A stretch of DNA of 64,000 bases, taken from Acidobacteriaceae bacterium. Lineage in GTDB: Bacteria; Acidobacteriota; Terriglobia; Terriglobales; Acidobacteriaceae. The DNA lies in NCBI GenBank assembly GCA_027452245.1, contig DAIDGW010000209.1, positions 1-64,000 of the forward strand, read 5' to 3'. Below the pieces are notes generated by a model. The model made no database searches. It saw nothing but the letters and a program-made list of their open reading frames with translations, and was not told the DNA's origin. Below are positions 1-64,000 of the stretch, one piece after another. Both the position numbers and the translations under genes were made by a program. How positions within the stretch are numbered: the first letter of the stretch is position 1; every line of letters starts with the position of its first letter.

Positions 1-62
1 GCCAGACGACGGGCCACAAACTGCAATCTCTCATCCATGACCGAACACTCCTTCCACGGCAT
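1..62 (-). CDS. IS481-family transposase, N-terminus only (cut by window edge)
   Basis: The minus strand from 62 reads MPWKECSVMDERLQF and then VARRLA before running off the window. This is the usual beginning of IS481 DDE transposases (Met-Pro-Trp-Lys, then Met-Asp-x-Arg leading into the first helix-turn-helix). A strong ribosome binding site, GGGGAGGAAAG, sits a few bases upstream of the ATG. It overlaps a small hairpin (CTCCCC, loop AAAA, GGGGAG at about 72-87) that could hide the site in a transcript. Only 20 codons are visible, so whether the gene is intact is unknown. Confidence 0.7.
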   Translation of the reverse strand, partial: MPWKECSVMDERLQFVARRL

Positions 63-140
63 CCACTTTCCTCCCCAAAAGGGGAGAAAGTGTAACCTAT
101 GTGTCCGGTACGATCTGTTACCTATGTCTCGGGTCGCTCA
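1..140 (-). mobile_element. Left-edge fragment of an IS481-family insertion sequence
   Basis: Non-coding DNA upstream of the cut transposase holds two copies of a short motif, AACCTATGTGTCCGGT and TTACCTATGTCTCGGGT, about 30 bases apart, which looks like a sub-terminal repeated transposase site. The outer end of the element should lie near 135-145, just outside the propeller gene that ends at 160. The exact terminal inverted repeat and target duplication cannot be set because the other end is outside the window. Calling it IS481 rests on the start of the transposase. Confidence 0.6.
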
Positions 141-159
141 CCCCCCTTGCAGCCACCCT

Positions 160-1788
160 TTACTGCCCCAGCAGGCCATAGATATCCAATTCATTTCCAG
201 TGGGAACGAACACCCGTCCGTGAGCGATGGTAGGAACTGAAAATTTGCAGGCTTGGCCGGCCTGATCCCGGCTGCCGGCTTGGGAGCTGTTGTAGAGCTC
301 ATGAGCAACGTTGGTCGCATCGTAGGCGTGAAGCACCGCCGCTCCGCTGCGCGAGGGATTGCTTCCGATGTACGCCGAGTTGTCGATATCCCAGGCAATG
401 CCATTGTAGTTTCCATTCGCAGAAACCGACACAGTCGCGCCGTGACCGGCATCGCTAAATACCGCCTTCCCAGAAGAAGTTGGAGTCGACGACATCTGTT
501 GGCCGTCGCTTCCATCCGCATTCCAGCTGAATGCATGAATCACATCCCTGCTGGGATGGTAGTAAATGTTTCCGTTCCAGTACGCGGATGTGGAGAAAAT
601 GTTGTCGTACTGAGTCGTACCCGTGTGTACGCTCTGGATGACGTTGTTGGTGGCGTTGAAGCCGCCCATACGCAAGGGATCCAGCACATAAATATTTCCG
701 TCTTTGCCGCCGCCAACCACTTCGAGCTGATGCTGCGAATTGCCAGGGACCAGCGCCGGAGAACCGCTGCCCAAATCGGCGTCCGACTTGGATAACTCAT
801 AATTGTTATCTGGAGAAAAATAACTTTGCACATCCAAGGTCTTGGGGTTCAGGTTCAGAAATGAGTCGTTGTAGCCAACTTGCGTGTAGCTTGGAGCCGG
901 CTGGATCCAGGCATCATCGCCAAAATCCGTTCCGCTCTCGAGGTAGACGTTTCCAGTATTGTCGTCAATCGCCGGAGCTCCGCCACCCGCCCAGAATCCT
1001 CCACCTTGCGCCTGGTCGGTGGCATCAAAGATCGCGGTCTGGGTGAGCGAAGATTTGTCATACGCCAGGACCCAGCCGTGATCGCAGCTGCCGAACGCGA
1101 TGTAAATCCAATTCGTGACCGGATTCAGTGCCAGCCCCATGCGTTGGTAGCAGCCACCACCGAGAGTATCACCGGCATACGAGCCAGTCACCGCAACTGG
1201 AGGGGTCCTATCGACACCGGTGGTGATGTCGATTGCGTGCAACTGGAACAGCGGATTGCTGTCGCCGCGCTCATTCACAAAATACATTGTGTTGTTGGTC
1301 GCATCGATCACAGGCGTGGAAAAGATTCCAACCGCCGGCCACGGACCTCCCGAGTCATACACCGTTTTCGGAGGACCGAAGTTCTGATGCCAGAACATCG
1401 TGGGATTCGATGCGTTTGCATCGGCGTCAAAGGCATAGATTGAGTTGTTTTCCGTGGCGACAAAGACAACATCGTGAACGCCTCCATTGATATTGAGTTG
1501 CGGCGTATACAGAGGCTGCGGGTAAATCTGCCCATCAACGGAATACGCAGTCACCTTCCCGAATGTATTGGAATTTACGTTCGACGGAGTAAGTGTTACT
1601 TCTTGCGTGTACGCGCCATCACGAGCATCGTCATTGTGATAAGTCAGCACGGCCGTTTGCGACGCATTCCCGCTAAGAACCGTGACAGCACTCTTCGTGG
1701 GGCTCTGTACTCCCGCACATGCAGAGAATGGCAGAACGACGGCAAGCACAACAAGACTAGAGCTAAATCTAGACTGGGTTGCGTTCAT
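160..1788 (-). CDS. Exported PQQ-like beta-propeller protein
   Basis: A 542-residue protein with an N-terminal signal and a possible lipobox around Cys24 (PFSAC), so it is exported or lipid-anchored. The body has repeated blades typical of PQQ/quinoprotein-like propellers, for example VVFVATENNSIYAFDAD and GNIYVLDPLRMGG, ending with ELDIYGLLGQ. It lacks the vicinal cysteines and catalytic Asp of quinoprotein dehydrogenases, so I do not call it an enzyme. Such proteins are common in Acidobacteriota and usually annotated as hypothetical or PQQ-binding-like. It lies alone between the insertion sequence and the DUF885 gene, on the same strand as the latter but 80 bases away. No good ribosome binding site is visible before the chosen ATG. 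Confidence 0.75.
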   Translation of the reverse strand: MNATQSRFSSSLVVLAVVLPFSACAGVQSPTKSAVTVLSGNASQTAVLTYHNDDARDGAYTQEVTLTPSNVNSNTFGKVTAYSVDGQIYPQPLYTPQLNINGGVHDVVFVATENNSIYAFDADANASNPTMFWHQNFGPPKTVYDSGGPWPAVGIFSTPVIDATNNTMYFVNERGDSNPLFQLHAIDITTGVDRTPPVAVTGSYAGDTLGGGCYQRMGLALNPVTNWIYIAFGSCDHGWVLAYDKSSLTQTAIFDATDQAQGGGFWAGGGAPAIDDNTGNVYLESGTDFGDDAWIQPAPSYTQVGYNDSFLNLNPKTLDVQSYFSPDNNYELSKSDADLGSGSPALVPGNSQHQLEVVGGGKDGNIYVLDPLRMGGFNATNNVIQSVHTGTTQYDNIFSTSAYWNGNIYYHPSRDVIHAFSWNADGSDGQQMSSTPTSSGKAVFSDAGHGATVSVSANGNYNGIAWDIDNSAYIGSNPSRSGAAVLHAYDATNVAHELYNSSQAGSRDQAGQACKFSVPTIAHGRVFVPTGNELDIYGLLGQ

Positions 1789-1870
1789 AGGAGCGCTGCA
1801 ATAGATGGTCCCTTGGACTCAAAGGTTGCCGATCGCGTGCTTCCCAGGAAAACGCACTGAATCGAGTTAG

Positions 1871-3679
1871 TTATTTCAACAAAATGTCTTGCATCCAAGG
1901 GACAGGCAACGCACCCTCGCCCAAAGCGCGGTCATGAAAGTCGGCGAGCGTGAAGTCTTTGCCTCTGGCTGCTTCAAATGCACGGCGCAGATGCCACCAC
2001 TCTGTTGTGCCCACATAATACGTCGCTAGCTGCGTGGAACTGAGCTTGGCACGCTGCAATTTACCTTCAGCTTCGGCGCGAGTCTGGAAGGCATCGTTCA
2101 TCATGAACGACATCGCGTCTGCATCGGTCATTCCCATGGTCTGCATTCGAATATCGAGAATCGCGTTGCCCACGGAACGCAACCATATTTTCAGATAACT
2201 GACGCGATAACGCGGGTCGTGGTCGGCGAAGCCCTGTTGCATCATCACCTGTGCGATATACTCAGCCCAGCCTTCCACGTAAGCTCCGTTGCCATAAAGC
2301 GCGCGGGCCAACCTTCGCGTCAAGGGCTCAATTTCGTTGGCATGCTCCGCCTGCACGTAGTGGCCGGGCAGCGCTTCATGGATCGTCAACCACTTCAGGA
2401 CCCAATTGTTGTACTCGCGAAGTTTCGATTCGGCACGCTCATCGGATATCTTTGGATCGATGGGTGTTACCCAGTACTGAGCGTCGGCATTGGGATCGAG
2501 CGGCGGGGCGGAATGGAATCCCGCTACCGAAAACAGTCCGCGCATGAACGGTGGCGTGGGAATTACCTTAAGATTGTCACGCGATTTCAGTGAGACGATT
2601 TTATTATCGATGATGAATTGGCGAATACCAGATAAATCTTCATCCACTGTCGAAATCAAATCATCGCGTTTCGGATGATCTTCAGCGATTTTGCCCAGAA
2701 CTTCGCCGATTACCCTGTTCTCTCGCTCATGTTGACTTAGGTTGGCATGATCCTCATGGTCAGGGAAATACTGCTCGTGCAGCGGAAGCGTAAGCTGAAG
2801 CATTTCTGCCCGAGTCTTGTTCAGTTCGGCTTCTGCATCGGCAAGAACCTGATCGGGCGTGACTGAAGTTTCCATGACGAGGCGGAATTTTGCGGCATAG
2901 AGATCCTTGCCGAGACGCCAGGTCCGATCGGTGTTGCGCTTTGCCAGATCGTCTTCGAGCCAACGGGAGAAATCCTTGAGCGCAGCGAGCGCGGAAGGTG
3001 TGACTCGATCAAACTTCGCTTGCAGTTTCGATTGCCCTTTAAGCGCGGGGGCGATCGTATTCTGTATCAAATCAATGTTGCCTTCGTTTTCCTCGATGGC
3101 CACTTTGATGAAAACAGGATCAGCATCCACCAACTCGCTGCGCGCCTGCTGAAGGAAACGCGGAATCGCTGTGATTCGCGCGAGGATGTGGGCGAGTCGC
3201 ACCTCCTTCGGAGCGTAGTCGTCAGTAAGGGGCTGAAAAAGCGCGCCTCCCAAGAGTTCCACATAGACCGTCGGGTTGTGCTTATAGTTCTGGATTCGGT
3301 CCAGTTCAAGTAGATTCAGATCAATCTGGTCTTCGATGAGCCGCCAGTCAGCGGCATCTTGTGCCCCCAGCGAGTTGACCGGAGTCTCGTCATGAAAGCG
3401 ATGCCGCCATTGGGCATAGACGCGGCGCTGCTCGGCCATACCAGCCTCACTCACATCATCGAGTAGCGCATCGAGGGCCACTGCCTTACCTGTTTTGGGA
3501 TCGATGTGTTGGTGGTACCCGGCTTGAGATGCAAACGAAGGTGACAGCGCGAGTGTCTCATGAATGAACTCTTCGCTGAGCCTCGCAAATTTGTGACTGG
3601 CCTGCGCGGCCGAAGTGGAACCTTGTGCCATGACTGTCACGAAAACCATATGACAAACTGCAATTTGGAAAAAATGCAT
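1871..3679 (-). CDS. DUF885-family exported metallopeptidase-like protein
   Basis: A 602-residue protein with a hydrophobic N-terminus consistent with a signal peptide. The DUF885 hallmark HEALPGH lies at about residues 432-438, followed about 30 residues later by GWAEY, which fits a gluzincin-type zinc site (HExxxGH plus downstream Glu). DUF885 proteins are usually 550-620 residues and are thought to be secreted peptidases of unknown substrate. GAGG four bases upstream supports the ATG at 3679. A second, unexported HExxPGH protein of different size is encoded at 40622-41989. The nearby M28 peptidase on the same strand suggests an exported protein-degrading set, but the 108-base gap argues for separate promoters. 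Confidence 0.85.
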   Translation of the reverse strand: MHFFQIAVCHMVFVTVMAQGSTSAAQASHKFARLSEEFIHETLALSPSFASQAGYHQHIDPKTGKAVALDALLDDVSEAGMAEQRRVYAQWRHRFHDETPVNSLGAQDAADWRLIEDQIDLNLLELDRIQNYKHNPTVYVELLGGALFQPLTDDYAPKEVRLAHILARITAIPRFLQQARSELVDADPVFIKVAIEENEGNIDLIQNTIAPALKGQSKLQAKFDRVTPSALAALKDFSRWLEDDLAKRNTDRTWRLGKDLYAAKFRLVMETSVTPDQVLADAEAELNKTRAEMLQLTLPLHEQYFPDHEDHANLSQHERENRVIGEVLGKIAEDHPKRDDLISTVDEDLSGIRQFIIDNKIVSLKSRDNLKVIPTPPFMRGLFSVAGFHSAPPLDPNADAQYWVTPIDPKISDERAESKLREYNNWVLKWLTIHEALPGHYVQAEHANEIEPLTRRLARALYGNGAYVEGWAEYIAQVMMQQGFADHDPRYRVSYLKIWLRSVGNAILDIRMQTMGMTDADAMSFMMNDAFQTRAEAEGKLQRAKLSSTQLATYYVGTTEWWHLRRAFEAARGKDFTLADFHDRALGEGALPVPWMQDILLK

Positions 3680-3787
3680 GATGCCTCGATCTATAGAAAC
3701 GTCTTCTACGCTGACAGTTGGCTAGAGAACTAATGCTGGAAGCCAGCCATCAAGCCTTACGATATTAGCGGTATTGATACTGCTGGA

Positions 3788-6100
3788 TTATCGTTTTGCC
3801 GCAATAAGTGCTTCCAGGTCGTCTGCACATTTGTCAACGCCCGTGGCAGCGTTCTGGATTACTTGAGCAACCTGCGGTACCTGGGCATCAGCATCTCTCC
3901 ACCTTTTCTCGTCCATGTATTCCCGAACGGCAGCAATGGGTTTTGCACCGTACCCTGTATAGGCACCGGGAGCATAGACCTGGTTCTTAAACCAGGGGCG
4001 TTCAGGCAGCCCGTTTTCGTTCAAGAACAAGCGTGAGACCTTCAGCAAATCCTGGTTCAGCACTTCGATTTTTTGTTTGGATTCGCGGGGAGTGCCTGCT
4101 GCCTGCCATATGGACAACGCCTTCGAATATCGATCGGAACTTTTCTTCAGTGCTTCGATCGCGTTCTTCATGGGGGCAAAATTCATGTATGGCGGAACAG
4201 CCTCAACCGGAGGCGGTACAGTCGGCCGGCGCGGATCATTGATCGCTCGGAATACGCCTTCTTGCAACTCCAGATTTCGCTCGGTGGACTCCTCCTGCTT
4301 GTCCTTCAACATTTTTTCCAATTCCCCTTCGTATTTCCCGATGGCCTCCGCCTGGGGTGCATAGTCGAGCGGAATGATTTCGGCATCCGCCAACCTCATG
4401 ACTGCGCTACCACTCATTTGTGCGAGCGCGTGTCCGTAGGCGAAATCCGTGTCCACAAAGTGCGTGTACCAATAAAAATCATCGTAGACTGAGTGATATT
4501 GGGTGCCGTCATCCTCCCCCCCAAATCCCAGGTTCAGCGACGAAACGCCTGCGAAATCCTGAAAAGCCGTGTAGTCCGATCCATCTCCGAGCGCATGCAC
4601 AATCAGATCATTTCGCTTACGAAGGTCCTTGCGTTCTTCGGTGTCCTTTGCAGCGGCGATAGCGTGCAAATGTGAACGCTCGAATACCGACATCTTCGTT
4701 TCAGGATCTTCTACGTCTCGCGCTACACCGCTGACAAAGGTTTGCAAGTCCTGGGTTCCACCAGGATACAAAAATCCCCGGCTATTGCTGTCCGAGTTGA
4801 TATAAGCCACGGCACGCTGTTTCAATTCATTGATATGTGTTTCCACCCACTCGACTGATCCAAGTAGACCGGGTTCCTCTCCGTCCCAAGCGCAATAAAC
4901 AATCGTGCGCTTCGGGGTCCACCCCTGGTGGTGTAACTCGCCCAGCATGCGTGCCTCTTCCAGGAGGGCCGCCTGGCCGGAAATCGGATCTTCAGCGCCA
5001 TTCACCCAGGCATCATGGTGATTGCCTCGCAATACCCATTGTTGGTCATTGGAACCGTGCAATATTGCAATCACGTCGTAGATCGGTTGGAGGTCCCAGT
5101 TTGATTCGACCTTCAGATGAACCTTGGCCGGCCCGGGTCCAATGTGGTACGGAATCGGCAAGCCTCCGCGCCAACCTTCGGGCGCGACCCGGCCTTTGAG
5201 AGCGGCCAGCAGCGGTCCCGCATCACTATAGGAAATTGGCAACACAGGAATCTTGGTAATGGTTTTGGCGTCTTTGACCTCAAGCCGCTTCGCGTCCGAT
5301 GTAGCCCCGACACCCGGTGTCAGCGGATCGCCGGGATAATCCGTATCCATTACGCTACCGCGCTGGACGCCGAACCGCGGCCTCCATCCGCCGTCCGGGT
5401 AATCGTCGCCCTCATGGTAGCCGTCCTCTTTGGGATCGGAATAGATGATGCACCCGACCGCACCGTGCTCAGCGGCGACCTTCGGCTTCACGCCACGCCA
5501 CCCGCCTCCATACCGTGCAATGACAATGGCCCCTTTAACCGAAATCCCCATACGATCCAGCTGCTCGTAATCCTCGCGATTGCCGAAATTCACATAGATC
5601 AGAGGTCCCGTAACATCGCCATCGACGGAATACGCATTGTAAGTGGGAAGCTGTTCTTCCGTTTGCTTGGAGGTGGGGTCAATTGCAAGGGCAGGTTCGT
5701 GCAGTTGCGCGGTAAACCTAGTGGGCTCAAGCAACTCCAGCAATCGCTGCTTGGGGGTTGGGAATAGCACTTCAAAACTTTCGATGTGGGCGTCGTATCC
5801 CCACTCCTTGAATCTCCCTAGTATCCATTCCGCATTGTCTTTGTCATATGGAGAACCGACATGATGTGGGCGGGCAGTCAGACGCTGCATGTTATCGCGA
5901 ATATTCTTGGGCGAAATTCCATCGCGAAACTTCGATTCCCATTCCTTTTCTGATTGCGAATCGGGCGCGCTGTAACCTAGAAAGGACATATCGGAATTCG
6001 AGGATGAAGGTTTTGCTTCGCCTGGCTGCGCGGCGAGAACACCGGATAAAACAGTACTGCCAAGTATGATCAAACAAGAACCCAATATTCTTTTAGTCAT
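3788..6100 (-). CDS. M28 family peptidase, glutamate carboxypeptidase II type
   Basis: A 770-residue exported protein. Residues 1-24 form a signal peptide ending near AQPGEA. A protease-associated (PA) insert covers roughly 150-290, the M28 zinc peptidase core 335-560, and a transferrin-receptor-like dimerisation domain the C-terminal 150 residues. The metal ligands align with human GCPII: His361 (GNHHD), Asp371 (EDPISG), the Glu408-Glu409 pair (WDGEEPG), Asp437 (NSDSNS) and a late His in QYHSVYDD. All five are present, so an active di-zinc aminopeptidase/carboxypeptidase is likely. Length and domain order match the family. The gene is alone in its transcription direction before the divergent DedA gene. 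Confidence 0.9.
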   Translation of the reverse strand: MTKRILGSCLIILGSTVLSGVLAAQPGEAKPSSSNSDMSFLGYSAPDSQSEKEWESKFRDGISPKNIRDNMQRLTARPHHVGSPYDKDNAEWILGRFKEWGYDAHIESFEVLFPTPKQRLLELLEPTRFTAQLHEPALAIDPTSKQTEEQLPTYNAYSVDGDVTGPLIYVNFGNREDYEQLDRMGISVKGAIVIARYGGGWRGVKPKVAAEHGAVGCIIYSDPKEDGYHEGDDYPDGGWRPRFGVQRGSVMDTDYPGDPLTPGVGATSDAKRLEVKDAKTITKIPVLPISYSDAGPLLAALKGRVAPEGWRGGLPIPYHIGPGPAKVHLKVESNWDLQPIYDVIAILHGSNDQQWVLRGNHHDAWVNGAEDPISGQAALLEEARMLGELHHQGWTPKRTIVYCAWDGEEPGLLGSVEWVETHINELKQRAVAYINSDSNSRGFLYPGGTQDLQTFVSGVARDVEDPETKMSVFERSHLHAIAAAKDTEERKDLRKRNDLIVHALGDGSDYTAFQDFAGVSSLNLGFGGEDDGTQYHSVYDDFYWYTHFVDTDFAYGHALAQMSGSAVMRLADAEIIPLDYAPQAEAIGKYEGELEKMLKDKQEESTERNLELQEGVFRAINDPRRPTVPPPVEAVPPYMNFAPMKNAIEALKKSSDRYSKALSIWQAAGTPRESKQKIEVLNQDLLKVSRLFLNENGLPERPWFKNQVYAPGAYTGYGAKPIAAVREYMDEKRWRDADAQVPQVAQVIQNAATGVDKCADDLEALIAAKR

Positions 6101-6403
6101 TGGAAGGACCGGCGAGTAAGGAAAACGTTAAACTATGTCCGCTGAAGAAAAAGCGTGCGGACTATTGTAGTCCAAAGTTAGTGCACCTCTCCCATCTTTA
6201 CTTAGGTCTTATGCCGAAGTGTCCGAGAGAACGCAAGTGTCGTTCGGGCCGCGCTCCCGTTGACCTTCAATCTAAGATTTCACAGGACATGTAGTCGACA
6301 TTAAAAACGGGCAGCGAAAGAATCACGCAGGCTCTTTTTCCTGGTGAACCATCTTCATCGAGTGACACCGCTGTAACTGACGGACCGCATCTAATCGCGT
6401 GGC
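6101..6403. other. Divergent intergenic region, no gene seen
   Basis: About 300 bases between the divergent M28 peptidase and DedA genes. Short frames exist on both strands, but none has a ribosome binding site or recognisable protein. Promoters for both flanking genes must lie here. I could not place a -35/-10 pair with confidence. Confidence 0.5.
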
Positions 6404-7030
6404 ATGTATTGGTTCTACCACGAAGTGCACCACTTCCTCCTCTCATGGGGGTATTGGGCATTGCTCCTAGGGCTTTTTGCAGAGAGCATGGGCCTGCCTG
6501 TACCCGGCGAAACATTCCTCATGTTTGCCAGTTTCTTGAGCAACAAAACCAGCCAGCTTCAATTGCAATGGGTCATCCTCATCGGCATTATCGCCGCAGC
6601 CATGGGAGACAATCTGGGATTCTTTCTCGGCTATCATTTCGGGAAAACGTTCATCCGCTGGGCCAAAAAGCTCTTCCGCTTAAGTGATGAAGACATCCGG
6701 GCTGCCAAGAACCTGATTAAGACACACGGTGGAAGAACGATCTTCTTCTCGCGATTTATCTTTGGCTTGCGAACGATCGCCGGTCCGCTGGCGGGAAGCC
6801 TGGAAATGAAGTGGGCGCGCTTCTTCAAATTCAACTTGCTTGGCGCCGCAACCTGGGTAACCGTGATGACGTTCTGCGGCTACGCATTTGCAAACGAATT
6901 CAACACCCTGCTGGGCTACATTGAAAAAGCAAGCTGGGCTATGGCTGGGGGCCTATTCGTCATTGGTTATCTGATTTGGCGTCAGCAAAAGCACCATTAC
7001 CAGCAAAGGAATCAGAAGCGCGCAGCATAG
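6404..7030 (+). CDS. DedA family membrane protein
   Basis: A 208-residue inner-membrane protein. The DedA signature is present near residues 25-38 (ESMGLPVPGE), followed by GDNLGFFLGYHFG at about 68-80 and the conserved RFIFGLRTIAGPLAG segment at about 120-134 with its functional arginines. DedA/VTT proteins are proposed lipid flippases for undecaprenyl phosphate or phosphatidylethanolamine. The length is normal. It is a single gene, with the YtxH gene converging from the other strand 26 bases downstream. The ATG at 6404 has only a weak ribosome binding site, so the start is less certain than the family. Confidence 0.85.
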   Translation: MYWFYHEVHHFLLSWGYWALLLGLFAESMGLPVPGETFLMFASFLSNKTSQLQLQWVILIGIIAAAMGDNLGFFLGYHFGKTFIRWAKKLFRLSDEDIRAAKNLIKTHGGRTIFFSRFIFGLRTIAGPLAGSLEMKWARFFKFNLLGAATWVTVMTFCGYAFANEFNTLLGYIEKASWAMAGGLFVIGYLIWRQQKHHYQQRNQKRAA

Positions 7031-7056
7031 TTTAAACGTCGGGAAGCTTCGTTTGG

Positions 7057-7344
7057 CTACGCCATCTTGCCTTTCGGACTGTCCGCGACATTTCCGGTAA
7101 CGGCATCGACCGCCGCTTCCGCAGCGTTACGCCCGATCTTGGCGCCAACGTCTCCGGCTTTTTCCTTTGCTGATTCGGCGGCCTCCTGAATCTTTTTTTC
7201 CAAGCGCCGCTGAGGCATGTGTACCAACTTGCGCGCTTGTTCAGCTACGGCGTGTCGGGTTTCCCGCCCCGTTGACGGCGCCATGAGAAGCCCAAGTCCA
7301 ATACCTGCCCCAATACCGAGAGCAAAATTTAGGAATTTTCTCAT
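7057..7344 (-). CDS. YtxH domain-containing small membrane-anchored protein
   Basis: A 95-residue protein with a glycine-rich N-terminal membrane helix (FALGIGAGIGLGLLMAPS), the tell-tale MAPSTGRETR junction of YtxH proteins, and then a charged alanine/lysine-rich amphipathic helix. The family has been linked to general stress in Bacillus, with unknown biochemical role. The convergent DedA gene ends 26 bases away, and the next plus gene starts about 150 bases away. Confidence 0.8.
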   Translation of the reverse strand: MRKFLNFALGIGAGIGLGLLMAPSTGRETRHAVAEQARKLVHMPQRRLEKKIQEAAESAKEKAGDVGAKIGRNAAEAAVDAVTGNVADSPKGKMA

Positions 7345-7497
7345 CGCTCAATAGGAGACCAGGAACACCGTAAGGGTTGGTTTCGAGAGCATACGAAGAA
7401 TTATGTTGCCTTAGCAACGACTACTCGCACCAGAGAAACCTACACACCTCGATCCGGGATTGGCATCTGACAAGTGTCTGCAAAAAGGAGGTTGAAG

Positions 7498-8064
7498 ATG
7501 GCGGACCTTGCTTATAGAAATGAAGCTCTTGCGTACCCCAGAACCAACTGGGGAGCGATTTGGGCGGGAATGTTTACATTTGTCGCAATCTGGTCGGTAT
7601 TTGGACTCCTGGGGGAAGCGATCTTTGCTAGCTCTGCCAATCCAAATGCTGCCGAACCGGTGCGGGGCATGTCGGCCGGGATGGGCGCATGGGCGACGGT
7701 TCTCACGATCATCGCATTTTATGTGGCGGGCCGAGTCACCGCACATTTAGCGGATCTTCAGGATCGTACCGGCAGAATTATGCACGGGATGGCGATGTTT
7801 GGACTGGCAGTGATTGGCACGGTTTTGATGGTAATTCTGAGCGGTGCCGCGCTGACCGGCGATGCTGGTGTTGCGGGTGGACCCCACAGTTCGTACATGT
7901 TGACTGTGTTCTCAGATGTGGGTTGGATTGGATTCGTAGCTCTGTTCCTAGGATGGCTCGCCGCGATGGGTGGGGCAGCCCATGGATCTGTCAGACAGAC
8001 CAGTGCCGGAACAGGAACTGGCACGACTACCGGCAACGTACGGGATATCCGTCCGGCAGCGTAA
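7498..8064 (+). CDS. Hypothetical four-helix membrane protein
   Basis: I choose the ATG at 7498 (188 residues) because it is preceded by AAAGGAGGTTGAAG, a near-perfect ribosome binding site; an upstream in-frame start at 7474 has none. Four hydrophobic segments are visible at about 17-40, 58-80, 95-118 and 130-155, with a glycine/threonine-rich tail. I recognise no family with confidence. It precedes the oxidase operon by about 210 bases, and a hairpin lies between, so it is probably a separate transcription unit. Confidence 0.7.
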   Translation: MADLAYRNEALAYPRTNWGAIWAGMFTFVAIWSVFGLLGEAIFASSANPNAAEPVRGMSAGMGAWATVLTIIAFYVAGRVTAHLADLQDRTGRIMHGMAMFGLAVIGTVLMVILSGAALTGDAGVAGGPHSSYMLTVFSDVGWIGFVALFLGWLAAMGGAAHGSVRQTSAGTGTGTTTGNVRDIRPAA

Positions 8065-8092
8065 GTAGGCTTTATAAATGCTCGTCGCGCGT

Positions 8093-8115
8093 GGCTGCAG
8101 CAAAAGTCTGCAGCC
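8093..8115 (+). terminator. Stem-loop downstream of membrane protein gene
   Basis: A perfect 8-bp stem, GGCTGCAG and CTGCAGCC, with the 7-base loop CAAAAGT and further GC-rich flanks. It sits 29 bases after the stop at 8064. There is no run of T after it, so it could be a Rho-dependent or processing element rather than an intrinsic terminator. Confidence 0.35.
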
Positions 8116-8274
8116 CGGCGCGGCGTCACCTTCAATCTAGGTTGCTGGCGCAACCCTTCCCCCTTTCTCGACGACCGTTCCCACGGCAACCGAACTATGC
8201 TTTCCCGACGTCTGAATACCGCTGCACGTATTTAGTGTTCCTGAAATACTTTCACATCAAGGCCAGCACCGGTC

Positions 8275-9219
8275 ATGCCAGTAACTTCAGCTCTGCAGGC
8301 ACACTCCACCCTCGATCAGCCCATTGTGCACCTGATGATCGTCGTGCTTGTAATCATGTCTGCCATTCTTGTCCTTGTTACCACCCTCGTGATCGTCGCA
8401 TCCATCCGCTTCAGGCAGCGCGCCGGAATGCCGGAGCCGGAACAGAACTTTGGAAATCCCAAGTTGGAAATGACTTGGACCATTGTTCCCTTTCTGCTCC
8501 TGGTCAGCATCTTTGTCTTGACGGTTATCACCATGGCGCACTCGGATCCATCCAAGACTACTGCTGCGGGTGATGATCTGAGTCCCGACCTCGTGGTTTC
8601 GGGACACCAATTCTGGTGGGAAGTTCAATATCCACAAGCGGGTTTCACGACGGCGAATGAAATACATATTCCTGCGGGTCGCAGGATGCTGGTTCGCTTG
8701 ATCGGCGCCGATGTCATTCACGATTTCTGGGTTCCGGAACTGAGCCGCAAGATGGACATGATTCCGGGCTCACCGAACGAGATATGGCTCTTGGCCGACC
8801 ATCCTGGAACGTATTTAGGCACATGCGCCGAGTTTTGTGGTGACGAGCACGCATGGATGCGGATCCGTGTCATTGCACAGACGTCTCAAGAGTTTGAGCA
8901 ATGGGAACAATCGCAAGAGCAAACACCACCTCCACCAACCACACCCCAAGCTAAGCATGGAGAGCAACTATTTCGCAGCATGTCTTGCGCAAACTGTCAT
9001 GCCGTTAGTGGCGTGTCATCTGGCCGAGTCGGACCCGATCTTACTCATCTCGCTTCGCGAGAGACGCTCGCAGCTGGACGTCTTGGAAACAATCCGGTCA
9101 ATCTCGAGGCATGGATTCATGATCCCAGCAATTTCAAACCCGGGAGTTATATGCCGAATGCCAGCCTCAAACCAGAAGACCTTAGTGCGATGGTCGCCTA
9201 TCTCGAGACCCTACGATGA
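8275..9219 (+). CDS. coxB: Cytochrome c oxidase subunit II with fused cytochrome c domain (caa3 type)
   Basis: A 314-residue subunit. Two N-terminal membrane helices (about 20-45 and 65-88) are followed by the periplasmic cupredoxin domain. The CuA ligands are visible: His in IHDFWVP and the Cys-x-Glu-x-Cys-x3-His-x2-Met set in CAEFCGDEHAWM. A C-terminal cytochrome c domain has the heme motif CANCH and a likely axial Met in SYMPNAS. This fusion defines caa3-type oxidases, where the c domain passes electrons to CuA. It is the first gene of a nine-gene plus-strand operon; its stop overlaps the subunit I start by ATGA at 9216-9219. Confidence 0.95.
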   Translation: MPVTSALQAHSTLDQPIVHLMIVVLVIMSAILVLVTTLVIVASIRFRQRAGMPEPEQNFGNPKLEMTWTIVPFLLLVSIFVLTVITMAHSDPSKTTAAGDDLSPDLVVSGHQFWWEVQYPQAGFTTANEIHIPAGRRMLVRLIGADVIHDFWVPELSRKMDMIPGSPNEIWLLADHPGTYLGTCAEFCGDEHAWMRIRVIAQTSQEFEQWEQSQEQTPPPPTTPQAKHGEQLFRSMSCANCHAVSGVSSGRVGPDLTHLASRETLAAGRLGNNPVNLEAWIHDPSNFKPGSYMPNASLKPEDLSAMVAYLETLR

Positions 9220-10895
9220 GCGAAGTGCCGGTAGCCCTTCCTGTGCTAAGGAAATTGCAGCGCTTCGAACACGAAGGCGGCATGTTGAGTTGGGTAGCGT
9301 CCGTCGATCATAAACAAATCGGGATACTCTATCTGGTTACTTCACTGATTTTCTTTCTCGCCGGCGGCGTGGAAGCGCTGCTGATGCGCACTCAGTTGAT
9401 TGTCCCCGAAAATCGCTTCCTTAATCCTTCGCTTTACAACCAGATTTTCACGATGCATGGCACAACCATGATCTTTCTGGTGGTCGTGCCTGTGCTGTTG
9501 GGCTTAATGGTCTATTTGATTCCATTGATGATCGGGGCGCGTGATTTTGCATTTCCTCGACTCAATGCGTTTGCCTACTGGATGTACGCCCTTGGCGGGC
9601 TTCTTCTGTACTTCAGCTTCTTTGCTCACGACGCACCGGCGGCGGGTTGGTTCGCATACACGCCACTAAGTGAAAAACCTTATTCAAATCTGCAAGGCAT
9701 GGATTATTGGGCGCTCTCATTATTGGTTGTAGGGACGGGAACGATCGCAACCGGGTTGAATGTCATTGCGACCATAGCGTCGATGCGAATCAAGGGAATG
9801 AGCTTGCGACACCTGCCGCTCTTTGCATGGATGTCGCTGATCAATTCGTTTCTGATTGTCGGCGCGATGCCCGCCCTGAATGCGGCACTTGTCATGTTGC
9901 TGGTTGATCGGCAACTTCAGGGTAATTTTTTTAAACCAGCGGCCGGTGGATCGCCTATTTTCTGGCAGCACGTCTTCTGGAATTTCGGCCACCCCGAAGT
10001 GTACATAATGGTGCTCCCGGCATTCGGGATCATTTCAGAGGTCATTCCGGTATTTTCCCGAAAGGTTATCTACGGATATGCGGTGGTCGCGGGCTCAACC
10101 GTCGCGATTGCGTTGCTCAGTTTTGGCGTGTGGGCCCACCACATGTTTGCGGTTGGGCTGGGTCATTTTCTGGACCTTGTTTTCGCCGCCAGTAGCATGC
10201 TGATCGCAGTTCCTACGGGAGTAAAGATCTTCAACTGGATTGCCACGATGTGGGGCGGAGCGATTCGCTTCACAACTTCCATGTGGTTTGCCGTTGCCTT
10301 TTTGGTCATGTTCACCATCGGGGGCCTGAGCGGGGTGATGTTCGCTGTCGTTCCCATCGACTGGCAACTCACCGACACGTACTTCGTCGTAGCGCACATG
10401 CATTACGTGTTGTTCGGGGGCACTGCTTTTGCTGTATTCGCCGGAATCTATTATTGGTTTCCGAAATTCAGCGGGCGCATGCTTTCTGAGCGAATGGGAA
10501 AATGGCACTTTTGGTTGACGTTCATTGGCTTCAATCTGACCTTCATGGTCCAACACTCTTTGGGCATGCTGGGGATGCCACGAAGAGTCTTCACCTATCC
10601 GAACATCCACACATGGAAAGTTCTGAACTTCGTTTCGACAATTGGCGCTTATATTCTGGGAGTCTCCGTTGTCGTCTTCCTTTGGAACGTCATTGCTAGC
10701 GCGAGACAAGGCAGGACTGCAGGCGACGATCCCTGGGATGCCTGGACTCTGGAGTGGGCCACCAGTTCTCCGCCTCCGGTGCACAACTTTGATTACGTTC
10801 CTCCGGTCCGCAGCGCTCGTCCACTTTGGGATTTGAAACATCCTGAGGATACAGATTGGGAGCGAGCCAGAAAGAGGCAGCGCAATGGCCGGTGA
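9216..10895 (+). CDS. coxA: Cytochrome c oxidase subunit I, canonical A1 type
   Basis: A 559-residue heme-copper oxidase catalytic subunit with 12 membrane helices. All ligands are visible: His80 for heme a (TMHGT), His259 in HPEVY with cross-link Tyr263, the CuB pair His308-His309 (AHHMFAV), and the heme a3/heme a pair in VAHMHYV. Proton-pathway residues are canonical: Asp of GARDFAFPRLN, Glu261 of HPEVY and Lys337 of PTGVK. It should reduce O2 and pump protons. It serves as the internal control for the altered second subunit I at 24931-26808. It overlaps the preceding gene by 4 bases and the following gene by 11. Confidence 0.97.
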   Translation: MSEVPVALPVLRKLQRFEHEGGMLSWVASVDHKQIGILYLVTSLIFFLAGGVEALLMRTQLIVPENRFLNPSLYNQIFTMHGTTMIFLVVVPVLLGLMVYLIPLMIGARDFAFPRLNAFAYWMYALGGLLLYFSFFAHDAPAAGWFAYTPLSEKPYSNLQGMDYWALSLLVVGTGTIATGLNVIATIASMRIKGMSLRHLPLFAWMSLINSFLIVGAMPALNAALVMLLVDRQLQGNFFKPAAGGSPIFWQHVFWNFGHPEVYIMVLPAFGIISEVIPVFSRKVIYGYAVVAGSTVAIALLSFGVWAHHMFAVGLGHFLDLVFAASSMLIAVPTGVKIFNWIATMWGGAIRFTTSMWFAVAFLVMFTIGGLSGVMFAVVPIDWQLTDTYFVVAHMHYVLFGGTAFAVFAGIYYWFPKFSGRMLSERMGKWHFWLTFIGFNLTFMVQHSLGMLGMPRRVFTYPNIHTWKVLNFVSTIGAYILGVSVVVFLWNVIASARQGRTAGDDPWDAWTLEWATSSPPPVHNFDYVPPVRSARPLWDLKHPEDTDWERARKRQRNGR

Positions 10896-11457
10896 GTTTG
10901 TCCATCAAAAGAGCAGAGTGCTCATCCTGACTTTTATTTTCAGCGAGAGTATATTTTTTGCCTTCCTCATTACAGCGTTCGTGCTGTACCACGGAAGATC
11001 GGCAGGAGGGCCAGACGCTCGCAACACTCTCGATCCAATCAGGACCGGTATTTACAGTCTGATCTTGTGGGCGAGCAGCGTAACCGTATGGCTCTCGGAA
11101 AGGGCCATGCGCCACCTTTCGATTACGCGTAGCAAGCGTTGGCTCGAGGTCACGATTCTACTGGGCGGGATCTTTCTGGTTGGACAAGGTATTGAATATC
11201 ACGGACTGTTCGCGAAAGGGATGAGTGTTGAGACAGACTTATTCGCGACTACATTCTTTACCACGACGGGATTCCATGCTCTGCATGTGTTCATTGGACT
11301 CATCGTGCTTCTCATCGTGAGAGGCCTGACAGTAGCGGGATTCGGGCAAGAGGAATACCAGCGCGAAGGGTTCATTGCTGCGTCCTATTACTGGCACTTC
11401 GTCGACGCGGTGTGGGTGGCCGTCTTCTTCATCTTCTACATCTGGGGCACTCGATGA
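10885..11457 (+). CDS. coxC: Cytochrome c oxidase subunit III
   Basis: A 190-residue membrane protein of the five-helix short subunit III class. Diagnostic segments include FIFSESIFFAFLITAF near the N-terminus, GLFAKGM, TGFHALHVFIGL near 135-145 and YYWHFVDAVWVAVFFIFY at the end. It stabilises subunit I in the inner membrane. It overlaps subunit I by 11 bases, and its TGA overlaps the ATG of ctaG, consistent with translational coupling. Confidence 0.95.
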   Translation: MAGEFVHQKSRVLILTFIFSESIFFAFLITAFVLYHGRSAGGPDARNTLDPIRTGIYSLILWASSVTVWLSERAMRHLSITRSKRWLEVTILLGGIFLVGQGIEYHGLFAKGMSVETDLFATTFFTTTGFHALHVFIGLIVLLIVRGLTVAGFGQEEYQREGFIAASYYWHFVDAVWVAVFFIFYIWGTR

Positions 11458-12293
11458 CCACCCGCGAACTGCTCATATCAGCTTGGGATTGGGAACCTTC
11501 GGTTCTGATTGGCTGTGCTGCCTTGCTGATTGTTTACTTCTCGTTAGTACGGTCCAGAACTCGGGCAAAGTCGACTACCTACGCAGCCGGAGTCATTGTT
11601 CTTCTGCTTGCGCTCGTTTCTCCTATCGACACCTTGAGCGACGACTATCTATTTAGCATGCATATGGTTCAGCACCTGCTGCTGATCCTGGTCGTAAGTC
11701 CGCTGCTGATTCTCGGAATCCCCCGAAATACGGCAGAGCAAATTGTGGGTCACGGTCGCATTGCGCAGATCGAACAATATTTATCCGATCCGGTAATCGC
11801 GTGGACAGGTATGGCGCTTGCCCTTGCCCTTTGGCACGTTCCGATCTTCTATAACTATGCGCTCAGAAACGAAGACGTACACATAGCGCAACACCTGATG
11901 TTTTTGGTTACGGCCGTCATTTTCTGGTGGCCCGTATTCCATCCTGTACCGGAATTGCGGCTGAAAACGCTTCCCATGGTGATCTATTTATTTCTTGCAA
12001 CAATGTTCAACAGCGTGCTCGGCATAATCATCACTTTTGCTCCTCTCGGTTGGTATCCCGCCTATATACATCCCAACGACGAATTCGGTGCGCTGTCTCT
12101 GATTCGCAAGCATTGGAATATCTCCGCCGCCGCTGACCTTCAACTTGGAGGCCTATTGATGTGGGTACCTGCAGGACTGATCTACTTCACGATCATCGTC
12201 ATCGCAATTATTCGCTGGCAGTCGCAGGGCGACTCCGATGCTATCGCGTACAATGCGAAACCCTACTTACTGGGAGACCACAATGCGACCTAA
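11454..12293 (+). CDS. ctaG: Cytochrome c oxidase assembly protein CtaG (caa3 type)
   Basis: I take the ATG at 11454 (279 residues), which overlaps the subunit III stop as ATGA; an upstream start at 11412 would run deep into coxC. Seven or so membrane helices are visible with conserved patterns of the caa3_CtaG family: FSMHMVQHLLLILVVSPLLI (about 65-85), LWHVPIFYNYAL and WWPVFHPVPEL. The family is required for CuB insertion or assembly of caa3 oxidase. It lies immediately after the three core subunits, as in Bacillus-type operons. Confidence 0.9.
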   Translation: MTTRELLISAWDWEPSVLIGCAALLIVYFSLVRSRTRAKSTTYAAGVIVLLLALVSPIDTLSDDYLFSMHMVQHLLLILVVSPLLILGIPRNTAEQIVGHGRIAQIEQYLSDPVIAWTGMALALALWHVPIFYNYALRNEDVHIAQHLMFLVTAVIFWWPVFHPVPELRLKTLPMVIYLFLATMFNSVLGIIITFAPLGWYPAYIHPNDEFGALSLIRKHWNISAAADLQLGGLLMWVPAGLIYFTIIVIAIIRWQSQGDSDAIAYNAKPYLLGDHNAT

Positions 12294-12708
12294 AGCCGGA
12301 ACCGGTGAATCGCAGCCCGCCAAAATGACCTTGGCATTCGGCGCAACGCTCGGAGCGGTGTGGGGAGCAATCCTTGGTGCGAGACTGACTTCCAACATGG
12401 CTGATGTGCGTGGAGGTGGAGAAGGAAAACGAGCCTTCCCGACAACTTCGAATGCTTCTGCGATTTCAAACCTTGGGCGTCCGTTTTCTCGGGAGCTGCA
12501 CTTTCCTTCGAAACCTGCTGCGGACTGGCAAGATCCGCAACCTTCGAGGCTTCCCAAGCCGACGTATGCACCTGCGGCGATGGCGTTCGGGCTGGCATTG
12601 TCTGCGGCGGGGGTCGTCACCCGCTTTTGGGTATCGCTGGCCGGCTTCATCTGCTTCCTGCTGGGAATTGCAAGCTGGATTGGAGATCTGCTGCATGAAC
12701 ACAAATGA
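12283..12708 (+). CDS. Small membrane protein of the oxidase operon, unknown function
   Basis: I choose the ATG at 12283 (141 residues), which overlaps the end of ctaG by 11 bases. One helix lies near 15-33 (MTLAFGATLGAVWGAILG). A proline-rich link (LPKPTYAP) leads into two helices at about 93-137, ending GIASWIGDLLHEHK. The C-terminal pattern resembles small extra subunits found in some bacterial caa3 oxidases, but I cannot assign a named family. Its position between ctaG and the Rieske gene, overlapping both, suggests a structural part of the oxidase or of a bc-oxidase supercomplex. Confidence 0.65.
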   Translation: MRPKAGTGESQPAKMTLAFGATLGAVWGAILGARLTSNMADVRGGGEGKRAFPTTSNASAISNLGRPFSRELHFPSKPAADWQDPQPSRLPKPTYAPAAMAFGLALSAAGVVTRFWVSLAGFICFLLGIASWIGDLLHEHK

Positions 12709-13210
12709 ACGTTCGGGAGAGAGCGACCCCGTATCACAAGTGCGGCGTGACATGCTGAATGCAGTATGTATTCTGCTGGGGCTCGGCGCGTCTGCCTTAG
12801 TTGCGGCTCCGGTCGTGGGATTTCTACTCGCGCCCTTCCTGCGACCAAAGCCGAGGTTGTGGCGTCCGGTGGGCCGCCTGCAGGATTTCCAAGTCGGGCA
12901 AACCGTACAGGTCAAATTCGCGCGATCCAACCCACTGCCATGGGACGGGTTTTTAGCGGAGACATCCGCTTGGCTGCGTCGCGAAACCGAGGGATATCTG
13001 ATCGCATTCTCGATCAACTGCACGCACCTGGGCTGTCCGGTTCGCTGGGAGAAGAACGCTGAGTTGTTTCTGTGCCCTTGTCATGGCGGAGTTTACGACG
13101 ACAGCGGAAATGTAGTGGCTGGTCCACCGCCTCGATCTCTGGTGCGTTATCCAGTTCGTGTGACCAATGGGAATGTGGAGATTCAGACGACCCCAATCCC
13201 TTTGGTGTAA
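12695..13210 (+). CDS. Rieske 2Fe-2S protein of a cytochrome bc complex
   Basis: The ATG at 12695 overlaps the preceding stop and gives 171 residues. One N-terminal membrane helix (about 22-48) is followed by the Rieske domain. The cluster motifs are CTHLGC (Cys109, His111) and CPCHGG (Cys127, His130), and the remaining cysteines can form the usual disulfide. A GPPPRSL loop after the second motif matches the Pro-rich loop of bc-type Rieske proteins. It should carry electrons from quinol at the cytochrome b Qo site to a cytochrome c. The cytochrome b gene follows after 35 bases. Confidence 0.93.
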   Translation: MNTNERSGESDPVSQVRRDMLNAVCILLGLGASALVAAPVVGFLLAPFLRPKPRLWRPVGRLQDFQVGQTVQVKFARSNPLPWDGFLAETSAWLRRETEGYLIAFSINCTHLGCPVRWEKNAELFLCPCHGGVYDDSGNVVAGPPPRSLVRYPVRVTNGNVEIQTTPIPLV

Positions 13211-13245
13211 GAAAACGACTGCGCCTTAGGAACTACTGCACGACG

Positions 13246-14679
13246 ATGCTTCGATTCTTAATCCATGCCTGGCATACGATTGATGATCGCCTCGGCGTCC
13301 GCAAATACTTCCTGCCTATCATTCAGCATCCGGTACCGCCGGACACAAACTGGTGGTATGTCTTTGGCAGCGCGACATTAGTGACGTTCATCATGCAGAT
13401 CGTCACCGGCACTGTACTGGCGACAATTTATGTCCCATCGACTGCACATGCCTATGACAGCATGCAATTTATTACTCGCGATGCTTTCCTGGGACATTTG
13501 GTGCGTGGACTGCACTACTGGGGCGCATCCGCGATGATTCTCTTCATTGGTATCCATTCTGTCCGTGTGTACCTGATGGGAGCCTTCAAGTATCCACGTG
13601 AGGCGAACTGGTTGACGGGAAGTGTCCTGATGGTCCTCACGTTGGGAATGGGTTTCAGCGGGCAATTGCTGCCATGGGACCAGAATGCCGTCTGGTCGGT
13701 TATCGTTGGAGCGGAACAAGCGGCCAAAGTACCTATTGTCGGTACGGCACTCGCCCGCTGGATCCTGGCTGGACAGATGCTCGGAGGCATGACCCTTTCT
13801 CGGTTTTACGCGGCACATGTCTTTTTCTTCCCGGGATTGATGTTTCTTGTGCTCGGACTGCACCTCTACCTGGTGATTTACAACGGAATTTCAGAACCTC
13901 CGAAGGCCGGACGGCCAGTTGATCTGAAACAATATCGCGCCTGGTACGAACACATGATCAAGACCGAAGGCGTTCCGTTCTGGCCGGATGCGGCATGGCG
14001 CGATATGGTGTTTGGCGTGCTGCTGGTTAGTACGATCTTCCTCCTAGCCTGGTATGTTGGCCCGCCCGCACTCAAGAAACCGCCGGATCCGACGATCATT
14101 GACGCCTCACCGCAGCCCTACTGGTATTTCCTGTGGTTCTTCTCTGTCCTGGCAATGTCGCCGCATGCAGGAGAAACTTTTCTGATCATTGCAACTCCCT
14201 CGGTGTTCTTTATCGTGATGTTCTTGCTTCCCTTCATCGCCCACAAAGGCGAGCGAAGCCCACGAAGACGGCCGTGGGCTGTAGCCCTCGTTATAATGTC
14301 GGTGATCATTATCGGCGTGTTCTGGTACGAAGCGAAGATTCATCCATGGGTGCCGGATTTTCACGCGCAAGTGCTCCCGCAGTCTGTGGTGAACAGCAAC
14401 GACCCGGCTGTGATTCACGGCGCTTCCCTCTTCCATGAACGTGGATGTGAATTTTGCCATCACGTTTCCGGCTACGGCGGCCATCGTGGACCAGACCTGA
14501 CCGACATTGGGAATCGACTCTCCTCTCAACAGATGATGACCTTCATCATGAATGGCGGGTACAACATGCCTCCATTTGCGAGTTTACTGAAGGCGAATGA
14601 TGCCAACGATCTGGTTGCGTTTTTGCAATCGCGAAAGGTGAGCGGCAACAGTCAGGCCCTCACTCGGACAAAGCAATGA
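13246..14679 (+). CDS. Cytochrome b of a bc complex with C-terminal cytochrome c domain
   Basis: From the ATG at 13246 the protein is 477 residues. Heme ligands are His90/His104 in the second helix and His191/His206 in the fourth; the 14 residues between the last two is the spacing of cytochrome b6 rather than mitochondrial b. The Qo motif, normally PEWY, reads PYWY at 291-294. A C-terminal cytochrome c domain has CEFCH (401-405) and a late Met in YNMPPFA. Fusion of b and c in one chain removes the need for a separate c1, and the nearby caa3 oxidase suggests direct electron hand-over. It overlaps the next gene by ATGA at 14676. Confidence 0.92.
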   Translation: MLRFLIHAWHTIDDRLGVRKYFLPIIQHPVPPDTNWWYVFGSATLVTFIMQIVTGTVLATIYVPSTAHAYDSMQFITRDAFLGHLVRGLHYWGASAMILFIGIHSVRVYLMGAFKYPREANWLTGSVLMVLTLGMGFSGQLLPWDQNAVWSVIVGAEQAAKVPIVGTALARWILAGQMLGGMTLSRFYAAHVFFFPGLMFLVLGLHLYLVIYNGISEPPKAGRPVDLKQYRAWYEHMIKTEGVPFWPDAAWRDMVFGVLLVSTIFLLAWYVGPPALKKPPDPTIIDASPQPYWYFLWFFSVLAMSPHAGETFLIIATPSVFFIVMFLLPFIAHKGERSPRRRPWAVALVIMSVIIIGVFWYEAKIHPWVPDFHAQVLPQSVVNSNDPAVIHGASLFHERGCEFCHHVSGYGGHRGPDLTDIGNRLSSQQMMTFIMNGGYNMPPFASLLKANDANDLVAFLQSRKVSGNSQALTRTKQ

Positions 14680-15203
14680 ACTCCAATTCATCTGCTGGCC
14701 GAAACGGGTTGTTCGCTTCTGTATTGCTTATTTCTTTTCTCTTTTCCAGCCATCGAGACTTGTTGGTATGGGCACAAAACAGCACGAATACGACGCAACA
14801 TACGCTGGAACTGTTGCTGTCCGGACAAGCCTCTTCTCTCATCGACAAACCAATCTTGCTATCTCGAGTTTTGGTACAAGGCAAACCACGGCAGAAGAAT
14901 ACGACTCCCAAGGATCAGGGCATGAGATATTCACCCTCTTTCTGGATCGGGCCCAGCCGAAAAAAACTGATTCTGGTCAGCATTCCGAGCGGTCTCGATC
15001 CGGTGAGCCCGGCCAACATAACGCGACACGTCGAAAAGGGTGATATTGTCGACGTCACAGGTACGGTCCGTCCGGCCCCCGATGACACACAACTGAAAGC
15101 CGTTTACGGTCTCGACAATAACGGAATTGCCCAGGTTCGCCAGCTGGGCATCATTGTTGAAGCGGGTGCTGTCATTGTCAGGACGAACAGTTCTGGACGG
15201 TAG
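14676..15203 (+). CDS. Small exported protein of the respiratory operon, unknown function
   Basis: A 175-residue protein starting with an ATGA overlap with cytochrome b. An N-terminal hydrophobic stretch (about 11-33) could be a signal peptide or anchor. The rest is beta-rich with a segment EKGDIVDVTGTVRPAP resembling the OB-like strand pattern of periplasmic proteins that test redox or nucleic-acid ligands. I recognise no family and see no Cys-x2-Cys-His. Its coupling to cytochrome b suggests a role in assembly or protection of the complex (inference). Confidence 0.6.
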   Translation: MNSNSSAGRNGLFASVLLISFLFSSHRDLLVWAQNSTNTTQHTLELLLSGQASSLIDKPILLSRVLVQGKPRQKNTTPKDQGMRYSPSFWIGPSRKKLILVSIPSGLDPVSPANITRHVEKGDIVDVTGTVRPAPDDTQLKAVYGLDNNGIAQVRQLGIIVEAGAVIVRTNSSGR

Positions 15204-15222
15204 TATAAGTGCGAGGAACCAA

Positions 15223-17904
15223 ATGAAGTGTACGGCCTCTTTGACTTGCAGCCTTATTCTATGTCTGCTGTTCCCCTCTGCTGAAGCTCAAGAGATTTCC
15301 CTCCCCAAAGATTCCGCCGCCAATGTCACCCGCTCGACTTTGAGCAACGGTTTGCGGGTCGTGATCGTGCGCGACAACCTGGCCCCGGTGGTCACCGTTC
15401 AGGAGAACTACTTAGTGGGAGGAGATGAAACGCCGGCCGGCTTTCCCGGTATGGCCCACGCACAGGAACACATGGCATTCCGCGGCTGCAGCGGGTTATC
15501 CAGCGATCAAATTGCGGCGATTTTTGCACAGCTGGGAGGCGACAACAATGCCGATACACAGCAAAACATCACTCAGTATTTCGAAACTGTACCGGCCCAG
15601 GATCTCGACATTGCACTGCACGCGGATGCCAACTGCATGCGCAATATTGAGGACGCACAAGCGCAATGGGTGTTGGAGCGCGGCGCCATCGAACAAGAAG
15701 TCTCCCGTGATCTGTCAAATCCTACTTACAAGTTTCTCGTTCAGATGGACAAGGACATGTTCGCAGGGACACCGTACGAACACGACCCCCTCGGAACCCG
15801 CCCCTCCTTTGACTCAACTACCGGGATGATGCTGAAAGATTTTCAGCAAAAATGGTACGCGCCTAATAACGCGATTCTGATCATAACCGGGCAAGTTGAT
15901 CCGCAGAAGACCGTGGCCACAATCAAAGAGCTTTACGAAACGATCCCGAAGAAGCAACTTCCATCGCGCACACCGATTCAACTTCAGCCGGTTAAGCCTG
16001 AACACATAAATCTGCCAAGCGACTATCCTTACATCATCAGCATCGTGGCATTTCGTATGCCCGGTACCGACAGCCCAGATTACGCAGCCAGCAGGGTTCT
16101 TAGCGATGTTCTTGCCAGCCAGCGTGCTGATCTTTATGGCCTTGTGCCGCAGGGAAAAGCTCTCGCGGCCGGCTTCGAACTTGGCGAAACCTATCCGAAG
16201 GCAAGTTCTGCATTGGCCTATGCTGTGATTCCGACCAATGGGAATGCTTCCTCCATTCAACAATCGTTGGGATCGATCATCGCTGGTTATGCGAAAAATG
16301 GCGTGCCCACGGACCTCGTAGAGGCTTCGAAGCGGGCCGAGGTGGCCTCCTTCGAATTCGAACGTAACTCCATTCCTGGCCTCGCCTCTCTATGGTCGCA
16401 GGCGCTGGCTGCTGAGGGCCGTGAATCTCCCGAGCAGGATGTTGCAGCGATACAGCGCGTCACCCTGGCTGACGTAAACCGCGTGGCCAAACAATACCTG
16501 GTCATGGCCAATGCGGTCACTGGAACCTTGACGCCTCAGCCCTCCGGTCAAGCGGTATCCGGCAAGGGATTCGGCGGGTCAGAGAAAGTTACACCCACAC
16601 CCACAAAACCCGTGCCGTTTCCGTCATGGGCGCAATCTTTAACGAAGGCGGTTGAAGTTCCTCACTGGAACTTGCACCCGGTGGTCAGCAAGTTACCGAA
16701 CGGAATTGAACTAATCGTTGAAACCGATCACATTACTCCGACAATTACGGTCACTGGAGAAATTCGTCACGAATCCGACCTTGAAACTCCACCGGGAAAA
16801 GAGGGTGTGTCAGATGTACTGGATGGATTGTTCTCCTACGGAACAAAAACTCTGGACCGGATTGCATTTCAAAAAGCACTAGACGACATTGCCGCAAACG
16901 AAAGTGCCGGCGACACATTTTCCCTGCAAGTATTAAAGCGGTTCTTTGATCGCGGCTTGCAACTACTGGCAGACAATGAGCTTGAACCTGCCTTGCCGGC
17001 CGAAGCCTTTACTGTGGTGCAGCAGCAAACAGCCGATTCGGTCGCTGGACTCTTGCAAACGCCGGACTACCGTGCGGAGCGCGCCATGCTTTCCGGACTA
17101 CTTCCGACGGGAGACCCCGTGCTGCGTGAACCCACGCCACAAAAGGTTGCTGCACTCACCCTCAGCGACATCCATAATTATTACGGAAAGACCTTCCGCC
17201 CCGATCTCACAAGAATCGTTGTGGTCGGCGATATTTCACCCGAAGATGCGAAGGCTGAAATCATGAAATGGTTTGGGAGTTGGAAGGCTGAAGGCCAGAA
17301 GCCTGACGTGGATCTGCCACCGATTCCGCGCAACAAGCCTTCAGCAGCTCAAGTACCCGATCCTACCCGGCTTCAAGACTCAGTCACACTTGCGGAAGAA
17401 TTGCCCATGAACCGTTTTAATTCCGATTATTACGCGCTGCAACTTGCCAATCACATACTCGGAGGCGGCTTTTACGCCACGCGCCTGTACCGCGACTTGC
17501 GGGAAAAAACCGGGTACGTGTACAACGTCGAGGAAAGCTTTGATGCCGGACGCACGCGGGCGCGCCTGAACATCTCTTTTGGAGCCGATGCAATCAACGT
17601 TTCAAAAGCGCGAGCACTCATCCAGCAGGATCTAAGAGATATGCAAACTACCTCACCTAGCGCAGGAGAGATGCAACAGGCAGTGGCTATGCTGCTGCGC
17701 GAAATTCCCTTAGAACAGGCAAGCGAATCAGGAATTGCAGCCGGACTATTGGCGCGTTCTGTTCTTGGACTGCCCCTTGATGAACCAGTTCGCGCGGCCG
17801 AGCGATACAAGTCACTGTCAGCCGAACAGGTACGAGCGGCTTTTGCCAAGTGGGTCCGTCCGTCGGATTTTGTGCAAGTAGTTCAAGGGCCGCCTTCCAA
17901 ATAA
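15223..17904 (+). CDS. M16 family zinc peptidase (pitrilysin-like, two-half protein)
   Basis: I choose the ATG at 15223 (893 residues), which follows GCGAGGAACC and begins a clear signal peptide ending at SAEAQ. The N-terminal half holds the inverted zinc motif HAQEH (His79, Glu82, His83), with a distal Glu about 75 residues on near AIEQEVSRDL. The C-terminal half has the M16 fold and the substrate-binding TGYVYNV segment but no zinc motif. This matches periplasmic M16B peptidases. It is the last gene of the oxidase/bc operon, 19 bases after the preceding stop. It could process or degrade respiratory proteins, as mitochondrial bc1 core proteins are M16 relatives, but that link is speculative. 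Confidence 0.88.
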   Translation: MKCTASLTCSLILCLLFPSAEAQEISLPKDSAANVTRSTLSNGLRVVIVRDNLAPVVTVQENYLVGGDETPAGFPGMAHAQEHMAFRGCSGLSSDQIAAIFAQLGGDNNADTQQNITQYFETVPAQDLDIALHADANCMRNIEDAQAQWVLERGAIEQEVSRDLSNPTYKFLVQMDKDMFAGTPYEHDPLGTRPSFDSTTGMMLKDFQQKWYAPNNAILIITGQVDPQKTVATIKELYETIPKKQLPSRTPIQLQPVKPEHINLPSDYPYIISIVAFRMPGTDSPDYAASRVLSDVLASQRADLYGLVPQGKALAAGFELGETYPKASSALAYAVIPTNGNASSIQQSLGSIIAGYAKNGVPTDLVEASKRAEVASFEFERNSIPGLASLWSQALAAEGRESPEQDVAAIQRVTLADVNRVAKQYLVMANAVTGTLTPQPSGQAVSGKGFGGSEKVTPTPTKPVPFPSWAQSLTKAVEVPHWNLHPVVSKLPNGIELIVETDHITPTITVTGEIRHESDLETPPGKEGVSDVLDGLFSYGTKTLDRIAFQKALDDIAANESAGDTFSLQVLKRFFDRGLQLLADNELEPALPAEAFTVVQQQTADSVAGLLQTPDYRAERAMLSGLLPTGDPVLREPTPQKVAALTLSDIHNYYGKTFRPDLTRIVVVGDISPEDAKAEIMKWFGSWKAEGQKPDVDLPPIPRNKPSAAQVPDPTRLQDSVTLAEELPMNRFNSDYYALQLANHILGGGFYATRLYRDLREKTGYVYNVEESFDAGRTRARLNISFGADAINVSKARALIQQDLRDMQTTSPSAGEMQQAVAMLLREIPLEQASESGIAAGLLARSVLGLPLDEPVRAAERYKSLSAEQVRAAFAKWVRPSDFVQVVQGPPSK

Positions 17905-17946
17905 GCTTGGGTGAAGACACATGGGAAGGCTTCAATCGCCGGAATC

Positions 17947-18456
17947 TCAACTTCTGATCCCTAGCTTCAGAAATTGCCGCCGTACGGGTTCTCCAGCCAC
18001 TTCTATAATCAGAACGCCAATGACGATTACCCAGGCGTCGCGCGCCGTTTGCATGGTGCCTAGGGAAACGAGAAGAGTGGTAGCTGCCGCTGCAGGCTGA
18101 CTCGCTTTCAGCAGTAGCGTCGCTGCGGTTGTAATAACTACTGCGACAACTGCAGCCCACAACCTGGGACTGGTGACAAAGCCTGCGCTGTCAACTTTTG
18201 GCGCATTCCAGGCCGCAAAGATCCACAACGAGAGAAATCCGGCACCGAGGCCAGAGAGATGTCCTGCAACAACGTTATAAGGCTTTGCTGTTGGCGCATT
18301 TGGCTCCTCAACCAACTCGTATGCAGTAGGACCCAGGCTGGCGAACAGCAATGGGACATGTGCTGCGAACCCAACCCCACCCGCCAAGAGAATCAGACTG
18401 CCTTCCCCGATCGTGCACAGAACCAGTTTTTTGGAGATCATATGCTTAAGACCCAT
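17947..18456 (-). CDS. HPP family-like membrane protein
   Basis: A 169-residue protein with four or five membrane helices. The segment FASLGPTAYELVEEPNAP is followed by VVAGHLSG and later ATTLLVSLGTM, which fits the HPP family (integral membrane proteins, some linked to nitrite transport in chloroplasts). The function is not established. It lies 35 bases after the HbpS-like gene on the same strand and so may be the last gene of the alcohol dehydrogenase/oxidase operon. It converges with the M16 gene 42 bases away. No terminator is obvious between them. Confidence 0.65.
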   Translation of the reverse strand: MGLKHMISKKLVLCTIGEGSLILLAGGVGFAAHVPLLFASLGPTAYELVEEPNAPTAKPYNVVAGHLSGLGAGFLSLWIFAAWNAPKVDSAGFVTSPRLWAAVVAVVITTAATLLLKASQPAAAATTLLVSLGTMQTARDAWVIVIGVLIIEVAGEPVRRQFLKLGIRS

Positions 18457-18491
18457 CAGTCTCGTTCCGATCTGCTATTGATGCGCGGTCG

Positions 18492-19283
18492 CTAACGTTT
18501 CGGTCCGGTTGGGAAGTTTTTTGACAGGTCTTTGATAATGTCGGTCCCGGGGTTGCCGCCTTTACACACGGGATGTCCGAAGCCGCTGGCGCTCACTCCA
18601 TTCGTAATGTCTTGAATCATGTTGTCATTGTGATCTGGAGACGGACCCATGGGAACCGCATCGAGTTGCAGTTCATGGCGTACTTTCCACGCGATTACAT
18701 GATCGGAGCACGATGTGCCGCCGCTGACTCCTAAAGCGCCGACGAGCTTCCCCTGCCGCGTATACAAAGCCAGACCACCGCCAAACACCACGATTCCGCC
18801 GACTGGCTTTCCAACAATCGGGTCATTGGTTTGGCCGAAGCTGGTGGGATCGCCGAAGGCCACTTCTGGATTCGGAGGAGCTGTGGTGATCAAACCGTAC
18901 AGACTTTGCCCAGGCTGCGATGGAAAATAAAGATTGGCGGTAGAGAGTGCATAGTCTGGCAGGCTCAAGGCATTAGCAGTAAATGCCTTCTCGGCGGCAA
19001 TCATCCGGCTTCCCAGCCACTGATCGCTCAGACTATTTCCGCTGTAGACCACCGTACACCCAATTCCATTGCGATCGACGATTACAGCCCATCTCTGGTT
19101 GCCCATTCCTCCGTTGGCCTGTTGCCCTTGCTTGACGACGGACTGAAGAACCTGTCGGAGCTTATTGGGATCGGGCAATGCATTGCAGTCAGATGGCCTT
19201 TGTGCCCATGCCAGATCGGAAAAGATCAGCAGGCCCACCACCGAAATAGACCAGAACAGCGAAAAGATTCGATTTGCATGCAT
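18492..19283 (-). CDS. Exported GlcG/HbpS family protein (heme-binding-like)
   Basis: The ATG at 19283 is preferred because GGAG lies 8 bases upstream; it gives 263 residues with a signal peptide ending at DLAWAQ. The family core is clear: PVGGIVVFGGGLALY, then GKLVGALGVSGG and SCSDHVIAWKVR. HbpS/GlcG proteins bind heme or corrinoids or sense redox, and members appear beside PQQ-dependent dehydrogenases in several bacteria. It follows oxidase subunit II by 54 bases in the second respiratory operon. It might bind heme or a small ligand for the periplasmic electron chain (inference). Confidence 0.8.
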   Translation of the reverse strand: MHANRIFSLFWSISVVGLLIFSDLAWAQRPSDCNALPDPNKLRQVLQSVVKQGQQANGGMGNQRWAVIVDRNGIGCTVVYSGNSLSDQWLGSRMIAAEKAFTANALSLPDYALSTANLYFPSQPGQSLYGLITTAPPNPEVAFGDPTSFGQTNDPIVGKPVGGIVVFGGGLALYTRQGKLVGALGVSGGTSCSDHVIAWKVRHELQLDAVPMGPSPDHNDNMIQDITNGVSASGFGHPVCKGGNPGTDIIKDLSKNFPTGPKR

Positions 19284-19337
19284 GAGGCGTTCTCCGTTCA
19301 CATTTCGCGGCAATATGCGAGCCGCTTTAAAGACTAT

Positions 19338-20360
19338 TCATTTCAACTGCTGCAAGAATGCAACGAGTGCGCGTAAGTCTGTGCCATTGAATACTGTGAG
19401 ATCGGGCATTTCCGCGCCAGGTTTGAGCGATTGTGCATGCGTAACCCAAGCTTCAAGGTTTGCCTGATTATTTGTGTAGTAGTTTCCTGCAATGCGTTGG
19501 CGACCGCCGATGTGAGTCAGATCCGGGGCCAAATGGCCCTGCGCTTGAGTTCCACGAATAGCATGGCAGAGGGAACATGCCGCGCCCATGAACACATCCC
19601 GTCCATGCAGCGCTTCTTGGGTCGTGGGTTCCGCGGCAGGATTCAGTTGCTGCGCGCGCCAGGCTTCATAGTCCGGCTCCGATTGCGCCACAACCAGCAG
19701 CGCCATGCGCGCATGTTCCTCGCCACAATATTCCGCGCATTGTCCGCGAAAAGTACCCGCATGATCAGCTTCGATGCGGATGAAGTTGGGCTGTCCGGGG
19801 ATCAGGTCCACCTTGCCGTGCAGGGTTGGCACCCAGAAGGAATGAATCACATCCCGTGTTTCGAGTTCGATGTTCACGGGACGTCCGACGGGAATGTGAA
19901 TTTCATTGGCGGTCACGAAGTGCTGATCAACTGGACCTTTCACGTAGTGAAGTTCCCACCACCATTGGTGGCCGATAACTTGAATATCTGGACCGACAGG
20001 CGACTTCCCAGCATCCACAGGAAAATTTGACATCCAATCAATACCCAGGCCAAATACCGTTGACAGAACGAGGAATGGAACGGCAAATCCCCCGATCAAG
20101 ATCCAGCGCTGGCCGCCTGTGCTATCCCAAGGTTCGTGCTGGTCTAAAGAGCCGCGCCGCCGTGTAGCCGTCCAGGCGAGAAGTATCCAAATCGCAAACG
20201 TAATCGCACAGAACAAAATCACTTCAATCCAGATCAGCGTCGACAGATAGTCGGCCGCTTGTCCGCCTGGATTAAGCATGGACTGTGGCAATCCGCAGCC
20301 ACTCAGAATGGAGAGCAGGAGGGCCAAAAGGAAATGCTGCAATTTGATGCCCGCCCTCAT
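19338..20360 (-). CDS. coxB: Cytochrome c oxidase subunit II, lipoprotein, with fused cytochrome c domain
   Basis: A 340-residue lipoprotein: the lipobox LSGC puts the mature N-terminus at Cys22. Two membrane helices are followed by the CuA domain with His in IHSFWVP and the ligand set CAEYCGEEHARM. The C-terminal cytochrome c domain has CSLCH and a Met in GAEMPDL. It is a caa3-type subunit II, separated from its subunits I and III by five genes. It starts with an ATGA overlap on the preceding cytochrome c gene. Placement after the alcohol dehydrogenase block is unusual, as subunit II normally comes first. Confidence 0.95.
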   Translation of the reverse strand: MRAGIKLQHFLLALLLSILSGCGLPQSMLNPGGQAADYLSTLIWIEVILFCAITFAIWILLAWTATRRRGSLDQHEPWDSTGGQRWILIGGFAVPFLVLSTVFGLGIDWMSNFPVDAGKSPVGPDIQVIGHQWWWELHYVKGPVDQHFVTANEIHIPVGRPVNIELETRDVIHSFWVPTLHGKVDLIPGQPNFIRIEADHAGTFRGQCAEYCGEEHARMALLVVAQSEPDYEAWRAQQLNPAAEPTTQEALHGRDVFMGAACSLCHAIRGTQAQGHLAPDLTHIGGRQRIAGNYYTNNQANLEAWVTHAQSLKPGAEMPDLTVFNGTDLRALVAFLQQLK

Positions 20361-20851
20361 TTCTTCTCTTTCACCTGTGGATCGGGTGCAACGTGGGGTG
20401 CGTCGGGTTCTTGCGGAGTCCCCAAGGTCTCAATGTAGGCCACGAGTTTCCATATCTGGTCTTGCGGAATCTTGGTGCCCCAGGACGGCATGCCCTTCCC
20501 ACGTCCTTCAGCAATGGAAGCGAAGACGTGAGCAGGATCTCCACCGTAAATCCAGACTGGACCGCGAAGGCTTGGTCCCATGCCGCCGCCGGCATGTCCG
20601 CCATGGCAGCCGTAGCAGTTGTACCAAACGAAGAGGCGGCGGCCTTCTTCCATCGCAACCGAATTCTCTTCGTAGGGGTTAGTCGGCATCTTGAACTCCA
20701 TTTGCGGGCCTGGGATAGGTCCCACGGGAATCTTCACCCCCGGCAATCCACCTTCCGCCGCCGCTTGTACCGGCTGCTGTGTACAGCCAGAGCAAAGCAA
20801 CAGAGCACAAGTAGCCAATAGCGCAATTTCCATGTGAATGCGGCGAATCAT
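20357..20851 (-). CDS. xoxG: XoxG/cytochrome cL-like lipoprotein cytochrome c
   Basis: A 164-residue monoheme cytochrome c with a lipobox (LCSGC, Cys23). Motifs match cytochromes that accept electrons from PQQ methanol dehydrogenases: CYGCHGG, GGGMGPSL, VWIYGG, FASIAEGRGKGMPSWG (the axial Met) and IWKLVAYIETL. It lies directly after the XoxJ gene with an ATGA overlap and before subunit II with another. It is the obvious carrier from XoxF to the CuA/c domain of subunit II. The symbol xoxG is by similarity of motif and position, not by search. Confidence 0.85.
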   Translation of the reverse strand: MIRRIHMEIALLATCALLLCSGCTQQPVQAAAEGGLPGVKIPVGPIPGPQMEFKMPTNPYEENSVAMEEGRRLFVWYNCYGCHGGHAGGGMGPSLRGPVWIYGGDPAHVFASIAEGRGKGMPSWGTKIPQDQIWKLVAYIETLGTPQEPDAPHVAPDPQVKEKK

Positions 20852-21669
20852 TGGCAGGACCTCGATTCCGAAGCTCGGTCGACAAGCGGAACTCCGTAGC
20901 TCCGTAACAAGCTTCTAATATCCTTTTGCCGGCGCCTAATCTCTTGGTTCAGTAGCCCGAGCAGAGAATCGTCTCCATGATGAACTCCCATGCCAATCGA
21001 GAATGTCACCGGAAAATTGCTATGCGCGCTTGGACAGATCGGAGTGACAGCCAGCGGCACGGGCGAGGTTTGTGCGAAGTAGCCGGCTTGTGGTCCCCAG
21101 GCTACGGCCACATCCACCTCTCCGTGTTCCACTGCCTGAACCAAATTGGCCGAGGGGTTCTCAGTCCCGAGATTGCCAAAGATGTTATAGCCAACCACAT
21201 TGCGAACGATTCCCCGGTTTGCCAATTCCTGTGCTGCCGGCGTAAATCCATCACTGACAACATGCAAACCGATCTTGACCGTTTTCAGCGAAGGATCGTC
21301 AAAGGAGTGAAAGGCGAGATGCCGGGCACGCTTGCTCACAAAAACATACGTGGAGGTGTAGTAAGGCTGGGTAGTATCGGCCAACTCGTAGCCTTTCGAA
21401 GGGACACCCATGATCATGTCGCAAGCGCCGTTGCGGAAAACTCTCGCCGCAAATCTCGGGCTTGTAGGCCACCACACATATTGCAACTTTCTGCCTAAAT
21501 CGCGAGCGACTATCTCCGCCAATTTGTTCTCAAAACCCTGTCCGTGAACATTGGAAAACGGCAGGTCATTGCCGTCCGCACAGACCCAGAGTTCTTTGGT
21601 TTGGCCGAATGCGGATGCACTAGCGAGAGCCACAATAATTACCACGACTGCTCTACAAGCCAAACACAT
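20848..21669 (-). CDS. xoxJ: XoxJ/MoxJ-type periplasmic substrate-binding protein
   Basis: A 273-residue exported protein with a signal peptide ending at SAFGQ. It has the fold of family 3 solute-binding proteins, starting KELWVCADGNDLPFSN and including FRNGACDMIMGVPSKGYE and VAVAWGPQAGYFA, the pattern seen in quinoprotein-dehydrogenase-associated binding proteins (MoxJ, XoxJ). These are thought to help mature or activate the dehydrogenase rather than import solutes. No ABC permease is nearby, which supports that. Its start overlaps the XoxF gene by 17 bases. Confidence 0.88.
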   Translation of the reverse strand: MCLACRAVVVIIVALASASAFGQTKELWVCADGNDLPFSNVHGQGFENKLAEIVARDLGRKLQYVWWPTSPRFAARVFRNGACDMIMGVPSKGYELADTTQPYYTSTYVFVSKRARHLAFHSFDDPSLKTVKIGLHVVSDGFTPAAQELANRGIVRNVVGYNIFGNLGTENPSANLVQAVEHGEVDVAVAWGPQAGYFAQTSPVPLAVTPICPSAHSNFPVTFSIGMGVHHGDDSLLGLLNQEIRRRQKDIRSLLRSYGVPLVDRASESRSCQ

Positions 21670-23485
21670 AGAGCGTGCCTCCCGGTGCAGTGAGTTGCTT
21701 GATTTTCTTCATCGCGCCCGTGATGCCGAGCGCCGCATAAGGATCGGCGAGAGAAATCGAAGGTTGGGCGGCCGCTCCCATCCAGCCTCCAACTCCCGAA
21801 TATACTGCGACATATTGCTGCCCATCCGGACCCTTGAACGTGATGGGATCGCCCACAATTCCCGAACCCAATTTCATTTGCCACAGGATGGCACCGGTGT
21901 GCGCATCCAATGCGCGGAACCAACCCTCCATCGTGCCATAGAAAACTACATCTCCGCCGGTAGCTAGGACTCCGCTGTAGACGGGCAGATCTGGGTCTTT
22001 CACACCCCAAACCTGTTTGGCGTTCGCGACATCCCACGCCACTAATTCACCTTGATATCCCCCTGGCCCCGGATACATGGTCGTGCTCGATCCAAGGTAT
22101 GGAGTGCCTGCAATGTAGTTTGCGTCGATGCCTTCGTGGTCCATGCAGGTGTTGTGTGCCGGGATGTAAAGCAGCCCGGTTCGAGGGGACAACGCAGATG
22201 GAACGAACTCTTTTCCTCCAGTTGAAGACGGGCAAACCTCGCGGGCAATAACTCCGGTATGAGTGACCTTCGCCGGATCAACCTCCGGCATGCCAGTTTT
22301 CAAGTCATAAGCTTTTGCCCAGTTGACCGGTTGAAATTTTTCCGCAGATAGCAGCTCTCCAGTTTCGCGATCCAGAACAAAGACGAAACCGCTTCGACCG
22401 GGATGGATGAGCAACTTTCGCATTTTTCCATGCCAGTCCATATCGACGGCTATGTTCTCCATGATTTCGTCGTAATCCCAGGCATCGTGCGGCACAACCT
22501 GGAAAGCCCACTTCGCTTCTCCAGTCTCCGGTTTGCGGGCGAAAATTGTTATGCCCCATTTGTTGTCGCCAGGACGCATGTCGGGATTCCATACGCCTGG
22601 ATTTCCTGTTCCGTAGAAAATTAGATCGGTTTCCGGGTCATAGGAAATCCAACCCCACACTGTCCCTCCTCCCAACTTCCAGCCGTCCGGAGGCCATGTC
22701 GTGACTCCCAGGTCTTTCCCTTGGTCCTTGGGATAAAAAGGCTTGAAATCAGGACCAATCAGAACGTCTTTATCTGGTCCCGTACTATACGCACGCCATA
22801 TCTCCTTGCCAGTCTTCAGGTCGAGCCCTACCACTTTGCCGCGTACTCCGAGTTCGCCACCGGCATCGCCGGTAATGACGATGTTCCTGACAATCAGAGG
22901 TGCACCCGTCGTGGTCTCACCAATGTGAATGTCGCCCACAAGCGTCCGCCAGACTTCCTTCCCTGTATTGGCATCGACCGCAACGATGTGGTTGTCGAGG
23001 GTGGCGTAAACGATTTTGCCGTCGGCATAACTCGCTCCTCGGTTCACAACGTCACAGCAAGCCACGCCTTGCGATCGGGGATCGGGGTGCGGCTCGTACT
23101 TCCACTTCATCGGAAAACCAGGTTTACTCAAGTCCAGCGCGATCAGGTTATTGGGAAACGGCGTAATAACGTACATCGTCCCATTTACTACGAGCGGCTG
23201 GCCCTCGTGACCGCGGGCGATCCCAGTTGACATGGATCCGACCATCTTCAGATTCTTTACGTTCTGGGTATTGATCTGATTTAGCGGGCTGTAACGGGTG
23301 TTAGCGTAATCGCCCGCTGGCAAGGTCCATTGCCCATCAGGCTCCGGGCTGACGAGATGAATACTCGGAAGCTGGCCGGGCACATTCGTATTTCCGCCAC
23401 CGTTAATCTTCTGCGCACGGCCATAGCTCGCCAAAACCAGCGTGCAGATCAGAGTGAGAACAACACCCTCTATCCGTTCCGTCAT
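21653..23485 (-). CDS. xoxF: XoxF-type lanthanide-dependent PQQ alcohol dehydrogenase
   Basis: A 610-residue periplasmic quinoprotein with a signal peptide ending near YGRAQ and eight propeller blades. Vicinal cysteines Cys143-Cys144 (GVACCDVVNRG) form the disulfide that faces PQQ. Metal ligands are Glu211 (GGELGVRG), Asn295 (GTGNPGVWN) and catalytic Asp337. Asp339, two residues later (HDAWDYDE), is the extra acidic ligand that marks lanthanide-using enzymes; calcium enzymes have Ala or Ser there. The substrate may be methanol, ethanol or another alcohol. An AGGAGGAAGA ribosome site precedes the ATG. No small MxaI subunit and no pqq genes are in the window. Confidence 0.9.
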   Translation of the reverse strand: MTERIEGVVLTLICTLVLASYGRAQKINGGGNTNVPGQLPSIHLVSPEPDGQWTLPAGDYANTRYSPLNQINTQNVKNLKMVGSMSTGIARGHEGQPLVVNGTMYVITPFPNNLIALDLSKPGFPMKWKYEPHPDPRSQGVACCDVVNRGASYADGKIVYATLDNHIVAVDANTGKEVWRTLVGDIHIGETTTGAPLIVRNIVITGDAGGELGVRGKVVGLDLKTGKEIWRAYSTGPDKDVLIGPDFKPFYPKDQGKDLGVTTWPPDGWKLGGGTVWGWISYDPETDLIFYGTGNPGVWNPDMRPGDNKWGITIFARKPETGEAKWAFQVVPHDAWDYDEIMENIAVDMDWHGKMRKLLIHPGRSGFVFVLDRETGELLSAEKFQPVNWAKAYDLKTGMPEVDPAKVTHTGVIAREVCPSSTGGKEFVPSALSPRTGLLYIPAHNTCMDHEGIDANYIAGTPYLGSSTTMYPGPGGYQGELVAWDVANAKQVWGVKDPDLPVYSGVLATGGDVVFYGTMEGWFRALDAHTGAILWQMKLGSGIVGDPITFKGPDGQQYVAVYSGVGGWMGAAAQPSISLADPYAALGITGAMKKIKQLTAPGGTLYVFGL

Positions 23486-23502
23486 TCTTCCTCCTGTAAG
23501 GT

Positions 23503-23895
23503 CTAGCGCAGGGTGTAAAGGTATGCCGCAATGTCTTTGGCTTGTTCGTGGTCCACGCCTAGCTTGGGCATCGCCGTGCCAGATTCAATTGACTGTGGAT
23601 CTCGTAACCATTGTTCGAGGTTGTCAGGAGTGTTGGGGACCTCGCCGGCAATGAACGTTCTCCGGCCAAACATCATCAGGGGCGGTCCCACAAGTCCATT
23701 CGCGCGAGGGATTCCAGGAATCGTATGGCACGAGCCGCAATCGTACTGACTGATCAACCGCGCGCCATGCACGGCATCTCCTCCGGTCTGAATGCTATAT
23801 CCGCGAGGTGTAGCTCCCCCCACGCAGCCCGAAGTCCCGAATAGCCCTCCAGCAAGCAATAACGTCATCAGTCCGCGATTGCGACGAACTTTCAT
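23503..23895 (-). CDS. Lipoprotein cytochrome c, class I
   Basis: The ATG at 23895 overlaps the preceding stop as ATGA and has GAGG five bases upstream; a GTG two codons earlier is possible. The product is 130 residues with a lipobox (GTSGC), one heme site CGSCH, and a likely axial Met in GTAMPKLGV. The NLEQWLRDPQSIE segment resembles the cytochrome c domains fused to caa3 subunit II. It may be an additional carrier between XoxF and the oxidase. It precedes the XoxF gene by 17 bases, the widest gap in the core of this operon. Confidence 0.88.
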   Translation of the reverse strand: MKVRRNRGLMTLLLAGGLFGTSGCVGGATPRGYSIQTGGDAVHGARLISQYDCGSCHTIPGIPRANGLVGPPLMMFGRRTFIAGEVPNTPDNLEQWLRDPQSIESGTAMPKLGVDHEQAKDIAAYLYTLR

Positions 23896-24305
23896 CGCCA
23901 CCTCATGCAGATGTTGAGCACGTAAATGGGAACCGCAAACCAGATCATTCCAGCCCCCATGATTACGGTCGCTATGACCCCGGCGACCGCCATGTATTGC
24001 TTGCGTCCCGTCCCCTCGCCATGAAAGACATCTGTCTTATCGGTTAACCTTTGCCAGTTCTTGTAAGAAACCAAGCCGGCAATTACTCCCACAATTAACA
24101 GTCCGAAGGTGATGAATCCGAGCAGCATCTCGATGCCGGTACGAGTGAAGACACTCGACCCAGCCTCGCCTCCCATACATGCCTGCCATGCAAATAGAAC
24201 GTTGAGTAAACCTGCCAACACCCAGGCTGGAATCGCAGCAAAGCCGAACCAGAGACGTGTTTCTGAGACTTGCTTACTTATCGATGTATGTGTTTCTGCG
24301 GTCAT
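23892..24305 (-). CDS. Small three-helix membrane subunit of the second oxidase, unknown family
   Basis: A 137-residue protein with helices at about 18-45, 58-82 and 105-132. There are no heme or copper motifs. It overlaps subunit III upstream by ATGA and the cytochrome c gene downstream by ATGA. Genes at this position in oxidase operons often code for subunit IV-like proteins, but I see no diagnostic motif, so the assignment rests on location only. Confidence 0.65.
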   Translation of the reverse strand: MTAETHTSISKQVSETRLWFGFAAIPAWVLAGLLNVLFAWQACMGGEAGSSVFTRTGIEMLLGFITFGLLIVGVIAGLVSYKNWQRLTDKTDVFHGEGTGRKQYMAVAGVIATVIMGAGMIWFAVPIYVLNICMRWR

Positions 24306-24934
24306 AATGCGTTATAGACGTTCGGGCCTATGTAAAGGATGGCGACCGTTGCCGCCCACACAACGGCCAGAAAATACCAATAGAGCAGCACGTTGTAGTA
24401 AGGCCGATGGGGCGGACGTTCTACAGGCTCCCACTTAGATCGAGGCAAGAATAAAACCCAGAAGCACATCAAGATACCTAGAATCAAATGGCCGGCATGC
24501 ACGGTCGTGATCGTGTAGAAGATCGAACCGTACGCGTCGGTGCGTGGACCTACATGCAGTTGATGCTCCAGATCATCCAAGTAACCGAGGGTGAGATACC
24601 CGAGTCCCAAAATGATCGTCGCGATCAGCATGGTCCTCGCAGTAAATGCCTTGCGCTGAACAGCCTGCTTCTGTCCCCACCACATCAACAGGCATGCCAG
24701 TGCGAGTACTCCCAACTGCGGCAAAGCGTAATGCAGCTTGGGAGGTTCTTCCACCCGCCACCGCTCATTTCCCTTCTCCACGTAGTAGTAGCTGAAGAAC
24801 ATGAACACGAAGAGCATGGCTTCTGTGAGGATGAACAGAAGCATCCCGTATGTACCTCGCGTATCGTCGATGCGCTGCACGGGAGGCGGCGCGTGTTCGA
24901 TATGGGTAGATTCGTCTGTAAATACGGGTGTCAT
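24302..24934 (-). CDS. coxC: Cytochrome c oxidase subunit III
   Basis: A 210-residue five-helix subunit III. It has MLLFILTEAMLFVFMFFSYYY near residues 30-50 (the shared TEAMLF/FSYYY pattern), VHAGHLILGILM and YYNVLLYWYFLAVVW near the end. It starts with an ATGA overlap on subunit I. It should bind and stabilise the unusual subunit I encoded just upstream. Confidence 0.93.
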   Translation of the reverse strand: MTPVFTDESTHIEHAPPPVQRIDDTRGTYGMLLFILTEAMLFVFMFFSYYYVEKGNERWRVEEPPKLHYALPQLGVLALACLLMWWGQKQAVQRKAFTARTMLIATIILGLGYLTLGYLDDLEHQLHVGPRTDAYGSIFYTITTVHAGHLILGILMCFWVLFLPRSKWEPVERPPHRPYYNVLLYWYFLAVVWAATVAILYIGPNVYNAL

Positions 24935-26808
24935 CCGATTTGCCCTTCACTCGTTGGCCACAGCCAAATGCCAGTAATCAGTAGAGAGAAAATTCCAGCT
25001 CCCAGTACCACCCAAAGAAGCTGGTAAACGAGAGCACCGAGTAGCACAAACATTCCCAATGCGAGCAGCAATGGGAGGATTGTGTCCTCGGGAATACTCG
25101 CGAGTGCCACGTAGTCGGCGTCGAGCCAAGTGGTGGTGAACGTCAAACGCGCCTGATCGAGGATACGTTGGTTATTCGGGTCTTTCTCCTCGTCATGTTC
25201 ATCCCACAGCGGATGCCGCGAAGCAATTGTAGGAAGATGAATGCTGCCGTAAGGCTTCGGCGGAGACTCAATCGACCACTCCATGCTATCGGCAAACCAG
25301 GGATTGTTTCCGGCAACCTGACCGTGCTTCACACTCCAGAAGAAATTGATGATGCTGAGCAGAATGCCCAGGGCCAGAGTGAATGCCCCGATCGTGATCA
25401 TCATATTGACCCAGTCCCAGCCTAGATTGGGAGCATAGGTGTAAATGCGACGGGGCATGCCTTCAATGCCAAGTACATGCATGGGGAAAAAGGTGAAGTT
25501 GAATCCCACGAACATAACCCAAAAACTCACCTTCCCGAGGGCTTCATGCATCATTCGGCCCGTCATCTTCGGCAGCCAGTAATAAAACGCCGCGAATACC
25601 GGGAACATATTGATTCCCACCAGCACGTAATGCAGGTGCGACACCACAAAGTACGTGTCCGTTACCTGCCAATCGACCGGAATCACCGCGGTGAAAATTC
25701 CGTTCAGTCCTCCGATGATCAGCAGTGCCACCGAACCGACCGCAAAATGCATCGAGGATGTCAAAACAGGCTTGCCTCTCCACATAGTGGCGATCCAGGC
25801 AAACACTTGCACCGCAGTAAAAATCGAGATGGTCATGCTGGCCGCGCTGAAAAAGCTCATCGTCATATGGCTCATCCCGACGGCAAACATGTGATGGACC
25901 CATACCCCAAATCCCACAAGCCCGGTCAGAACGGTAGAGATCGCGACATACGGGTAACCTACTATCGGCCGACGCGCGAAAGTAGGGATGATCATCGACA
26001 ACATGCCGGTCGCCGGCAAGAAGACGATGTACACCCAAGGATGTCCGAACATCCAGAACAGGTGCTGCCACAAAAGAGGATTCCCGCCGTGCGCGGTATC
26101 AAAGAAATGTGTGTGCCAACGCCGATCCAGTTCAACAAAAACATTTGCTGCCGTGAGCGGAGGAAGTCCGAAAATAGTAACCCATGACGTGGTCAACGTA
26201 CTGTAGAGAAAAAGGGGCATGCGGTTGACCGACATACCGGGAGCGCGTAAGCGCATAATCGTTACTATGAAATTAATAGCTCCACCGGTAGTAGAAATCG
26301 TGAGCAGAATGAGCGCTAAGTTGAAGAAGTCAGTCCCATGCGCGGGAGAGTAGGGCCGCAGCGTATAAGGCACGTAGGCAAACCATCCCGCATGTGGTGC
26401 CTGCCCAAGGCAAGGCCCAACGTAGAGCAATAACCCGGATAGAAGATAAGTCCAGTATGTGAAAGCATTGAGGCGCGGGAACGCCATATCGCGCGCACCA
26501 ATCATGAGCGGAACCAGAAATACCGCAAATCCCGAGAGAATTGGGGAAGCGTACCACCAGATCATGGTTGTCCCATGCATGGTAAAAATCTGGTCGTACA
26601 TTTCGGGGCCAAGCAACGCCTGGTTGGGCTTAGCCAACTGCAGACGCATCATCAAGGCCTCCACTCCACCGATGATCAGGAAGGTAATCGCGGTCGCGAT
26701 ATAGCGCTTGCCTAGCGTCTTGTGGTCAACCGTCGCAAGCGCCCCCCAGAGAGTCTTTGGAGACTCCCATAACTGAGTGAGTCGCTGTTCAACTTGTTCC
26801 TTGCTCAA
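24931..26808 (-). CDS. coxA: Heme-copper oxidase subunit I with altered proton-pathway residues
   Basis: A 625-residue subunit: the 12-helix core plus a C-terminal extension with two more helices (about 580-618). Metal ligands are complete: His78, His256, His305-His306, His391 and His393, and cross-link Tyr260 is kept. However, HPEVY is HPWVY (Trp258 replaces the D-pathway Glu), with no YS alternative of A2-type enzymes, and PTGVK is FTAVQ (Gln334 replaces the K-pathway Lys). The entry Asp in GARDMAFPRLN remains. It is the first gene of the minus-strand operon that includes xoxF. O2 reduction is expected from Tyr260, but pumping may differ. Confidence 0.93.
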   Translation of the reverse strand: MSKEQVEQRLTQLWESPKTLWGALATVDHKTLGKRYIATAITFLIIGGVEALMMRLQLAKPNQALLGPEMYDQIFTMHGTTMIWWYASPILSGFAVFLVPLMIGARDMAFPRLNAFTYWTYLLSGLLLYVGPCLGQAPHAGWFAYVPYTLRPYSPAHGTDFFNLALILLTISTTGGAINFIVTIMRLRAPGMSVNRMPLFLYSTLTTSWVTIFGLPPLTAANVFVELDRRWHTHFFDTAHGGNPLLWQHLFWMFGHPWVYIVFLPATGMLSMIIPTFARRPIVGYPYVAISTVLTGLVGFGVWVHHMFAVGMSHMTMSFFSAASMTISIFTAVQVFAWIATMWRGKPVLTSSMHFAVGSVALLIIGGLNGIFTAVIPVDWQVTDTYFVVSHLHYVLVGINMFPVFAAFYYWLPKMTGRMMHEALGKVSFWVMFVGFNFTFFPMHVLGIEGMPRRIYTYAPNLGWDWVNMMITIGAFTLALGILLSIINFFWSVKHGQVAGNNPWFADSMEWSIESPPKPYGSIHLPTIASRHPLWDEHDEEKDPNNQRILDQARLTFTTTWLDADYVALASIPEDTILPLLLALGMFVLLGALVYQLLWVVLGAGIFSLLITGIWLWPTSEGQIG

Positions 26809-27176
26809 GCTGGTCTTCCTATCTGTAGCTCTGCTGCGGTTGAGTAGCGAAGCCTCGCTGGTGAACTAGATGTGTTCCAAAAGACGGACAGTAGATGTTG
26901 CCCTTGGGCAGCGAGTTGTTCTATTTGCAAAACCAGATTGTTGCGCGTGCAACGGGGTTAACTGAGCAATTACTTACTTGCTAAATAACAGTGTTTTACT
27001 GTAGGTAAACGTTATAAATCGCCTGTAAAGCTTTCAGAGTTCTCGTCGTGGTATGCTCCACAACAGGAGCTCCGCGTCAATGCTTCGGTTCCTCATTTTT
27101 GAAAACCTTATCGCGCCGTACATAAGAATTGTCCCAGGCAACAGCTTGTCCCCTGTTTCAGGAGAACTTGAATCTT
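26809..27176. promoter_or_regulatory. Divergent control region between the second oxidase operon and a MarR gene
   Basis: About 370 bases with no credible gene. It must contain the promoter of the oxidase/alcohol dehydrogenase operon and of the MarR regulator. Palindromes are visible: GTTGC-GCGT-GCAAC at 26940-26953 and TTTAC-TGTAG-GTAAA at 26995-27009. The second overlaps ACAGT-GTTTT-ACTGT. Any could be an operator for the adjacent MarR protein. I did not assign -35/-10 elements. Confidence 0.5.
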
Positions 27177-27716
27177 ATGCTTCGCCCTCAAGATAACGAC
27201 CTCGACATGATTTGTGCTTGCGCCGCCTTACGCAAAGCTGCCCGCGCTGCGACTCAACTGTATGACTTGGTTCTTCAGCCAGCTGGACTGAAAGCTACTC
27301 AATTCTTTGCTCTGAAGAGCATTGCCGATGCGGGGGAGATCGCACAATGGAGATTTGCACGCAACAATTCTGTCGCGGTCGAAACGCTATCGCGGCGTTT
27401 TGCAGCTCTACGAAAGCGGGACCTAATCACCTGCCGAACGGGGGGAAATCATGGGGAACGGATTTACAGTCTAACCGACAAAGGGAAACAAGCTCTTAAT
27501 CAGGCCCTCCCATATTGGGAGCGTGCCCAGAAACGCTTGCGCCACACCTTAGGCGACTCCGATCTCAGCACCCTGCTCCGCATTTGCGACAACACAGTCG
27601 AAGCAGCGCATAAGGCAGAACTGCTGCGTGCAGCAAATTCCGCCCCTTTTCACTCCGCATGTCGCAGCAATTCTTCTCACGTGCAGGCTAACGGACACGA
27701 TCCTATTGTGCCTTGA
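27177..27716 (+). CDS. MarR family transcriptional regulator
   Basis: From the ATG at 27177 the protein is 179 residues. TTG starts at 27129 and 27168 are alternatives, and a GGAG at 27161-27164 fits either of the later starts. The winged helix region runs about 45-110, with SVAVETLSRRFAALRKRDLI as recognition part and GERIYSLTDKGKQAL as the wing and following helix, typical of MarR. The N-terminus has a Cys pair (MICACAALRKA) that could sense redox or metal. It is divergent from the second oxidase operon, which makes that operon the likely target (inference). Confidence 0.82.
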   Translation: MLRPQDNDLDMICACAALRKAARAATQLYDLVLQPAGLKATQFFALKSIADAGEIAQWRFARNNSVAVETLSRRFAALRKRDLITCRTGGNHGERIYSLTDKGKQALNQALPYWERAQKRLRHTLGDSDLSTLLRICDNTVEAAHKAELLRAANSAPFHSACRSNSSHVQANGHDPIVP

Positions 27717-27800
27717 TCTGCTGGTCTGATGTGCTTCTTGAGATGCGATGCCAGCATTCCCTGTCCCAATCAGGTGAAGTTGCGCTAACCCGGAATACGA

Positions 27801-27852
27801 CGCGGGATAACACGCGGGATAACGCAGCGCTGGAAAGAATCCGTGAAAGAAT
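27801..27852 (+). repeat. Short tandem direct repeats before the DUF305 gene
   Basis: CGCGGGATAAC occurs at 27801-27811 and 27813-27823, a 12-base period. GAAAGAAT occurs at 27833-27840 and 27845-27852, again 12 bases apart. The 12-base spacing in both pairs is close to one helical turn, as expected for tandem binding sites ahead of the start at 27889. No regulator is known for them. Confidence 0.45.
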
Positions 27853-27888
27853 TTACTATTCCGTAACAAAGGGTTCTGTCCCCGTTAC

Positions 27889-28629
27889 ATGAACATTCTG
27901 AGGGTTCACCGCCACTGGAAGCAGTTTCGTCTGCACTGCGAGCGACAAAAGCAGTGCGTCCTGCGAGTTTCACTTTTCTGCACGTTGTTGCTCATCATTC
28001 TTGGCGCCTGTGGTTCTCTTGAGCTAGCACGCGCACAGCAAACCCAGGCAAGACCGGTCGTTGTGCAACCGGGCGCACCAGGCCAACCAAGCAAAATCCT
28101 TCCATCGTCCACTCAGGGAGTGCTGCCGCCGCAATCTGCAGCCGATACGGCATTCATGCAGGGTATGATCGTCCACCACGCCCAGGCGGTGGAGATGACC
28201 GCGATGATTCCCTCGCATACGAATAACAAGGACCTGCATACACTGGGTGCACGTATCAGCCGCTCTCAGTCTGACGAAATCGATTTTATGAAGTGCTGGC
28301 TGGCAGCGCGCGGTGAAGCGGTTCCGAAACCGATGATGGGAATGCCTATGTCGCACGACAGCATGACGATGATGCCTGGAATGCTTACGCCCGAGCAGAT
28401 GGATGCCCTTCGCAAGGCAAAAGGAGCGGAATTTGATCACCTGTTTTTGGTTGGGATGATTCAGCACCACAACGGTGCGCTCACGATGGTGAGAGATCTC
28501 TTCAATACCTCCGGCGCTGGACAAGATGCCGAGCTTTTCAATTTTGCGACTGATGCGGACAATACGCAACGAGCCGAGATCCGAATTATGCAGAATATGT
28601 TGAAAAAAGAAAGACCCGAGGAGAAATAA
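27889..28629 (+). CDS. DUF305 domain-containing exported protein
   Basis: A 246-residue protein with an N-terminal membrane or signal segment (about 25-45; a GACGS lipobox-like site is possible). The DUF305 signature occurs twice: FMQGMIVHHAQAVEMT at about 87-102 and FLVGMIQHHNGALTMV at about 185-200, joined by a His/Met-rich linker (MPMSHDSMTMMPGM). DUF305 is a ferritin-like helical fold often next to copper-handling genes; the Met/His-rich linker fits copper binding, but this is an inference. The stop TAA shares a base with the ATG of the LVIVD gene, so they form an operon. Confidence 0.87.
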   Translation: MNILRVHRHWKQFRLHCERQKQCVLRVSLFCTLLLIILGACGSLELARAQQTQARPVVVQPGAPGQPSKILPSSTQGVLPPQSAADTAFMQGMIVHHAQAVEMTAMIPSHTNNKDLHTLGARISRSQSDEIDFMKCWLAARGEAVPKPMMGMPMSHDSMTMMPGMLTPEQMDALRKAKGAEFDHLFLVGMIQHHNGALTMVRDLFNTSGAGQDAELFNFATDADNTQRAEIRIMQNMLKKERPEEK

Positions 28630-30698
28630 TGAGCCGAACTTCCCATCCTTATTTATTTACACTGGCGGTTGCTCTGATCGTTTGTTTCGGCATATACCGG
28701 GCACAGTCACAATCGACGCAGCCCGCAAATCCTTCACAGTCCCAGACGGAAGGGCAGAAAGCCGCTACTCCTTCCGCAGCACAAAAAAATAAGGGTGATG
28801 ATGAAGAGGATCTTTTCGCCCCCGAGCCAGCGCCTGCGCTACCTCCGGGCATGACCGGATCAGACCCGAACGATCCGCGCGCGAAACTCTCAGCCGGCCT
28901 TTACAACGCCGGTGAAATCTCGATGGGAATGAAACACCTGCTGTGGCTCAAGAAACCTGATGCCTTCCAACTTGGTACTTCGAATCCTGACGACCCCAAG
29001 GTGCAGAAGATTATGGGCCAACTCGGAATGGGAAACAATCCTAAGATCCCTAAAGCAGCTCACTTGGTCATCGCGCAATTGGCCTTCGCCAATTCGGATC
29101 TCGCGTTCCAGGGCAATCATCTCTTTCAGGGAAATTTTTACGGCATAAGTATGTATGACATTTCTGACCCGGCGAAAGCCCACTTGCTTACTTCCCTGGT
29201 ATGCCCTGGAGGGCAGGGCGACGTTTCCGTCTACAAGAATCTCCTCTTTATGTCTGTCGAGATGCCTAATGGTCGCCTCGATTGCGGTGTTCAGGGATTC
29301 CCACCGGAACCGCCTCAACCTGAAAGCAAAGACAGCCAGCAACCGAAGAAGCGTCATATACCGGTGGCCCAAAAAGACCGCTTCCGTGGTGTAAGGATCT
29401 TTGATATTTCCGACATTCAAAATCCGAAACAGGTGGCTGCCATACAGACCTGCCGCGGATCCCACACTCATACGTTAGTTGTCGACCCAAACGACAAGGA
29501 CAATGTTTACATCTACGTCTCGGAAACCTCTTTTGTGCGCCAGTCGGAAGAGCTGGCAGGGTGCTCTGACGAGAAACCGGACGAGAACCCGAACACTTCT
29601 CTGTTTCGAATTGATGTGATCCAAGTACCGCTGGCTGCTCCTCAGGATGCAAAGATCGTTTCCAGTCCTCGGGTATTTATGGATGCGCGGACAGGTGCGA
29701 TCAATGGCCTCAACAATGGCGGCACCCATGGCAAGAACGGCCTCAAGAAGCCAGTGGATACGAACCAGTGCCACGACATCACTGTCTACTCGGCCCTCGG
29801 GTTGGCTGCCGGCGCATGTTCCGGAAACGGAATCCTTTTGGACATCAAAGATCCCGTGCATCCCAAGAGGGTCGATGCCGTCAATGATCCAAACTATTCC
29901 TATTGGCATTCCGCAACATTCTCCAATGACGGCACAAAAGTCGTATTTACAGATGAGTGGGGCGGTGGACTGGGAGCGCGCTGCCGCGCCAACGATCCGA
30001 ACAAGTGGGGTGCCGATGCGATATTCCATTTGAAGGACGACAAGCTGACTTTTTCGAACTATTACAAGCTTCCGGCCGCTCAGAGCGACACGGAGAATTG
30101 CGTAGCTCACAATGGCTCTCTGATTCCAGTGCCTGGTCGCGACATTGAGGTTCAGGCTTGGTATCAAGGCGGCGTGTCCGTCATGGACTTCACTGATCCT
30201 TCGCACCCCTATGAAATCGCCTACTTCGATCGCGGGCCCATCGATGCAAAAATGCTGGTGCTTGGCGGTTTCTGGTCCGCGTACTGGTACAACGGTTACA
30301 TCTATGGCTCAGAGATCGCCCGCGGCCTGGACGTATTTGAACTGACGCCGACTAAATTCTTGACCCAGAATGAAATCGATGCCGCAAAATCCGTCCAGTT
30401 GGCTGATCTCAATGTGCAAGACCAACCGAAGATCGAGTGGCCCGCCAACCTGGTAGTGGCGAAAGCTTATGTGGACCAACTTTCGCGGTCGCAAGCGCTT
30501 TCGGCCCGCCAAATTTCACAATTGCGAAAGGCGATCCAAAGTGCGGAAACATCGCACATGAATAAGAAGAAAGTCGCGAAATTGCAGAAGATGGCACCTC
30601 GCCTGGACAAAGACGCGGCAACTGCGAAGAACCCGTCCGATTCCATGCGCATGCATGAGCTTGCGGATGTTTTGAAGCGCTTGTCTGCAGCCGCCTGA
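28629..30698 (+). CDS. LVIVD-repeat exported protein
   Basis: A 689-residue protein with an N-terminal signal anchor and a Gln/Pro/Ala-rich stretch, then a beta-propeller of LVIVD-type repeats: FYGISMYDISDPAKAHLL, GVRIFDISDIQNPKQVA, GGVSVMDFTDPSHPYEIA and similar. Several cysteines (LVCPGGQG, QTCRGSHTH, VDTNQCHD) lie on the propeller. The C-terminal 120 residues are Lys/Ala-rich helices. LVIVD proteins are common in Acidobacteriota and Actinobacteria; their function is unknown, though they often pair with DUF305 genes as here. The extracellular location is supported by the signal. Confidence 0.85.
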   Translation: MSRTSHPYLFTLAVALIVCFGIYRAQSQSTQPANPSQSQTEGQKAATPSAAQKNKGDDEEDLFAPEPAPALPPGMTGSDPNDPRAKLSAGLYNAGEISMGMKHLLWLKKPDAFQLGTSNPDDPKVQKIMGQLGMGNNPKIPKAAHLVIAQLAFANSDLAFQGNHLFQGNFYGISMYDISDPAKAHLLTSLVCPGGQGDVSVYKNLLFMSVEMPNGRLDCGVQGFPPEPPQPESKDSQQPKKRHIPVAQKDRFRGVRIFDISDIQNPKQVAAIQTCRGSHTHTLVVDPNDKDNVYIYVSETSFVRQSEELAGCSDEKPDENPNTSLFRIDVIQVPLAAPQDAKIVSSPRVFMDARTGAINGLNNGGTHGKNGLKKPVDTNQCHDITVYSALGLAAGACSGNGILLDIKDPVHPKRVDAVNDPNYSYWHSATFSNDGTKVVFTDEWGGGLGARCRANDPNKWGADAIFHLKDDKLTFSNYYKLPAAQSDTENCVAHNGSLIPVPGRDIEVQAWYQGGVSVMDFTDPSHPYEIAYFDRGPIDAKMLVLGGFWSAYWYNGYIYGSEIARGLDVFELTPTKFLTQNEIDAAKSVQLADLNVQDQPKIEWPANLVVAKAYVDQLSRSQALSARQISQLRKAIQSAETSHMNKKKVAKLQKMAPRLDKDAATAKNPSDSMRMHELADVLKRLSAAA

Positions 30699-30722
30699 AT
30701 TTTTCCGATTGGCGATAATACG

Positions 30723-30781
30723 GCTCTGAGTCGTGCGAGCAAATGGCGAAATTGTTATTTGCTTATGCGGCGGCTCAGAGC
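30723..30781 (+). terminator. Two-tier stem-loop after the LVIVD gene
   Basis: Outer arms GCTCTGAG (30723-30730) and CTCAGAGC (30774-30781) enclose inner arms AGCAAAT (30738-30744) and ATTTGCT (30757-30763). The structure is followed by TTTCTTCTT. It starts 25 bases after the stop at 30698 and likely ends the DUF305-LVIVD transcript. Confidence 0.5.
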
Positions 30782-30836
30782 TTTCTTCTTGCACGCTACC
30801 CTGTAGTTCTGCAACGGGATTCCCATTCTTTATAAT

Positions 30837-30852
30837 TGAAACGACCGTTTCA
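30837..30852. promoter_or_regulatory. Palindromic operator at the TetR promoter
   Basis: TGAAACG-AC-CGTTTCA is a perfect 7-bp inverted repeat with a two-base centre, 20 bases before the ATG at 30872. Operators of this kind (AAACGACCGTTT core) are typical of TetR/AcrR regulators that control their own gene. TATAAT at 30831-30836 directly before the palindrome is a perfect -10 box, so binding would block RNA polymerase. Confidence 0.75.
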
Positions 30853-30871
30853 TTTATGATAGCGTCGATCC

Positions 30872-31441
30872 ATGAGTCGAACCGTCAACAAAGAGCGGCC
30901 AGGCGAACTGCGGAACGCGATCGTCGGATATTTACTCAAGCATGGACTCACGAACCTGTCTCTTAGGCCGCTGGCAAGGGCACTGGGATGTAGTCCGCGA
31001 ATCCTGCTTTACCACTTCGGATCAAAGGAACAAATGGTTACTGAGGTCTTGGCCCAGATTCGGCAACAACAACGTATGACCTACGATCGGATCCATGCGG
31101 AAGATCTTACAGATGTGTATTACCAAGTGTGGCAATGCCTGAGCGCACCAGATTCCGAACCGCTATTTCGTCTTTTTTTCGAAGTCTACGGCATCGCGCT
31201 TCGTCAGCCGAGACGCTACAAAGACTTCTTGCAGCGTACTCATCAGGATTGGCTGCACGCTATCAAGCAGGATTTCAGTTCAAAGCGCGATCCCAAGGAG
31301 GCGGAGGCGATGGCAACCGCGATCCTGGCTGGATTCCGAGGCTTCATGCTCGATTACTGTGCAACTCAAGACCGCAAACGTCTCGATCGTGCGGTGCAAT
31401 TGTGGCTGCGCGGACTGCAATCAACGTTCCTTAACCAATGA
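30872..31441 (+). CDS. TetR/AcrR family transcriptional regulator
   Basis: A 189-residue repressor. The N-terminal helix-turn-helix covers about 12-58 (LSLRPLARALGCSPRILLYH, then FGSKEQMVTEV), and the rest is the all-helical ligand domain, with a C-terminal part similar to the TetR_C_6-like class. It has its own operator just upstream at 30837-30852. The metallo-beta-lactamase-fold gene follows after a few bases on the same strand and is its likely target together with itself. Confidence 0.9.
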   Translation: MSRTVNKERPGELRNAIVGYLLKHGLTNLSLRPLARALGCSPRILLYHFGSKEQMVTEVLAQIRQQQRMTYDRIHAEDLTDVYYQVWQCLSAPDSEPLFRLFFEVYGIALRQPRRYKDFLQRTHQDWLHAIKQDFSSKRDPKEAEAMATAILAGFRGFMLDYCATQDRKRLDRAVQLWLRGLQSTFLNQ

Positions 31442-31453
31442 GGTCTTGTGCTG

Positions 31454-32506
31454 ATGACATCGTGCAATGAGCCACTCGCTTTGTTTTCAACCGGACGGTG
31501 CGCCCTCCGCCGCTTCATCATTGCTGGAATTATCGCGATAGTGCTCGCCTCCACGTACGGATGGGGACAACTCACTCCCGGATCAATGGAGGTTCACTGG
31601 AATGCAGGCTCCGCCAATTGTGCTAAGGATCAACAACCTCCGCTTCAGGTGCACTCCTATAACCGTCAAACTTTCATACTCCGCGAAGACCTTTGCGCAA
31701 CCTTTGAAGCGCCATTCATGTACTTGCTGATTGGAACCAGCAAGGCACTCCTCATCGATACCGGTGACGTAGAAGACGCCTCAAAGGTGCCCGTAGCAAC
31801 GACGGTTATGGCCTTACTCCCGGCAAATGCTTCCGGCAAGCTCCCCTTGCTGGTCGTTCATACACATAGGCATCTTGATCATCGCGCTGGGGATGTTCAA
31901 TTCGCTCACTTGCCAAATGTTCAGGTGGTTGGATTCGATATCGGCAGCCTTCGACACTTTTACAAATTTGCCAACTGGCCTGGTGGCATTGCTCAAATCA
32001 AACTTGGGGATCGAATCGTTGACGCAATGCCTACACCGGGACACAATGCGACGGAGGTTTCGTTCTACGACCGAACTACCGGCCTGTTCTTTTCCGGTGA
32101 CTTCCTTTTGCCCGGTCGCCTCCTCATCGATGATGCCAAAGCAGACATCGCCAGCGCTAAGCGGGTCGCCAACTTCGTAAGAGATCAGCCCGTCAGTTTC
32201 GTGCTCGGCGGCCATATCGAGATGAATTCTGAGCGGAAGCTATATGATTGGGGATCCCAATACCATCCGAACGAACAAGTTCTGCAGATGAGCAAGCAGG
32301 ATCTGCTTGAACTGCCGGCAACGCTCGAAACTTTCAACGGTTTCTACACTACTAGCGGCAAGTTTACGATGGAAAACTCGATGCGGATACTCATCGTTTC
32401 TGCCGTTCTTATTCTTGGAGTCATTGTCGCTCTCGTGTGGGCGATCCTTCACTATGTCCGCCGTCGAAAGCGCTTTCGTACTTTACGTAAGGTAACTCAT
32501 GTCTGA
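31454..32506 (+). CDS. Membrane-anchored metallo-beta-lactamase-fold hydrolase
   Basis: The ATG at 31454 (350 residues) lies 10 bases after GAGG; a GTG at 31448 is an alternative. A signal or anchor helix (about 19-40) and a C-terminal membrane helix (about 315-340, followed by RRRKR) frame a metallo-beta-lactamase domain. The zinc motif HxHxDH is seen at His138-His143 (HRHLDHRAGD), with later His in TPGHNATE, Asp in FSGDFLLPG and His in GGHIEMN. The substrate is unknown. It is co-transcribed with the TetR gene and probably works at the outer face of the membrane. Confidence 0.83.
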   Translation: MTSCNEPLALFSTGRCALRRFIIAGIIAIVLASTYGWGQLTPGSMEVHWNAGSANCAKDQQPPLQVHSYNRQTFILREDLCATFEAPFMYLLIGTSKALLIDTGDVEDASKVPVATTVMALLPANASGKLPLLVVHTHRHLDHRAGDVQFAHLPNVQVVGFDIGSLRHFYKFANWPGGIAQIKLGDRIVDAMPTPGHNATEVSFYDRTTGLFFSGDFLLPGRLLIDDAKADIASAKRVANFVRDQPVSFVLGGHIEMNSERKLYDWGSQYHPNEQVLQMSKQDLLELPATLETFNGFYTTSGKFTMENSMRILIVSAVLILGVIVALVWAILHYVRRRKRFRTLRKVTHV

Positions 32507-32541
32507 GAATCAGATATACAAGTCTCTCCCGATTCGGTGCC

Positions 32542-32772
32542 CTACCTCGATCCTGATTGTCCCTGATCCGCACCAGTCTGCGCTTCCTGCCTTGCGTTGT
32601 CGAGTTCCCATTCGAGCCAATCTTCGCCGAACAGTTCCACCGGGTGCTGTGTACGGATGGTCCCATTGCCGCAACGAAGATCGGCCGCGGAGCAATACTT
32701 GTCGCAGCCCCAGCAAATTCGCTCCGGGTTCTTTGGATTGGTGGGTACTCTGGGTTTTCTTGATTGCGTCAT
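32542..32772 (-). CDS. DUF3079 small cysteine-rich protein
   Basis: A 76-residue protein. The DUF3079 core is unmistakable: NPERICWGCDKYCSAADLRC, then CGNG, then RTQHPVELFGEDWLEWELD. Five cysteines in the first half suggest zinc or iron binding. I take the ATG at 32772, with AGG seven bases upstream, rather than the longer frame from 32841 that overlaps the upstream gene. It lies 43 bases downstream of the membrane 4Fe-4S gene, probably in the same transcript. The function of DUF3079 is unknown. Confidence 0.82.
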   Translation of the reverse strand: MTQSRKPRVPTNPKNPERICWGCDKYCSAADLRCGNGTIRTQHPVELFGEDWLEWELDNARQEAQTGADQGQSGSR

Positions 32773-32815
32773 TTCAGTACCTGAACCTTTGAGCGTGCAA
32801 TTCTGATACCCACAA

Positions 32816-33964
32816 CTATTGCTCAGTTCCAGAGTGGCCATTCTCGATTATTGGATGATTCTGCTCATTGGCCGCTGATACGAGCTTAAGAACAACTTCT
32901 CGTGGCAAAGATGTTTGCCAGTGACCGCTCAATTTCGCGTATCCCACAAAGCCAAAAAAGATCACCGCTAGGCCGATCGCAAGTTGCCACGCTGGCAGGA
33001 CTCGGCGTGGCTTGGTCGGTACCGCGACTTGCAGATCAAGGGTATTTTTGGCTGGGCAGACCGCGACGCACTCCAGACAACTCATGCACTCCGCCGAACG
33101 AATCTGAATCAATCGGTCGACGGGAAGGGCTGATGGACATACCTTCGCGCACTTCCCGCAATCAATGCACGTGCTTTCTCTGCGTGCGATCAGTACCGGG
33201 CTGACCAGAGAAATCAACCCCATCCAGGCCCCGTACGGGCACAGATACCGGCACCAGAAGTTCTGCACCATCATTGAGGCCAGCACCAATATGCCCAGCA
33301 CACAGGCGGTTGTTCCATCGATGAATCGAAAGAAGTTGAGCATTCGCACGTCGACCACAAGGCCATACGGACTGGCTACAAAATCGGCGATCGCCACGGC
33401 CGACATCATTGCTATGGCATAAGCGAAGAATCCCAGCAGTAGATACTTCAAGGAGCGCAGAGGGAGATCGATCCAGCGTGGAAGTCGGACATTTCTTCCC
33501 AGAACGTTTCGTCCAAACTTCCAGAGATACTCAGAAATAGTTCCTACCGGACACATCCAGCCACAAAACGATTTGCGAAGCAATAGAGAACTGAGCGTGA
33601 ATGCTGCGAAGAGGAAGAATGCGGCTGGGTGCAATCGTGGGAGGTGGCCACTGGCCAGCACATACCTGGACTGCATTAGGCCTTCTATCGGCAGCCCCCC
33701 CTCGACGCCCGCAGGACGCGTAATTTCGGCCGTTCGGCCTCCGGTTTCGGCCCAGCGGACCCAAAAGTAAAACTGCCCCCCAATCCAGACACTCAAAATA
33801 AGAAACGCGCTCTGGACTGCAAGCCGAATATGCTGAGAGGCGTCCTTTTTCTCCCGCCGCACCAGTTTCTTCCGAGGTTTCGAGATTTCGCCATGCAGCT
33901 TAGGTAGCTCTAGGTTGGCGCCGTTTCGGGTTGGTGCCGGATATCGCTCGACCGTCACCTGCAT
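32816..33964 (-). CDS. Membrane 4Fe-4S protein of the NapH/NosR/CcoG type
   Basis: The ATG at 33964 follows GGAG by five bases and gives 382 residues. Five or six membrane helices carry two CxxxCP motifs (FCGWMCPVG and WCRYLCPYG). Two ferredoxin-type clusters follow: CIDCGKCAKVCP and CMSCLECVAVCP. The family moves electrons from quinol to periplasmic or membrane partners in nitrate, nitrous oxide or copper metabolism. It lacks the periplasmic FMN domain of NosR. The palindrome TGACTTATGTCA is centred 55 bases upstream of the start, the same as before the RIC gene, which links it to a nitric-oxide or oxygen response. Confidence 0.87.
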   Translation of the reverse strand: MQVTVERYPAPTRNGANLELPKLHGEISKPRKKLVRREKKDASQHIRLAVQSAFLILSVWIGGQFYFWVRWAETGGRTAEITRPAGVEGGLPIEGLMQSRYVLASGHLPRLHPAAFFLFAAFTLSSLLLRKSFCGWMCPVGTISEYLWKFGRNVLGRNVRLPRWIDLPLRSLKYLLLGFFAYAIAMMSAVAIADFVASPYGLVVDVRMLNFFRFIDGTTACVLGILVLASMMVQNFWCRYLCPYGAWMGLISLVSPVLIARRESTCIDCGKCAKVCPSALPVDRLIQIRSAECMSCLECVAVCPAKNTLDLQVAVPTKPRRVLPAWQLAIGLAVIFFGFVGYAKLSGHWQTSLPREVVLKLVSAANEQNHPIIENGHSGTEQ

Positions 33965-34013
33965 AGCCGCTCCTTCCATTTTCGAAAATAGAGCAGAAAC
34001 GTCTGGCCGGATA

Positions 34014-34025
34014 TGACTTATGTCA
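34014..34025. promoter_or_regulatory. Crp/Fnr-type palindrome before the 4Fe-4S gene
   Basis: TGAC-TTAT-GTCA is a perfect dyad with a four-base centre, 50 bases upstream of the start at 33964. The identical 12-mer, within a matching 15-base core (ATGACTTATGTCACG), lies before the RIC gene at 36253-36264. The half-site spacing fits a Crp/Fnr dimer, and such a regulator is encoded at 36307-37011. Confidence 0.7.
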
Positions 34026-34211
34026 CGCTGTTTCCCAGCCAACTGAATCTTTTAACTCCGGCAATATGAATGAGATTCAGACACTTTCGCTTCTAACCCC
34101 GGCGATCCCGGTCTATCGGTCGGAAGCGGGTGGCCGGCTGGCAAATGTGGCGAAAAGATTAACGGCGAAGACAGTAACTGCCGTCATCTCAATCACTGCC
34201 GAGACCGGCAG

Positions 34212-35447
34212 TCAGGACCACGCAGACGGGAAGAATCCTTGATATGCCAATACCTCAGAACCGACCCTCAAAAGGCATCCGATGGTAAGCAGCGCCATCG
34301 ATGCAAACATCAGTTTCGTGCTGAACAGCAATTTCATTCCAGAGAAAGCCGGCAGAACTCGCTGGCCAATCGCAAACATCATCATGGCCAAAAACCCGAC
34401 TGTCAGCGCATGACGTGAAGCACCCCAGATGCCATGCGCATCGTGAGTCGATATCGCAGCCCAGATCCCCAGAAGCGCTGCAACCAGCGCCCACAAATAC
34501 GATAGCCGAACAAAAAATGGAAAGCTGCTGTGTACGCCTTTGAGCTTGGGTGGCCTTTCAGGCAAGATGAAAAGGCGCAATGCGACTGTAGCCATAATGA
34601 CTCCGATTACGAGGAGCATCGTTGCCAGCCTAGTCCAATTAATAAATTCAGCAACTACGCCCGCGAACGTCACTGAGACAGCCCCCAGAAGGACCTTCCC
34701 GTACGTAGGGCGCAAACCGAGGAAGACCGGCAGCCACTTCGCACTAAAGCCCCAAACAAAGGGCACAAGAAATCCCCAAGTCTCGAGAGCCAGAAGTTTT
34801 TCATCGAAGATCGTCGGTATTTCTGGTGATGCGGCATGCAGCCCAAGGTAGATTGAATAGCCAAAGTTGAGTAGAAGCGCCAACATCAACCCGATAGTCC
34901 CAGAGATCACCACGAAGACCCAATTGTCGAGCTTTTCTTTCCCCGAGTCCTGTGGACGGTGGCCCGATACGGTGACGAAAAACAAAGCAAAAGCAGTTAA
35001 CTCAAATATCGCTGAGGCTGGCAAAAGTATCCGCCAATGCCATTCGTAAACCGTACACAGCCAATGGAGCGACACTCCGGCCGTCCACAGTCCCCACGCT
35101 GCATAGACCCTGGAGAGGGCGAACGAATTCAAGCGCCGCAGTTTGGGGATTGAGTAAAAACCAATCCCCAGAATGAAACTGCCGATCCAGCCGAAGATCT
35201 GCGCATGCCCATGTGCCTGAATCCACGCCGGTGAGACGATACTGGCAGACCTGTGACTGCTAATGGCGAGGAGATTCCATACCCCAAGAAATGTCCCAGG
35301 CAGCAGCATGAACAACAGTCCGGTTCCGATGTAGAGCATGAGCAAGCGAGAAAGAGTTGCTTCGCGACCTGCTGAAATACTCGCAATTTCAATTGGAGTC
35401 AGGGTTCGTCCGACTTCTTTCTCAATTCGCGTCGGCAGCGCAGACAT
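34212..35447 (-). CDS. nnrS: NnrS family heme-copper membrane protein
   Basis: A 411-residue protein with about 12 membrane helices. NnrS features visible are QAHGHAQIFGWIGSFILGIG near residues 75-95, ETWGFLVPFVWGFSAKWLPVF near 205-225, and SRHALTVGFLAMMMFAIGQR near 350-370. NnrS proteins are made in response to nitric oxide and protect cells against it. GAGG eight bases upstream supports the ATG. It follows the RIC gene by nine bases, so both are one transcript under the TGACTTATGTCA box. Confidence 0.85.
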   Translation of the reverse strand: MSALPTRIEKEVGRTLTPIEIASISAGREATLSRLLMLYIGTGLLFMLLPGTFLGVWNLLAISSHRSASIVSPAWIQAHGHAQIFGWIGSFILGIGFYSIPKLRRLNSFALSRVYAAWGLWTAGVSLHWLCTVYEWHWRILLPASAIFELTAFALFFVTVSGHRPQDSGKEKLDNWVFVVISGTIGLMLALLLNFGYSIYLGLHAASPEIPTIFDEKLLALETWGFLVPFVWGFSAKWLPVFLGLRPTYGKVLLGAVSVTFAGVVAEFINWTRLATMLLVIGVIMATVALRLFILPERPPKLKGVHSSFPFFVRLSYLWALVAALLGIWAAISTHDAHGIWGASRHALTVGFLAMMMFAIGQRVLPAFSGMKLLFSTKLMFASMALLTIGCLLRVGSEVLAYQGFFPSAWS

Positions 35448-35456
35448 ATTCTGGCC

Positions 35457-36182
35457 TCAACTTTCCTTTTCCATGGCGATGGCGCGAGGAAAGAGAATAT
35501 TGTTCTCGAGATGGATGTGCTGGTGCATGTCGGCCTCGAATGCCGCTAACGCTCTATAGAGGGTCTGATAACTCGCGCACGCTTCCATCGGCGCTTCGAA
35601 ATCATTGCTTGCTTTGCGCATCTCCCGCAGGGCGTGGCCGGCAGAGTCGTGCTCATGCTCCATCATTGCGACCGGATTCTGCACCGTCCCAAATGGTGCC
35701 GGAACCACTGGCTCTTTCTGGATCACTGCCTCTTCCATTCGCTCGATATAGGGAAACAACACCATCTCTTCCTTCATCATGTGGGTGATAAGCTCATCCG
35801 CAAGTCCGGTAAATGTCGCTCGGATGTCGAGCAGTTCCGGATGGTTCTTCCCATGAACCGAGCACACCTTTTGCAGCAACCCCTTCAGACGGATCGTCTC
35901 TTCGCGCGTGTATTTGTGATGGGTGTTCTTGATATGTGCGATGATTCCACTGAGTGGCTCTTGCTTCCAATCGTGCTCTTTCCGGCTGGCGCGTGCTGTC
36001 TCTTCTGCCATCTCAAGACTGTCCAGAACTTGATCGGTCGACACACCGGCTGTTTTGCAAGCCTGTTCCAGGGACTGGCCGCCCCCGCAACAATAGTCAA
36101 TTCCAACTTTTTCGAAAATGCGAGTTGCTGCTGAATTTTCTACCGCCAACTCACGCACGGTCTTTGCTGTCATCACTGCCAT
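35457..36182 (-). CDS. ric: Iron-sulfur repair di-iron protein RIC (ScdA/YtfE)
   Basis: A 241-residue protein. The ScdA N-terminal domain has the YCCGGG motif at residues 30-35. The C-terminal hemerythrin-like domain shows the His/Glu ligand pattern: HIKNTHHKYTREE, HGKNHPELLD, HMMKEEMVLFPYIE, MEHEHDSAGHAL and DMHQHIHLENNILFPRA. RIC repairs iron-sulfur centres damaged by nitric oxide or peroxide. GGAGG six bases upstream of the ATG is a strong ribosome site. It is the first gene of the ric-nnrS operon. Confidence 0.93.
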   Translation of the reverse strand: MAVMTAKTVRELAVENSAATRIFEKVGIDYCCGGGQSLEQACKTAGVSTDQVLDSLEMAEETARASRKEHDWKQEPLSGIIAHIKNTHHKYTREETIRLKGLLQKVCSVHGKNHPELLDIRATFTGLADELITHMMKEEMVLFPYIERMEEAVIQKEPVVPAPFGTVQNPVAMMEHEHDSAGHALREMRKASNDFEAPMEACASYQTLYRALAAFEADMHQHIHLENNILFPRAIAMEKES

Positions 36183-36252
36183 TGCTGTCCTCCACGTGTG
36201 TTTACTTGTAACGTCATACCTGGACGATAGCGAAAAGCAGAGAAGGTGCCGA

Positions 36253-36264
36253 TGACTTATGTCA
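36253..36264. promoter_or_regulatory. Crp/Fnr-type palindrome before the RIC gene
   Basis: TGAC-TTAT-GTCA, identical to the site at 34014-34025, lies 71 bases upstream of the RIC start and in the gap before the end of the Crp/Fnr gene. The two sites share the flanks AT and CG. This supports a common regulator. Confidence 0.72.
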
Positions 36265-36306
36265 CGGCACTCAACAAAACATCAAAAGCGTGTGGAATTT
36301 GTTGGA

Positions 36307-37011
36307 TTATTCGGCAGATTGTAGCTCGGCTTCCAGAGCTCGGAGATCGGTTACGACGACATTGCGACCCTCGACCTTCAGCATACCTTCAGCTTGAAAA
36401 CGTGAAAGGTTACGTGACACGAGTTCGCGAACCGTACCAATCTGCGATGCCAGTTCCTGGTTATTGGAGGGCAAGGTAATCACGACTCCGCTCGCAGAGC
36501 GGTTTCCGGAGGATTTAGCCAGCCTCACCAGAAATGCTGCCAACCTGTGGCGCACGGTGGTAAATGAAAGCTCCTCGATAATGCCTACGAGGCGGCGCAA
36601 ACGGGCCCCCACAACCCGCAATACCTTCAAAGCCACCTGGGGATGCGCCAAACACAGCGCCTGAAAATCATGCTTGCTGACGAACAGCAGCGTAGCGTCA
36701 TCGACGGCCGACACAGAGGCTGGATAATTCCCGCCGTCAAACACCGGCAGCTCAGCAACCGAACCGCCCGGTCCTTCTATGCTCAAGACGTGCTCTCGCC
36801 CGCCCGGGGAGCTCTTAAAGATCCGAACATGACCGGATTCGACGACATACAGGCCGGCACAGGGTTCACCCTCCCCAAACACTGTCTCGCCGGCATGAAA
36901 ACTACGCGGGACCGCGTGTTGTGCCAGAAAAGCGAGTTCTGTTTCCGTCAGTCCGGAGAAAATGGGCACTCGCGTGAGCGTCTGAGCATGATTGGGCCTT
37001 GGTTCCGGCAC
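36307..37011 (-). CDS. Crp/Fnr family transcriptional regulator
   Basis: A 234-residue regulator starting at a GTG. The cyclic-nucleotide-binding-like beta-roll spans about 15-125 (GETVFGEGEPCAGLYVVESG) and the winged helix 155-225. The recognition helix reads GTVRELVSRNLSRFQ, keeping the Glu-x2-Ser-Arg positions used by Fnr/Dnr proteins to read bases. There is no N-terminal cysteine cluster, so it does not bind 4Fe-4S like Fnr and is closer to Dnr/NnrR-type nitric-oxide sensors. It lies 124 bases upstream of the ric-nnrS operon on the same strand. It is the natural candidate to bind the TGACTTATGTCA boxes. Confidence 0.9.
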   Translation of the reverse strand: MPEPRPNHAQTLTRVPIFSGLTETELAFLAQHAVPRSFHAGETVFGEGEPCAGLYVVESGHVRIFKSSPGGREHVLSIEGPGGSVAELPVFDGGNYPASVSAVDDATLLFVSKHDFQALCLAHPQVALKVLRVVGARLRRLVGIIEELSFTTVRHRLAAFLVRLAKSSGNRSASGVVITLPSNNQELASQIGTVRELVSRNLSRFQAEGMLKVEGRNVVVTDLRALEAELQSAE

Positions 37012-37126
37012 GAGACTTATTGTAAACGGGCCGTACCAATTTCTCGACGTCTCGATGTGCCCAAGTAGGTCCTCAAGGGGACCCCAGTTCCTTGTTTCGA
37101 AATTGTTATTGAATGATGCGGCGTCG

Positions 37127-38311
37127 TTACGGTCGTGTCAGGAAGATCGGTAATCCCAGCTTATGATCGTATTTCGGACGACAGCGCTCGGTGTTGTACA
37201 TTGACGGAATATCAACCTTTCGCGGTCCCAGCTTGGGATCAGGGATCGGTACTATGGCATACCGGCCTTCATTGATGGCTGTCATTACCCCAGACTTCCC
37301 TTCCTCCAGGGCGTCCATCGCCATGCCCGCAAAGGTAAACGCCACCAGGCGATCGACGAAATCGGGGCTGCCGGAGCGCAAATCGTAAGTCAGATCGCTT
37401 ACAACGGTCTCTTCACCAGTCGCTCGCTTGATCTCATCACTCAGGTCTTCGGCGACGCTCATCTTCTTGCGGTGTCCAAAGGCATCCGGTTCGCCATATT
37501 CTTTCACCGCATATCCCTGCCACTCGGCGCCTTCAGAAAGGATCACAAGCGAGTAATTGCTCGGATTGTTGCGCTTATCATGAAGCAGCAAATCAATCAG
37601 ATGTTTGAGATCAACCTTGTACTCGGGAATACAGCAGCGGACCGCGGTCACGTACGCTGTATAGAGAGCGGTATATCCGGCATCACGCCCGAACATTCGG
37701 AAAATCCCAATCCGTTCATGTGACCCAATCGTCGTGCGCTGGCGATCAATGGCATTCATGGCTCGCGTAATCGCCGTTGAAAACCCGATGCAGTATTCCG
37801 TGTTACGCACGTCATTATCCATCGTCTTCGGCACCGCGATTACTTTCATACCCTTGCGGTCGAGTGCAGCGGCATAGCTCAGGGTATCGTCACCACCAAT
37901 GGCGATCAGGTAGTCGAGACCCAGCGTCTCAATATTCTTCAGCACTGCCGGCGTCACGTCGAATACTGTGCTGGTCACGCCCTTCTTGGTCGATTCTTTG
38001 GTCTCAAATTGTTTCCCTTCCAGCGCCGGTGGCAACTTCTTCATCTTTGCGGGATTCGTGCGTGAACTATGCAGGAACGTTCCACCTGTGCGGTCGATTG
38101 TGCGCGTATTCTCGCGATTCAGAGGCAGGACATACCTCGCCTTGCTGGCCGGATCCTTCAGATTAACGTGCGTCAACCCTTCCCATCCGCGGCGGATGCC
38201 GATCACGTCACAACCGATTTCAGCCCCGCGATATACAACCGATTTAATGACAGAGTTGAGGCCGGGGACGTCGCCTCCACCAGTGAGTATGCCTATGCGC
38301 TTCGTGGACAT
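37127..38311 (-). CDS. 6-phosphofructokinase, pyrophosphate-type signature
   Basis: The second ATG at 38311 is five bases after AGGAG and gives 394 residues. Family motifs are the nucleotide-binding start RIGILTGGGDVPGLN, the IGGDDT loop and PKTMDND, then MFGRDAGYTA. The Asp in GGDDT (where ATP enzymes have Gly) together with Lys in PKTMDND (where PfkA has Gly) is the combination used by PPi-dependent enzymes. I therefore expect PPi to be the phosphoryl donor. It is divergent from the OPT transporter. Confidence 0.9.
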   Translation of the reverse strand: MSTKRIGILTGGGDVPGLNSVIKSVVYRGAEIGCDVIGIRRGWEGLTHVNLKDPASKARYVLPLNRENTRTIDRTGGTFLHSSRTNPAKMKKLPPALEGKQFETKESTKKGVTSTVFDVTPAVLKNIETLGLDYLIAIGGDDTLSYAAALDRKGMKVIAVPKTMDNDVRNTEYCIGFSTAITRAMNAIDRQRTTIGSHERIGIFRMFGRDAGYTALYTAYVTAVRCCIPEYKVDLKHLIDLLLHDKRNNPSNYSLVILSEGAEWQGYAVKEYGEPDAFGHRKKMSVAEDLSDEIKRATGEETVVSDLTYDLRSGSPDFVDRLVAFTFAGMAMDALEEGKSGVMTAINEGRYAIVPIPDPKLGPRKVDIPSMYNTERCRPKYDHKLGLPIFLTRP

Positions 38312-38406
38312 CATCGCTCCTTTTATTTAGAACCTATATCTTAACGACTCCGAGCCTACGGTGGAAATTCTTATGGGAGCGACCTTCTGGCAACTCGGAG
38401 AAACAC

Positions 38407-38419
38407 ATTTCCCGGAAAT
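38407..38419. promoter_or_regulatory. Palindrome in the pfk-OPT divergent region
   Basis: ATTTCC-C-GGAAAT is a perfect 6-bp inverted repeat, about 95 bases from the phosphofructokinase start and 117 from the OPT start. It could be an operator. No regulator gene is adjacent. Confidence 0.35.
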
Positions 38420-38535
38420 TTCCATTCGCTGAGGATGACATAATAGCGATCGTCTGCTGGCACTGCTTGCGCACCGTGTGATTTGCATCACTGATCAGTT
38501 TGGGTTGCAGTGGTCCACTTGGCCGAGTGGACCTC

Positions 38536-40545
38536 ATGCCTACCGAACTGATCGACACCAAAACTCTCCCCGAAAATGCCTATAAACCTCTGCATAAAGG
38601 CGAACTCTATCTCCCAATCGTTCCGGCTTCTGCTCAAGTTCCCGAACTCAGTCCGCGTTCGATCTTCTGGGGCGTCCTATTTTGCGTGATCTTCACGATA
38701 GCGTCGGCGTATTCCACTCTAAAGGTCGGCCAGGGAATGGAGGCTGCAATTCCCATTTCTATTCTCGCCATAGGACTGGCACGCCTGTACCAGCGGCGCT
38801 CTTCCCTGCTTGAGAACATGATCATCACCGGCATGGGTGGCGCCTCCGCCGCTGTAGTCTCAGGTGCCGTGTTCACCGTGCCGGCGTTATACGCTCTCCA
38901 CCTTGACCCACATCCAGTGCAGACTATCTTCATCTGCCTGGCTGGCGGATGCCTTGGCATCCTGTTCCTTATCCCTTTACGGCGCTACTTCGTGCGAGAG
39001 ATGCACGGCAAATTCCCCTTCCCGGAAGCCACGGCCATTACCGAAGTCCTCGTGACAGGTGAAAAAGGCGGTTCACAAGCCAAGCTTCTCCTCCAGGCGA
39101 CGGTTATCGCCGCAATCTACGACTTCTTTGTCACAACTTTCCATGTCTGGCAGGAATACCTGAACTTTCAGTTTCTGCCTGCCGTACGGTCTCTGGCTGA
39201 GCGTGGCCGAATGGTCTTCAACTTCGATGCTGTCGGCTTCATTCTTGGTCTCGGATACGTCATGGGATTGCGGGTCGCCCTCATATTTTGCGCCGGTGGC
39301 GTGCTAGTAAACTTTGTGCTCGTGCCGATGATCTGGTTCATCGGAAGCCACATGGGGGGCGTAACCGTATACCCAGCGACGTTTCCCATCTCGCAGATGA
39401 CGGCGGCAGATATTTATCGCAACTACGTGCGTTTCATCGGTGTCGGTGCCATCGCGAGCGCGGGACTGGTCGGAATACTGAAATCGCTGCGGGTGGTGGC
39501 AGGATCGTTTGGCATCGCCTTTCACGCGTTCCGGCGTGGCGAAGCACCGAAACTGGAACGCACAGACCGCGACATTCCGATCATCACCATCTTGCTCGGG
39601 GTGGTGCTGGGCGCAATTGGAGTGGCCGCCTTCTTCGGACAGCTCCATGTCTCATGGACGATCGTAGGATTGGGTCTCGCATTAACTTTGTTGTTCGCCT
39701 TCTTTTTCACGACCGTAGCTGCCAATGCCATTGCCACCACGGCCAATAACCCGGCCAGCGGGATGACGTTGCTCACGGTGATTGTCTCTGCAGTCGTTCT
39801 GCTGAAATTCGGGCTCTCCGGCTCTACGGGAATGTTCTTTGTAATGGCATTGGCCGGAATGGTTTGCGTTGCTCTGTGCGCCTCGGGACAATTCGTCACC
39901 GATCTGAAAGCGGGCTATTGGATCGGTTCCACGCCGGCAGCACAGCAAAAGGTCAAGTTCATTGCGATCGTCGCATCGGCCATTACCGCAGGATTCACTA
40001 TTATTTTATTGGCCAAGGCGTTTCAGTTCGGAGAGGCAGTGCCCGGCGACCCGCGTCAGGTTCTGGTTGCCCCTCAGGCATCTGCGTTGAAAGCCGTTGT
40101 CTCCGGATTCATGAGCGGGCAACCCGCACCTTACATCCTGTTTGGTATTGGCACCATGATCACCGTTGTACTCGAAATGCTTGGCCTCTCCTCGATGGTC
40201 TTCGCGCTCGGAATCTATCTGCCGCTGCAGTTGACTACGCCCATCCTGGCCGGCGGACTTCTCTCACACTTTGTGAATAGGCGCTCTGAACGGACCGGCG
40301 GCGAGCACGGTAAGACGATCCGCGAGCGGGGTATCATCATTGCTGGTGGGCTTATGGCCGGCGGCGCACTCGGTGGCGTTATCGGGGCGGCTCTACGGGT
40401 ACTACCGCGCTTTAAGGAAGAATGGATTCAGACGCCGTTCTATGAACACATCGCCATTTCGCAAATGCTATCTGCACTCGGCTTCCTGACACTCTGCATA
40501 TACACGTATCTGAACTCGATGAAAAGGCCGAAGGCCGAAAGCTGA
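38536..40545 (+). CDS. OPT family oligopeptide transporter
   Basis: From the ATG at 38536 the protein is 669 residues with about 14-16 membrane helices. OPT features include FTIASAYSTLKVGQGMEAAI near residues 50-70, REMHGKFPFPEATAITEVL near 155-175, the NPASGMTLL segment near 415 and GDLKA-like TDLKAGYWIGSTP near 455. OPT proteins import peptides or metal chelates by proton symport. An in-frame TTG at 38500 is less likely as start. The ribosome site is weak. A small 6-bp hairpin (GGACGC and GCGTCC) lies at 40551-40570 after the stop. Confidence 0.88.
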   Translation: MPTELIDTKTLPENAYKPLHKGELYLPIVPASAQVPELSPRSIFWGVLFCVIFTIASAYSTLKVGQGMEAAIPISILAIGLARLYQRRSSLLENMIITGMGGASAAVVSGAVFTVPALYALHLDPHPVQTIFICLAGGCLGILFLIPLRRYFVREMHGKFPFPEATAITEVLVTGEKGGSQAKLLLQATVIAAIYDFFVTTFHVWQEYLNFQFLPAVRSLAERGRMVFNFDAVGFILGLGYVMGLRVALIFCAGGVLVNFVLVPMIWFIGSHMGGVTVYPATFPISQMTAADIYRNYVRFIGVGAIASAGLVGILKSLRVVAGSFGIAFHAFRRGEAPKLERTDRDIPIITILLGVVLGAIGVAAFFGQLHVSWTIVGLGLALTLLFAFFFTTVAANAIATTANNPASGMTLLTVIVSAVVLLKFGLSGSTGMFFVMALAGMVCVALCASGQFVTDLKAGYWIGSTPAAQQKVKFIAIVASAITAGFTIILLAKAFQFGEAVPGDPRQVLVAPQASALKAVVSGFMSGQPAPYILFGIGTMITVVLEMLGLSSMVFALGIYLPLQLTTPILAGGLLSHFVNRRSERTGGEHGKTIRERGIIIAGGLMAGGALGGVIGAALRVLPRFKEEWIQTPFYEHIAISQMLSALGFLTLCIYTYLNSMKRPKAES

Positions 40546-40621
40546 TCGTAGGACGCTCCACAATGCGTCCACCCTTTCGCCTACATGTGATGCCAGAAAC
40601 GAATTCAACGGAGACTTTCAA

Positions 40622-41989
40622 ATGAATCAATCTGATCTTTCCATCGCAAACGCCATTCTTGGTATCGACACCTTATGGGGAGGAGATGTTCTGTGTCCGT
40701 CAGGCACGGGCCGATTCATCGCCGATTCCTGGTTTTCCGACGAACCATTGCCCGTCACCTACACGCATCCCACCGCAGCACGCCTGCGCGCGGCTGGGGG
40801 CGTGACTGGCAAGGATAAGACTGCGGTCTCGGACTATTTTCGCGAAATGGGCACGGAGATCATCCGCTCAATGGACGCCGTCAACATGGAGGCTCGTCGC
40901 GTGGGTGGCCTGCGCGGTGCTTTTCTTGAGAATTTGAACATCTGCCTGACCACGATGTGGGAGCTTGCCACGGAAACCACCGGCAAGGGTAACCGCGTGC
41001 CGTATGAGAGAAGCGTGAAGGCGTCGACGGGACACCCTCCGGAGCCCTCGCAACCGGAGCGAAAGCGTGAACGAGTTAAGGAGTTACTCAGTCGCGCCGG
41101 ATGTCACGTCTCAGGCACGACAGGTCTTCTGGATGCCATAGACCAATGGCGGCACGATCGATTCATTCCCATGGCCTCTGTCCGGACGCTGGGGGCGGCC
41201 GTTATCGCTCGGATGAATGAACTCTGCGAAAAGAACCTCGTGCCGCATCTTCCTGGCGAACTCGTACGAGTACCTCGCGCCAATATCGAATTCCTCCCCA
41301 TCAAAGAGGCCTGGTTCTCCGGCTCAATGAACTATGTTGGCCGGGCAAGAAATTCCGATGGCACACCGAAATATGAGGCCACGTACGAAATCAACGCATC
41401 GTTGCACATATCGGTCCCGGAGTTCGAGCATCTCGTGAGCCACGAGGTCGTACCCGGCCATGTAACTACGTTCGCCTATCTCCAGAACCTGTACGTGCGC
41501 GGCGTTGTCGGATTTGAAGCCACTATTCTGACCATGAACACCCGTGCCGCCACTCTTTTTGAAGGAATTGCCAACAATGCAATCCTGATCGCTCATGGCG
41601 TCACTGAAGTCGACCAACTTCCGGATGAGGACCTGCAGATTGGAGTCCTCCTGGCCCTGTTGCAAGATGATGCGAAAAATCAGTCTTCCTATCTCATTTG
41701 GCACGAAAATATGCCAAAAGAAAAGGTGGCGTCCATCTTGCGGCAGGATTACCTGGTCACCGAAGAGCGCGCCGACAAACTCTCAGGTGCATGGGGACAG
41801 CACCCCCTTCTGGGCCGGATGTATCTACCTGCTTATCGCTCTGGAACGGAAAAAGTTGCCGCTCTTCGCCGCCAGTATCTGCCTGACCAGGCTCTGCCGC
41901 TACTCTATGGCGCTGGTGGCTTAGTAGATTGCGACACGATCGAAGTTGCGTGCAGACAGGCGGTTCACGCCGGTCAAACGGTGGCTTAG
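40622..41989 (+). CDS. Cytoplasmic DUF885-like HExxPGH metallopeptidase
   Basis: A 455-residue protein without a signal peptide. The motif HEVVPGH at residues 274-280 gives the same gluzincin pattern as the DUF885 protein at 1871-3679, and a Glu in TLFEGIANNAIL about 40 residues later may be the third ligand. The rest is not obviously similar to the exported paralog and is 150 residues shorter. The function is unknown. GGAGACTTTCAA precedes the ATG. The gene follows the OPT transporter by 76 bases, so uptake and breakdown of peptides by these two is plausible but unproven. Confidence 0.72.
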   Translation: MNQSDLSIANAILGIDTLWGGDVLCPSGTGRFIADSWFSDEPLPVTYTHPTAARLRAAGGVTGKDKTAVSDYFREMGTEIIRSMDAVNMEARRVGGLRGAFLENLNICLTTMWELATETTGKGNRVPYERSVKASTGHPPEPSQPERKRERVKELLSRAGCHVSGTTGLLDAIDQWRHDRFIPMASVRTLGAAVIARMNELCEKNLVPHLPGELVRVPRANIEFLPIKEAWFSGSMNYVGRARNSDGTPKYEATYEINASLHISVPEFEHLVSHEVVPGHVTTFAYLQNLYVRGVVGFEATILTMNTRAATLFEGIANNAILIAHGVTEVDQLPDEDLQIGVLLALLQDDAKNQSSYLIWHENMPKEKVASILRQDYLVTEERADKLSGAWGQHPLLGRMYLPAYRSGTEKVAALRRQYLPDQALPLLYGAGGLVDCDTIEVACRQAVHAGQTVA

Positions 41990-42051
41990 CCAAACATCAA
42001 CCGCGGACCCCAGCCCGGCGCGCCACTACTTGCATGACCAGCATGGCACCG

Positions 42052-45000
42052 CTATTCCTGTCGCTCGGTCGCAGGGCTAAGCCCGACGGCGGGAATAGCC
42101 TTTTCTCGCACCAACTGGTTGTATGCCGCGAGATCTGTTTTCACAATCTCATTCCACTTCGTCAGTTGCTCGTCCGACTGTTGGCCGAGCTCGTCGAACA
42201 TCTCGTAATCCTGCTTTGTCGGTGCAGCATCGGCGCTGGAGACGATTCCACCTAGCGCGACCAGCAGATTATTCAGCCGGATAGGATAATTCAAAACATC
42301 CTGTCCGCTCTTTGCTTTGGTCTGAATCAACGCTTCCTCGACTACTGTCATCTGTTTATCGAGAGCGGAGCCTGCATCAGCCACTGCCTTGGCATTCGGA
42401 TTCTTTTCCTCCTTCAGCCGCTTGTTGAGCGATGTCATCTGCGCTCGAACGTCACGAATCTGACGAACAGCGTCGTGCACCTGCGTGACTTTGTCGAGGA
42501 TCTTCTGCATCAGATCAAACTGCTCTTTCAGTTCCGCTTCCGTCACCTTCAGACGCGGGTCCGGCACAATTCTGAATGCTTGGGTCTGCGCCTGACCGTC
42601 AACCGTTAGGCGTACTTGGTAATCGCCTGGCACGGCTAACGGACCGTCGGTCGATCCCCCCCAGAGCGGAGAGTTGGGAATGCGCGGTGCGCCCTCGTAG
42701 TGCAGGTCCCATACGAAACGGTTGATACCTGCTTCGGTTGGGATTTCAGCCGACTGTCGGCGCATGAAAAAGCCTTCTTCTCCTTCCGGAGTAGCTGCAT
42801 GTTTGGGTGGATAAGTGCGAATCACCTTGCCGCTTGCATCGAGAATCTCAACCTTGACTGGCGGCTCAGATTTCTTTTCAGCGGCATCGGTAGACTTCGC
42901 GTTCGTGTCGGACCCGGTGGAATTCCCTGCTGATGAAGCTGCGCCGGCAGCACCATCTTTTTTGTCCACGCTTTCCGCCTTCTTCTTGATTTCTGTCTTG
43001 AGGTAGTAATAAATCACTGCGCCCGCTGGCGGATTCTGGCCAGCATGGCTCCCGCCAAAAAAAGAACCAGGGAACGTTGTATGGTTCGCGTCGGCCGGAG
43101 TGAATAGATGTACCTTGTCCGATTTGATCGAGTCATTCCATTGGCGCAGGGGCGACAGGTCGTCGAGGATCCAGAACGAGCGCCCGTGCGTAGCCACTGC
43201 CAGGTCATTTCCTTTGACGAGGAGGTCATTTACTGGAGACATCGGCAGATTCAGTTGCAGAGGCTGCCAGTTAGCGCCATCGTTGAAGCTAACGTATACA
43301 CCGTGCTCGGTTCCCGCATATAGCAGCCCTTGGCGTTTGGGATCAACGCGAACTGCGTGAACATAATCATCCTTTGGAATGCCGTTAATCAATGAGGTCC
43401 ATGTCTTTCCGAAATCAGTCGTTTTAAAAACATAAGGAGCAAAATCGTCCATCTTGTGGCGCTCGACGGCAACATACGCCGTACCCGCGCTCATAGGCGA
43501 GGCCTCGATCATGCTGACCGTACCCCACTCGGGCATCGCCTTTGGGGTGACATCTTCCCAGTTTCCGCCAGCGTTACGCGTGAGATGGATCAATCCATCA
43601 TCGCTGCCGGCCCATATCAGTCCTTTCTGCACGGACGATTCGACAACAGAAAAGATCGTGTCGTAGACTTCGACTCCCGTATTGTCCTTCGTGATAGGAC
43701 CACCCGAGGACTGCTGCTTCGATTTGTCGTTCCTCGTCAGATCAGGTGAGATGATGCTCCAACTCTTACCTTCATCTGTGGTTTTGAACAGCACTTCCCC
43801 CGCGTAATAAAGCGTATGGGGATCATGCGGCGAAACGACGATAGGCTCGGTCCACTGGAACCGGTGTTTCAAATCAGCCATTCCCCAACCAATCGGATTA
43901 CGCGGCCATGGGTCAATAAGCTGAGTTTCTTCGGTGCGATGGTCGTAGCGGGTGATGTCACCCCCGTAAGATCCCGCATACACAATATCTGGATTTAGAG
44001 GATCGGGGGCAATGTACCCGCTTTCGCCGCCACCAACCGCATAAAAATCTGAAGCACCGATTCCGCCATTTGCGCTTGCGCTCGCGATCGCGACCGTCGA
44101 ATTATCCTGCTGGGCCCCGTACAGCCAATACGGGAACCGATTGTCGGCTGCGACGTGGTAGAACTGCGCCGTCGGCTGATTGTTTAAGGTTGTCCAACTC
44201 ATGCCGCCATCCGTGGAGATAGTTGCGCCACCATCGTTCCCGTTGATCATCCGCTTGGGATTTTGGGGGTCGATCCAGAATCCATGATTATCGCCATGCG
44301 GAGTATGCAGAGGCGTGAACGTTTTTCCACCGTCGATGGAACGGTAGGTTCCGGTGTTCAGGATGTAAACCACGTCAGGATTCCTCGGGTCGGCGAATAC
44401 ATGCGTGTAGTACCACGCGCGTTGACGATACCGCCGATCATCGTTCATCAGTTGCCATTTCTCGCCACCGTCATCGGATCGGAACAGCCCTCCTTTTTCA
44501 GCCTCGATGAGCGCGTAAACTCGATTGGGATTGGAGGTCGTCGCAACTCCAATGCGTCCTAGCGTGCCCTCAGGTAATCCATGGCCGCTTAGCTTGGTCC
44601 ACGTATCTCCGCCGTCGGTGGACCGATAAAGGCCGCTGCCGGGTCCTCCGGACTCCATCGTCCAAGGTTTCCGCACAGCTTGCCACATTCCCGCAAACAG
44701 GATCCTAGGGTTCGAAACATCAAACTGGATGTCGATGCCCCCGGTTTTGTCATCCACATACAAAATCCGTTGCCAGGTCTTGCCCCCGTCGCGCGAACGA
44801 AATATGCCGCGCGTGGTATTGGGTCCGAATGGGTGTCCGAGCGCTGCCACGTAAACAATCTTCGAATCCTGGGGATCAATAATCATTCGCCCAATGGAGT
44901 ATGTGTCACGAAGTCCGATGAATTTCCATGTTTTCCCGGCGTCCGTAGACTTATACACGCCGTTTCCCATCACAATATTGCCGCGAATGCAGGCCTCGCC

Positions 45001-45429
45001 TGTGCCAACATATATTACGTTCGGATCCGACGGCGCAATCGCGACCGCACCGATCGATGGTGAGGCCTCCGGAAACTTATCCCACAGCGGATGCCAGTTC
45101 AGACCGCCATCCGTCGTTTTCCACATGCCTCCGGCCACAGCACCGAAGTAGTAGGTGTCCTCATTCCCTGGCACTCCTGCTACGGCGAGAACACGGCCGC
45201 CGCGGAATGGCCCAACCAGCCGGTACTTCATACCTTCGAAGGGAGATTTCGCGGCTTCTGGTTTTGGCGGCGGGACTACGCCTGCTTCCGCTGGGAATTT
45301 CTCTTCTGTGGGTTCGCCGGTTGCCGTCGGAGGTACATTCGGTTCCGACGGTTTATTGGCCTGACGACGTTGCGCGATGGCGAGAGTGCTGAGGAAAGCA
45401 AGGAGAATGACAAGGCGGCTATGATTCAT
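42052..45429 (-). CDS. Large exported BNR/sortilin-like propeller protein
   Basis: I choose the ATG at 45429, which begins a signal peptide ending at TLAIAQ (1125 residues); upstream frame sequence is not signal-like. The first 750 residues hold about ten BNR/Asp-box repeats such as KTTDGGLNW, KSTDAGKTW, RSRDGGKTW, RSTDGGDTW and KTTDEGKSW, forming two propellers like sortilin/VPS10. A Gly/Ser/Lys-rich linker leads to a C-terminal FlgD-like Ig part and a helical tail. These proteins are abundant in Acidobacteriota and are often annotated as glycosyl hydrolases, but no catalytic residues of sialidases are seen. Confidence 0.85.
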   Translation of the reverse strand: MNHSRLVILLAFLSTLAIAQRRQANKPSEPNVPPTATGEPTEEKFPAEAGVVPPPKPEAAKSPFEGMKYRLVGPFRGGRVLAVAGVPGNEDTYYFGAVAGGMWKTTDGGLNWHPLWDKFPEASPSIGAVAIAPSDPNVIYVGTGEACIRGNIVMGNGVYKSTDAGKTWKFIGLRDTYSIGRMIIDPQDSKIVYVAALGHPFGPNTTRGIFRSRDGGKTWQRILYVDDKTGGIDIQFDVSNPRILFAGMWQAVRKPWTMESGGPGSGLYRSTDGGDTWTKLSGHGLPEGTLGRIGVATTSNPNRVYALIEAEKGGLFRSDDGGEKWQLMNDDRRYRQRAWYYTHVFADPRNPDVVYILNTGTYRSIDGGKTFTPLHTPHGDNHGFWIDPQNPKRMINGNDGGATISTDGGMSWTTLNNQPTAQFYHVAADNRFPYWLYGAQQDNSTVAIASASANGGIGASDFYAVGGGESGYIAPDPLNPDIVYAGSYGGDITRYDHRTEETQLIDPWPRNPIGWGMADLKHRFQWTEPIVVSPHDPHTLYYAGEVLFKTTDEGKSWSIISPDLTRNDKSKQQSSGGPITKDNTGVEVYDTIFSVVESSVQKGLIWAGSDDGLIHLTRNAGGNWEDVTPKAMPEWGTVSMIEASPMSAGTAYVAVERHKMDDFAPYVFKTTDFGKTWTSLINGIPKDDYVHAVRVDPKRQGLLYAGTEHGVYVSFNDGANWQPLQLNLPMSPVNDLLVKGNDLAVATHGRSFWILDDLSPLRQWNDSIKSDKVHLFTPADANHTTFPGSFFGGSHAGQNPPAGAVIYYYLKTEIKKKAESVDKKDGAAGAASSAGNSTGSDTNAKSTDAAEKKSEPPVKVEILDASGKVIRTYPPKHAATPEGEEGFFMRRQSAEIPTEAGINRFVWDLHYEGAPRIPNSPLWGGSTDGPLAVPGDYQVRLTVDGQAQTQAFRIVPDPRLKVTEAELKEQFDLMQKILDKVTQVHDAVRQIRDVRAQMTSLNKRLKEEKNPNAKAVADAGSALDKQMTVVEEALIQTKAKSGQDVLNYPIRLNNLLVALGGIVSSADAAPTKQDYEMFDELGQQSDEQLTKWNEIVKTDLAAYNQLVREKAIPAVGLSPATERQE

Positions 45430-45538
45430 CTTGGGCAAGTTCCTCTGGTATGCAGTTTGAACCTCGTAAATGTACTCTTCCTGAAGAAGTTTTGCGCGCC
45501 GATGTGCATAGATCCCACGTTCCATACTTGGACCACGC

Positions 45539-46240
45539 TTAGAGGGGCGAAAGTTCATCCTCTTTCTCTTCTTTGTTCGGTTCGAGCTTCCTCTGTAAAA
45601 AGCGCCTCGCTAAATCCTGCCCGCCTAAGCCAAATGCAATGGCCAATGCAAGCATCGCGGCCCCAAACACAGTAGCGAACGCAATCAGCATGGTCTCGGC
45701 TGCCACTCCCAGTATTTCGAACGCCATCGAGAATGCGAAGATGATGATGATGATTCGAACTGCAGTGCTTAACATGCGCGAGGAGCGGAAATTCGCGTTG
45801 ACTGCCGCAAGCAAGACAGCCCGAGAGAAGAAGGTGGCCGCCACCAATCCGAAGAAGAGAATCACCAACGCTACGAACAGCCGAGGGAGAAAGAGGAAGA
45901 ACTCCGAAATGTACTCTTGTAAGCCGGCGATCCCTAATACACTCACGCCCAAAAGAAAGAAGCCGAACCATGCGACCCAGAACACAAGTCGACTTACCAG
46001 TTCGGTGGACGAAGGTAGAGCCGCTTGATGGAGTAGTTCTGTCGCTCCGGCGTTTTCCGACAGCTTGGAGAACTTGGTCAAACGCAACGAACTGCGCACC
46101 AGCACCTTCAGAAGGTAGGCGATCAGCCATCCAACCAGGGCAATGATGAGCATGACAACCAGCCGCGGAAGATAGTGAACAATGTCCCTCGCCATCTGCT
46201 GGAAGGCTTGTATCAGTTCAGTCAAAATCGTTTCACGCAT
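45539..46240 (-). CDS. Mechanosensitive channel-like membrane protein (conserved TM helix type)
   Basis: A 233-residue protein with five membrane helices. The pattern LPRLVVMLIIALVGWLIAYLL near the N-terminus is repeated as FLPRLFVALVILFFGLVAATF near 118-138, the duplicated helix unit of this MscS-related group. The C-terminal LALAIAFGLGGQDLARRFL segment (about 195-213) matches the pore-lining helix of small-conductance channels. The MscS beta domain is absent. It follows the glycosyltransferase by seven bases, so it is in the same operon as trehalose synthase. That suggests an osmotic-stress function. Confidence 0.83.
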   Translation of the reverse strand: MRETILTELIQAFQQMARDIVHYLPRLVVMLIIALVGWLIAYLLKVLVRSSLRLTKFSKLSENAGATELLHQAALPSSTELVSRLVFWVAWFGFFLLGVSVLGIAGLQEYISEFFLFLPRLFVALVILFFGLVAATFFSRAVLLAAVNANFRSSRMLSTAVRIIIIIFAFSMAFEILGVAAETMLIAFATVFGAAMLALAIAFGLGGQDLARRFLQRKLEPNKEEKEDELSPL

Positions 46241-46247
46241 GGGCTTC

Positions 46248-47516
46248 TCACTTTCCGTCTGCCCAGATTTTGAGCAGGTAAGGCTTCAATCGTTCGAAGT
46301 CGGCGCACAGAGCTTCCTCACGAGTTTCGATGTTCTCGCCATTCCCGTTCCGATTTTCCGTAAGAAAAGTCAGGCTTCTGCCGCGGTACAGCGGTACCAG
46401 GGCCTGAATGATGTGGTCACGGTTAATGATGGATTTGTGGTAGGAAGCGACAAACTCAAACACGGTTCTCGTCCACAACTCCGCAGGATATTCGAATTCG
46501 TTGATTCCGAGAGCTGCAATGCGCTGCAACTCGCCGAGCATTGATGGCGAGAGGATGGAACGTAGTACCGGCTCTAATTGAGCAACACCGGCAGCAAACA
46601 TGTCCAGCAACCGCTTACGGTTGATGCGAGATCCCTCAGGTTCGATCTCTGGCGGCTTGCCAAACGTGGGTGGAAGCTCTGATCCGCTGACCACACTCCA
46701 CATTCCAAAGTTGCTATCCATTGATGAAAACAGAGCACCCACAGTTCTACGCATTACGCCAACCACATCCTGGGTCCCTCTGCCCGGGTGCGCCTTTGCT
46801 CCGAGAAAAGCTTGGCACACCCGATACTTACCAACGATTGCCGTGACGGTAACGGCGATCTCCGGCCCCATCCTGCCCCAGTCATCGTTGCTGATTCCCT
46901 TTGCGAGAAAATCAGTCACAAGGCGCCCCGAAATGGCGAATTCCGATCCGTAAGGCTCTCGTATTCTGCACCCGTATATCGACCGCGTCATTGGATATAG
47001 CAAATTGCGCATCAGTGCACCGTCAGATCTTTGGCGTGCATAGATAGGGCACACTAGATCGAAGTTCTCGTCGTAAACAGGCCGCGCCAGGCGCTGAAGC
47101 CAATCCGGTTCGATAGTGGTTGACTCGGGCGAAATGAGGACGCAAGTTTTGGCGCGCAGAAGATCGGTGGCAGCTAAGATTGTTTGCAGCGCCTTGCCGG
47201 GGTCTGGAGTGCGGTCATATCGCACGCTGATCGAATGCAGAGTACGTAGTGCAAAAACTTTGGATTCGCGCCATACATCATCGATTGAAGCTCTTTCCAC
47301 CAGTTCTGTGGTGCCATCCTGCGATCCGCCATCGGCGTTGATGATCGCTACTCGTTCGCGCGGAAAGCATTTCAGGATTCCAGCCTGGATTGCTGCGATC
47401 ACTGGCCCAATCGTCCTGGCGTGGTTGTGGGTTGATAGACCTACCACAATGTCAACCTCGCCGACATTGATGAGCTGGCGAAGAAAATCATCATTCAAAA
47501 GAGTTTCTTCCGCCAA
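46248..47516 (-). CDS. GT-A fold glycosyltransferase
   Basis: A 422-residue protein. The N-terminal GT-A domain begins DIVVGLSTHNHARTIGPVI and has VAIINADGGSQDGT, typical of GT2/GT81-type enzymes that use nucleotide sugars. The C-terminal part is helical. I favour a TTG start at 47516, because GGAGG sits five bases upstream; the GTG at 47522 overlaps that ribosome site. It lies between trehalose synthase and the mechanosensitive protein. GT81 enzymes make glucosylglycerate or mannosylglycerate, compatible solutes, which would fit, but the acceptor cannot be read from sequence. Confidence 0.78.
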   Translation of the reverse strand: MAEETLLNDDFLRQLINVGEVDIVVGLSTHNHARTIGPVIAAIQAGILKCFPRERVAIINADGGSQDGTTELVERASIDDVWRESKVFALRTLHSISVRYDRTPDPGKALQTILAATDLLRAKTCVLISPESTTIEPDWLQRLARPVYDENFDLVCPIYARQRSDGALMRNLLYPMTRSIYGCRIREPYGSEFAISGRLVTDFLAKGISNDDWGRMGPEIAVTVTAIVGKYRVCQAFLGAKAHPGRGTQDVVGVMRRTVGALFSSMDSNFGMWSVVSGSELPPTFGKPPEIEPEGSRINRKRLLDMFAAGVAQLEPVLRSILSPSMLGELQRIAALGINEFEYPAELWTRTVFEFVASYHKSIINRDHIIQALVPLYRGRSLTFLTENRNGNGENIETREEALCADFERLKPYLLKIWADGK

Positions 47517-47560
47517 TTCCACCTCCGAGGAATGTGTTCAGTGTCTGTGACAGCGCGCAC

Positions 47561-49201
47561 TCAGATTTGGCGCAGCCGAAACCAATAGAATTGGTACGGC
47601 CCCATCGTCAAGAGATACGGCACTTCACTAATTCGCGGGAAAATATTGCGGCCAAACATTTCAATCAGAATGTTTCCTTTAAATCGTCGTAGGTCCAGTT
47701 CAACCGACTGCGCGGCACTTGAGAGATTATTCACAATCAGAATTATCTCTTTCCCTAGCTGCCGCACGTAAGCAAGCACTCGATGATTCGCCGGGTGGAG
47801 GAAGCTGATCGATCCTGAGCCGAACACGGGAGTCGAACGTCGGATTTCGATGATGTGCTGCATCCAGGATAACAACGAGTGAGCTGTGCGTTTTTGAGAC
47901 AGCACGTTGACCGCCGGATACCCGTACACCGGGTTCAGGATCGGAGGGGAGTAAAGCCTTTCCGGGTCTGCTGCGGAAAAACCGCCGTTCCAGCCCCCGC
48001 TCCATTGCATTGGAGTTCTTACCCCGTTGCGATCTCCAAGGTAAACATTATCCCCCATTCCAATTTCGTCCCCGTAGTAGATGATGGGGGTTCCCGGCAG
48101 AGACATCAACATTCCGTTCATCAATTCTACTCGTCGCCGATCATTGTCGAGTAGAGGAGCTAAACGCCGCCGGATGCCCAGATTCAGGCGCATCACTTTG
48201 TCTTTGGCGTAGATGTCATACATGTAGTCGCGTTCGATGTCTGTGACCATTTCCAGCGTCAGTTCGTCATGATTGCGCAGAAACAAGCACCACTGGCACG
48301 ACTCCGGGATCTCAGGGGTTTGCTGCAGAATTTCTGTGATAGGTTTGCGATCCTCCAGGCGCAATCCCATGAACATCCGGGGCATCAAGGGAAAATGGAA
48401 GGCCATGTGAAACTCGTCGCCATTGCCAAAGTAAGGACGAAGGTCCGCGGGCCATTGATTGGCCTCTGCCAGAATCATCGCCCCAGGGAATTGCTCGTCG
48501 ACACGCTTGCGTAGTTCGCGGATGATGGCGTGAGTCTCGGGCAGATTCTCGCAGTTCGTTCCTTCTCGCTCGATCAAATATGGAACGGCGTCCAGCCGAA
48601 ATCCGTCGACTCCCATTTCCAGCCAGAACTTCATGACATTCCACATTTCCTCCCGCACCGCAGGATTGTCATAATTCAAATCCGGCTGATGGCTGAAAAA
48701 ACGATGCCAGTAATACGACTTCGAGATCGGATCCCATGCCCAGTTCGACATCTCCGTGTCAAGAAAAATGATCCGAGTTGCCCGATACTTCGAATCGGTG
48801 TCACTCCACACGTACCAATCGCGCTTTGGATTGTCGCTGGAACTCCGAGATTCCTGAAACCAGGGGTGCTGATCTGAAGTGTGGTTTAAAACCATCTCCA
48901 CGATGACCCGAATGCCGCGGCCATGGGCTATCGAAAGAAAGTTTTTGAAATCTTCCAGTGTTCCATAGCTGGGATGAACCGATCGGTAATCGGAAATGTC
49001 ATATCCGTCGTCCCTCAAAGGAGAAGGAAAGAACGGCATCAACCAGATCGCATTCGCCCCAAGCTCCTGCACGTAATCCAACCTTTGCGCAAGTCCCGCA
49101 AAGTCTCCTATGCCGTCCCCATTCGAGTCATAGAACGACCGCACATGCACCTGATAGATAATGGCATTCTTGTACCAGCCTGCTTCGAGCTTCAGAGACA
49201 A
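47561..49201 (-). CDS. treS: Trehalose synthase-type GH13 enzyme
   Basis: A 546-residue GH13 subfamily 16 protein. TreS hallmarks are [32 protein letters not shown] and the NHTSDQH loop. The catalytic triad is Asp204 (FRLDAVPYL), Glu246 (LAEANQW) and Asp312 (NHDELTLE). TreS interconverts maltose and trehalose. There is no C-terminal maltokinase fusion. The start is a TTG preceded by GGGGGAAA; no ATG lies near. It is the first gene of an operon with a glycosyltransferase and a mechanosensitive protein. Confidence 0.9.
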
Positions 49202-49409
49202 TCAGATTTCCCCCGCTAAGGCGCCAGACGATCCCGGCTCCATGTACGAGTAGGATACAGCTTTCGGTCCTGAATCTAGTGACTCGCCTGCGCCGGCAAT
49301 CCAAGCGCTCTCGATCGAAAAGGGGGGCTTAAATCAGGAACTTCACCTGAAGAAGATCCGCACAGTAGGCCTGTCTGCGCGTCAATGCCCGCTCGCGACG
49401 ACAATATCC

Positions 49410-49449
49410 TTGAGTGCGCGACGGCTTTATGCAGCCGTCGCGCACTCAA
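49410..49449. terminator. Perfect 17-bp hairpin after the peroxiredoxin gene
   Basis: TTGAGTGCGCGACGGCT and its exact complement are separated by the six-base loop TTATGC. It begins 11 bases beyond the peroxiredoxin stop on the minus strand. Neither side has a T-run, so it may be a mRNA-stabilising 3' end or a Rho-independent stop of atypical form. Confidence 0.6.
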
Positions 49450-49459
49450 CTCAATTTCC

Positions 49460-50134
49460 TCATGCAACTTTCTTGAAGCAAAGGAACCAGTCCACACACC
49501 GTACTGACGGGTCTTTCGATTCCACTCGTTCCTTCGCTGCCCCACAGGAGCCTGGCGGTGGGATGATTACTTCCTCACCCGGACGCCAGTCTGCGGGAGT
49601 AGCCACTTTCTCCCGATCGCTGGTCTGCATGGCCATCAGAAGGCGCTTAATCTCCTGGAAATTCCTCCCATTGCTTAGAGGATAGTAAAGAAGCGCTCGC
49701 ACCTTGCTCTCTGGATCAATGAAGAACACAGCGCGGACTGCCTGGGTCGTGCTGGCATAAGGCTGCAGCATTCCATACAGCCGCGACACTTCCATCTTCA
49801 GGTCAGAAATCACCGGGAAAGTGACCTCGACATTTTTCAGATTACGGAATTGCACTTTCTCCTTGATCGTCCGTAACCAGGCAATATGGCTGAACGTGCT
49901 GTCGATTGAAAGCCCCACGAGTTCGCAGTTCAACTGGCGAAATTCGTCTTGCATGGCAGCGAAGGTCATGAACTCGGTGGTGCAGACCGGGGTGAAATCG
50001 GCCGGATGGCTGAAAAGAATGACCCACTTTCCTTTGTAGTCTTCGGGGAACTTGATGTGTCCCTGCGTTGTTTCTGCCTCGAAAAATGGCGCGACCTCGC
50101 CAATCAGAGGCAGGCGTGTGGCTGCTTCTTGCAT
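49460..50134 (-). CDS. Peroxiredoxin of the 1-Cys (Prx6) type
   Basis: A 224-residue thiol peroxidase. The peroxidatic Cys51 lies in HPADFTPVCTTE, and IDSTFSHIAWLR and the long C-terminal WRPGEEVIIPPP match the Prx6/AhpC-TSA group. The C-terminal tail contains three more cysteines (PGSCGAA, VRCVDWFLC), an unusual feature for a 1-Cys enzyme that could supply a resolving thiol. The gene is single. Two overlapping palindromes lie 57-84 bases upstream of its start (50191-50218). Confidence 0.9.
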   Translation of the reverse strand: MQEAATRLPLIGEVAPFFEAETTQGHIKFPEDYKGKWVILFSHPADFTPVCTTEFMTFAAMQDEFRQLNCELVGLSIDSTFSHIAWLRTIKEKVQFRNLKNVEVTFPVISDLKMEVSRLYGMLQPYASTTQAVRAVFFIDPESKVRALLYYPLSNGRNFQEIKRLLMAMQTSDREKVATPADWRPGEEVIIPPPGSCGAAKERVESKDPSVRCVDWFLCFKKVA

Positions 50135-50476
50135 AGTGATGCCCTCCTGGGGAGCTTCTTCACATCGAGCGACGATTCTCGTCTCACCGTTAAACGTTCT
50201 GTCGTTTAGGGCGCCCTATGCAATGATTCCAGTCACATCAATGGGTGACAGTTTTCACTAAATGCACACACGTCCTGGTGGTGTTCAGCTTGTGCCTTTC
50301 GTGTCAGCAGCGTCGGTCAGACAGTTCGCCATGTGAGCCGCGACTCTAGGTACAAGCGCCAGGGACTCTGATGCCGCAGAATACCCCACAAAATATCGCT
50401 CAAATGCGCGACTTTTAGGATCTTGGATGATCCGCGATGTTCAAGGGCCGATTTTAATGATTAGAGACACAAGCGA
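50135..50476. other. Intergenic region between peroxiredoxin and hybrid kinase genes
   Basis: No credible gene in about 340 bases. It holds the peroxiredoxin promoter region with the palindromes at 50191-50218 and a weak GGATC-TTGGAT-GATCC inverted repeat at 50418-50433 downstream of the kinase. Short frames there have no ribosome sites. Confidence 0.5.
50191..50218. promoter_or_regulatory. Overlapping palindromes before the peroxiredoxin gene
   Basis: TAAACG-TTCTGT-CGTTTA (50191-50208) overlaps TAGGGCGCCCTA (50207-50218), a perfect 12-bp palindrome. They sit at a distance expected for operators of the peroxiredoxin gene that starts at 50134 on the minus strand. The regulator is unknown. Confidence 0.45.
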
Positions 50477-53400
50477 TCAGCCCGCCGCCTCAGCAATCTG
50501 TACACCGTCTTCTGGGCGGAAAGTCCCGCCAATCGGAAACCGAACTGAAACAGTCGTGCCTCTGCTGTCGGACTCGATGGTCAGTGTTCCACCCAACTGG
50601 CGAACCCGTTCCCGCATACCGCGGATTCCGACGCCGAAGCCTCTCAATTGCATCTGATCAAGTTTTTCACTCGGAATTCCTTTGCCTGAGTCACGAACCG
50701 CCACGATGACTACGCCTTCGCTAACGGCCACCGAAACAAAGGCTTCTTTACTCTCTGAATGGCGGATGACATTGGTCAAACACTCTTGAACCACACGAAA
50801 GACTACCAGTTCTGTCTCACGAGAAAGTCGCCTCAGGTCTCGAGCAATATCAAGAGAAATGCTCAGCTTGGTGCGGGCAAGAAGCCCCTCCGCATACCAT
50901 TCTAAAGCCGCACCAATCCCATTCTCGTCCAATAAGGGCGGATGTAGGAGATAAGACGTAGTGCGGATCTCTTGCGTCAACTGTTGCACGACTTCTTGCA
51001 GTTCATGAATTTTCGACGCGAGTTCTACATTCCCATTGCTGCCAAGCTGCGCAATCTCGAGGCTCAGTATGGTCAACGTCTGCCCGGCACTATCGTGTAA
51101 TTCACGCGCAATACGGCGGCGCTCCTCGTCCTGCGCGATCAACAACCTGACCGAGAGATCGCGAAGCTCATCCTGTGCCTTCTCAAGCGCAACCGTCCGT
51201 TGCTTAACGTGCTCCTCAAGGCTATCCGCCATTTCGCGGAACTGTCGCTCTCGCTTTTCGAGTTCCTCGCGTGTGAGCGCCTCTTCGGTTACGTCCACTG
51301 CATGAACCAGAATGCCCTCGATTTTGCCAGCAGCACCTCGAAATGGCTGATAAGTGAAGTTGTAGTAGACGTCTTCAAGTTTTGAGCTCTTTCCGCGTTT
51401 CAGAGGTACTTTAACTGCCCTCCCGATGTAGGGGACACCAGTCCGATAAACCTCGTCCAGAATTTCCCAAAAGCCGTATCCCTTAAGTTCAGGAAAAACC
51501 TCATCGACAGTTTTGTCCGCAAAATCTTCCGGACCTTGTCGGCCGGTAGATTTCACGTATTCGAAGTTGGCGAATGTAAAGCGGTGATCAGGACCAGTTA
51601 ACAACGCAATTCCTGCTGGGGACTGCATGAACAATTCCTGCAGTCGACGGTGTTCTGCCTCAGCATGCTCACGCAGTTCGCGTTCCAATTTGGCCGCTTG
51701 GCGGCGCACCTTCGACATCGCCAGGTGCGACCGCACCCGCGCCATCAACTCCCGAGCGGAAAATGGCTTGACCAGATAATCATCTGCTCCGGCGCTCAGT
51801 CCTTGAACGCGCGATTCTTCCCCGGCACGAGCCGAAAGCAATATCACGGGCACGGTTTCAGTCCGCGAGTCGGATCGCAGTTCTCTCAACAGGCCAAAGC
51901 CGTCGAGGTTCGGCATCATCACATCGCTCAGAACCAGATCTGGCGTTGCCTCCCGAATTGCTTTCAGTGCCGCTTCGCCATCCGGCAAAGCTGTGACGTC
52001 GTATCTTGAAGAAAGCAGGTTGCGGACGTATTCCCTCATGTCAGCGTTATCATCTGCTAACACGATGCGGGCCCGGTCCTCTTCGCTTCTTACGAGGTCC
52101 AAAGGGGAACGAAGCGATTGCAGCTCAGAAACCTGGATTTCAGGCAACCAGTGCAGCGCCTCTTCTACATAGGTTTCGCCGCGCAGCGATGTTGACTCCA
52201 GGGATCGCGCCGCTCCAATCCGCTCCGCAGGCAAATGATCTTTACCGAGAGGGATGCTGACAATGAACGAACTTCCGCGACCCACTTCGCTCTCGGCTCG
52301 GACCGTTCCACCATGCTGCTTAGCAAGCTCCTGCACGAGGGCCAGTCCGATCCCACTGCCTTCGAATGTTCGCCCGCGAGCATTCTTCACTCGGTAAAAC
52401 CGTTCAAATAGGTAGGGCAGGTCGTTTGCCGGAATACCTGTGCCGGTGTCACGTACGGTGAGTTCCGCTGATGCTTGAGTCTTGCGAAGGGAAACCTCGA
52501 TCTCCCCATCAAACGTGAACTTGAAGGCATTTGAAAGCAGGTTGAAAACTATTTTTTCCCACAACTCACGATCCACGTAGACCGGCTCATCAAGCCTCGG
52601 ACAATTTACGATCAGGCGAAGACCGGCCCTCTCTACCGCAGAGCGAAACACGCTGGCGAGCTCAGACGTAAGCTGCGCAATATCCGTGGGCTCATACGAT
52701 GCCTGAAAACGTCCTGCCTCAATGCGGGAAAAATCCAGAAGCGTGTTCACCAGCTTGAGCAAGCGCAGTGAGTTCCGATGCGCTATATCCAGCCGCTCAT
52801 AATGATGGGGTGCCAGCGCATTCGACTCGCCCAGCAGATCTTCCAACGGAGCCAGCATGAGCGTCAGTGGAGTCCGGAATTCGTGGCTAACGTTGCTGAA
52901 AAACAGGGTCTTGGCGCGATCGATCTCCGCCAGTGCCTCGGCACGCTTCTTCTCCTCTTCATACGCGCGAGCTTTTGCGACGCTGGCGGAAATCTGCCCT
53001 GCAATCAGGTGTAGGAAACCCGCGTAGCTAACGTCCAGCGGACGGTACGGATTGAGGGCCGTAATGAGAACTCCTGCAAGGTTTCCCTGTGCTTGACTTG
53101 TAATAGGCAAGAGGAGAGCACGACTAGGTGGGCTGTCCCACGCTCCGCAAGGAACAACTCCGAAGCGTGCGGTCAGGCCTTCAACAATGACAGAATCTTT
53201 GCCATTAATCAGATCTCTGATGGGCCAAGTCTGATCTTTAGCTTTGAGGTCGATAACCGCGACCGCGGCTGGGTGATCACAACTGATTCCCGTCTGGCAG
53301 GATAAGCGAGCTTCCGACCCATCAGATAACAAAAAATAGGCCAGCGTAAATGGCAGGTCTTGTTCATTCTCGGAAAGACTGCGCGACACCGCCGCAACGA

Positions 53401-54349
53401 CGTCCTCTTCCGTAGTTGCCTTGCTTAACTCGGCCGCCAGCGAACGCAAAGTCTTGAGCCGACGCTCGCCGATGACGCGATCTGTCTCTTCCGTGACCAC
53501 ACAGAGGTGGCCCGCAACTTTGGCATCGTCTCCAGCCAGGGCGCTATAGGAAAAAGTATGGTAGGTTTCCTCACGATAGCCACTGCGCTCAAGAAACAGG
53601 AGCAAAGCCTCATCCCATGTGGCTTGGCCTGTATCCAACACCTTGCGAATACGGGGACCGATATCGTGCCAGATCTCCTCCCAGACCTTATGCGCCGGTT
53701 TTCCCAGTGCCCATGGATGCTTCTTACCAAGCGTCATTTTGGCGTACGCATCGTTGTACAGAAATGTCAGTTCTGGGCCCCAACTCATCCACATTGCGAA
53801 CCTCGATGTCAGCAAAACACGCACAATTGTCTTCAGGCTTTGTGGCCAATGTTCCATTCGGCCAAGAGGGGTCTTTGCCCAATCGAAGTCTTGCACCAGT
53901 TGGCCCAGCGCTCCAGCGCTGCGCACCCAGCCTTCGATCGGCTGAGGCTCCTCAGCTTCCTTCGAAACATTAGGATTGGCTTCTCCAACCACCTTCTTGA
54001 TTGTCGGAATGAGATCGCGCGTTAAATCAGACTTGGTGACGGAGCCCTGCGCATCCACGGCACGAGCTTGCTCGCGAGCAATGGTGGGGTGATTCTGGGT
54101 AACGATGATGACATCACAATTTGGAATCTCCCGGCGAATCACCCGCGTTGCCTCAAGTCCATCCATCCGGGGCATATTGATGTCCATCAGCACGACGTCC
54201 GGATGCAACTGCCGCACCTTTTCGATCGCCTCAATACCATCGCAGGCCTCGCCGCAGACATGGTAGTTGGGATCCGATTCGATAAATGAGCGAACTGTAC
54301 GCCGAAAGAGCTCGTGATCGTCCGCAATCAAAATCTTCACTGAACTCAT
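50477..54349 (-). CDS. Giant hybrid sensor protein with two receivers and two histidine-kinase cores
   Basis: From the ATG at 54349 (AGAGGTG five bases upstream) the protein is 1290 residues, with no membrane helix. Domains in order: receiver (1-125, Asp56); PAS (about 150-270); GAF (290-450); HisKA with His489 in SHEFRTP; HATPase (590-700); receiver with Asp about 810 in LVLSDVMMP; PAS (890-1010); short coiled coil; HisKA_3 dimerisation with His1085 in RELHDSAGQ; second HATPase (1160-1260) with DSGKGIP and GFGVGIRGMRERV. The first kinase is of the HisKA type and the second of the NarX/DegS type. There is no DNA-binding output domain and no partner gene next to it. Confidence 0.92.
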   Translation of the reverse strand: MSSVKILIADDHELFRRTVRSFIESDPNYHVCGEACDGIEAIEKVRQLHPDVVLMDINMPRMDGLEATRVIRREIPNCDVIIVTQNHPTIAREQARAVDAQGSVTKSDLTRDLIPTIKKVVGEANPNVSKEAEEPQPIEGWVRSAGALGQLVQDFDWAKTPLGRMEHWPQSLKTIVRVLLTSRFAMWMSWGPELTFLYNDAYAKMTLGKKHPWALGKPAHKVWEEIWHDIGPRIRKVLDTGQATWDEALLLFLERSGYREETYHTFSYSALAGDDAKVAGHLCVVTEETDRVIGERRLKTLRSLAAELSKATTEEDVVAAVSRSLSENEQDLPFTLAYFLLSDGSEARLSCQTGISCDHPAAVAVIDLKAKDQTWPIRDLINGKDSVIVEGLTARFGVVPCGAWDSPPSRALLLPITSQAQGNLAGVLITALNPYRPLDVSYAGFLHLIAGQISASVAKARAYEEEKKRAEALAEIDRAKTLFFSNVSHEFRTPLTLMLAPLEDLLGESNALAPHHYERLDIAHRNSLRLLKLVNTLLDFSRIEAGRFQASYEPTDIAQLTSELASVFRSAVERAGLRLIVNCPRLDEPVYVDRELWEKIVFNLLSNAFKFTFDGEIEVSLRKTQASAELTVRDTGTGIPANDLPYLFERFYRVKNARGRTFEGSGIGLALVQELAKQHGGTVRAESEVGRGSSFIVSIPLGKDHLPAERIGAARSLESTSLRGETYVEEALHWLPEIQVSELQSLRSPLDLVRSEEDRARIVLADDNADMREYVRNLLSSRYDVTALPDGEAALKAIREATPDLVLSDVMMPNLDGFGLLRELRSDSRTETVPVILLSARAGEESRVQGLSAGADDYLVKPFSARELMARVRSHLAMSKVRRQAAKLERELREHAEAEHRRLQELFMQSPAGIALLTGPDHRFTFANFEYVKSTGRQGPEDFADKTVDEVFPELKGYGFWEILDEVYRTGVPYIGRAVKVPLKRGKSSKLEDVYYNFTYQPFRGAAGKIEGILVHAVDVTEEALTREELEKRERQFREMADSLEEHVKQRTVALEKAQDELRDLSVRLLIAQDEERRRIARELHDSAGQTLTILSLEIAQLGSNGNVELASKIHELQEVVQQLTQEIRTTSYLLHPPLLDENGIGAALEWYAEGLLARTKLSISLDIARDLRRLSRETELVVFRVVQECLTNVIRHSESKEAFVSVAVSEGVVIVAVRDSGKGIPSEKLDQMQLRGFGVGIRGMRERVRQLGGTLTIESDSRGTTVSVRFPIGGTFRPEDGVQIAEAAG

Positions 54350-54728
54350 CAACACCTCTGTGTCTACGATACCCTGCTTCTAAGGTGGGGGGCCACCGGA
54401 ATACACGAGCGCTCGATATGCCATCTAATTGTGCGCGTCTGGGCTTACGGTCACAGGCACAAGGAATCAGAATGCCCTAAGCTGAGTTTGAACAAAATAC
54501 GATCTTTCCTGTATTGACGCTGACGTCCGTTGTGCAGGATCTCCTGGCTTGAACGGCCAATATTTGCGGCGATTCCAGAGCGAGGACACTCTCATCAGTC
54601 TCACGCGTCGTAAACAAGACATTATCTTAATTCTTTAAACACGCTTACGTTCTCGCACCTTAATTGTGAGAACTTGTTTGGCCGAGATTCTGTTTCCTGC
54701 TCAATCCAACAGGCCCTTTAAATCAAAT
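54350..54728. other. Intergenic region upstream of the hybrid kinase
   Basis: About 380 AT-richer bases without a convincing gene. One imperfect inverted repeat is seen, GTTCTCGC with GTGAGAAC at 54649-54673 (one mismatch). It also contains the 3' side of the six-hairpin-type gene and the kinase promoter, which I cannot place exactly. Confidence 0.45.
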
Positions 54729-55991
54729 TCAAATCAAATTAGTCCAGTCGAGATCGCGATCGCCGGCCTGGTAACGTTCCCACGTGTCCAAGGCTTGGTA
54801 GCACAAAATAGTGGACACTGGATTCATGAAAGGCTCCATCTTTCCCAGTTTCTTGCCGAACCAAAATCCTCCGTTCAATGCGCTATCGTTGTTCTCTGAT
54901 TGAAATTCGCGAATCTGAACAGCATCAGCTTCAATTGCAGCCGCATTCAGAGGCAAGATTCCCGCATGATCGGCGAACAGGTGCAGCCGCAACAATTGCG
55001 CTAACACATCGGAGCGGACAAACTTCGGGGGAATCTTTCTCGCGTACGCATTCAGCCGCTCGAGGCCTTCCCGGAAAACATGTCGACACATGGAATCATC
55101 GATTTTCGGCAAGAGCCCTTCCAGAAAGAAGCTGTAAGCATGCAGGCGATCCATGATCCAACCATCGTCATCGGATCCGGGCAAGAAAGATGCCTCTGTT
55201 TCAAGACAGCGCTGCAGGAAATCACGATAAAGTTTCACATAGCGCTTCTCACCTGTAATCTCGCTGATCTCCAGCCATGCTAGGGAGGCTTTCAGTTGGT
55301 AGCAACCCGGACTTTGAGACCAGCGGCGATACTCATAATCCACCGGCTTTTTATCGGGAAGAGTAATGATGGGACGGTAATCCAGCCCATCAAAGAAGTG
55401 TCCGGCCATAAAATCAGCGCAGTTGATGGCAGCGGCCAGACATGTTTTCTGTTCAGTTTTGCGCCACACCGCTAACAATCCCCTCACTGCAATGCCCGTA
55501 TCGAAGAAGTACCCATGCTTCTGGCCCTTCTCTTCGGCCTCAAAGGCCATAGAGCACGATTGTGGATCCCAGGTGCGGTCGATGAGGTAGTAAGCGGCTT
55601 TCACCGCGGCGTCGAGGTAGCGCGTGTCGGCAGTGCGTTCATAGAGCAGCATGAAACCGGCCGCGCAATATCCGGTAATAACCGTCGAGGACTGCTTATT
55701 GCGCTTGACGTCGCTCAAGAAATAGCGGGCGACGCCGCCATTTTCATGTTGAATGCCCGACCTCAGCATCCAGCGCCCAACGGAGTCCTCCAGCGCAATT
55801 GGGGCAATAAAAGGGTCGGCAGCGCGCATTTGAAGATGCCCTCTGCGACGGGTACGGCCATTCAAAAGATGGAGATAGTCGCCGACGACCTGGGGCATAT
55901 GCACCCGTTGTGCGCCCGAGAGGTTTTCTTGCCCATTCTCACTGCCAAAATATTGCGGTTTGAGAATCCGGACCAAATGCTCTACCAACAT
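54729..55991 (-). CDS. Six-hairpin glycosidase-like protein, unknown substrate
   Basis: A 420-residue cytoplasmic protein rich in paired helices, with repeats such as YLDAAVKAAYYLIDRTWDP, GIAVRGLLAVWRKTEQ and CYQLKASLAWLEISEITGE. This is the pattern of (alpha/alpha)6 barrel enzymes acting on polysaccharides. Similar proteins occur in polysaccharide gene clusters, but I cannot name the family or catalytic residues. Its ATG is preceded by AGGAGAGAGGGAGATG-like purine-rich sequence, a strong ribosome site. It stands alone here. Confidence 0.65.
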   Translation of the reverse strand: MLVEHLVRILKPQYFGSENGQENLSGAQRVHMPQVVGDYLHLLNGRTRRRGHLQMRAADPFIAPIALEDSVGRWMLRSGIQHENGGVARYFLSDVKRNKQSSTVITGYCAAGFMLLYERTADTRYLDAAVKAAYYLIDRTWDPQSCSMAFEAEEKGQKHGYFFDTGIAVRGLLAVWRKTEQKTCLAAAINCADFMAGHFFDGLDYRPIITLPDKKPVDYEYRRWSQSPGCYQLKASLAWLEISEITGEKRYVKLYRDFLQRCLETEASFLPGSDDDGWIMDRLHAYSFFLEGLLPKIDDSMCRHVFREGLERLNAYARKIPPKFVRSDVLAQLLRLHLFADHAGILPLNAAAIEADAVQIREFQSENNDSALNGGFWFGKKLGKMEPFMNPVSTILCYQALDTWERYQAGDRDLDWTNLI

Positions 55992-56406
55992 CTCCCTCTC
56001 TCCTGTAGTGTCGAAGTCAATGTGGTGCCGGATTCATGAGCCCATTGGCCGGACTCGCGCACCCGCATCATCTCTGAGATTCTTCCTGACCGCGTTGACG
56101 ATCCGAAATTTATATTCATTCCCATCGCCGCGGCCGAGCGGAGAACAACCCACAGATCGGTAAGAGCGCACGACATAGGAGGCCTGTGGTGATGACATAA
56201 GTCGGAGTAACCTGACGTCTAAGCATGCGACGAAAGGCGGATCGCGCACAAGCGTATTCGCAAGTGAGCGACCATTCGATTTTCTAGCAACAGAAAAGGT
56301 TGTCTGCCTTGCTGGATGGGCGATGTGGCGCGGCTTTTAAAACTCAGGGAACAAACGTAGGTATCAGTGCGTGTACTATTCGAAACGGGAATTCACCGTA
56401 ATGGTT
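55992..56406. other. Intergenic region, no gene seen
   Basis: About 415 bases. A partial match to the TGACTTATGTCA palindrome (TGAC-ATAA-GTCG at 56193-56204) is the only notable sequence. Small frames on the minus strand have no family resemblance or ribosome site. Confidence 0.45.
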
Positions 56407-57948
56407 TCACGGGATGTTTCCAGTTTCCAGCAGGATGGGCTTAGCACCAATCTGAACGACGCCTCCGCTAACAGGATTGATATTACCGCTGAGGTCCTGA
56501 TACTGCGTGTATGAAGGGGAGGATGGGACGGTAAAAGTCGAAGTGGTGCAGGTTCCGCTATTGCAACTTTGCGAAGAGTCCCACACCGCTAATGCCTGAT
56601 ATCCGCCGGAGCGCGTGTAGGAACAGGTCCAGATGCTGCCTGTGTAGGAGCAGGAACCGCTGGTCGTACCTGAAGTCCATGCTTCAGTTTGTTGATAAGC
56701 CACACCCGCCTTGGTTAAGCCGGTGGAATTAACGGCGGTACAATTCCCTCCGCTTGGGCACCAGAGAGTGCCATCATCGTCAGGAAGATCCCATGCATAC
56801 CAGTACATCCGCGCTACACCGAGCGCTTGCTGGATCATCAGGTAACGTGCCGTAAAACCAGCCTGTTGGTCCGGATCGGTGAGATTGGAAATGCCGGCGT
56901 GCGCTCCCCAGCTTCCTTCCGTATCGAAAACCGGCACGCTGAGATTCATCGCCGTCAGCTTACTTTGCGTATTTTGGAGAACCTGCACCACCTGTTCCGG
57001 GCTACTTTGGGCGGGATAGCCGTGGAATGCGACAACGTTAGCGAAGGAAGCAGCATTCCCGCTAATGCCATTCACCGTAACAGGTAAATACGCGGCCAGT
57101 CCGTCGGCCGGGGTCGGCGCACTGCCACTGTCACTGGAGGTCGTGAAGGCCGGAGTGATGAGCTGCGCACTGGTGTCGATTCCTTTTCCGCCCGCATAGC
57201 TGCTCATGGAATTGCAACCAGCATCGCCCTTGATGATGCAGCGAGCGTCGGCGGCCATGCGAGCCAGTTGTTGCCACGATCCTTGCCATGATGCCGCTAT
57301 ATTAGGCTCATTCCAGACTTCGTAATAGGCAATCTGGCCTTTGAATTGGGTAACCACGCTGGTAACCCAGTTGATCCAGATTTGATCCGTCCCAGTTCCG
57401 TCGGCGTTCAAATCGCTGGGAGGATAGCAATCCGCGGGCGTGCTCTCATCGGCAGCATAGGTACAGGCGGAGGGCGGCACGGACGTGGAATTCGCGCAGG
57501 CGGTATTGCTGCCCCCACACATGCACGAACCGCCGGTGCAGGCTGCCCACTGTGGAGTGCGCGCGAAATCATAAAGCACGTCGAGATTGGCCGTCCTGGC
57601 TTGTTGCACCCGATCGCTCAGTAAGGTCCAGTTGTAAGTGCCATTGCCAGTTTCTACTTGCGCCCATGCTGTCTGCGTATCCCAAAGCCGCACACCGGCA
57701 ATCGGAACATTTATCGACGGATTGGTCGGGAGAGGGGACGAAATGTTGTTGACGTGCATGGAGAAAAAAGCTGGTCCTACCGGACCACCCCCGGTTCCGA
57801 TCACTGTGGGACCGGTCCCATTTGGCCGATGGCCACCTCCACTGCCGCCGCAGGAAGCCAGCAACACAGAAGCTAGCAGTGTTGGAACGACACCGAAGTG
57901 CAGCCGTCGGCGATTCTTAATGTTCAGCGCGGATTTGGCTCTGTTCAT
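56407..57948 (-). CDS. Clan GH-A glycoside hydrolase-like lipoprotein
   Basis: From the ATG at 57948 the protein is 513 residues (starts at 57960 and 57972 are also possible). A signal with lipobox LLASC gives a lipid-modified Cys about residue 31, followed by a Gly-rich linker. The catalytic barrel has acid/base Glu in YYEVWNEPN (about residue 212) and nucleophile Glu in VFDTEGSWG (about 342), the spacing of clan GH-A enzymes such as GH39. Many cysteines around 140-190 suggest disulfides. The C-terminal 90 residues form a beta domain rich in Ser/Thr/Gly. The substrate is unknown. It stands alone. Confidence 0.8.
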   Translation of the reverse strand: MNRAKSALNIKNRRRLHFGVVPTLLASVLLASCGGSGGGHRPNGTGPTVIGTGGGPVGPAFFSMHVNNISSPLPTNPSINVPIAGVRLWDTQTAWAQVETGNGTYNWTLLSDRVQQARTANLDVLYDFARTPQWAACTGGSCMCGGSNTACANSTSVPPSACTYAADESTPADCYPPSDLNADGTGTDQIWINWVTSVVTQFKGQIAYYEVWNEPNIAASWQGSWQQLARMAADARCIIKGDAGCNSMSSYAGGKGIDTSAQLITPAFTTSSDSGSAPTPADGLAAYLPVTVNGISGNAASFANVVAFHGYPAQSSPEQVVQVLQNTQSKLTAMNLSVPVFDTEGSWGAHAGISNLTDPDQQAGFTARYLMIQQALGVARMYWYAWDLPDDDGTLWCPSGGNCTAVNSTGLTKAGVAYQQTEAWTSGTTSGSCSYTGSIWTCSYTRSGGYQALAVWDSSQSCNSGTCTTSTFTVPSSPSYTQYQDLSGNINPVSGGVVQIGAKPILLETGNIP

Positions 57949-58234
57949 GGTGTCTGTCATTCCTAATGTCATTACGTCCGGGGCAATACTTCCATAGCCC
58001 TCGCGAATGCGAGTGGCTCTGCTACTCCGGTTACAAAAATGCGTGGGTCGATGCGCGGCCCATATTTCGCCGCGATCTGGCACAAACGCTGATCGCCCAC
58101 AACCTCCCGAAACAAAGAGTGCTTATGATGGAGACGCTTTACTCAACCCGACTTTAGAAGAGATGTTGCGCAGGATTGTTTCTAATCTTAACAGATAGAA
58201 TACGGGCAGACTGAGTTGCTTTGGGCATTGGCGG

Positions 58235-59122
58235 TTATCGATCCACGCACCTAATGGTAAGAACGGGACAGCAAGCTTCAACCGCAATTTTGTAGGCATG
58301 CGGCCAATTGTGAGGCTTGCGCAAGGTGTGAAACGATCGCAACCCCAGAACGATCAGACCGACACGGCCCTGTTCCGCAAGTTCGAGGATTGTATCGTCT
58401 ATACGACCGAGTTGAGTTCGGAAGGTCCAGTTGTGCGGGAGTTCGCCGCCAGCGGATTCGCGCAGGTGATCTTCAAAGTCACGCTCCTGCTGGTCGGTGG
58501 TCATGAGCGCAGGTTGATCGACGATATGAACGATGGTGAGACGGGCGTCATGTTGCAGCGCAAGGGAAACAGTATAGGCCGCAGCGCAGGCGGATTCGGG
58601 AGACAGATCGGTGGGATAGAGAATGTGTGTAAGCTTCGCATTCGCCGGTGGCATTTCCGGAGCGTCCGGGCCAACCGTGACTACCGGGCAAATGGAATGA
58701 TGAAAGACGGCTTCGGCGACGGAGCCAAATGCGATTTTGCTCAGACCGGACCGCCCATGCGTCCCAACTACGGTCAGATCGATGTCATTTTCTTCGATGA
58801 ACGCCTCCAGAGTCTTCCAGACCTCGCCATTTTTTTTAACAACCGCGTGGTGCTCAATGCCGGAGAGTGCGCCTGATTCAGCAAGGAAGGTTTCCAAGTT
58901 CTGGATGTCGTGTGAGACAACCTCCTCGGCCATGGCAGTCGCGTCAGGCCCGGCCATTTTGAAGCCGAGCGCTGAGACAACATTCACCATATAGAACTTC
59001 GCCCCATAGCTTCGCGCGATGGTTACGGCGTACCGAAGAGCTTTTTGCGAGGACTCGGAGAAATCAATAGCGACCAGGACCTTGCGAAACTGGACCTTCG
59101 CCGAAACTACTGTCGACGCCAT
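58235..59122 (-). CDS. Tandem universal stress protein
   Basis: A 295-residue protein with two Usp domains. The first (about 9-150) begins FRKVLVAIDFSESSQKALRYA and ends VVGTHGRSGLSKIAFGSVAE, where the Gly-rich loop keeps the ATP-binding pattern G-x2-G-x9-G-S. The second (about 165-290) begins KLTHILYPTDLSPES and has a degenerate loop (VLGLRSFHTLRKPHNW), so it probably does not bind ATP. It is a single gene divergent from transketolase, within a carbohydrate and stress region. Confidence 0.9.
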   Translation of the reverse strand: MASTVVSAKVQFRKVLVAIDFSESSQKALRYAVTIARSYGAKFYMVNVVSALGFKMAGPDATAMAEEVVSHDIQNLETFLAESGALSGIEHHAVVKKNGEVWKTLEAFIEENDIDLTVVGTHGRSGLSKIAFGSVAEAVFHHSICPVVTVGPDAPEMPPANAKLTHILYPTDLSPESACAAAYTVSLALQHDARLTIVHIVDQPALMTTDQQERDFEDHLRESAGGELPHNWTFRTQLGRIDDTILELAEQGRVGLIVLGLRSFHTLRKPHNWPHAYKIAVEACCPVLTIRCVDR

Positions 59123-59293
59123 ATTCCTTCACCCTCGTCTTGCGACATTCTGCTCAAGCCCTGCAGGCTCAAGGCATTCCCGTACACCACAGGATTGCAG
59201 GCGCTATAGTGAGCCGCCGTGATGAGAGTCACAACAGGTTCGAATCAACGCAGCAGTTGTTATGAGCCATGAGGTTAGCTCCTGTGCGTTTGA

Positions 59294-59309
59294 TCACCAG
59301 AGGTGGTGA
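59294..59309. promoter_or_regulatory. Inverted repeat before transketolase
   Basis: TCACCA-GAGG-TGGTGA lies about 100 bases upstream of the start at 59410. TGATCACC occurs at 59291-59298 and 59313-59320, so two sites flank the dyad. This may be an operator or a leader hairpin. Confidence 0.35.
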
Positions 59310-59409
59310 ACCTGATCACCGAAGAATTCCCGCCATGTGCAAGATCATTCCAAGGGGGTTTCGCGCGCACATGCGCTGGGGTGCGTGCTCAGCTTTCGGA
59401 GGATAACCT

Positions 59410-61449
59410 ATGCCGATCATCGATTCTGGAACTGGGAAAATCGCGCGTGAGTATTCAATCGAGGAACTGGTTCAGTCCGCGAATCTAATGCGCGGCTACG
59501 ATCTCGTGGCTCTGTGTGCGGCGGGATCGGGCCATGCGGGCGGAACGCTTTCAATCATGGATGTTACGGCTGCTTTGTACTTGAAAGTCACGAAACATGA
59601 TCCGAAAAACCCCAACTGGTCGGAGCGCGACCGAATCATCTGGTCGGGCGGTCACAAAGCACCGAGCCTTTATCTAGGCTTGGCCTTCGCCGGTTTTTGC
59701 GACGTCAAAGATCTTGCTCTGTTGCGGAAACTGGGGTCTCCATTCCAGGGACATCCGCATTGGTTGAAGCTAGCGGGCGTAGAAGTCTCAACCGGATCAC
59801 TGGGCCAAGGATTGAGCATAGCAGTAGGTGTGGCTCTGGCAGGCAAATTGAATGGCAAAGACTATCGAACGTTCTGCATCATGGGCGATGGAGAGCAGCA
59901 AGAAGGAGAAATCTGGGAAGCGGCAATGGAAGCTGCGCATTACAAATTGGAGAACTTGGTTGGCATCGTCGACTGCAATCGGCTGCAGATTGATGGCGCG
60001 GTCGCTGATGTAATGAACATCGATCCGCTAGAAGAGAAGTATCGAAGCTTTGGATGGGACGTAGTTCGCATTGATGGTCACAATATGGAACGAATCGTCA
60101 AAGCCTTGTCGTCGGATCGACGCGGAACCGGGATGCCGTTGGTGATCCTGGCAGACACGGTCAAGGGTAAGGGTGTCAGCTTCATGGAAAATGTAGCGGG
60201 CTGGCACGGGAAAGCCCCTAACTATGAGGAAATGATCAAAGGGCTGGCGGAACTGGGACTGACGGACAAGATTCCGTATGCCAGCCTGCTGGAGGATGCG
60301 GCGAGGTTCCAGCAAAGGGCGACGCGGGCGCTCAATGAAAAGATGCCGCACTTCAGCCGGGATTACTGGTGGAACAGCCAGACTGTCATGCAGGCGGCGA
60401 TGGAACCCACGCGCAAAGGATTCGGACAATCACTGGCACAACATGGTGACGACGAGCGGATCGTGTGTTTGGGCCTGGATATTTCGGGATCGATCACCAT
60501 CAGCGATTTCTATGCCGGCAAGCCGGGACGCAAGAAGCGGTGGATCAGCATGGGGATTGCAGAGCAGTCGGCGACTGCGGCGGCGGCAGGACTGGCGAAG
60601 GAAGGAAAAATTCCAGTTTTTGGGACGTATGCCACGTTTGCGGCGGCGCGAAATCTCGACCAGATACGGACGTCGATCTGCTACGGCAATTTCAATGTGC
60701 TGATCGCGGGGGCGCACGGAGGCGTTTCGGTCGGCCCCGATGGTGCTACCCATCAGGCGCTGGAAGATCTGTTCCCGATGTGCGGACTGCCGAACATGTC
60801 CGTAGTAGTTCCCTGCGATTCGATTGAAACCAAGAAGGCGACCAGCTACTTACTGCTCGAGCATCAGGGGCCGAAGTACCTACGTTTTGCACGTGAGGCC
60901 ACTCCTGTGGTCACGAAGGAGAACACTCCGTTCGTTTTTGGCCAAGCAAATGTCACTCGCTTCCGGCGGACTGCGAAAGAATTCCGGGACGCGTTTGAAA
61001 CTTGTCTTGCCAGGGACTACAGGAATGAATCGGAAGAATTGACGATCATTGCGTGCGGACCCATGGTCCCGGAGGCGATGCGAGCAGCCTACATTCTGAA
61101 TCAGGATTTCGGTTGGGAAGCGCGTGTCATCAACATGCATACGTTAAAGCCGATCGACGAAGATTCTGTAATCCGGGCCGCAAAAGAGACAGGAGTTATC
61201 GTAACGGCCGAAGAACATCAGATTGGGGCGTTGGCGTGGCGTGTGAGCGGAATCATCACGGCATCACCGGAGCTATATGATAGCCGTGTTATCACGGGAG
61301 CCGTCGGCGTGAATGACCGCTTTGGTGAGTCTGGGGCGCCATGGGAACTAATACGCGAATTCGAGGTCAGTGCAGAACACATCGCGAAGAAGGCAGTGGC
61401 ACTCATGGCAGTCCGTCTCCCAGAAATCGTGCACGAACTACATTGCTAG
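59410..61449 (+). CDS. tkt: Transketolase, single-chain
   Basis: A 679-residue thiamine diphosphate enzyme of the pentose phosphate pathway. The N-terminal half has SGHAGGTLS (about 40-48), the TPP motif GDGEQQEGEIWEAAMEAA starting near residue 158, and NRLQIDGAV. The central half has GIAEQSATAAAAGLA with the catalytic Glu, and the C-terminal part TAEEHQIGALAW. GGAGG seven bases upstream supports the ATG. The sequence near residue 80, WSGGHKAPSLY, differs slightly from the usual SKGHAAP. It resembles the archaeal/Gram-positive type more than E. coli TktA. The alternative, 1-deoxyxylulose-5-phosphate synthase, is unlikely by motif. Confidence 0.92.
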   Translation: MPIIDSGTGKIAREYSIEELVQSANLMRGYDLVALCAAGSGHAGGTLSIMDVTAALYLKVTKHDPKNPNWSERDRIIWSGGHKAPSLYLGLAFAGFCDVKDLALLRKLGSPFQGHPHWLKLAGVEVSTGSLGQGLSIAVGVALAGKLNGKDYRTFCIMGDGEQQEGEIWEAAMEAAHYKLENLVGIVDCNRLQIDGAVADVMNIDPLEEKYRSFGWDVVRIDGHNMERIVKALSSDRRGTGMPLVILADTVKGKGVSFMENVAGWHGKAPNYEEMIKGLAELGLTDKIPYASLLEDAARFQQRATRALNEKMPHFSRDYWWNSQTVMQAAMEPTRKGFGQSLAQHGDDERIVCLGLDISGSITISDFYAGKPGRKKRWISMGIAEQSATAAAAGLAKEGKIPVFGTYATFAAARNLDQIRTSICYGNFNVLIAGAHGGVSVGPDGATHQALEDLFPMCGLPNMSVVVPCDSIETKKATSYLLLEHQGPKYLRFAREATPVVTKENTPFVFGQANVTRFRRTAKEFRDAFETCLARDYRNESEELTIIACGPMVPEAMRAAYILNQDFGWEARVINMHTLKPIDEDSVIRAAKETGVIVTAEEHQIGALAWRVSGIITASPELYDSRVITGAVGVNDRFGESGAPWELIREFEVSAEHIAKKAVALMAVRLPEIVHELHC

Positions 61450-61763
61450 AGCGCCGTGATTTTACACTCTACAGGAAAGAACGCAGCAGGAAGTTTTAGG
61501 GTTTATGGGTATGTACCCGGAGTACAACCTCCGTGCTGAAATTCACAACTTTTTGCTTGGTGGAATACAGCGTTTCTGGTAGCTTATGCAAAGTTTGAAG
61601 CGGTTACGTTTTGTTTCAAGTTTTTGGTTTCATAGTATCGCGGTCTCTGCACGGAGTTCGCGAACTAAGTTAAACACCTTACCTCTACGTGCCCGCTCGC
61701 GCGTCAAGGTAGTTGCAGCAGTCCTGCAGTCGCAAGCCCAATAACTTTTCGGAGAGCTTAATA
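61450..61763 (+). promoter_or_regulatory. Long leader region before the Ig-like secreted protein gene
   Basis: About 315 bases without a gene, AT-richer than the flanks. It contains the dyad GGGTA-TG-TACCC near 61505-61520 and several T-runs. GGAGAG eight bases before the ATG at 61764 is a good ribosome site. It probably holds the promoter and a long 5' untranslated leader. I recognise no riboswitch. Confidence 0.4.
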
Positions 61764-63077
61764 ATGGTCAAGAATTCCCTACTCGTGGTGTGTCTACTCG
61801 CGGCCACCAGCACCGCTTTTGCCACAGTCAATGTATCGAGTCCGGCCAACGGCTCAACCATTCAGGGGCCAGTACCTTATAAAGCCACCGCGACATCCAC
61901 CACCTGTTCCAAGGGCGTCGGTTCCATGGGCATTTACACGGCACCCGGAGTCTTGGCGTATGTGGTAAACGGCGCCAGCCTGAACACCAGCCTGAACCTA
62001 AACCCGGGAACCTATAATACGACCGTCGAAGAGTGGGATAACTGCGGAGGAGCCACCACAGCTGGGGTCAAGATTACGGTAACGACTGGATCAGGCGGCT
62101 CCGGTGTGGTCGTCACTTCTCCGGCTAATAACAGCACGGTTGGTTCACCGGTGCAGTACGCGGCGACAGCAACTACGACCTGCTCAAAGGGCGTCGGCTC
62201 GATGGGCATCTATACGGCCCCCGGACAGCTGGCTTACGTATCGCAAGGAGCGACGCTGAACACCAGCCTGACGCTCGCCAATGGAACCTACCATACGACT
62301 GTTGAGGAATGGGATAACTGCGGAGGGGCGGCTACAACACCCATCACCATTACAGTTTCAGGTGGAAGTTCCGGCGGCAGTACATTCACCGAACTGCAGC
62401 ACAGCGGCGGCTGGGGCCAGTATGGTCAAGGTCCTCCGAACTTCATAGACTGCTCGCCTTCGCCATGCGATGGCATCACTTTCTGGATGACGCAGAACAT
62501 CAAATCGCCGTCCATGTCGGGAGAGGCTTCGGAATTCTACGTGGGGGGCACGGCCGTTTATTCGGATGCGCTGTTTAACAACCACCTGATTGGCGACCTG
62601 TCGTCACAGGGCTTGCCCGATAAGAATCACACACTCGTACCGACGCTGCACAACTTTACCTATGACGTTTACTTCTACGGAAGCAGTTTGAATTTGTCTC
62701 AAGCAGTGGAATTCGACATCAATCAATTCTTCAACAACCAGGGATTCATATGGGGTCACGAGTGCAGGATCGCTGGTGGTAATGAATGGGACATCTGGGA
62801 CAACGTGACGGCGCACTGGATCCCGACAGGCATTCCCTGCTATCCGAACAGCAACCAATGGAACCACTTGACGATTAAAGTGCAGCGGACCTCAAGCAAC
62901 CAGCTGTACTACCAATCGATCACGCTGAACGGAACCACCTACAACGTGAACCAGACCTACGCACCGGGGTCGACACCGGGGTGGTATGGCGTCACGATTA
63001 ACTACCAGCAGGACGGCAATTCCAAGCAGCAGCCCTACACGGTTTACCTGGACGAGTTGAGCTTCACCTATCAGTGA
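61764..63077 (+). CDS. Secreted protein with two duplicated Ig-like domains
   Basis: From the ATG at 61764 the product is 437 residues with a signal peptide ending at TAFA. Residues 20-115 and 118-205 are nearly identical Ig-like domains, each with CSKGVGSMGIYTAPG and TTVEEWDNCGGA; the two cysteines of each may bridge. A Gly/Ser linker leads to a C-terminal beta domain (about 215-437) with FYVGGTAVYSDALFNNHL and VYLDELSFTY, a lectin or concanavalin-like pattern common in Terriglobia exported proteins. Carbohydrate binding is likely but not shown. The gene is followed by a strong terminator. Confidence 0.82.
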   Translation: MVKNSLLVVCLLAATSTAFATVNVSSPANGSTIQGPVPYKATATSTTCSKGVGSMGIYTAPGVLAYVVNGASLNTSLNLNPGTYNTTVEEWDNCGGATTAGVKITVTTGSGGSGVVVTSPANNSTVGSPVQYAATATTTCSKGVGSMGIYTAPGQLAYVSQGATLNTSLTLANGTYHTTVEEWDNCGGAATTPITITVSGGSSGGSTFTELQHSGGWGQYGQGPPNFIDCSPSPCDGITFWMTQNIKSPSMSGEASEFYVGGTAVYSDALFNNHLIGDLSSQGLPDKNHTLVPTLHNFTYDVYFYGSSLNLSQAVEFDINQFFNNQGFIWGHECRIAGGNEWDIWDNVTAHWIPTGIPCYPNSNQWNHLTIKVQRTSSNQLYYQSITLNGTTYNVNQTYAPGSTPGWYGVTINYQQDGNSKQQPYTVYLDELSFTYQ

Positions 63078-63101
63078 GGAGCTCAAGAGTTAGGGCAACG
63101 T

Positions 63102-63132
63102 GAGGGGTGCGAAAACGCACCCCTCTTTTTTT
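63102..63132 (+). terminator. Intrinsic terminator
   Basis: GAGGGGTGCG and CGCACCCCTC form a perfect 10-bp stem with loop AAAA, followed by seven T. It lies 25 bases after the stop at 63077 and is the clearest Rho-independent terminator in the window. Confidence 0.95.
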
Positions 63133-63194
63133 GTGAACAAAACATGGGCAGAACCTTCGTCCCTAAAACTCCTTGGTAAGTCGGCTATATCTAG

Positions 63195-64000
63195 CTATTC
63201 GTCGCGGCGATGGCGGAGCCGATAAGCCCGGATCAGCAAGGAAATCGCCAGCCACGCTCCGACAGCAGCTACTGGATACTCGAGGATTCGCGGCCAGAGT
63301 ACGATCACGACCGTAACCAGCAAAAGGAAACACGCGACTCCGAACATAATCTTGGCTTCAGCCGGTCCCAAGGTACGGTGGTTGGTGATGGCAGCACCAA
63401 CTGCATTGCCGATACGGATGACGCCGGTAGCGGCTCGGCCGGCACTTCCCTTCCCGGCTCTTTGCCGGCTGGCTGTTTCGGGCTGAGGCGAGGCTGGTTG
63501 GACGCGCCGTTTTTCTTTCAGAATGATCTCTGTGGAACGAGTCAGATCGTTGAGAAACATCTGCTCCATTTCTTGGGAAAAACCTTCATCTTCGGCAACG
63601 ACATCCAGTTCCCAATTGCCAATCCAACTGGATAGGTTGAGGTTGGTAGAACCGATACGCGACCATCGGCCATCGGCCACGGCTGTTTTGGCGTGCATCA
63701 TCGGACCGTTCCACTCGAAGATGCGCACGCCGGACTCCAGTAAACCGCGGAACCCGGATCGCGAGATGGCGCGAATACCCGGAACATCGCTGGCCATGGG
63801 CACCAGCAGACGCACATCGACACCGTCGAGGGCTGCGGACTTGAGCGCTTCGACGTAGGGCGTCGTTCCGACAAAGTAAGCGTCTGCCAGCCAGATCGAA
63901 CGGCGCGCAATGGCAGCGACAAGCTGATCGAGCCGGTATAAACCTGCTATGTTGGGCATGCTGGGTACAACTCGCAAAGCAACCTCGCCCTTTTCGGAGA
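63195..64000 (-). CDS. Phospholipase D/cardiolipin synthase-like protein, cut at right edge
   Basis: The frame is open to the window end, with codons for [19 protein letters not shown] before any usable start, so the N-terminus is missing. At least 268 residues are visible. The second HKD motif is HAKTAVAD, followed by [10 protein letters not shown], which is characteristic of cardiolipin synthase and related PLD enzymes. After the catalytic domain a basic linker leads to two C-terminal membrane helices (about 195-250), unlike E. coli ClsA where helices are N-terminal. Confidence 0.85.

Follow-up and report, generated by a model that had tools for sequence, protein, structure and literature searches.

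A putative XoxF alcohol dehydrogenase operon of a soil acidobacterium encodes its own caa3-type oxidase with altered proton-channel residues

Results

The window, that is, the whole 64,000-nucleotide stretch of Acidobacteriaceae contig DAIDGW010000209.1 that was analyzed, comes from a soil bacterium that carries a putative operon for an alcohol dehydrogenase and a terminal oxidase. The ORF listing and searches against Pfam/NCBIfam bore out the gene order coxI-coxIII-small membrane protein-cytochrome c-xoxF-xoxJ-xoxG-coxII on the minus strand that an earlier sequence-only reading had proposed (Table 1). Five ATGA junctions (24931, 24302, 23892, 20848, and 20357), also proposed there, were all present in the sequence, as was the 17-base overlap of XoxF and XoxJ; at its ATGA junction, the lipoprotein-type cytochrome c may alternatively start from an upstream GTG. 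There was no overlap in the sequence at the CoxII/HbpS and HbpS/HPP junctions. The HbpS-like protein, previously counted as a member of the coupled unit, is still a plausible one, as homologues recur in xoxF-cox loci (62–64% in loci L033 and L035) and also occur beside many Mesorhizobium xoxF genes, although it does not share the overlapping junctions. The HPP-like protein, previously named as a possible member, was not conserved with the module (one match in all related loci) and was ruled out on the absence of a homologue in related loci. Homologues of the MarR-like regulator were also found upstream of coxI in two other loci (L036 and L043).

Table 1. Genes of the xoxF-cox cluster and its flanks in the window.
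Feature	Coordinates	Strand	Evidence and remarks
MarR-like regulator, divergent, upstream of coxI	27129-27716	+	MarR-type models below their cut-offs
CoxI, 625 aa	26808-24931	-	ORF listing, Pfam/NCBIfam; start codon uncertain
CoxIII	24934-24302	-	Pfam/NCBIfam; 4-base ATGA overlap with CoxI
137-aa three-helix membrane protein	24305-23892	-	no Pfam/NCBIfam family
Lipoprotein-type mono-heme cytochrome c	23901-23503	-	module-conserved
XoxF, PQQ alcohol dehydrogenase	23485-21653	-	TIGR03075, 620 bits
XoxJ, periplasmic binding protein	21669-20848	-	TIGR03871, 256 bits, above cut-off
XoxG-like cytochrome c	20851-20357	-	Pfam/NCBIfam
CoxII, caa3 type, with CuA motif and a cytochrome c domain at the C terminus	20360-19338	-	
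HbpS-like secreted protein	19313-18492	-	recurrent in xoxF-cox loci
HPP transmembrane protein	18456-17947	-	probably outside module; no homologue in related loci

The dehydrogenase scored above the cut-off of 480 bits for the PQQ methanol/ethanol dehydrogenase family, and its closest solved structure was 4mae (667 bits), the XoxF-type enzyme of Methylacidiphilum fumariolicum SolV, with which it shares the metal-binding Asp pair and the vicinal cysteines. The metal ligands Glu, Asn, and Asp and the extra lanthanide Asp were all present (WDYDEIME, GET, and TGNPG); the DxD motif indicates that the metal is most likely a lanthanide. The clade of the window XoxF has DYDEIME, whereas the solved XoxF has DYDGVNE. 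The gene content of the cluster agreed with that of published xoxF3 clusters, which makes the dehydrogenase a candidate XoxF3. PqqC was encoded in the genome. The substrate may be methanol, but a search of the genome for Fae gave no match, so that growth on methanol is only a possibility.

The terminal enzyme was identified as an A-family caa3 oxidase by subunits I, II, and III, the CuA ligands, the cytochrome c domain on subunit II, the heme/CuB ligands, and the cross-link Tyr. The CoxI score of 667.8 bits was just under the TIGR02891 cut-off of 670.75, and CoxB scored 149 bits against a cut-off of 147.7. The predicted CoxI structure (pLDDT 79) had Thermus caa3 (2yev) as its top Foldseek match and contained two extra C-terminal transmembrane helices (578–595 and 598–616) representing a COX4-like fusion, so that this COX1, with its length, two-helix extension, and adjacent xoxF, corresponds to COX operon type a-II. 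By the residue-based typing of A-family oxidases (PMC3084760), the enzyme was neither A1 nor A2, as FGHPWVY places Trp at position 278 in the absence of E278 and helix VI has no YS motif. The 137-aa protein was also predicted as three helices, with a pLDDT of 68, too weak for a fold match.

A few kilobases beyond the cluster, a second, ordinary caa3 oxidase is encoded with CtaG, Rieske, and cytochrome b proteins on the other strand (8275–14679), a block absent from the sequence-only reading. The genome holds two further full-length COX1, one in this block and one of A2 type, and in a draw of 297 Acidobacteriota genomes, every genome with a xox-type oxidase also had another COX1.

We examined the proton-channel residues of subunit I by alignment to solved oxidases, with positions in Paracoccus numbering unless window positions are stated. 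In the window CoxI, Q334 (codon 25807–25809; motif AVQVFAW) stands in place of the K-channel Lys K354, and W258 (codon 26035–26037) stands in place of the terminal Glu of the D channel, E278, giving GHPWVYI versus GHPEVYI, with the heme/CuB ligands and Tyr260 intact. The window oxidase thus lacks a standard K channel, K354 being replaced by Gln and E78 of subunit II (E78-II) being absent, with T351 and S291 kept. It has the A-family fold, CuA, the heme/CuB ligands, and Tyr in common with Thermus caa3 and with Paracoccus/Rhodobacter aa3 (1ar1 and 1m56), and its cytochrome domain is as in Thermus caa3, but it differs from all three at K354, E278, and E78-II and is about 36% identical to them.

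Related COX1 were then grouped as W-type, E-type, and K-containing controls, the groups being defined by the residues themselves. In the W-type (n = 22 among the matches listed), position 354 was Gln in 14, Ala in 6, and Thr in 2, position 278 was Trp in every sequence, D124 was kept (two had Glu), and N131 and N199 were kept. Trp at 278 as a quirk or an error of a single sequence was ruled out by its presence in 22/22 members of the clade from four phyla, among the matches listed. In the E-type (n = 57 among the matches listed), K354 was Gln in 57/57 and E278 was kept, the D-channel entry residue D124 was mostly Asn (45) or else Ser, Ala, Gln, or Thr, with Asp in 3, N199 was mostly lost, and an invariant new Glu occurred at window position 170. 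Five orphan K-less COX1 had Gln at 354, D124 and E278 kept, Ser at 131, and Glu at 199. The controls, taken from Acidobacteriota as well as from the genomes to which the named loci belong, had D124, N131, N199, and K354 in 80/80, and the heme/CuB ligands and Tyr were invariant in all four groups. When COX1 were instead grouped by xoxF neighborhood, Lys at 354 was found in no xox-linked COX1 among the matches listed. In an untargeted scan of all columns, 14 positions, N113, D124, N199, and K354 among them, were conserved in each of the two control types but lost from the xox clade. A peculiarity of Acidobacteriota was ruled out as the source of the K loss, because Pseudomonadota showed the same loss with ordinary K-containing oxidases in those genomes.

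The other end of the K channel was altered in subunit II. The entry Glu (Paracoccus E78-II), missing from the window CoxII, was present in 36/36 CoxII partnered with K-containing COX1 (a pattern caught 34, and the other two were read by eye). Of the 85 partners of K-less COX1 among the matches listed, at most one had it, and perhaps none; of three pattern matches in these partners, two were clearly elsewhere and one (L102) was ambiguous. The CuA ligands remained in CoxII without the entry Glu.

In the COX1 phylogeny, the K-less sequences formed one clade (support 100/99), which divided into the W-type (100/98) and the E-type (93/91). Therefore, the K-channel Lys was most simply lost once, after which the D channel changed along two separate lines, and independent losses in the two gene orders were not supported. 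K-less COX1 also occurred away from xoxF, namely the five orphans and a few of E-type; the channel change is thus a feature of the oxidase clade and not strictly of the xox link. One orphan (L225) lies near a GMC-type dehydrogenase, and this single case hints that the K-less clade may serve periplasmic dehydrogenases generally.

To describe the distribution, genome contigs were scanned with queries consisting of XoxF close to that of the window, which does not amount to a census, and at least 80 related loci were obtained from several phyla. The widespread architecture was xoxF-xoxJ-xoxG-coxII-coxI-coxIII-x-ctaG-cytC. That of the window, coxI-coxIII-x-cytC-xoxF-(xoxJ)-xoxG-coxII, recurred in Acidobacteriota, Azohydromonas, Methylophaga, Gemmatimonadota, and a Myxococcales MAG; hence the placement of coxII after the dehydrogenase genes, pointed out earlier, is real and is a conserved alternative order seen in several groups, not a one-off. 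Gene order was ruled out as a marker of oxidase type by five Gemmatimonadota loci in which W-type COX1 goes with the other order. The absence of ctaG from the window cluster looks like a loss, because one locus from Gemmatimonadota (L041) shares the window's order and still has ctaG, fused to cytC.

Among the matches listed, xoxF was flanked on each side by 7 kb or more of sequence in 55 loci, and in 52/55 of these a K-less COX1 was within 8 kb of it. Chance neighborhood was thereby ruled out, and the cross-phylum comparison suggested by the sequence-only reading found the two gene sets together and not rarely so. The distances of XoxF and COX1 were correlated over 57 loci among the matches listed (Mantel r 0.85; 0/2000 permutations as high, with a permuted maximum of 0.22), and the split into W- and E-type oxidases mapped as a single change to one branch of the XoxF tree (support 100/100). 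The window XoxF type was found in 12/297 Acidobacteriota genomes by XoxF search; XoxF was accompanied by a close K-less COX1 in eight genomes and stood alone in four, and one genome had the oxidase only (Fisher p ~3e-12, counting closely related K-less COX1). A distant K-less COX1 (G067, L144) was in a genome without any PQQ dehydrogenase match. Taken together, the inheritance of XoxF and the oxidase as one unit across phyla is well supported, and so is the dedicated alcohol-to-oxygen module proposed earlier, by the recurring architectures, adjacency, and co-inheritance.

Discussion

The pairing of xoxF with cox genes is already published, and the earlier statement that xox clusters normally rely on housekeeping oxidases is wrong for the xoxF3 type (PMC10875860; PMC4013037). 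In 12/12 xoxF3-bearing Acidobacteria studied there, xoxF3 was reported to have CoxI, CoxII, CoxIII, CtaG, CytC, XoxG, and XoxJ as neighbors, and the cox/ctaG genes of these operons were credited to an earlier review (PMC10875860). The xoxF3-cox clusters of Acidobacteria/Gemmatimonadetes (Voutsinos 2024, PMC10875860) share XoxF, XoxG, XoxJ, the three Cox subunits, a cytochrome c, and a hypothetical protein of ~110–130 aa beside CoxIII with the window, whereas the window differs in its order and in having no ctaG in the cluster. The 137-aa protein is an apparent counterpart, judged by eye, of this hypothetical protein, and a resemblance to vesicle transport has been published for the small membrane protein of such operons. 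Protons are unmentioned in the main text of that paper. Type a-II, in the available part of Degli Esposti 2014 (PMC4013037), comprises COX1 of 630–670 aa with a COX4-like C-terminal extension and often includes a PQQ methanol dehydrogenase(-like) gene in the operon, much as in the window; it is described there for alphaproteobacteria, and that part does not treat the channel residues. K-channel loss in other A-family oxidases has also been reported, in the available part of PMC8239418 as cases mapped on the archaeal tree, whereas the present loss defines one bacterial clade tied to XoxF. We found no earlier report of the K/D-channel changes of xox-linked oxidases in the open-licence literature, and one elsewhere is possible. 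What appears new against that literature is these channel changes, which the sequence-only reading overlooked: judged from the aligned residues, both ends of the K channel are lost and part of the D channel is lost in two alternative ways.

The gene set is in principle sufficient for electron flow from alcohol to O2. XoxF, with PQQ and most likely a lanthanide, would oxidize alcohol in the periplasm, and XoxG, the lipoprotein cytochrome c, or both would deliver the electrons to the module's own caa3 oxidase by way of its cytochrome c domain and CuA; this oxidase would reduce O2. Because the standard channel residues are missing, this oxidase may take up protons unlike normal aa3 oxidases and may pump weakly or not at all. 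Its main service would be to drain the electrons released by alcohol oxidation in the periplasm, with energy-conserving respiration left to the cell's separate standard oxidases. Alcohol electrons may then be burned with little or no energy capture. We consider it rather probable that the locus encodes such a self-contained alcohol-to-O2 chain, ending in a channel-altered and probably weakly or non-pumping O2 reductase. A stronger form, in which a cross-phylum A-family clade would reduce O2 without either standard cytoplasmic channel, taking protons by another route, possibly from the periplasm, as a non-pumping, uncoupled electron sink tied to alcohol oxidation in the periplasm, is put forward tentatively as one possibility.

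Protons might still be conducted by Gln, by water molecules, or by other residues, which speaks against weak pumping. It is conceivable, if somewhat unlikely, that the module is dedicated but its oxidase pumps normally, with Gln at window position 334, ordered water, and substituted residues such as E170 in the E-type rebuilding the channels; the W-type keeps D124, N131, and N199, the E-type has its invariant new Glu, and B- and C-family oxidases function with other K-channel residues (PMC3084760). Normal pumping is, however, difficult to reconcile with the joint loss of K354 and E78-II and with D-channel changes that strike the most critical residues in each of the two sister clades. Moreover, mutants of Paracoccus/Rhodobacter aa3 at K354 and E278 are largely inactive, which also argues against it.

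Same-superfamily NO reductases without cytoplasmic proton channels are known (PMC3084760), and a terminal enzyme of another kind than an O2 reductase, such as an NO reductase-like one, would account for the absent channels; we regard this as very unlikely, because the enzyme retains the CuB histidines, CuA, the A-family fold, and the cross-link Tyr, a residue that NO reductases lack (PMC3084760). It is hardly credible that an ordinary oxidase lies beside xoxF by happenstance with no functional link: K-less relatives do occur without xoxF nearby, but the 52/55 adjacency among the matches listed, the co-inheritance, the two conserved architectures, and the separate standard oxidase set in the genome all weigh against it.

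The preferred reading, a dedicated chain whose oxidase would pump weakly or not at all, is open to testing, since the modules are present in named sequenced strains, including Azohydromonas australica DSM 1124 with the window type (L038) and Mesorhizobium species with the sister type. If the xox-linked oxidases turn over, they would amount to naturally occurring versions of the classic blocked mutants, from which one could learn which channel parts are needed for O2 reduction and which for proton pumping. If true, the proposed mechanism would also change how much energy soil bacteria are reckoned to gain from lanthanide-dependent alcohol oxidation.

Results and Discussion

At the position equivalent to residue 170 of the window protein, Glu was invariant in the oxidase subunit I (COX1) of the E-type sister clade, in which E278 (Paracoccus numbering) is kept and D124 mostly lost, whereas both types of K354-containing controls had Gly. 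The Glu is a candidate substitute proton carrier.

A subgroup of orphan COX1 proteins, which lack the K-channel Lys and are encoded without xoxF (loci L225, L226, L227, L228, and L144), stood at 45-49% against the E-type. A GMC-type FAD dehydrogenase gene was close to the orphan in L225, and an NrfD-family gene in L226. At L143, a xoxG-like cytochrome gene adjoins a K-less oxidase; a close XoxF was absent from its genome (G167) despite approximately 40 PQQ-domain matches there.

Other genes in the window are listed below.

Window features and their positions
Feature	Position	Observation
Standard caa3 oxidase with CtaG, Rieske, and cytochrome b/c protein	8275-14679	Convergent to the xox module; K354, E278, and D124 all kept
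XoxF	21653-23485	
689-aa secreted protein	28629-30698	Weak choice-of-anchor B similarity; shares one base with a DUF305 gene
NapH/NosR-like ferredoxin, NnrS, ScdA/hemerythrin, Crp-family regulator	32816-37011	Likely nitric-oxide response genes

Around the metal-binding Asp pair, the XoxF clade of the window carries DYDEIME in place of DYDGxNE, possibly representing a change at the substrate site.
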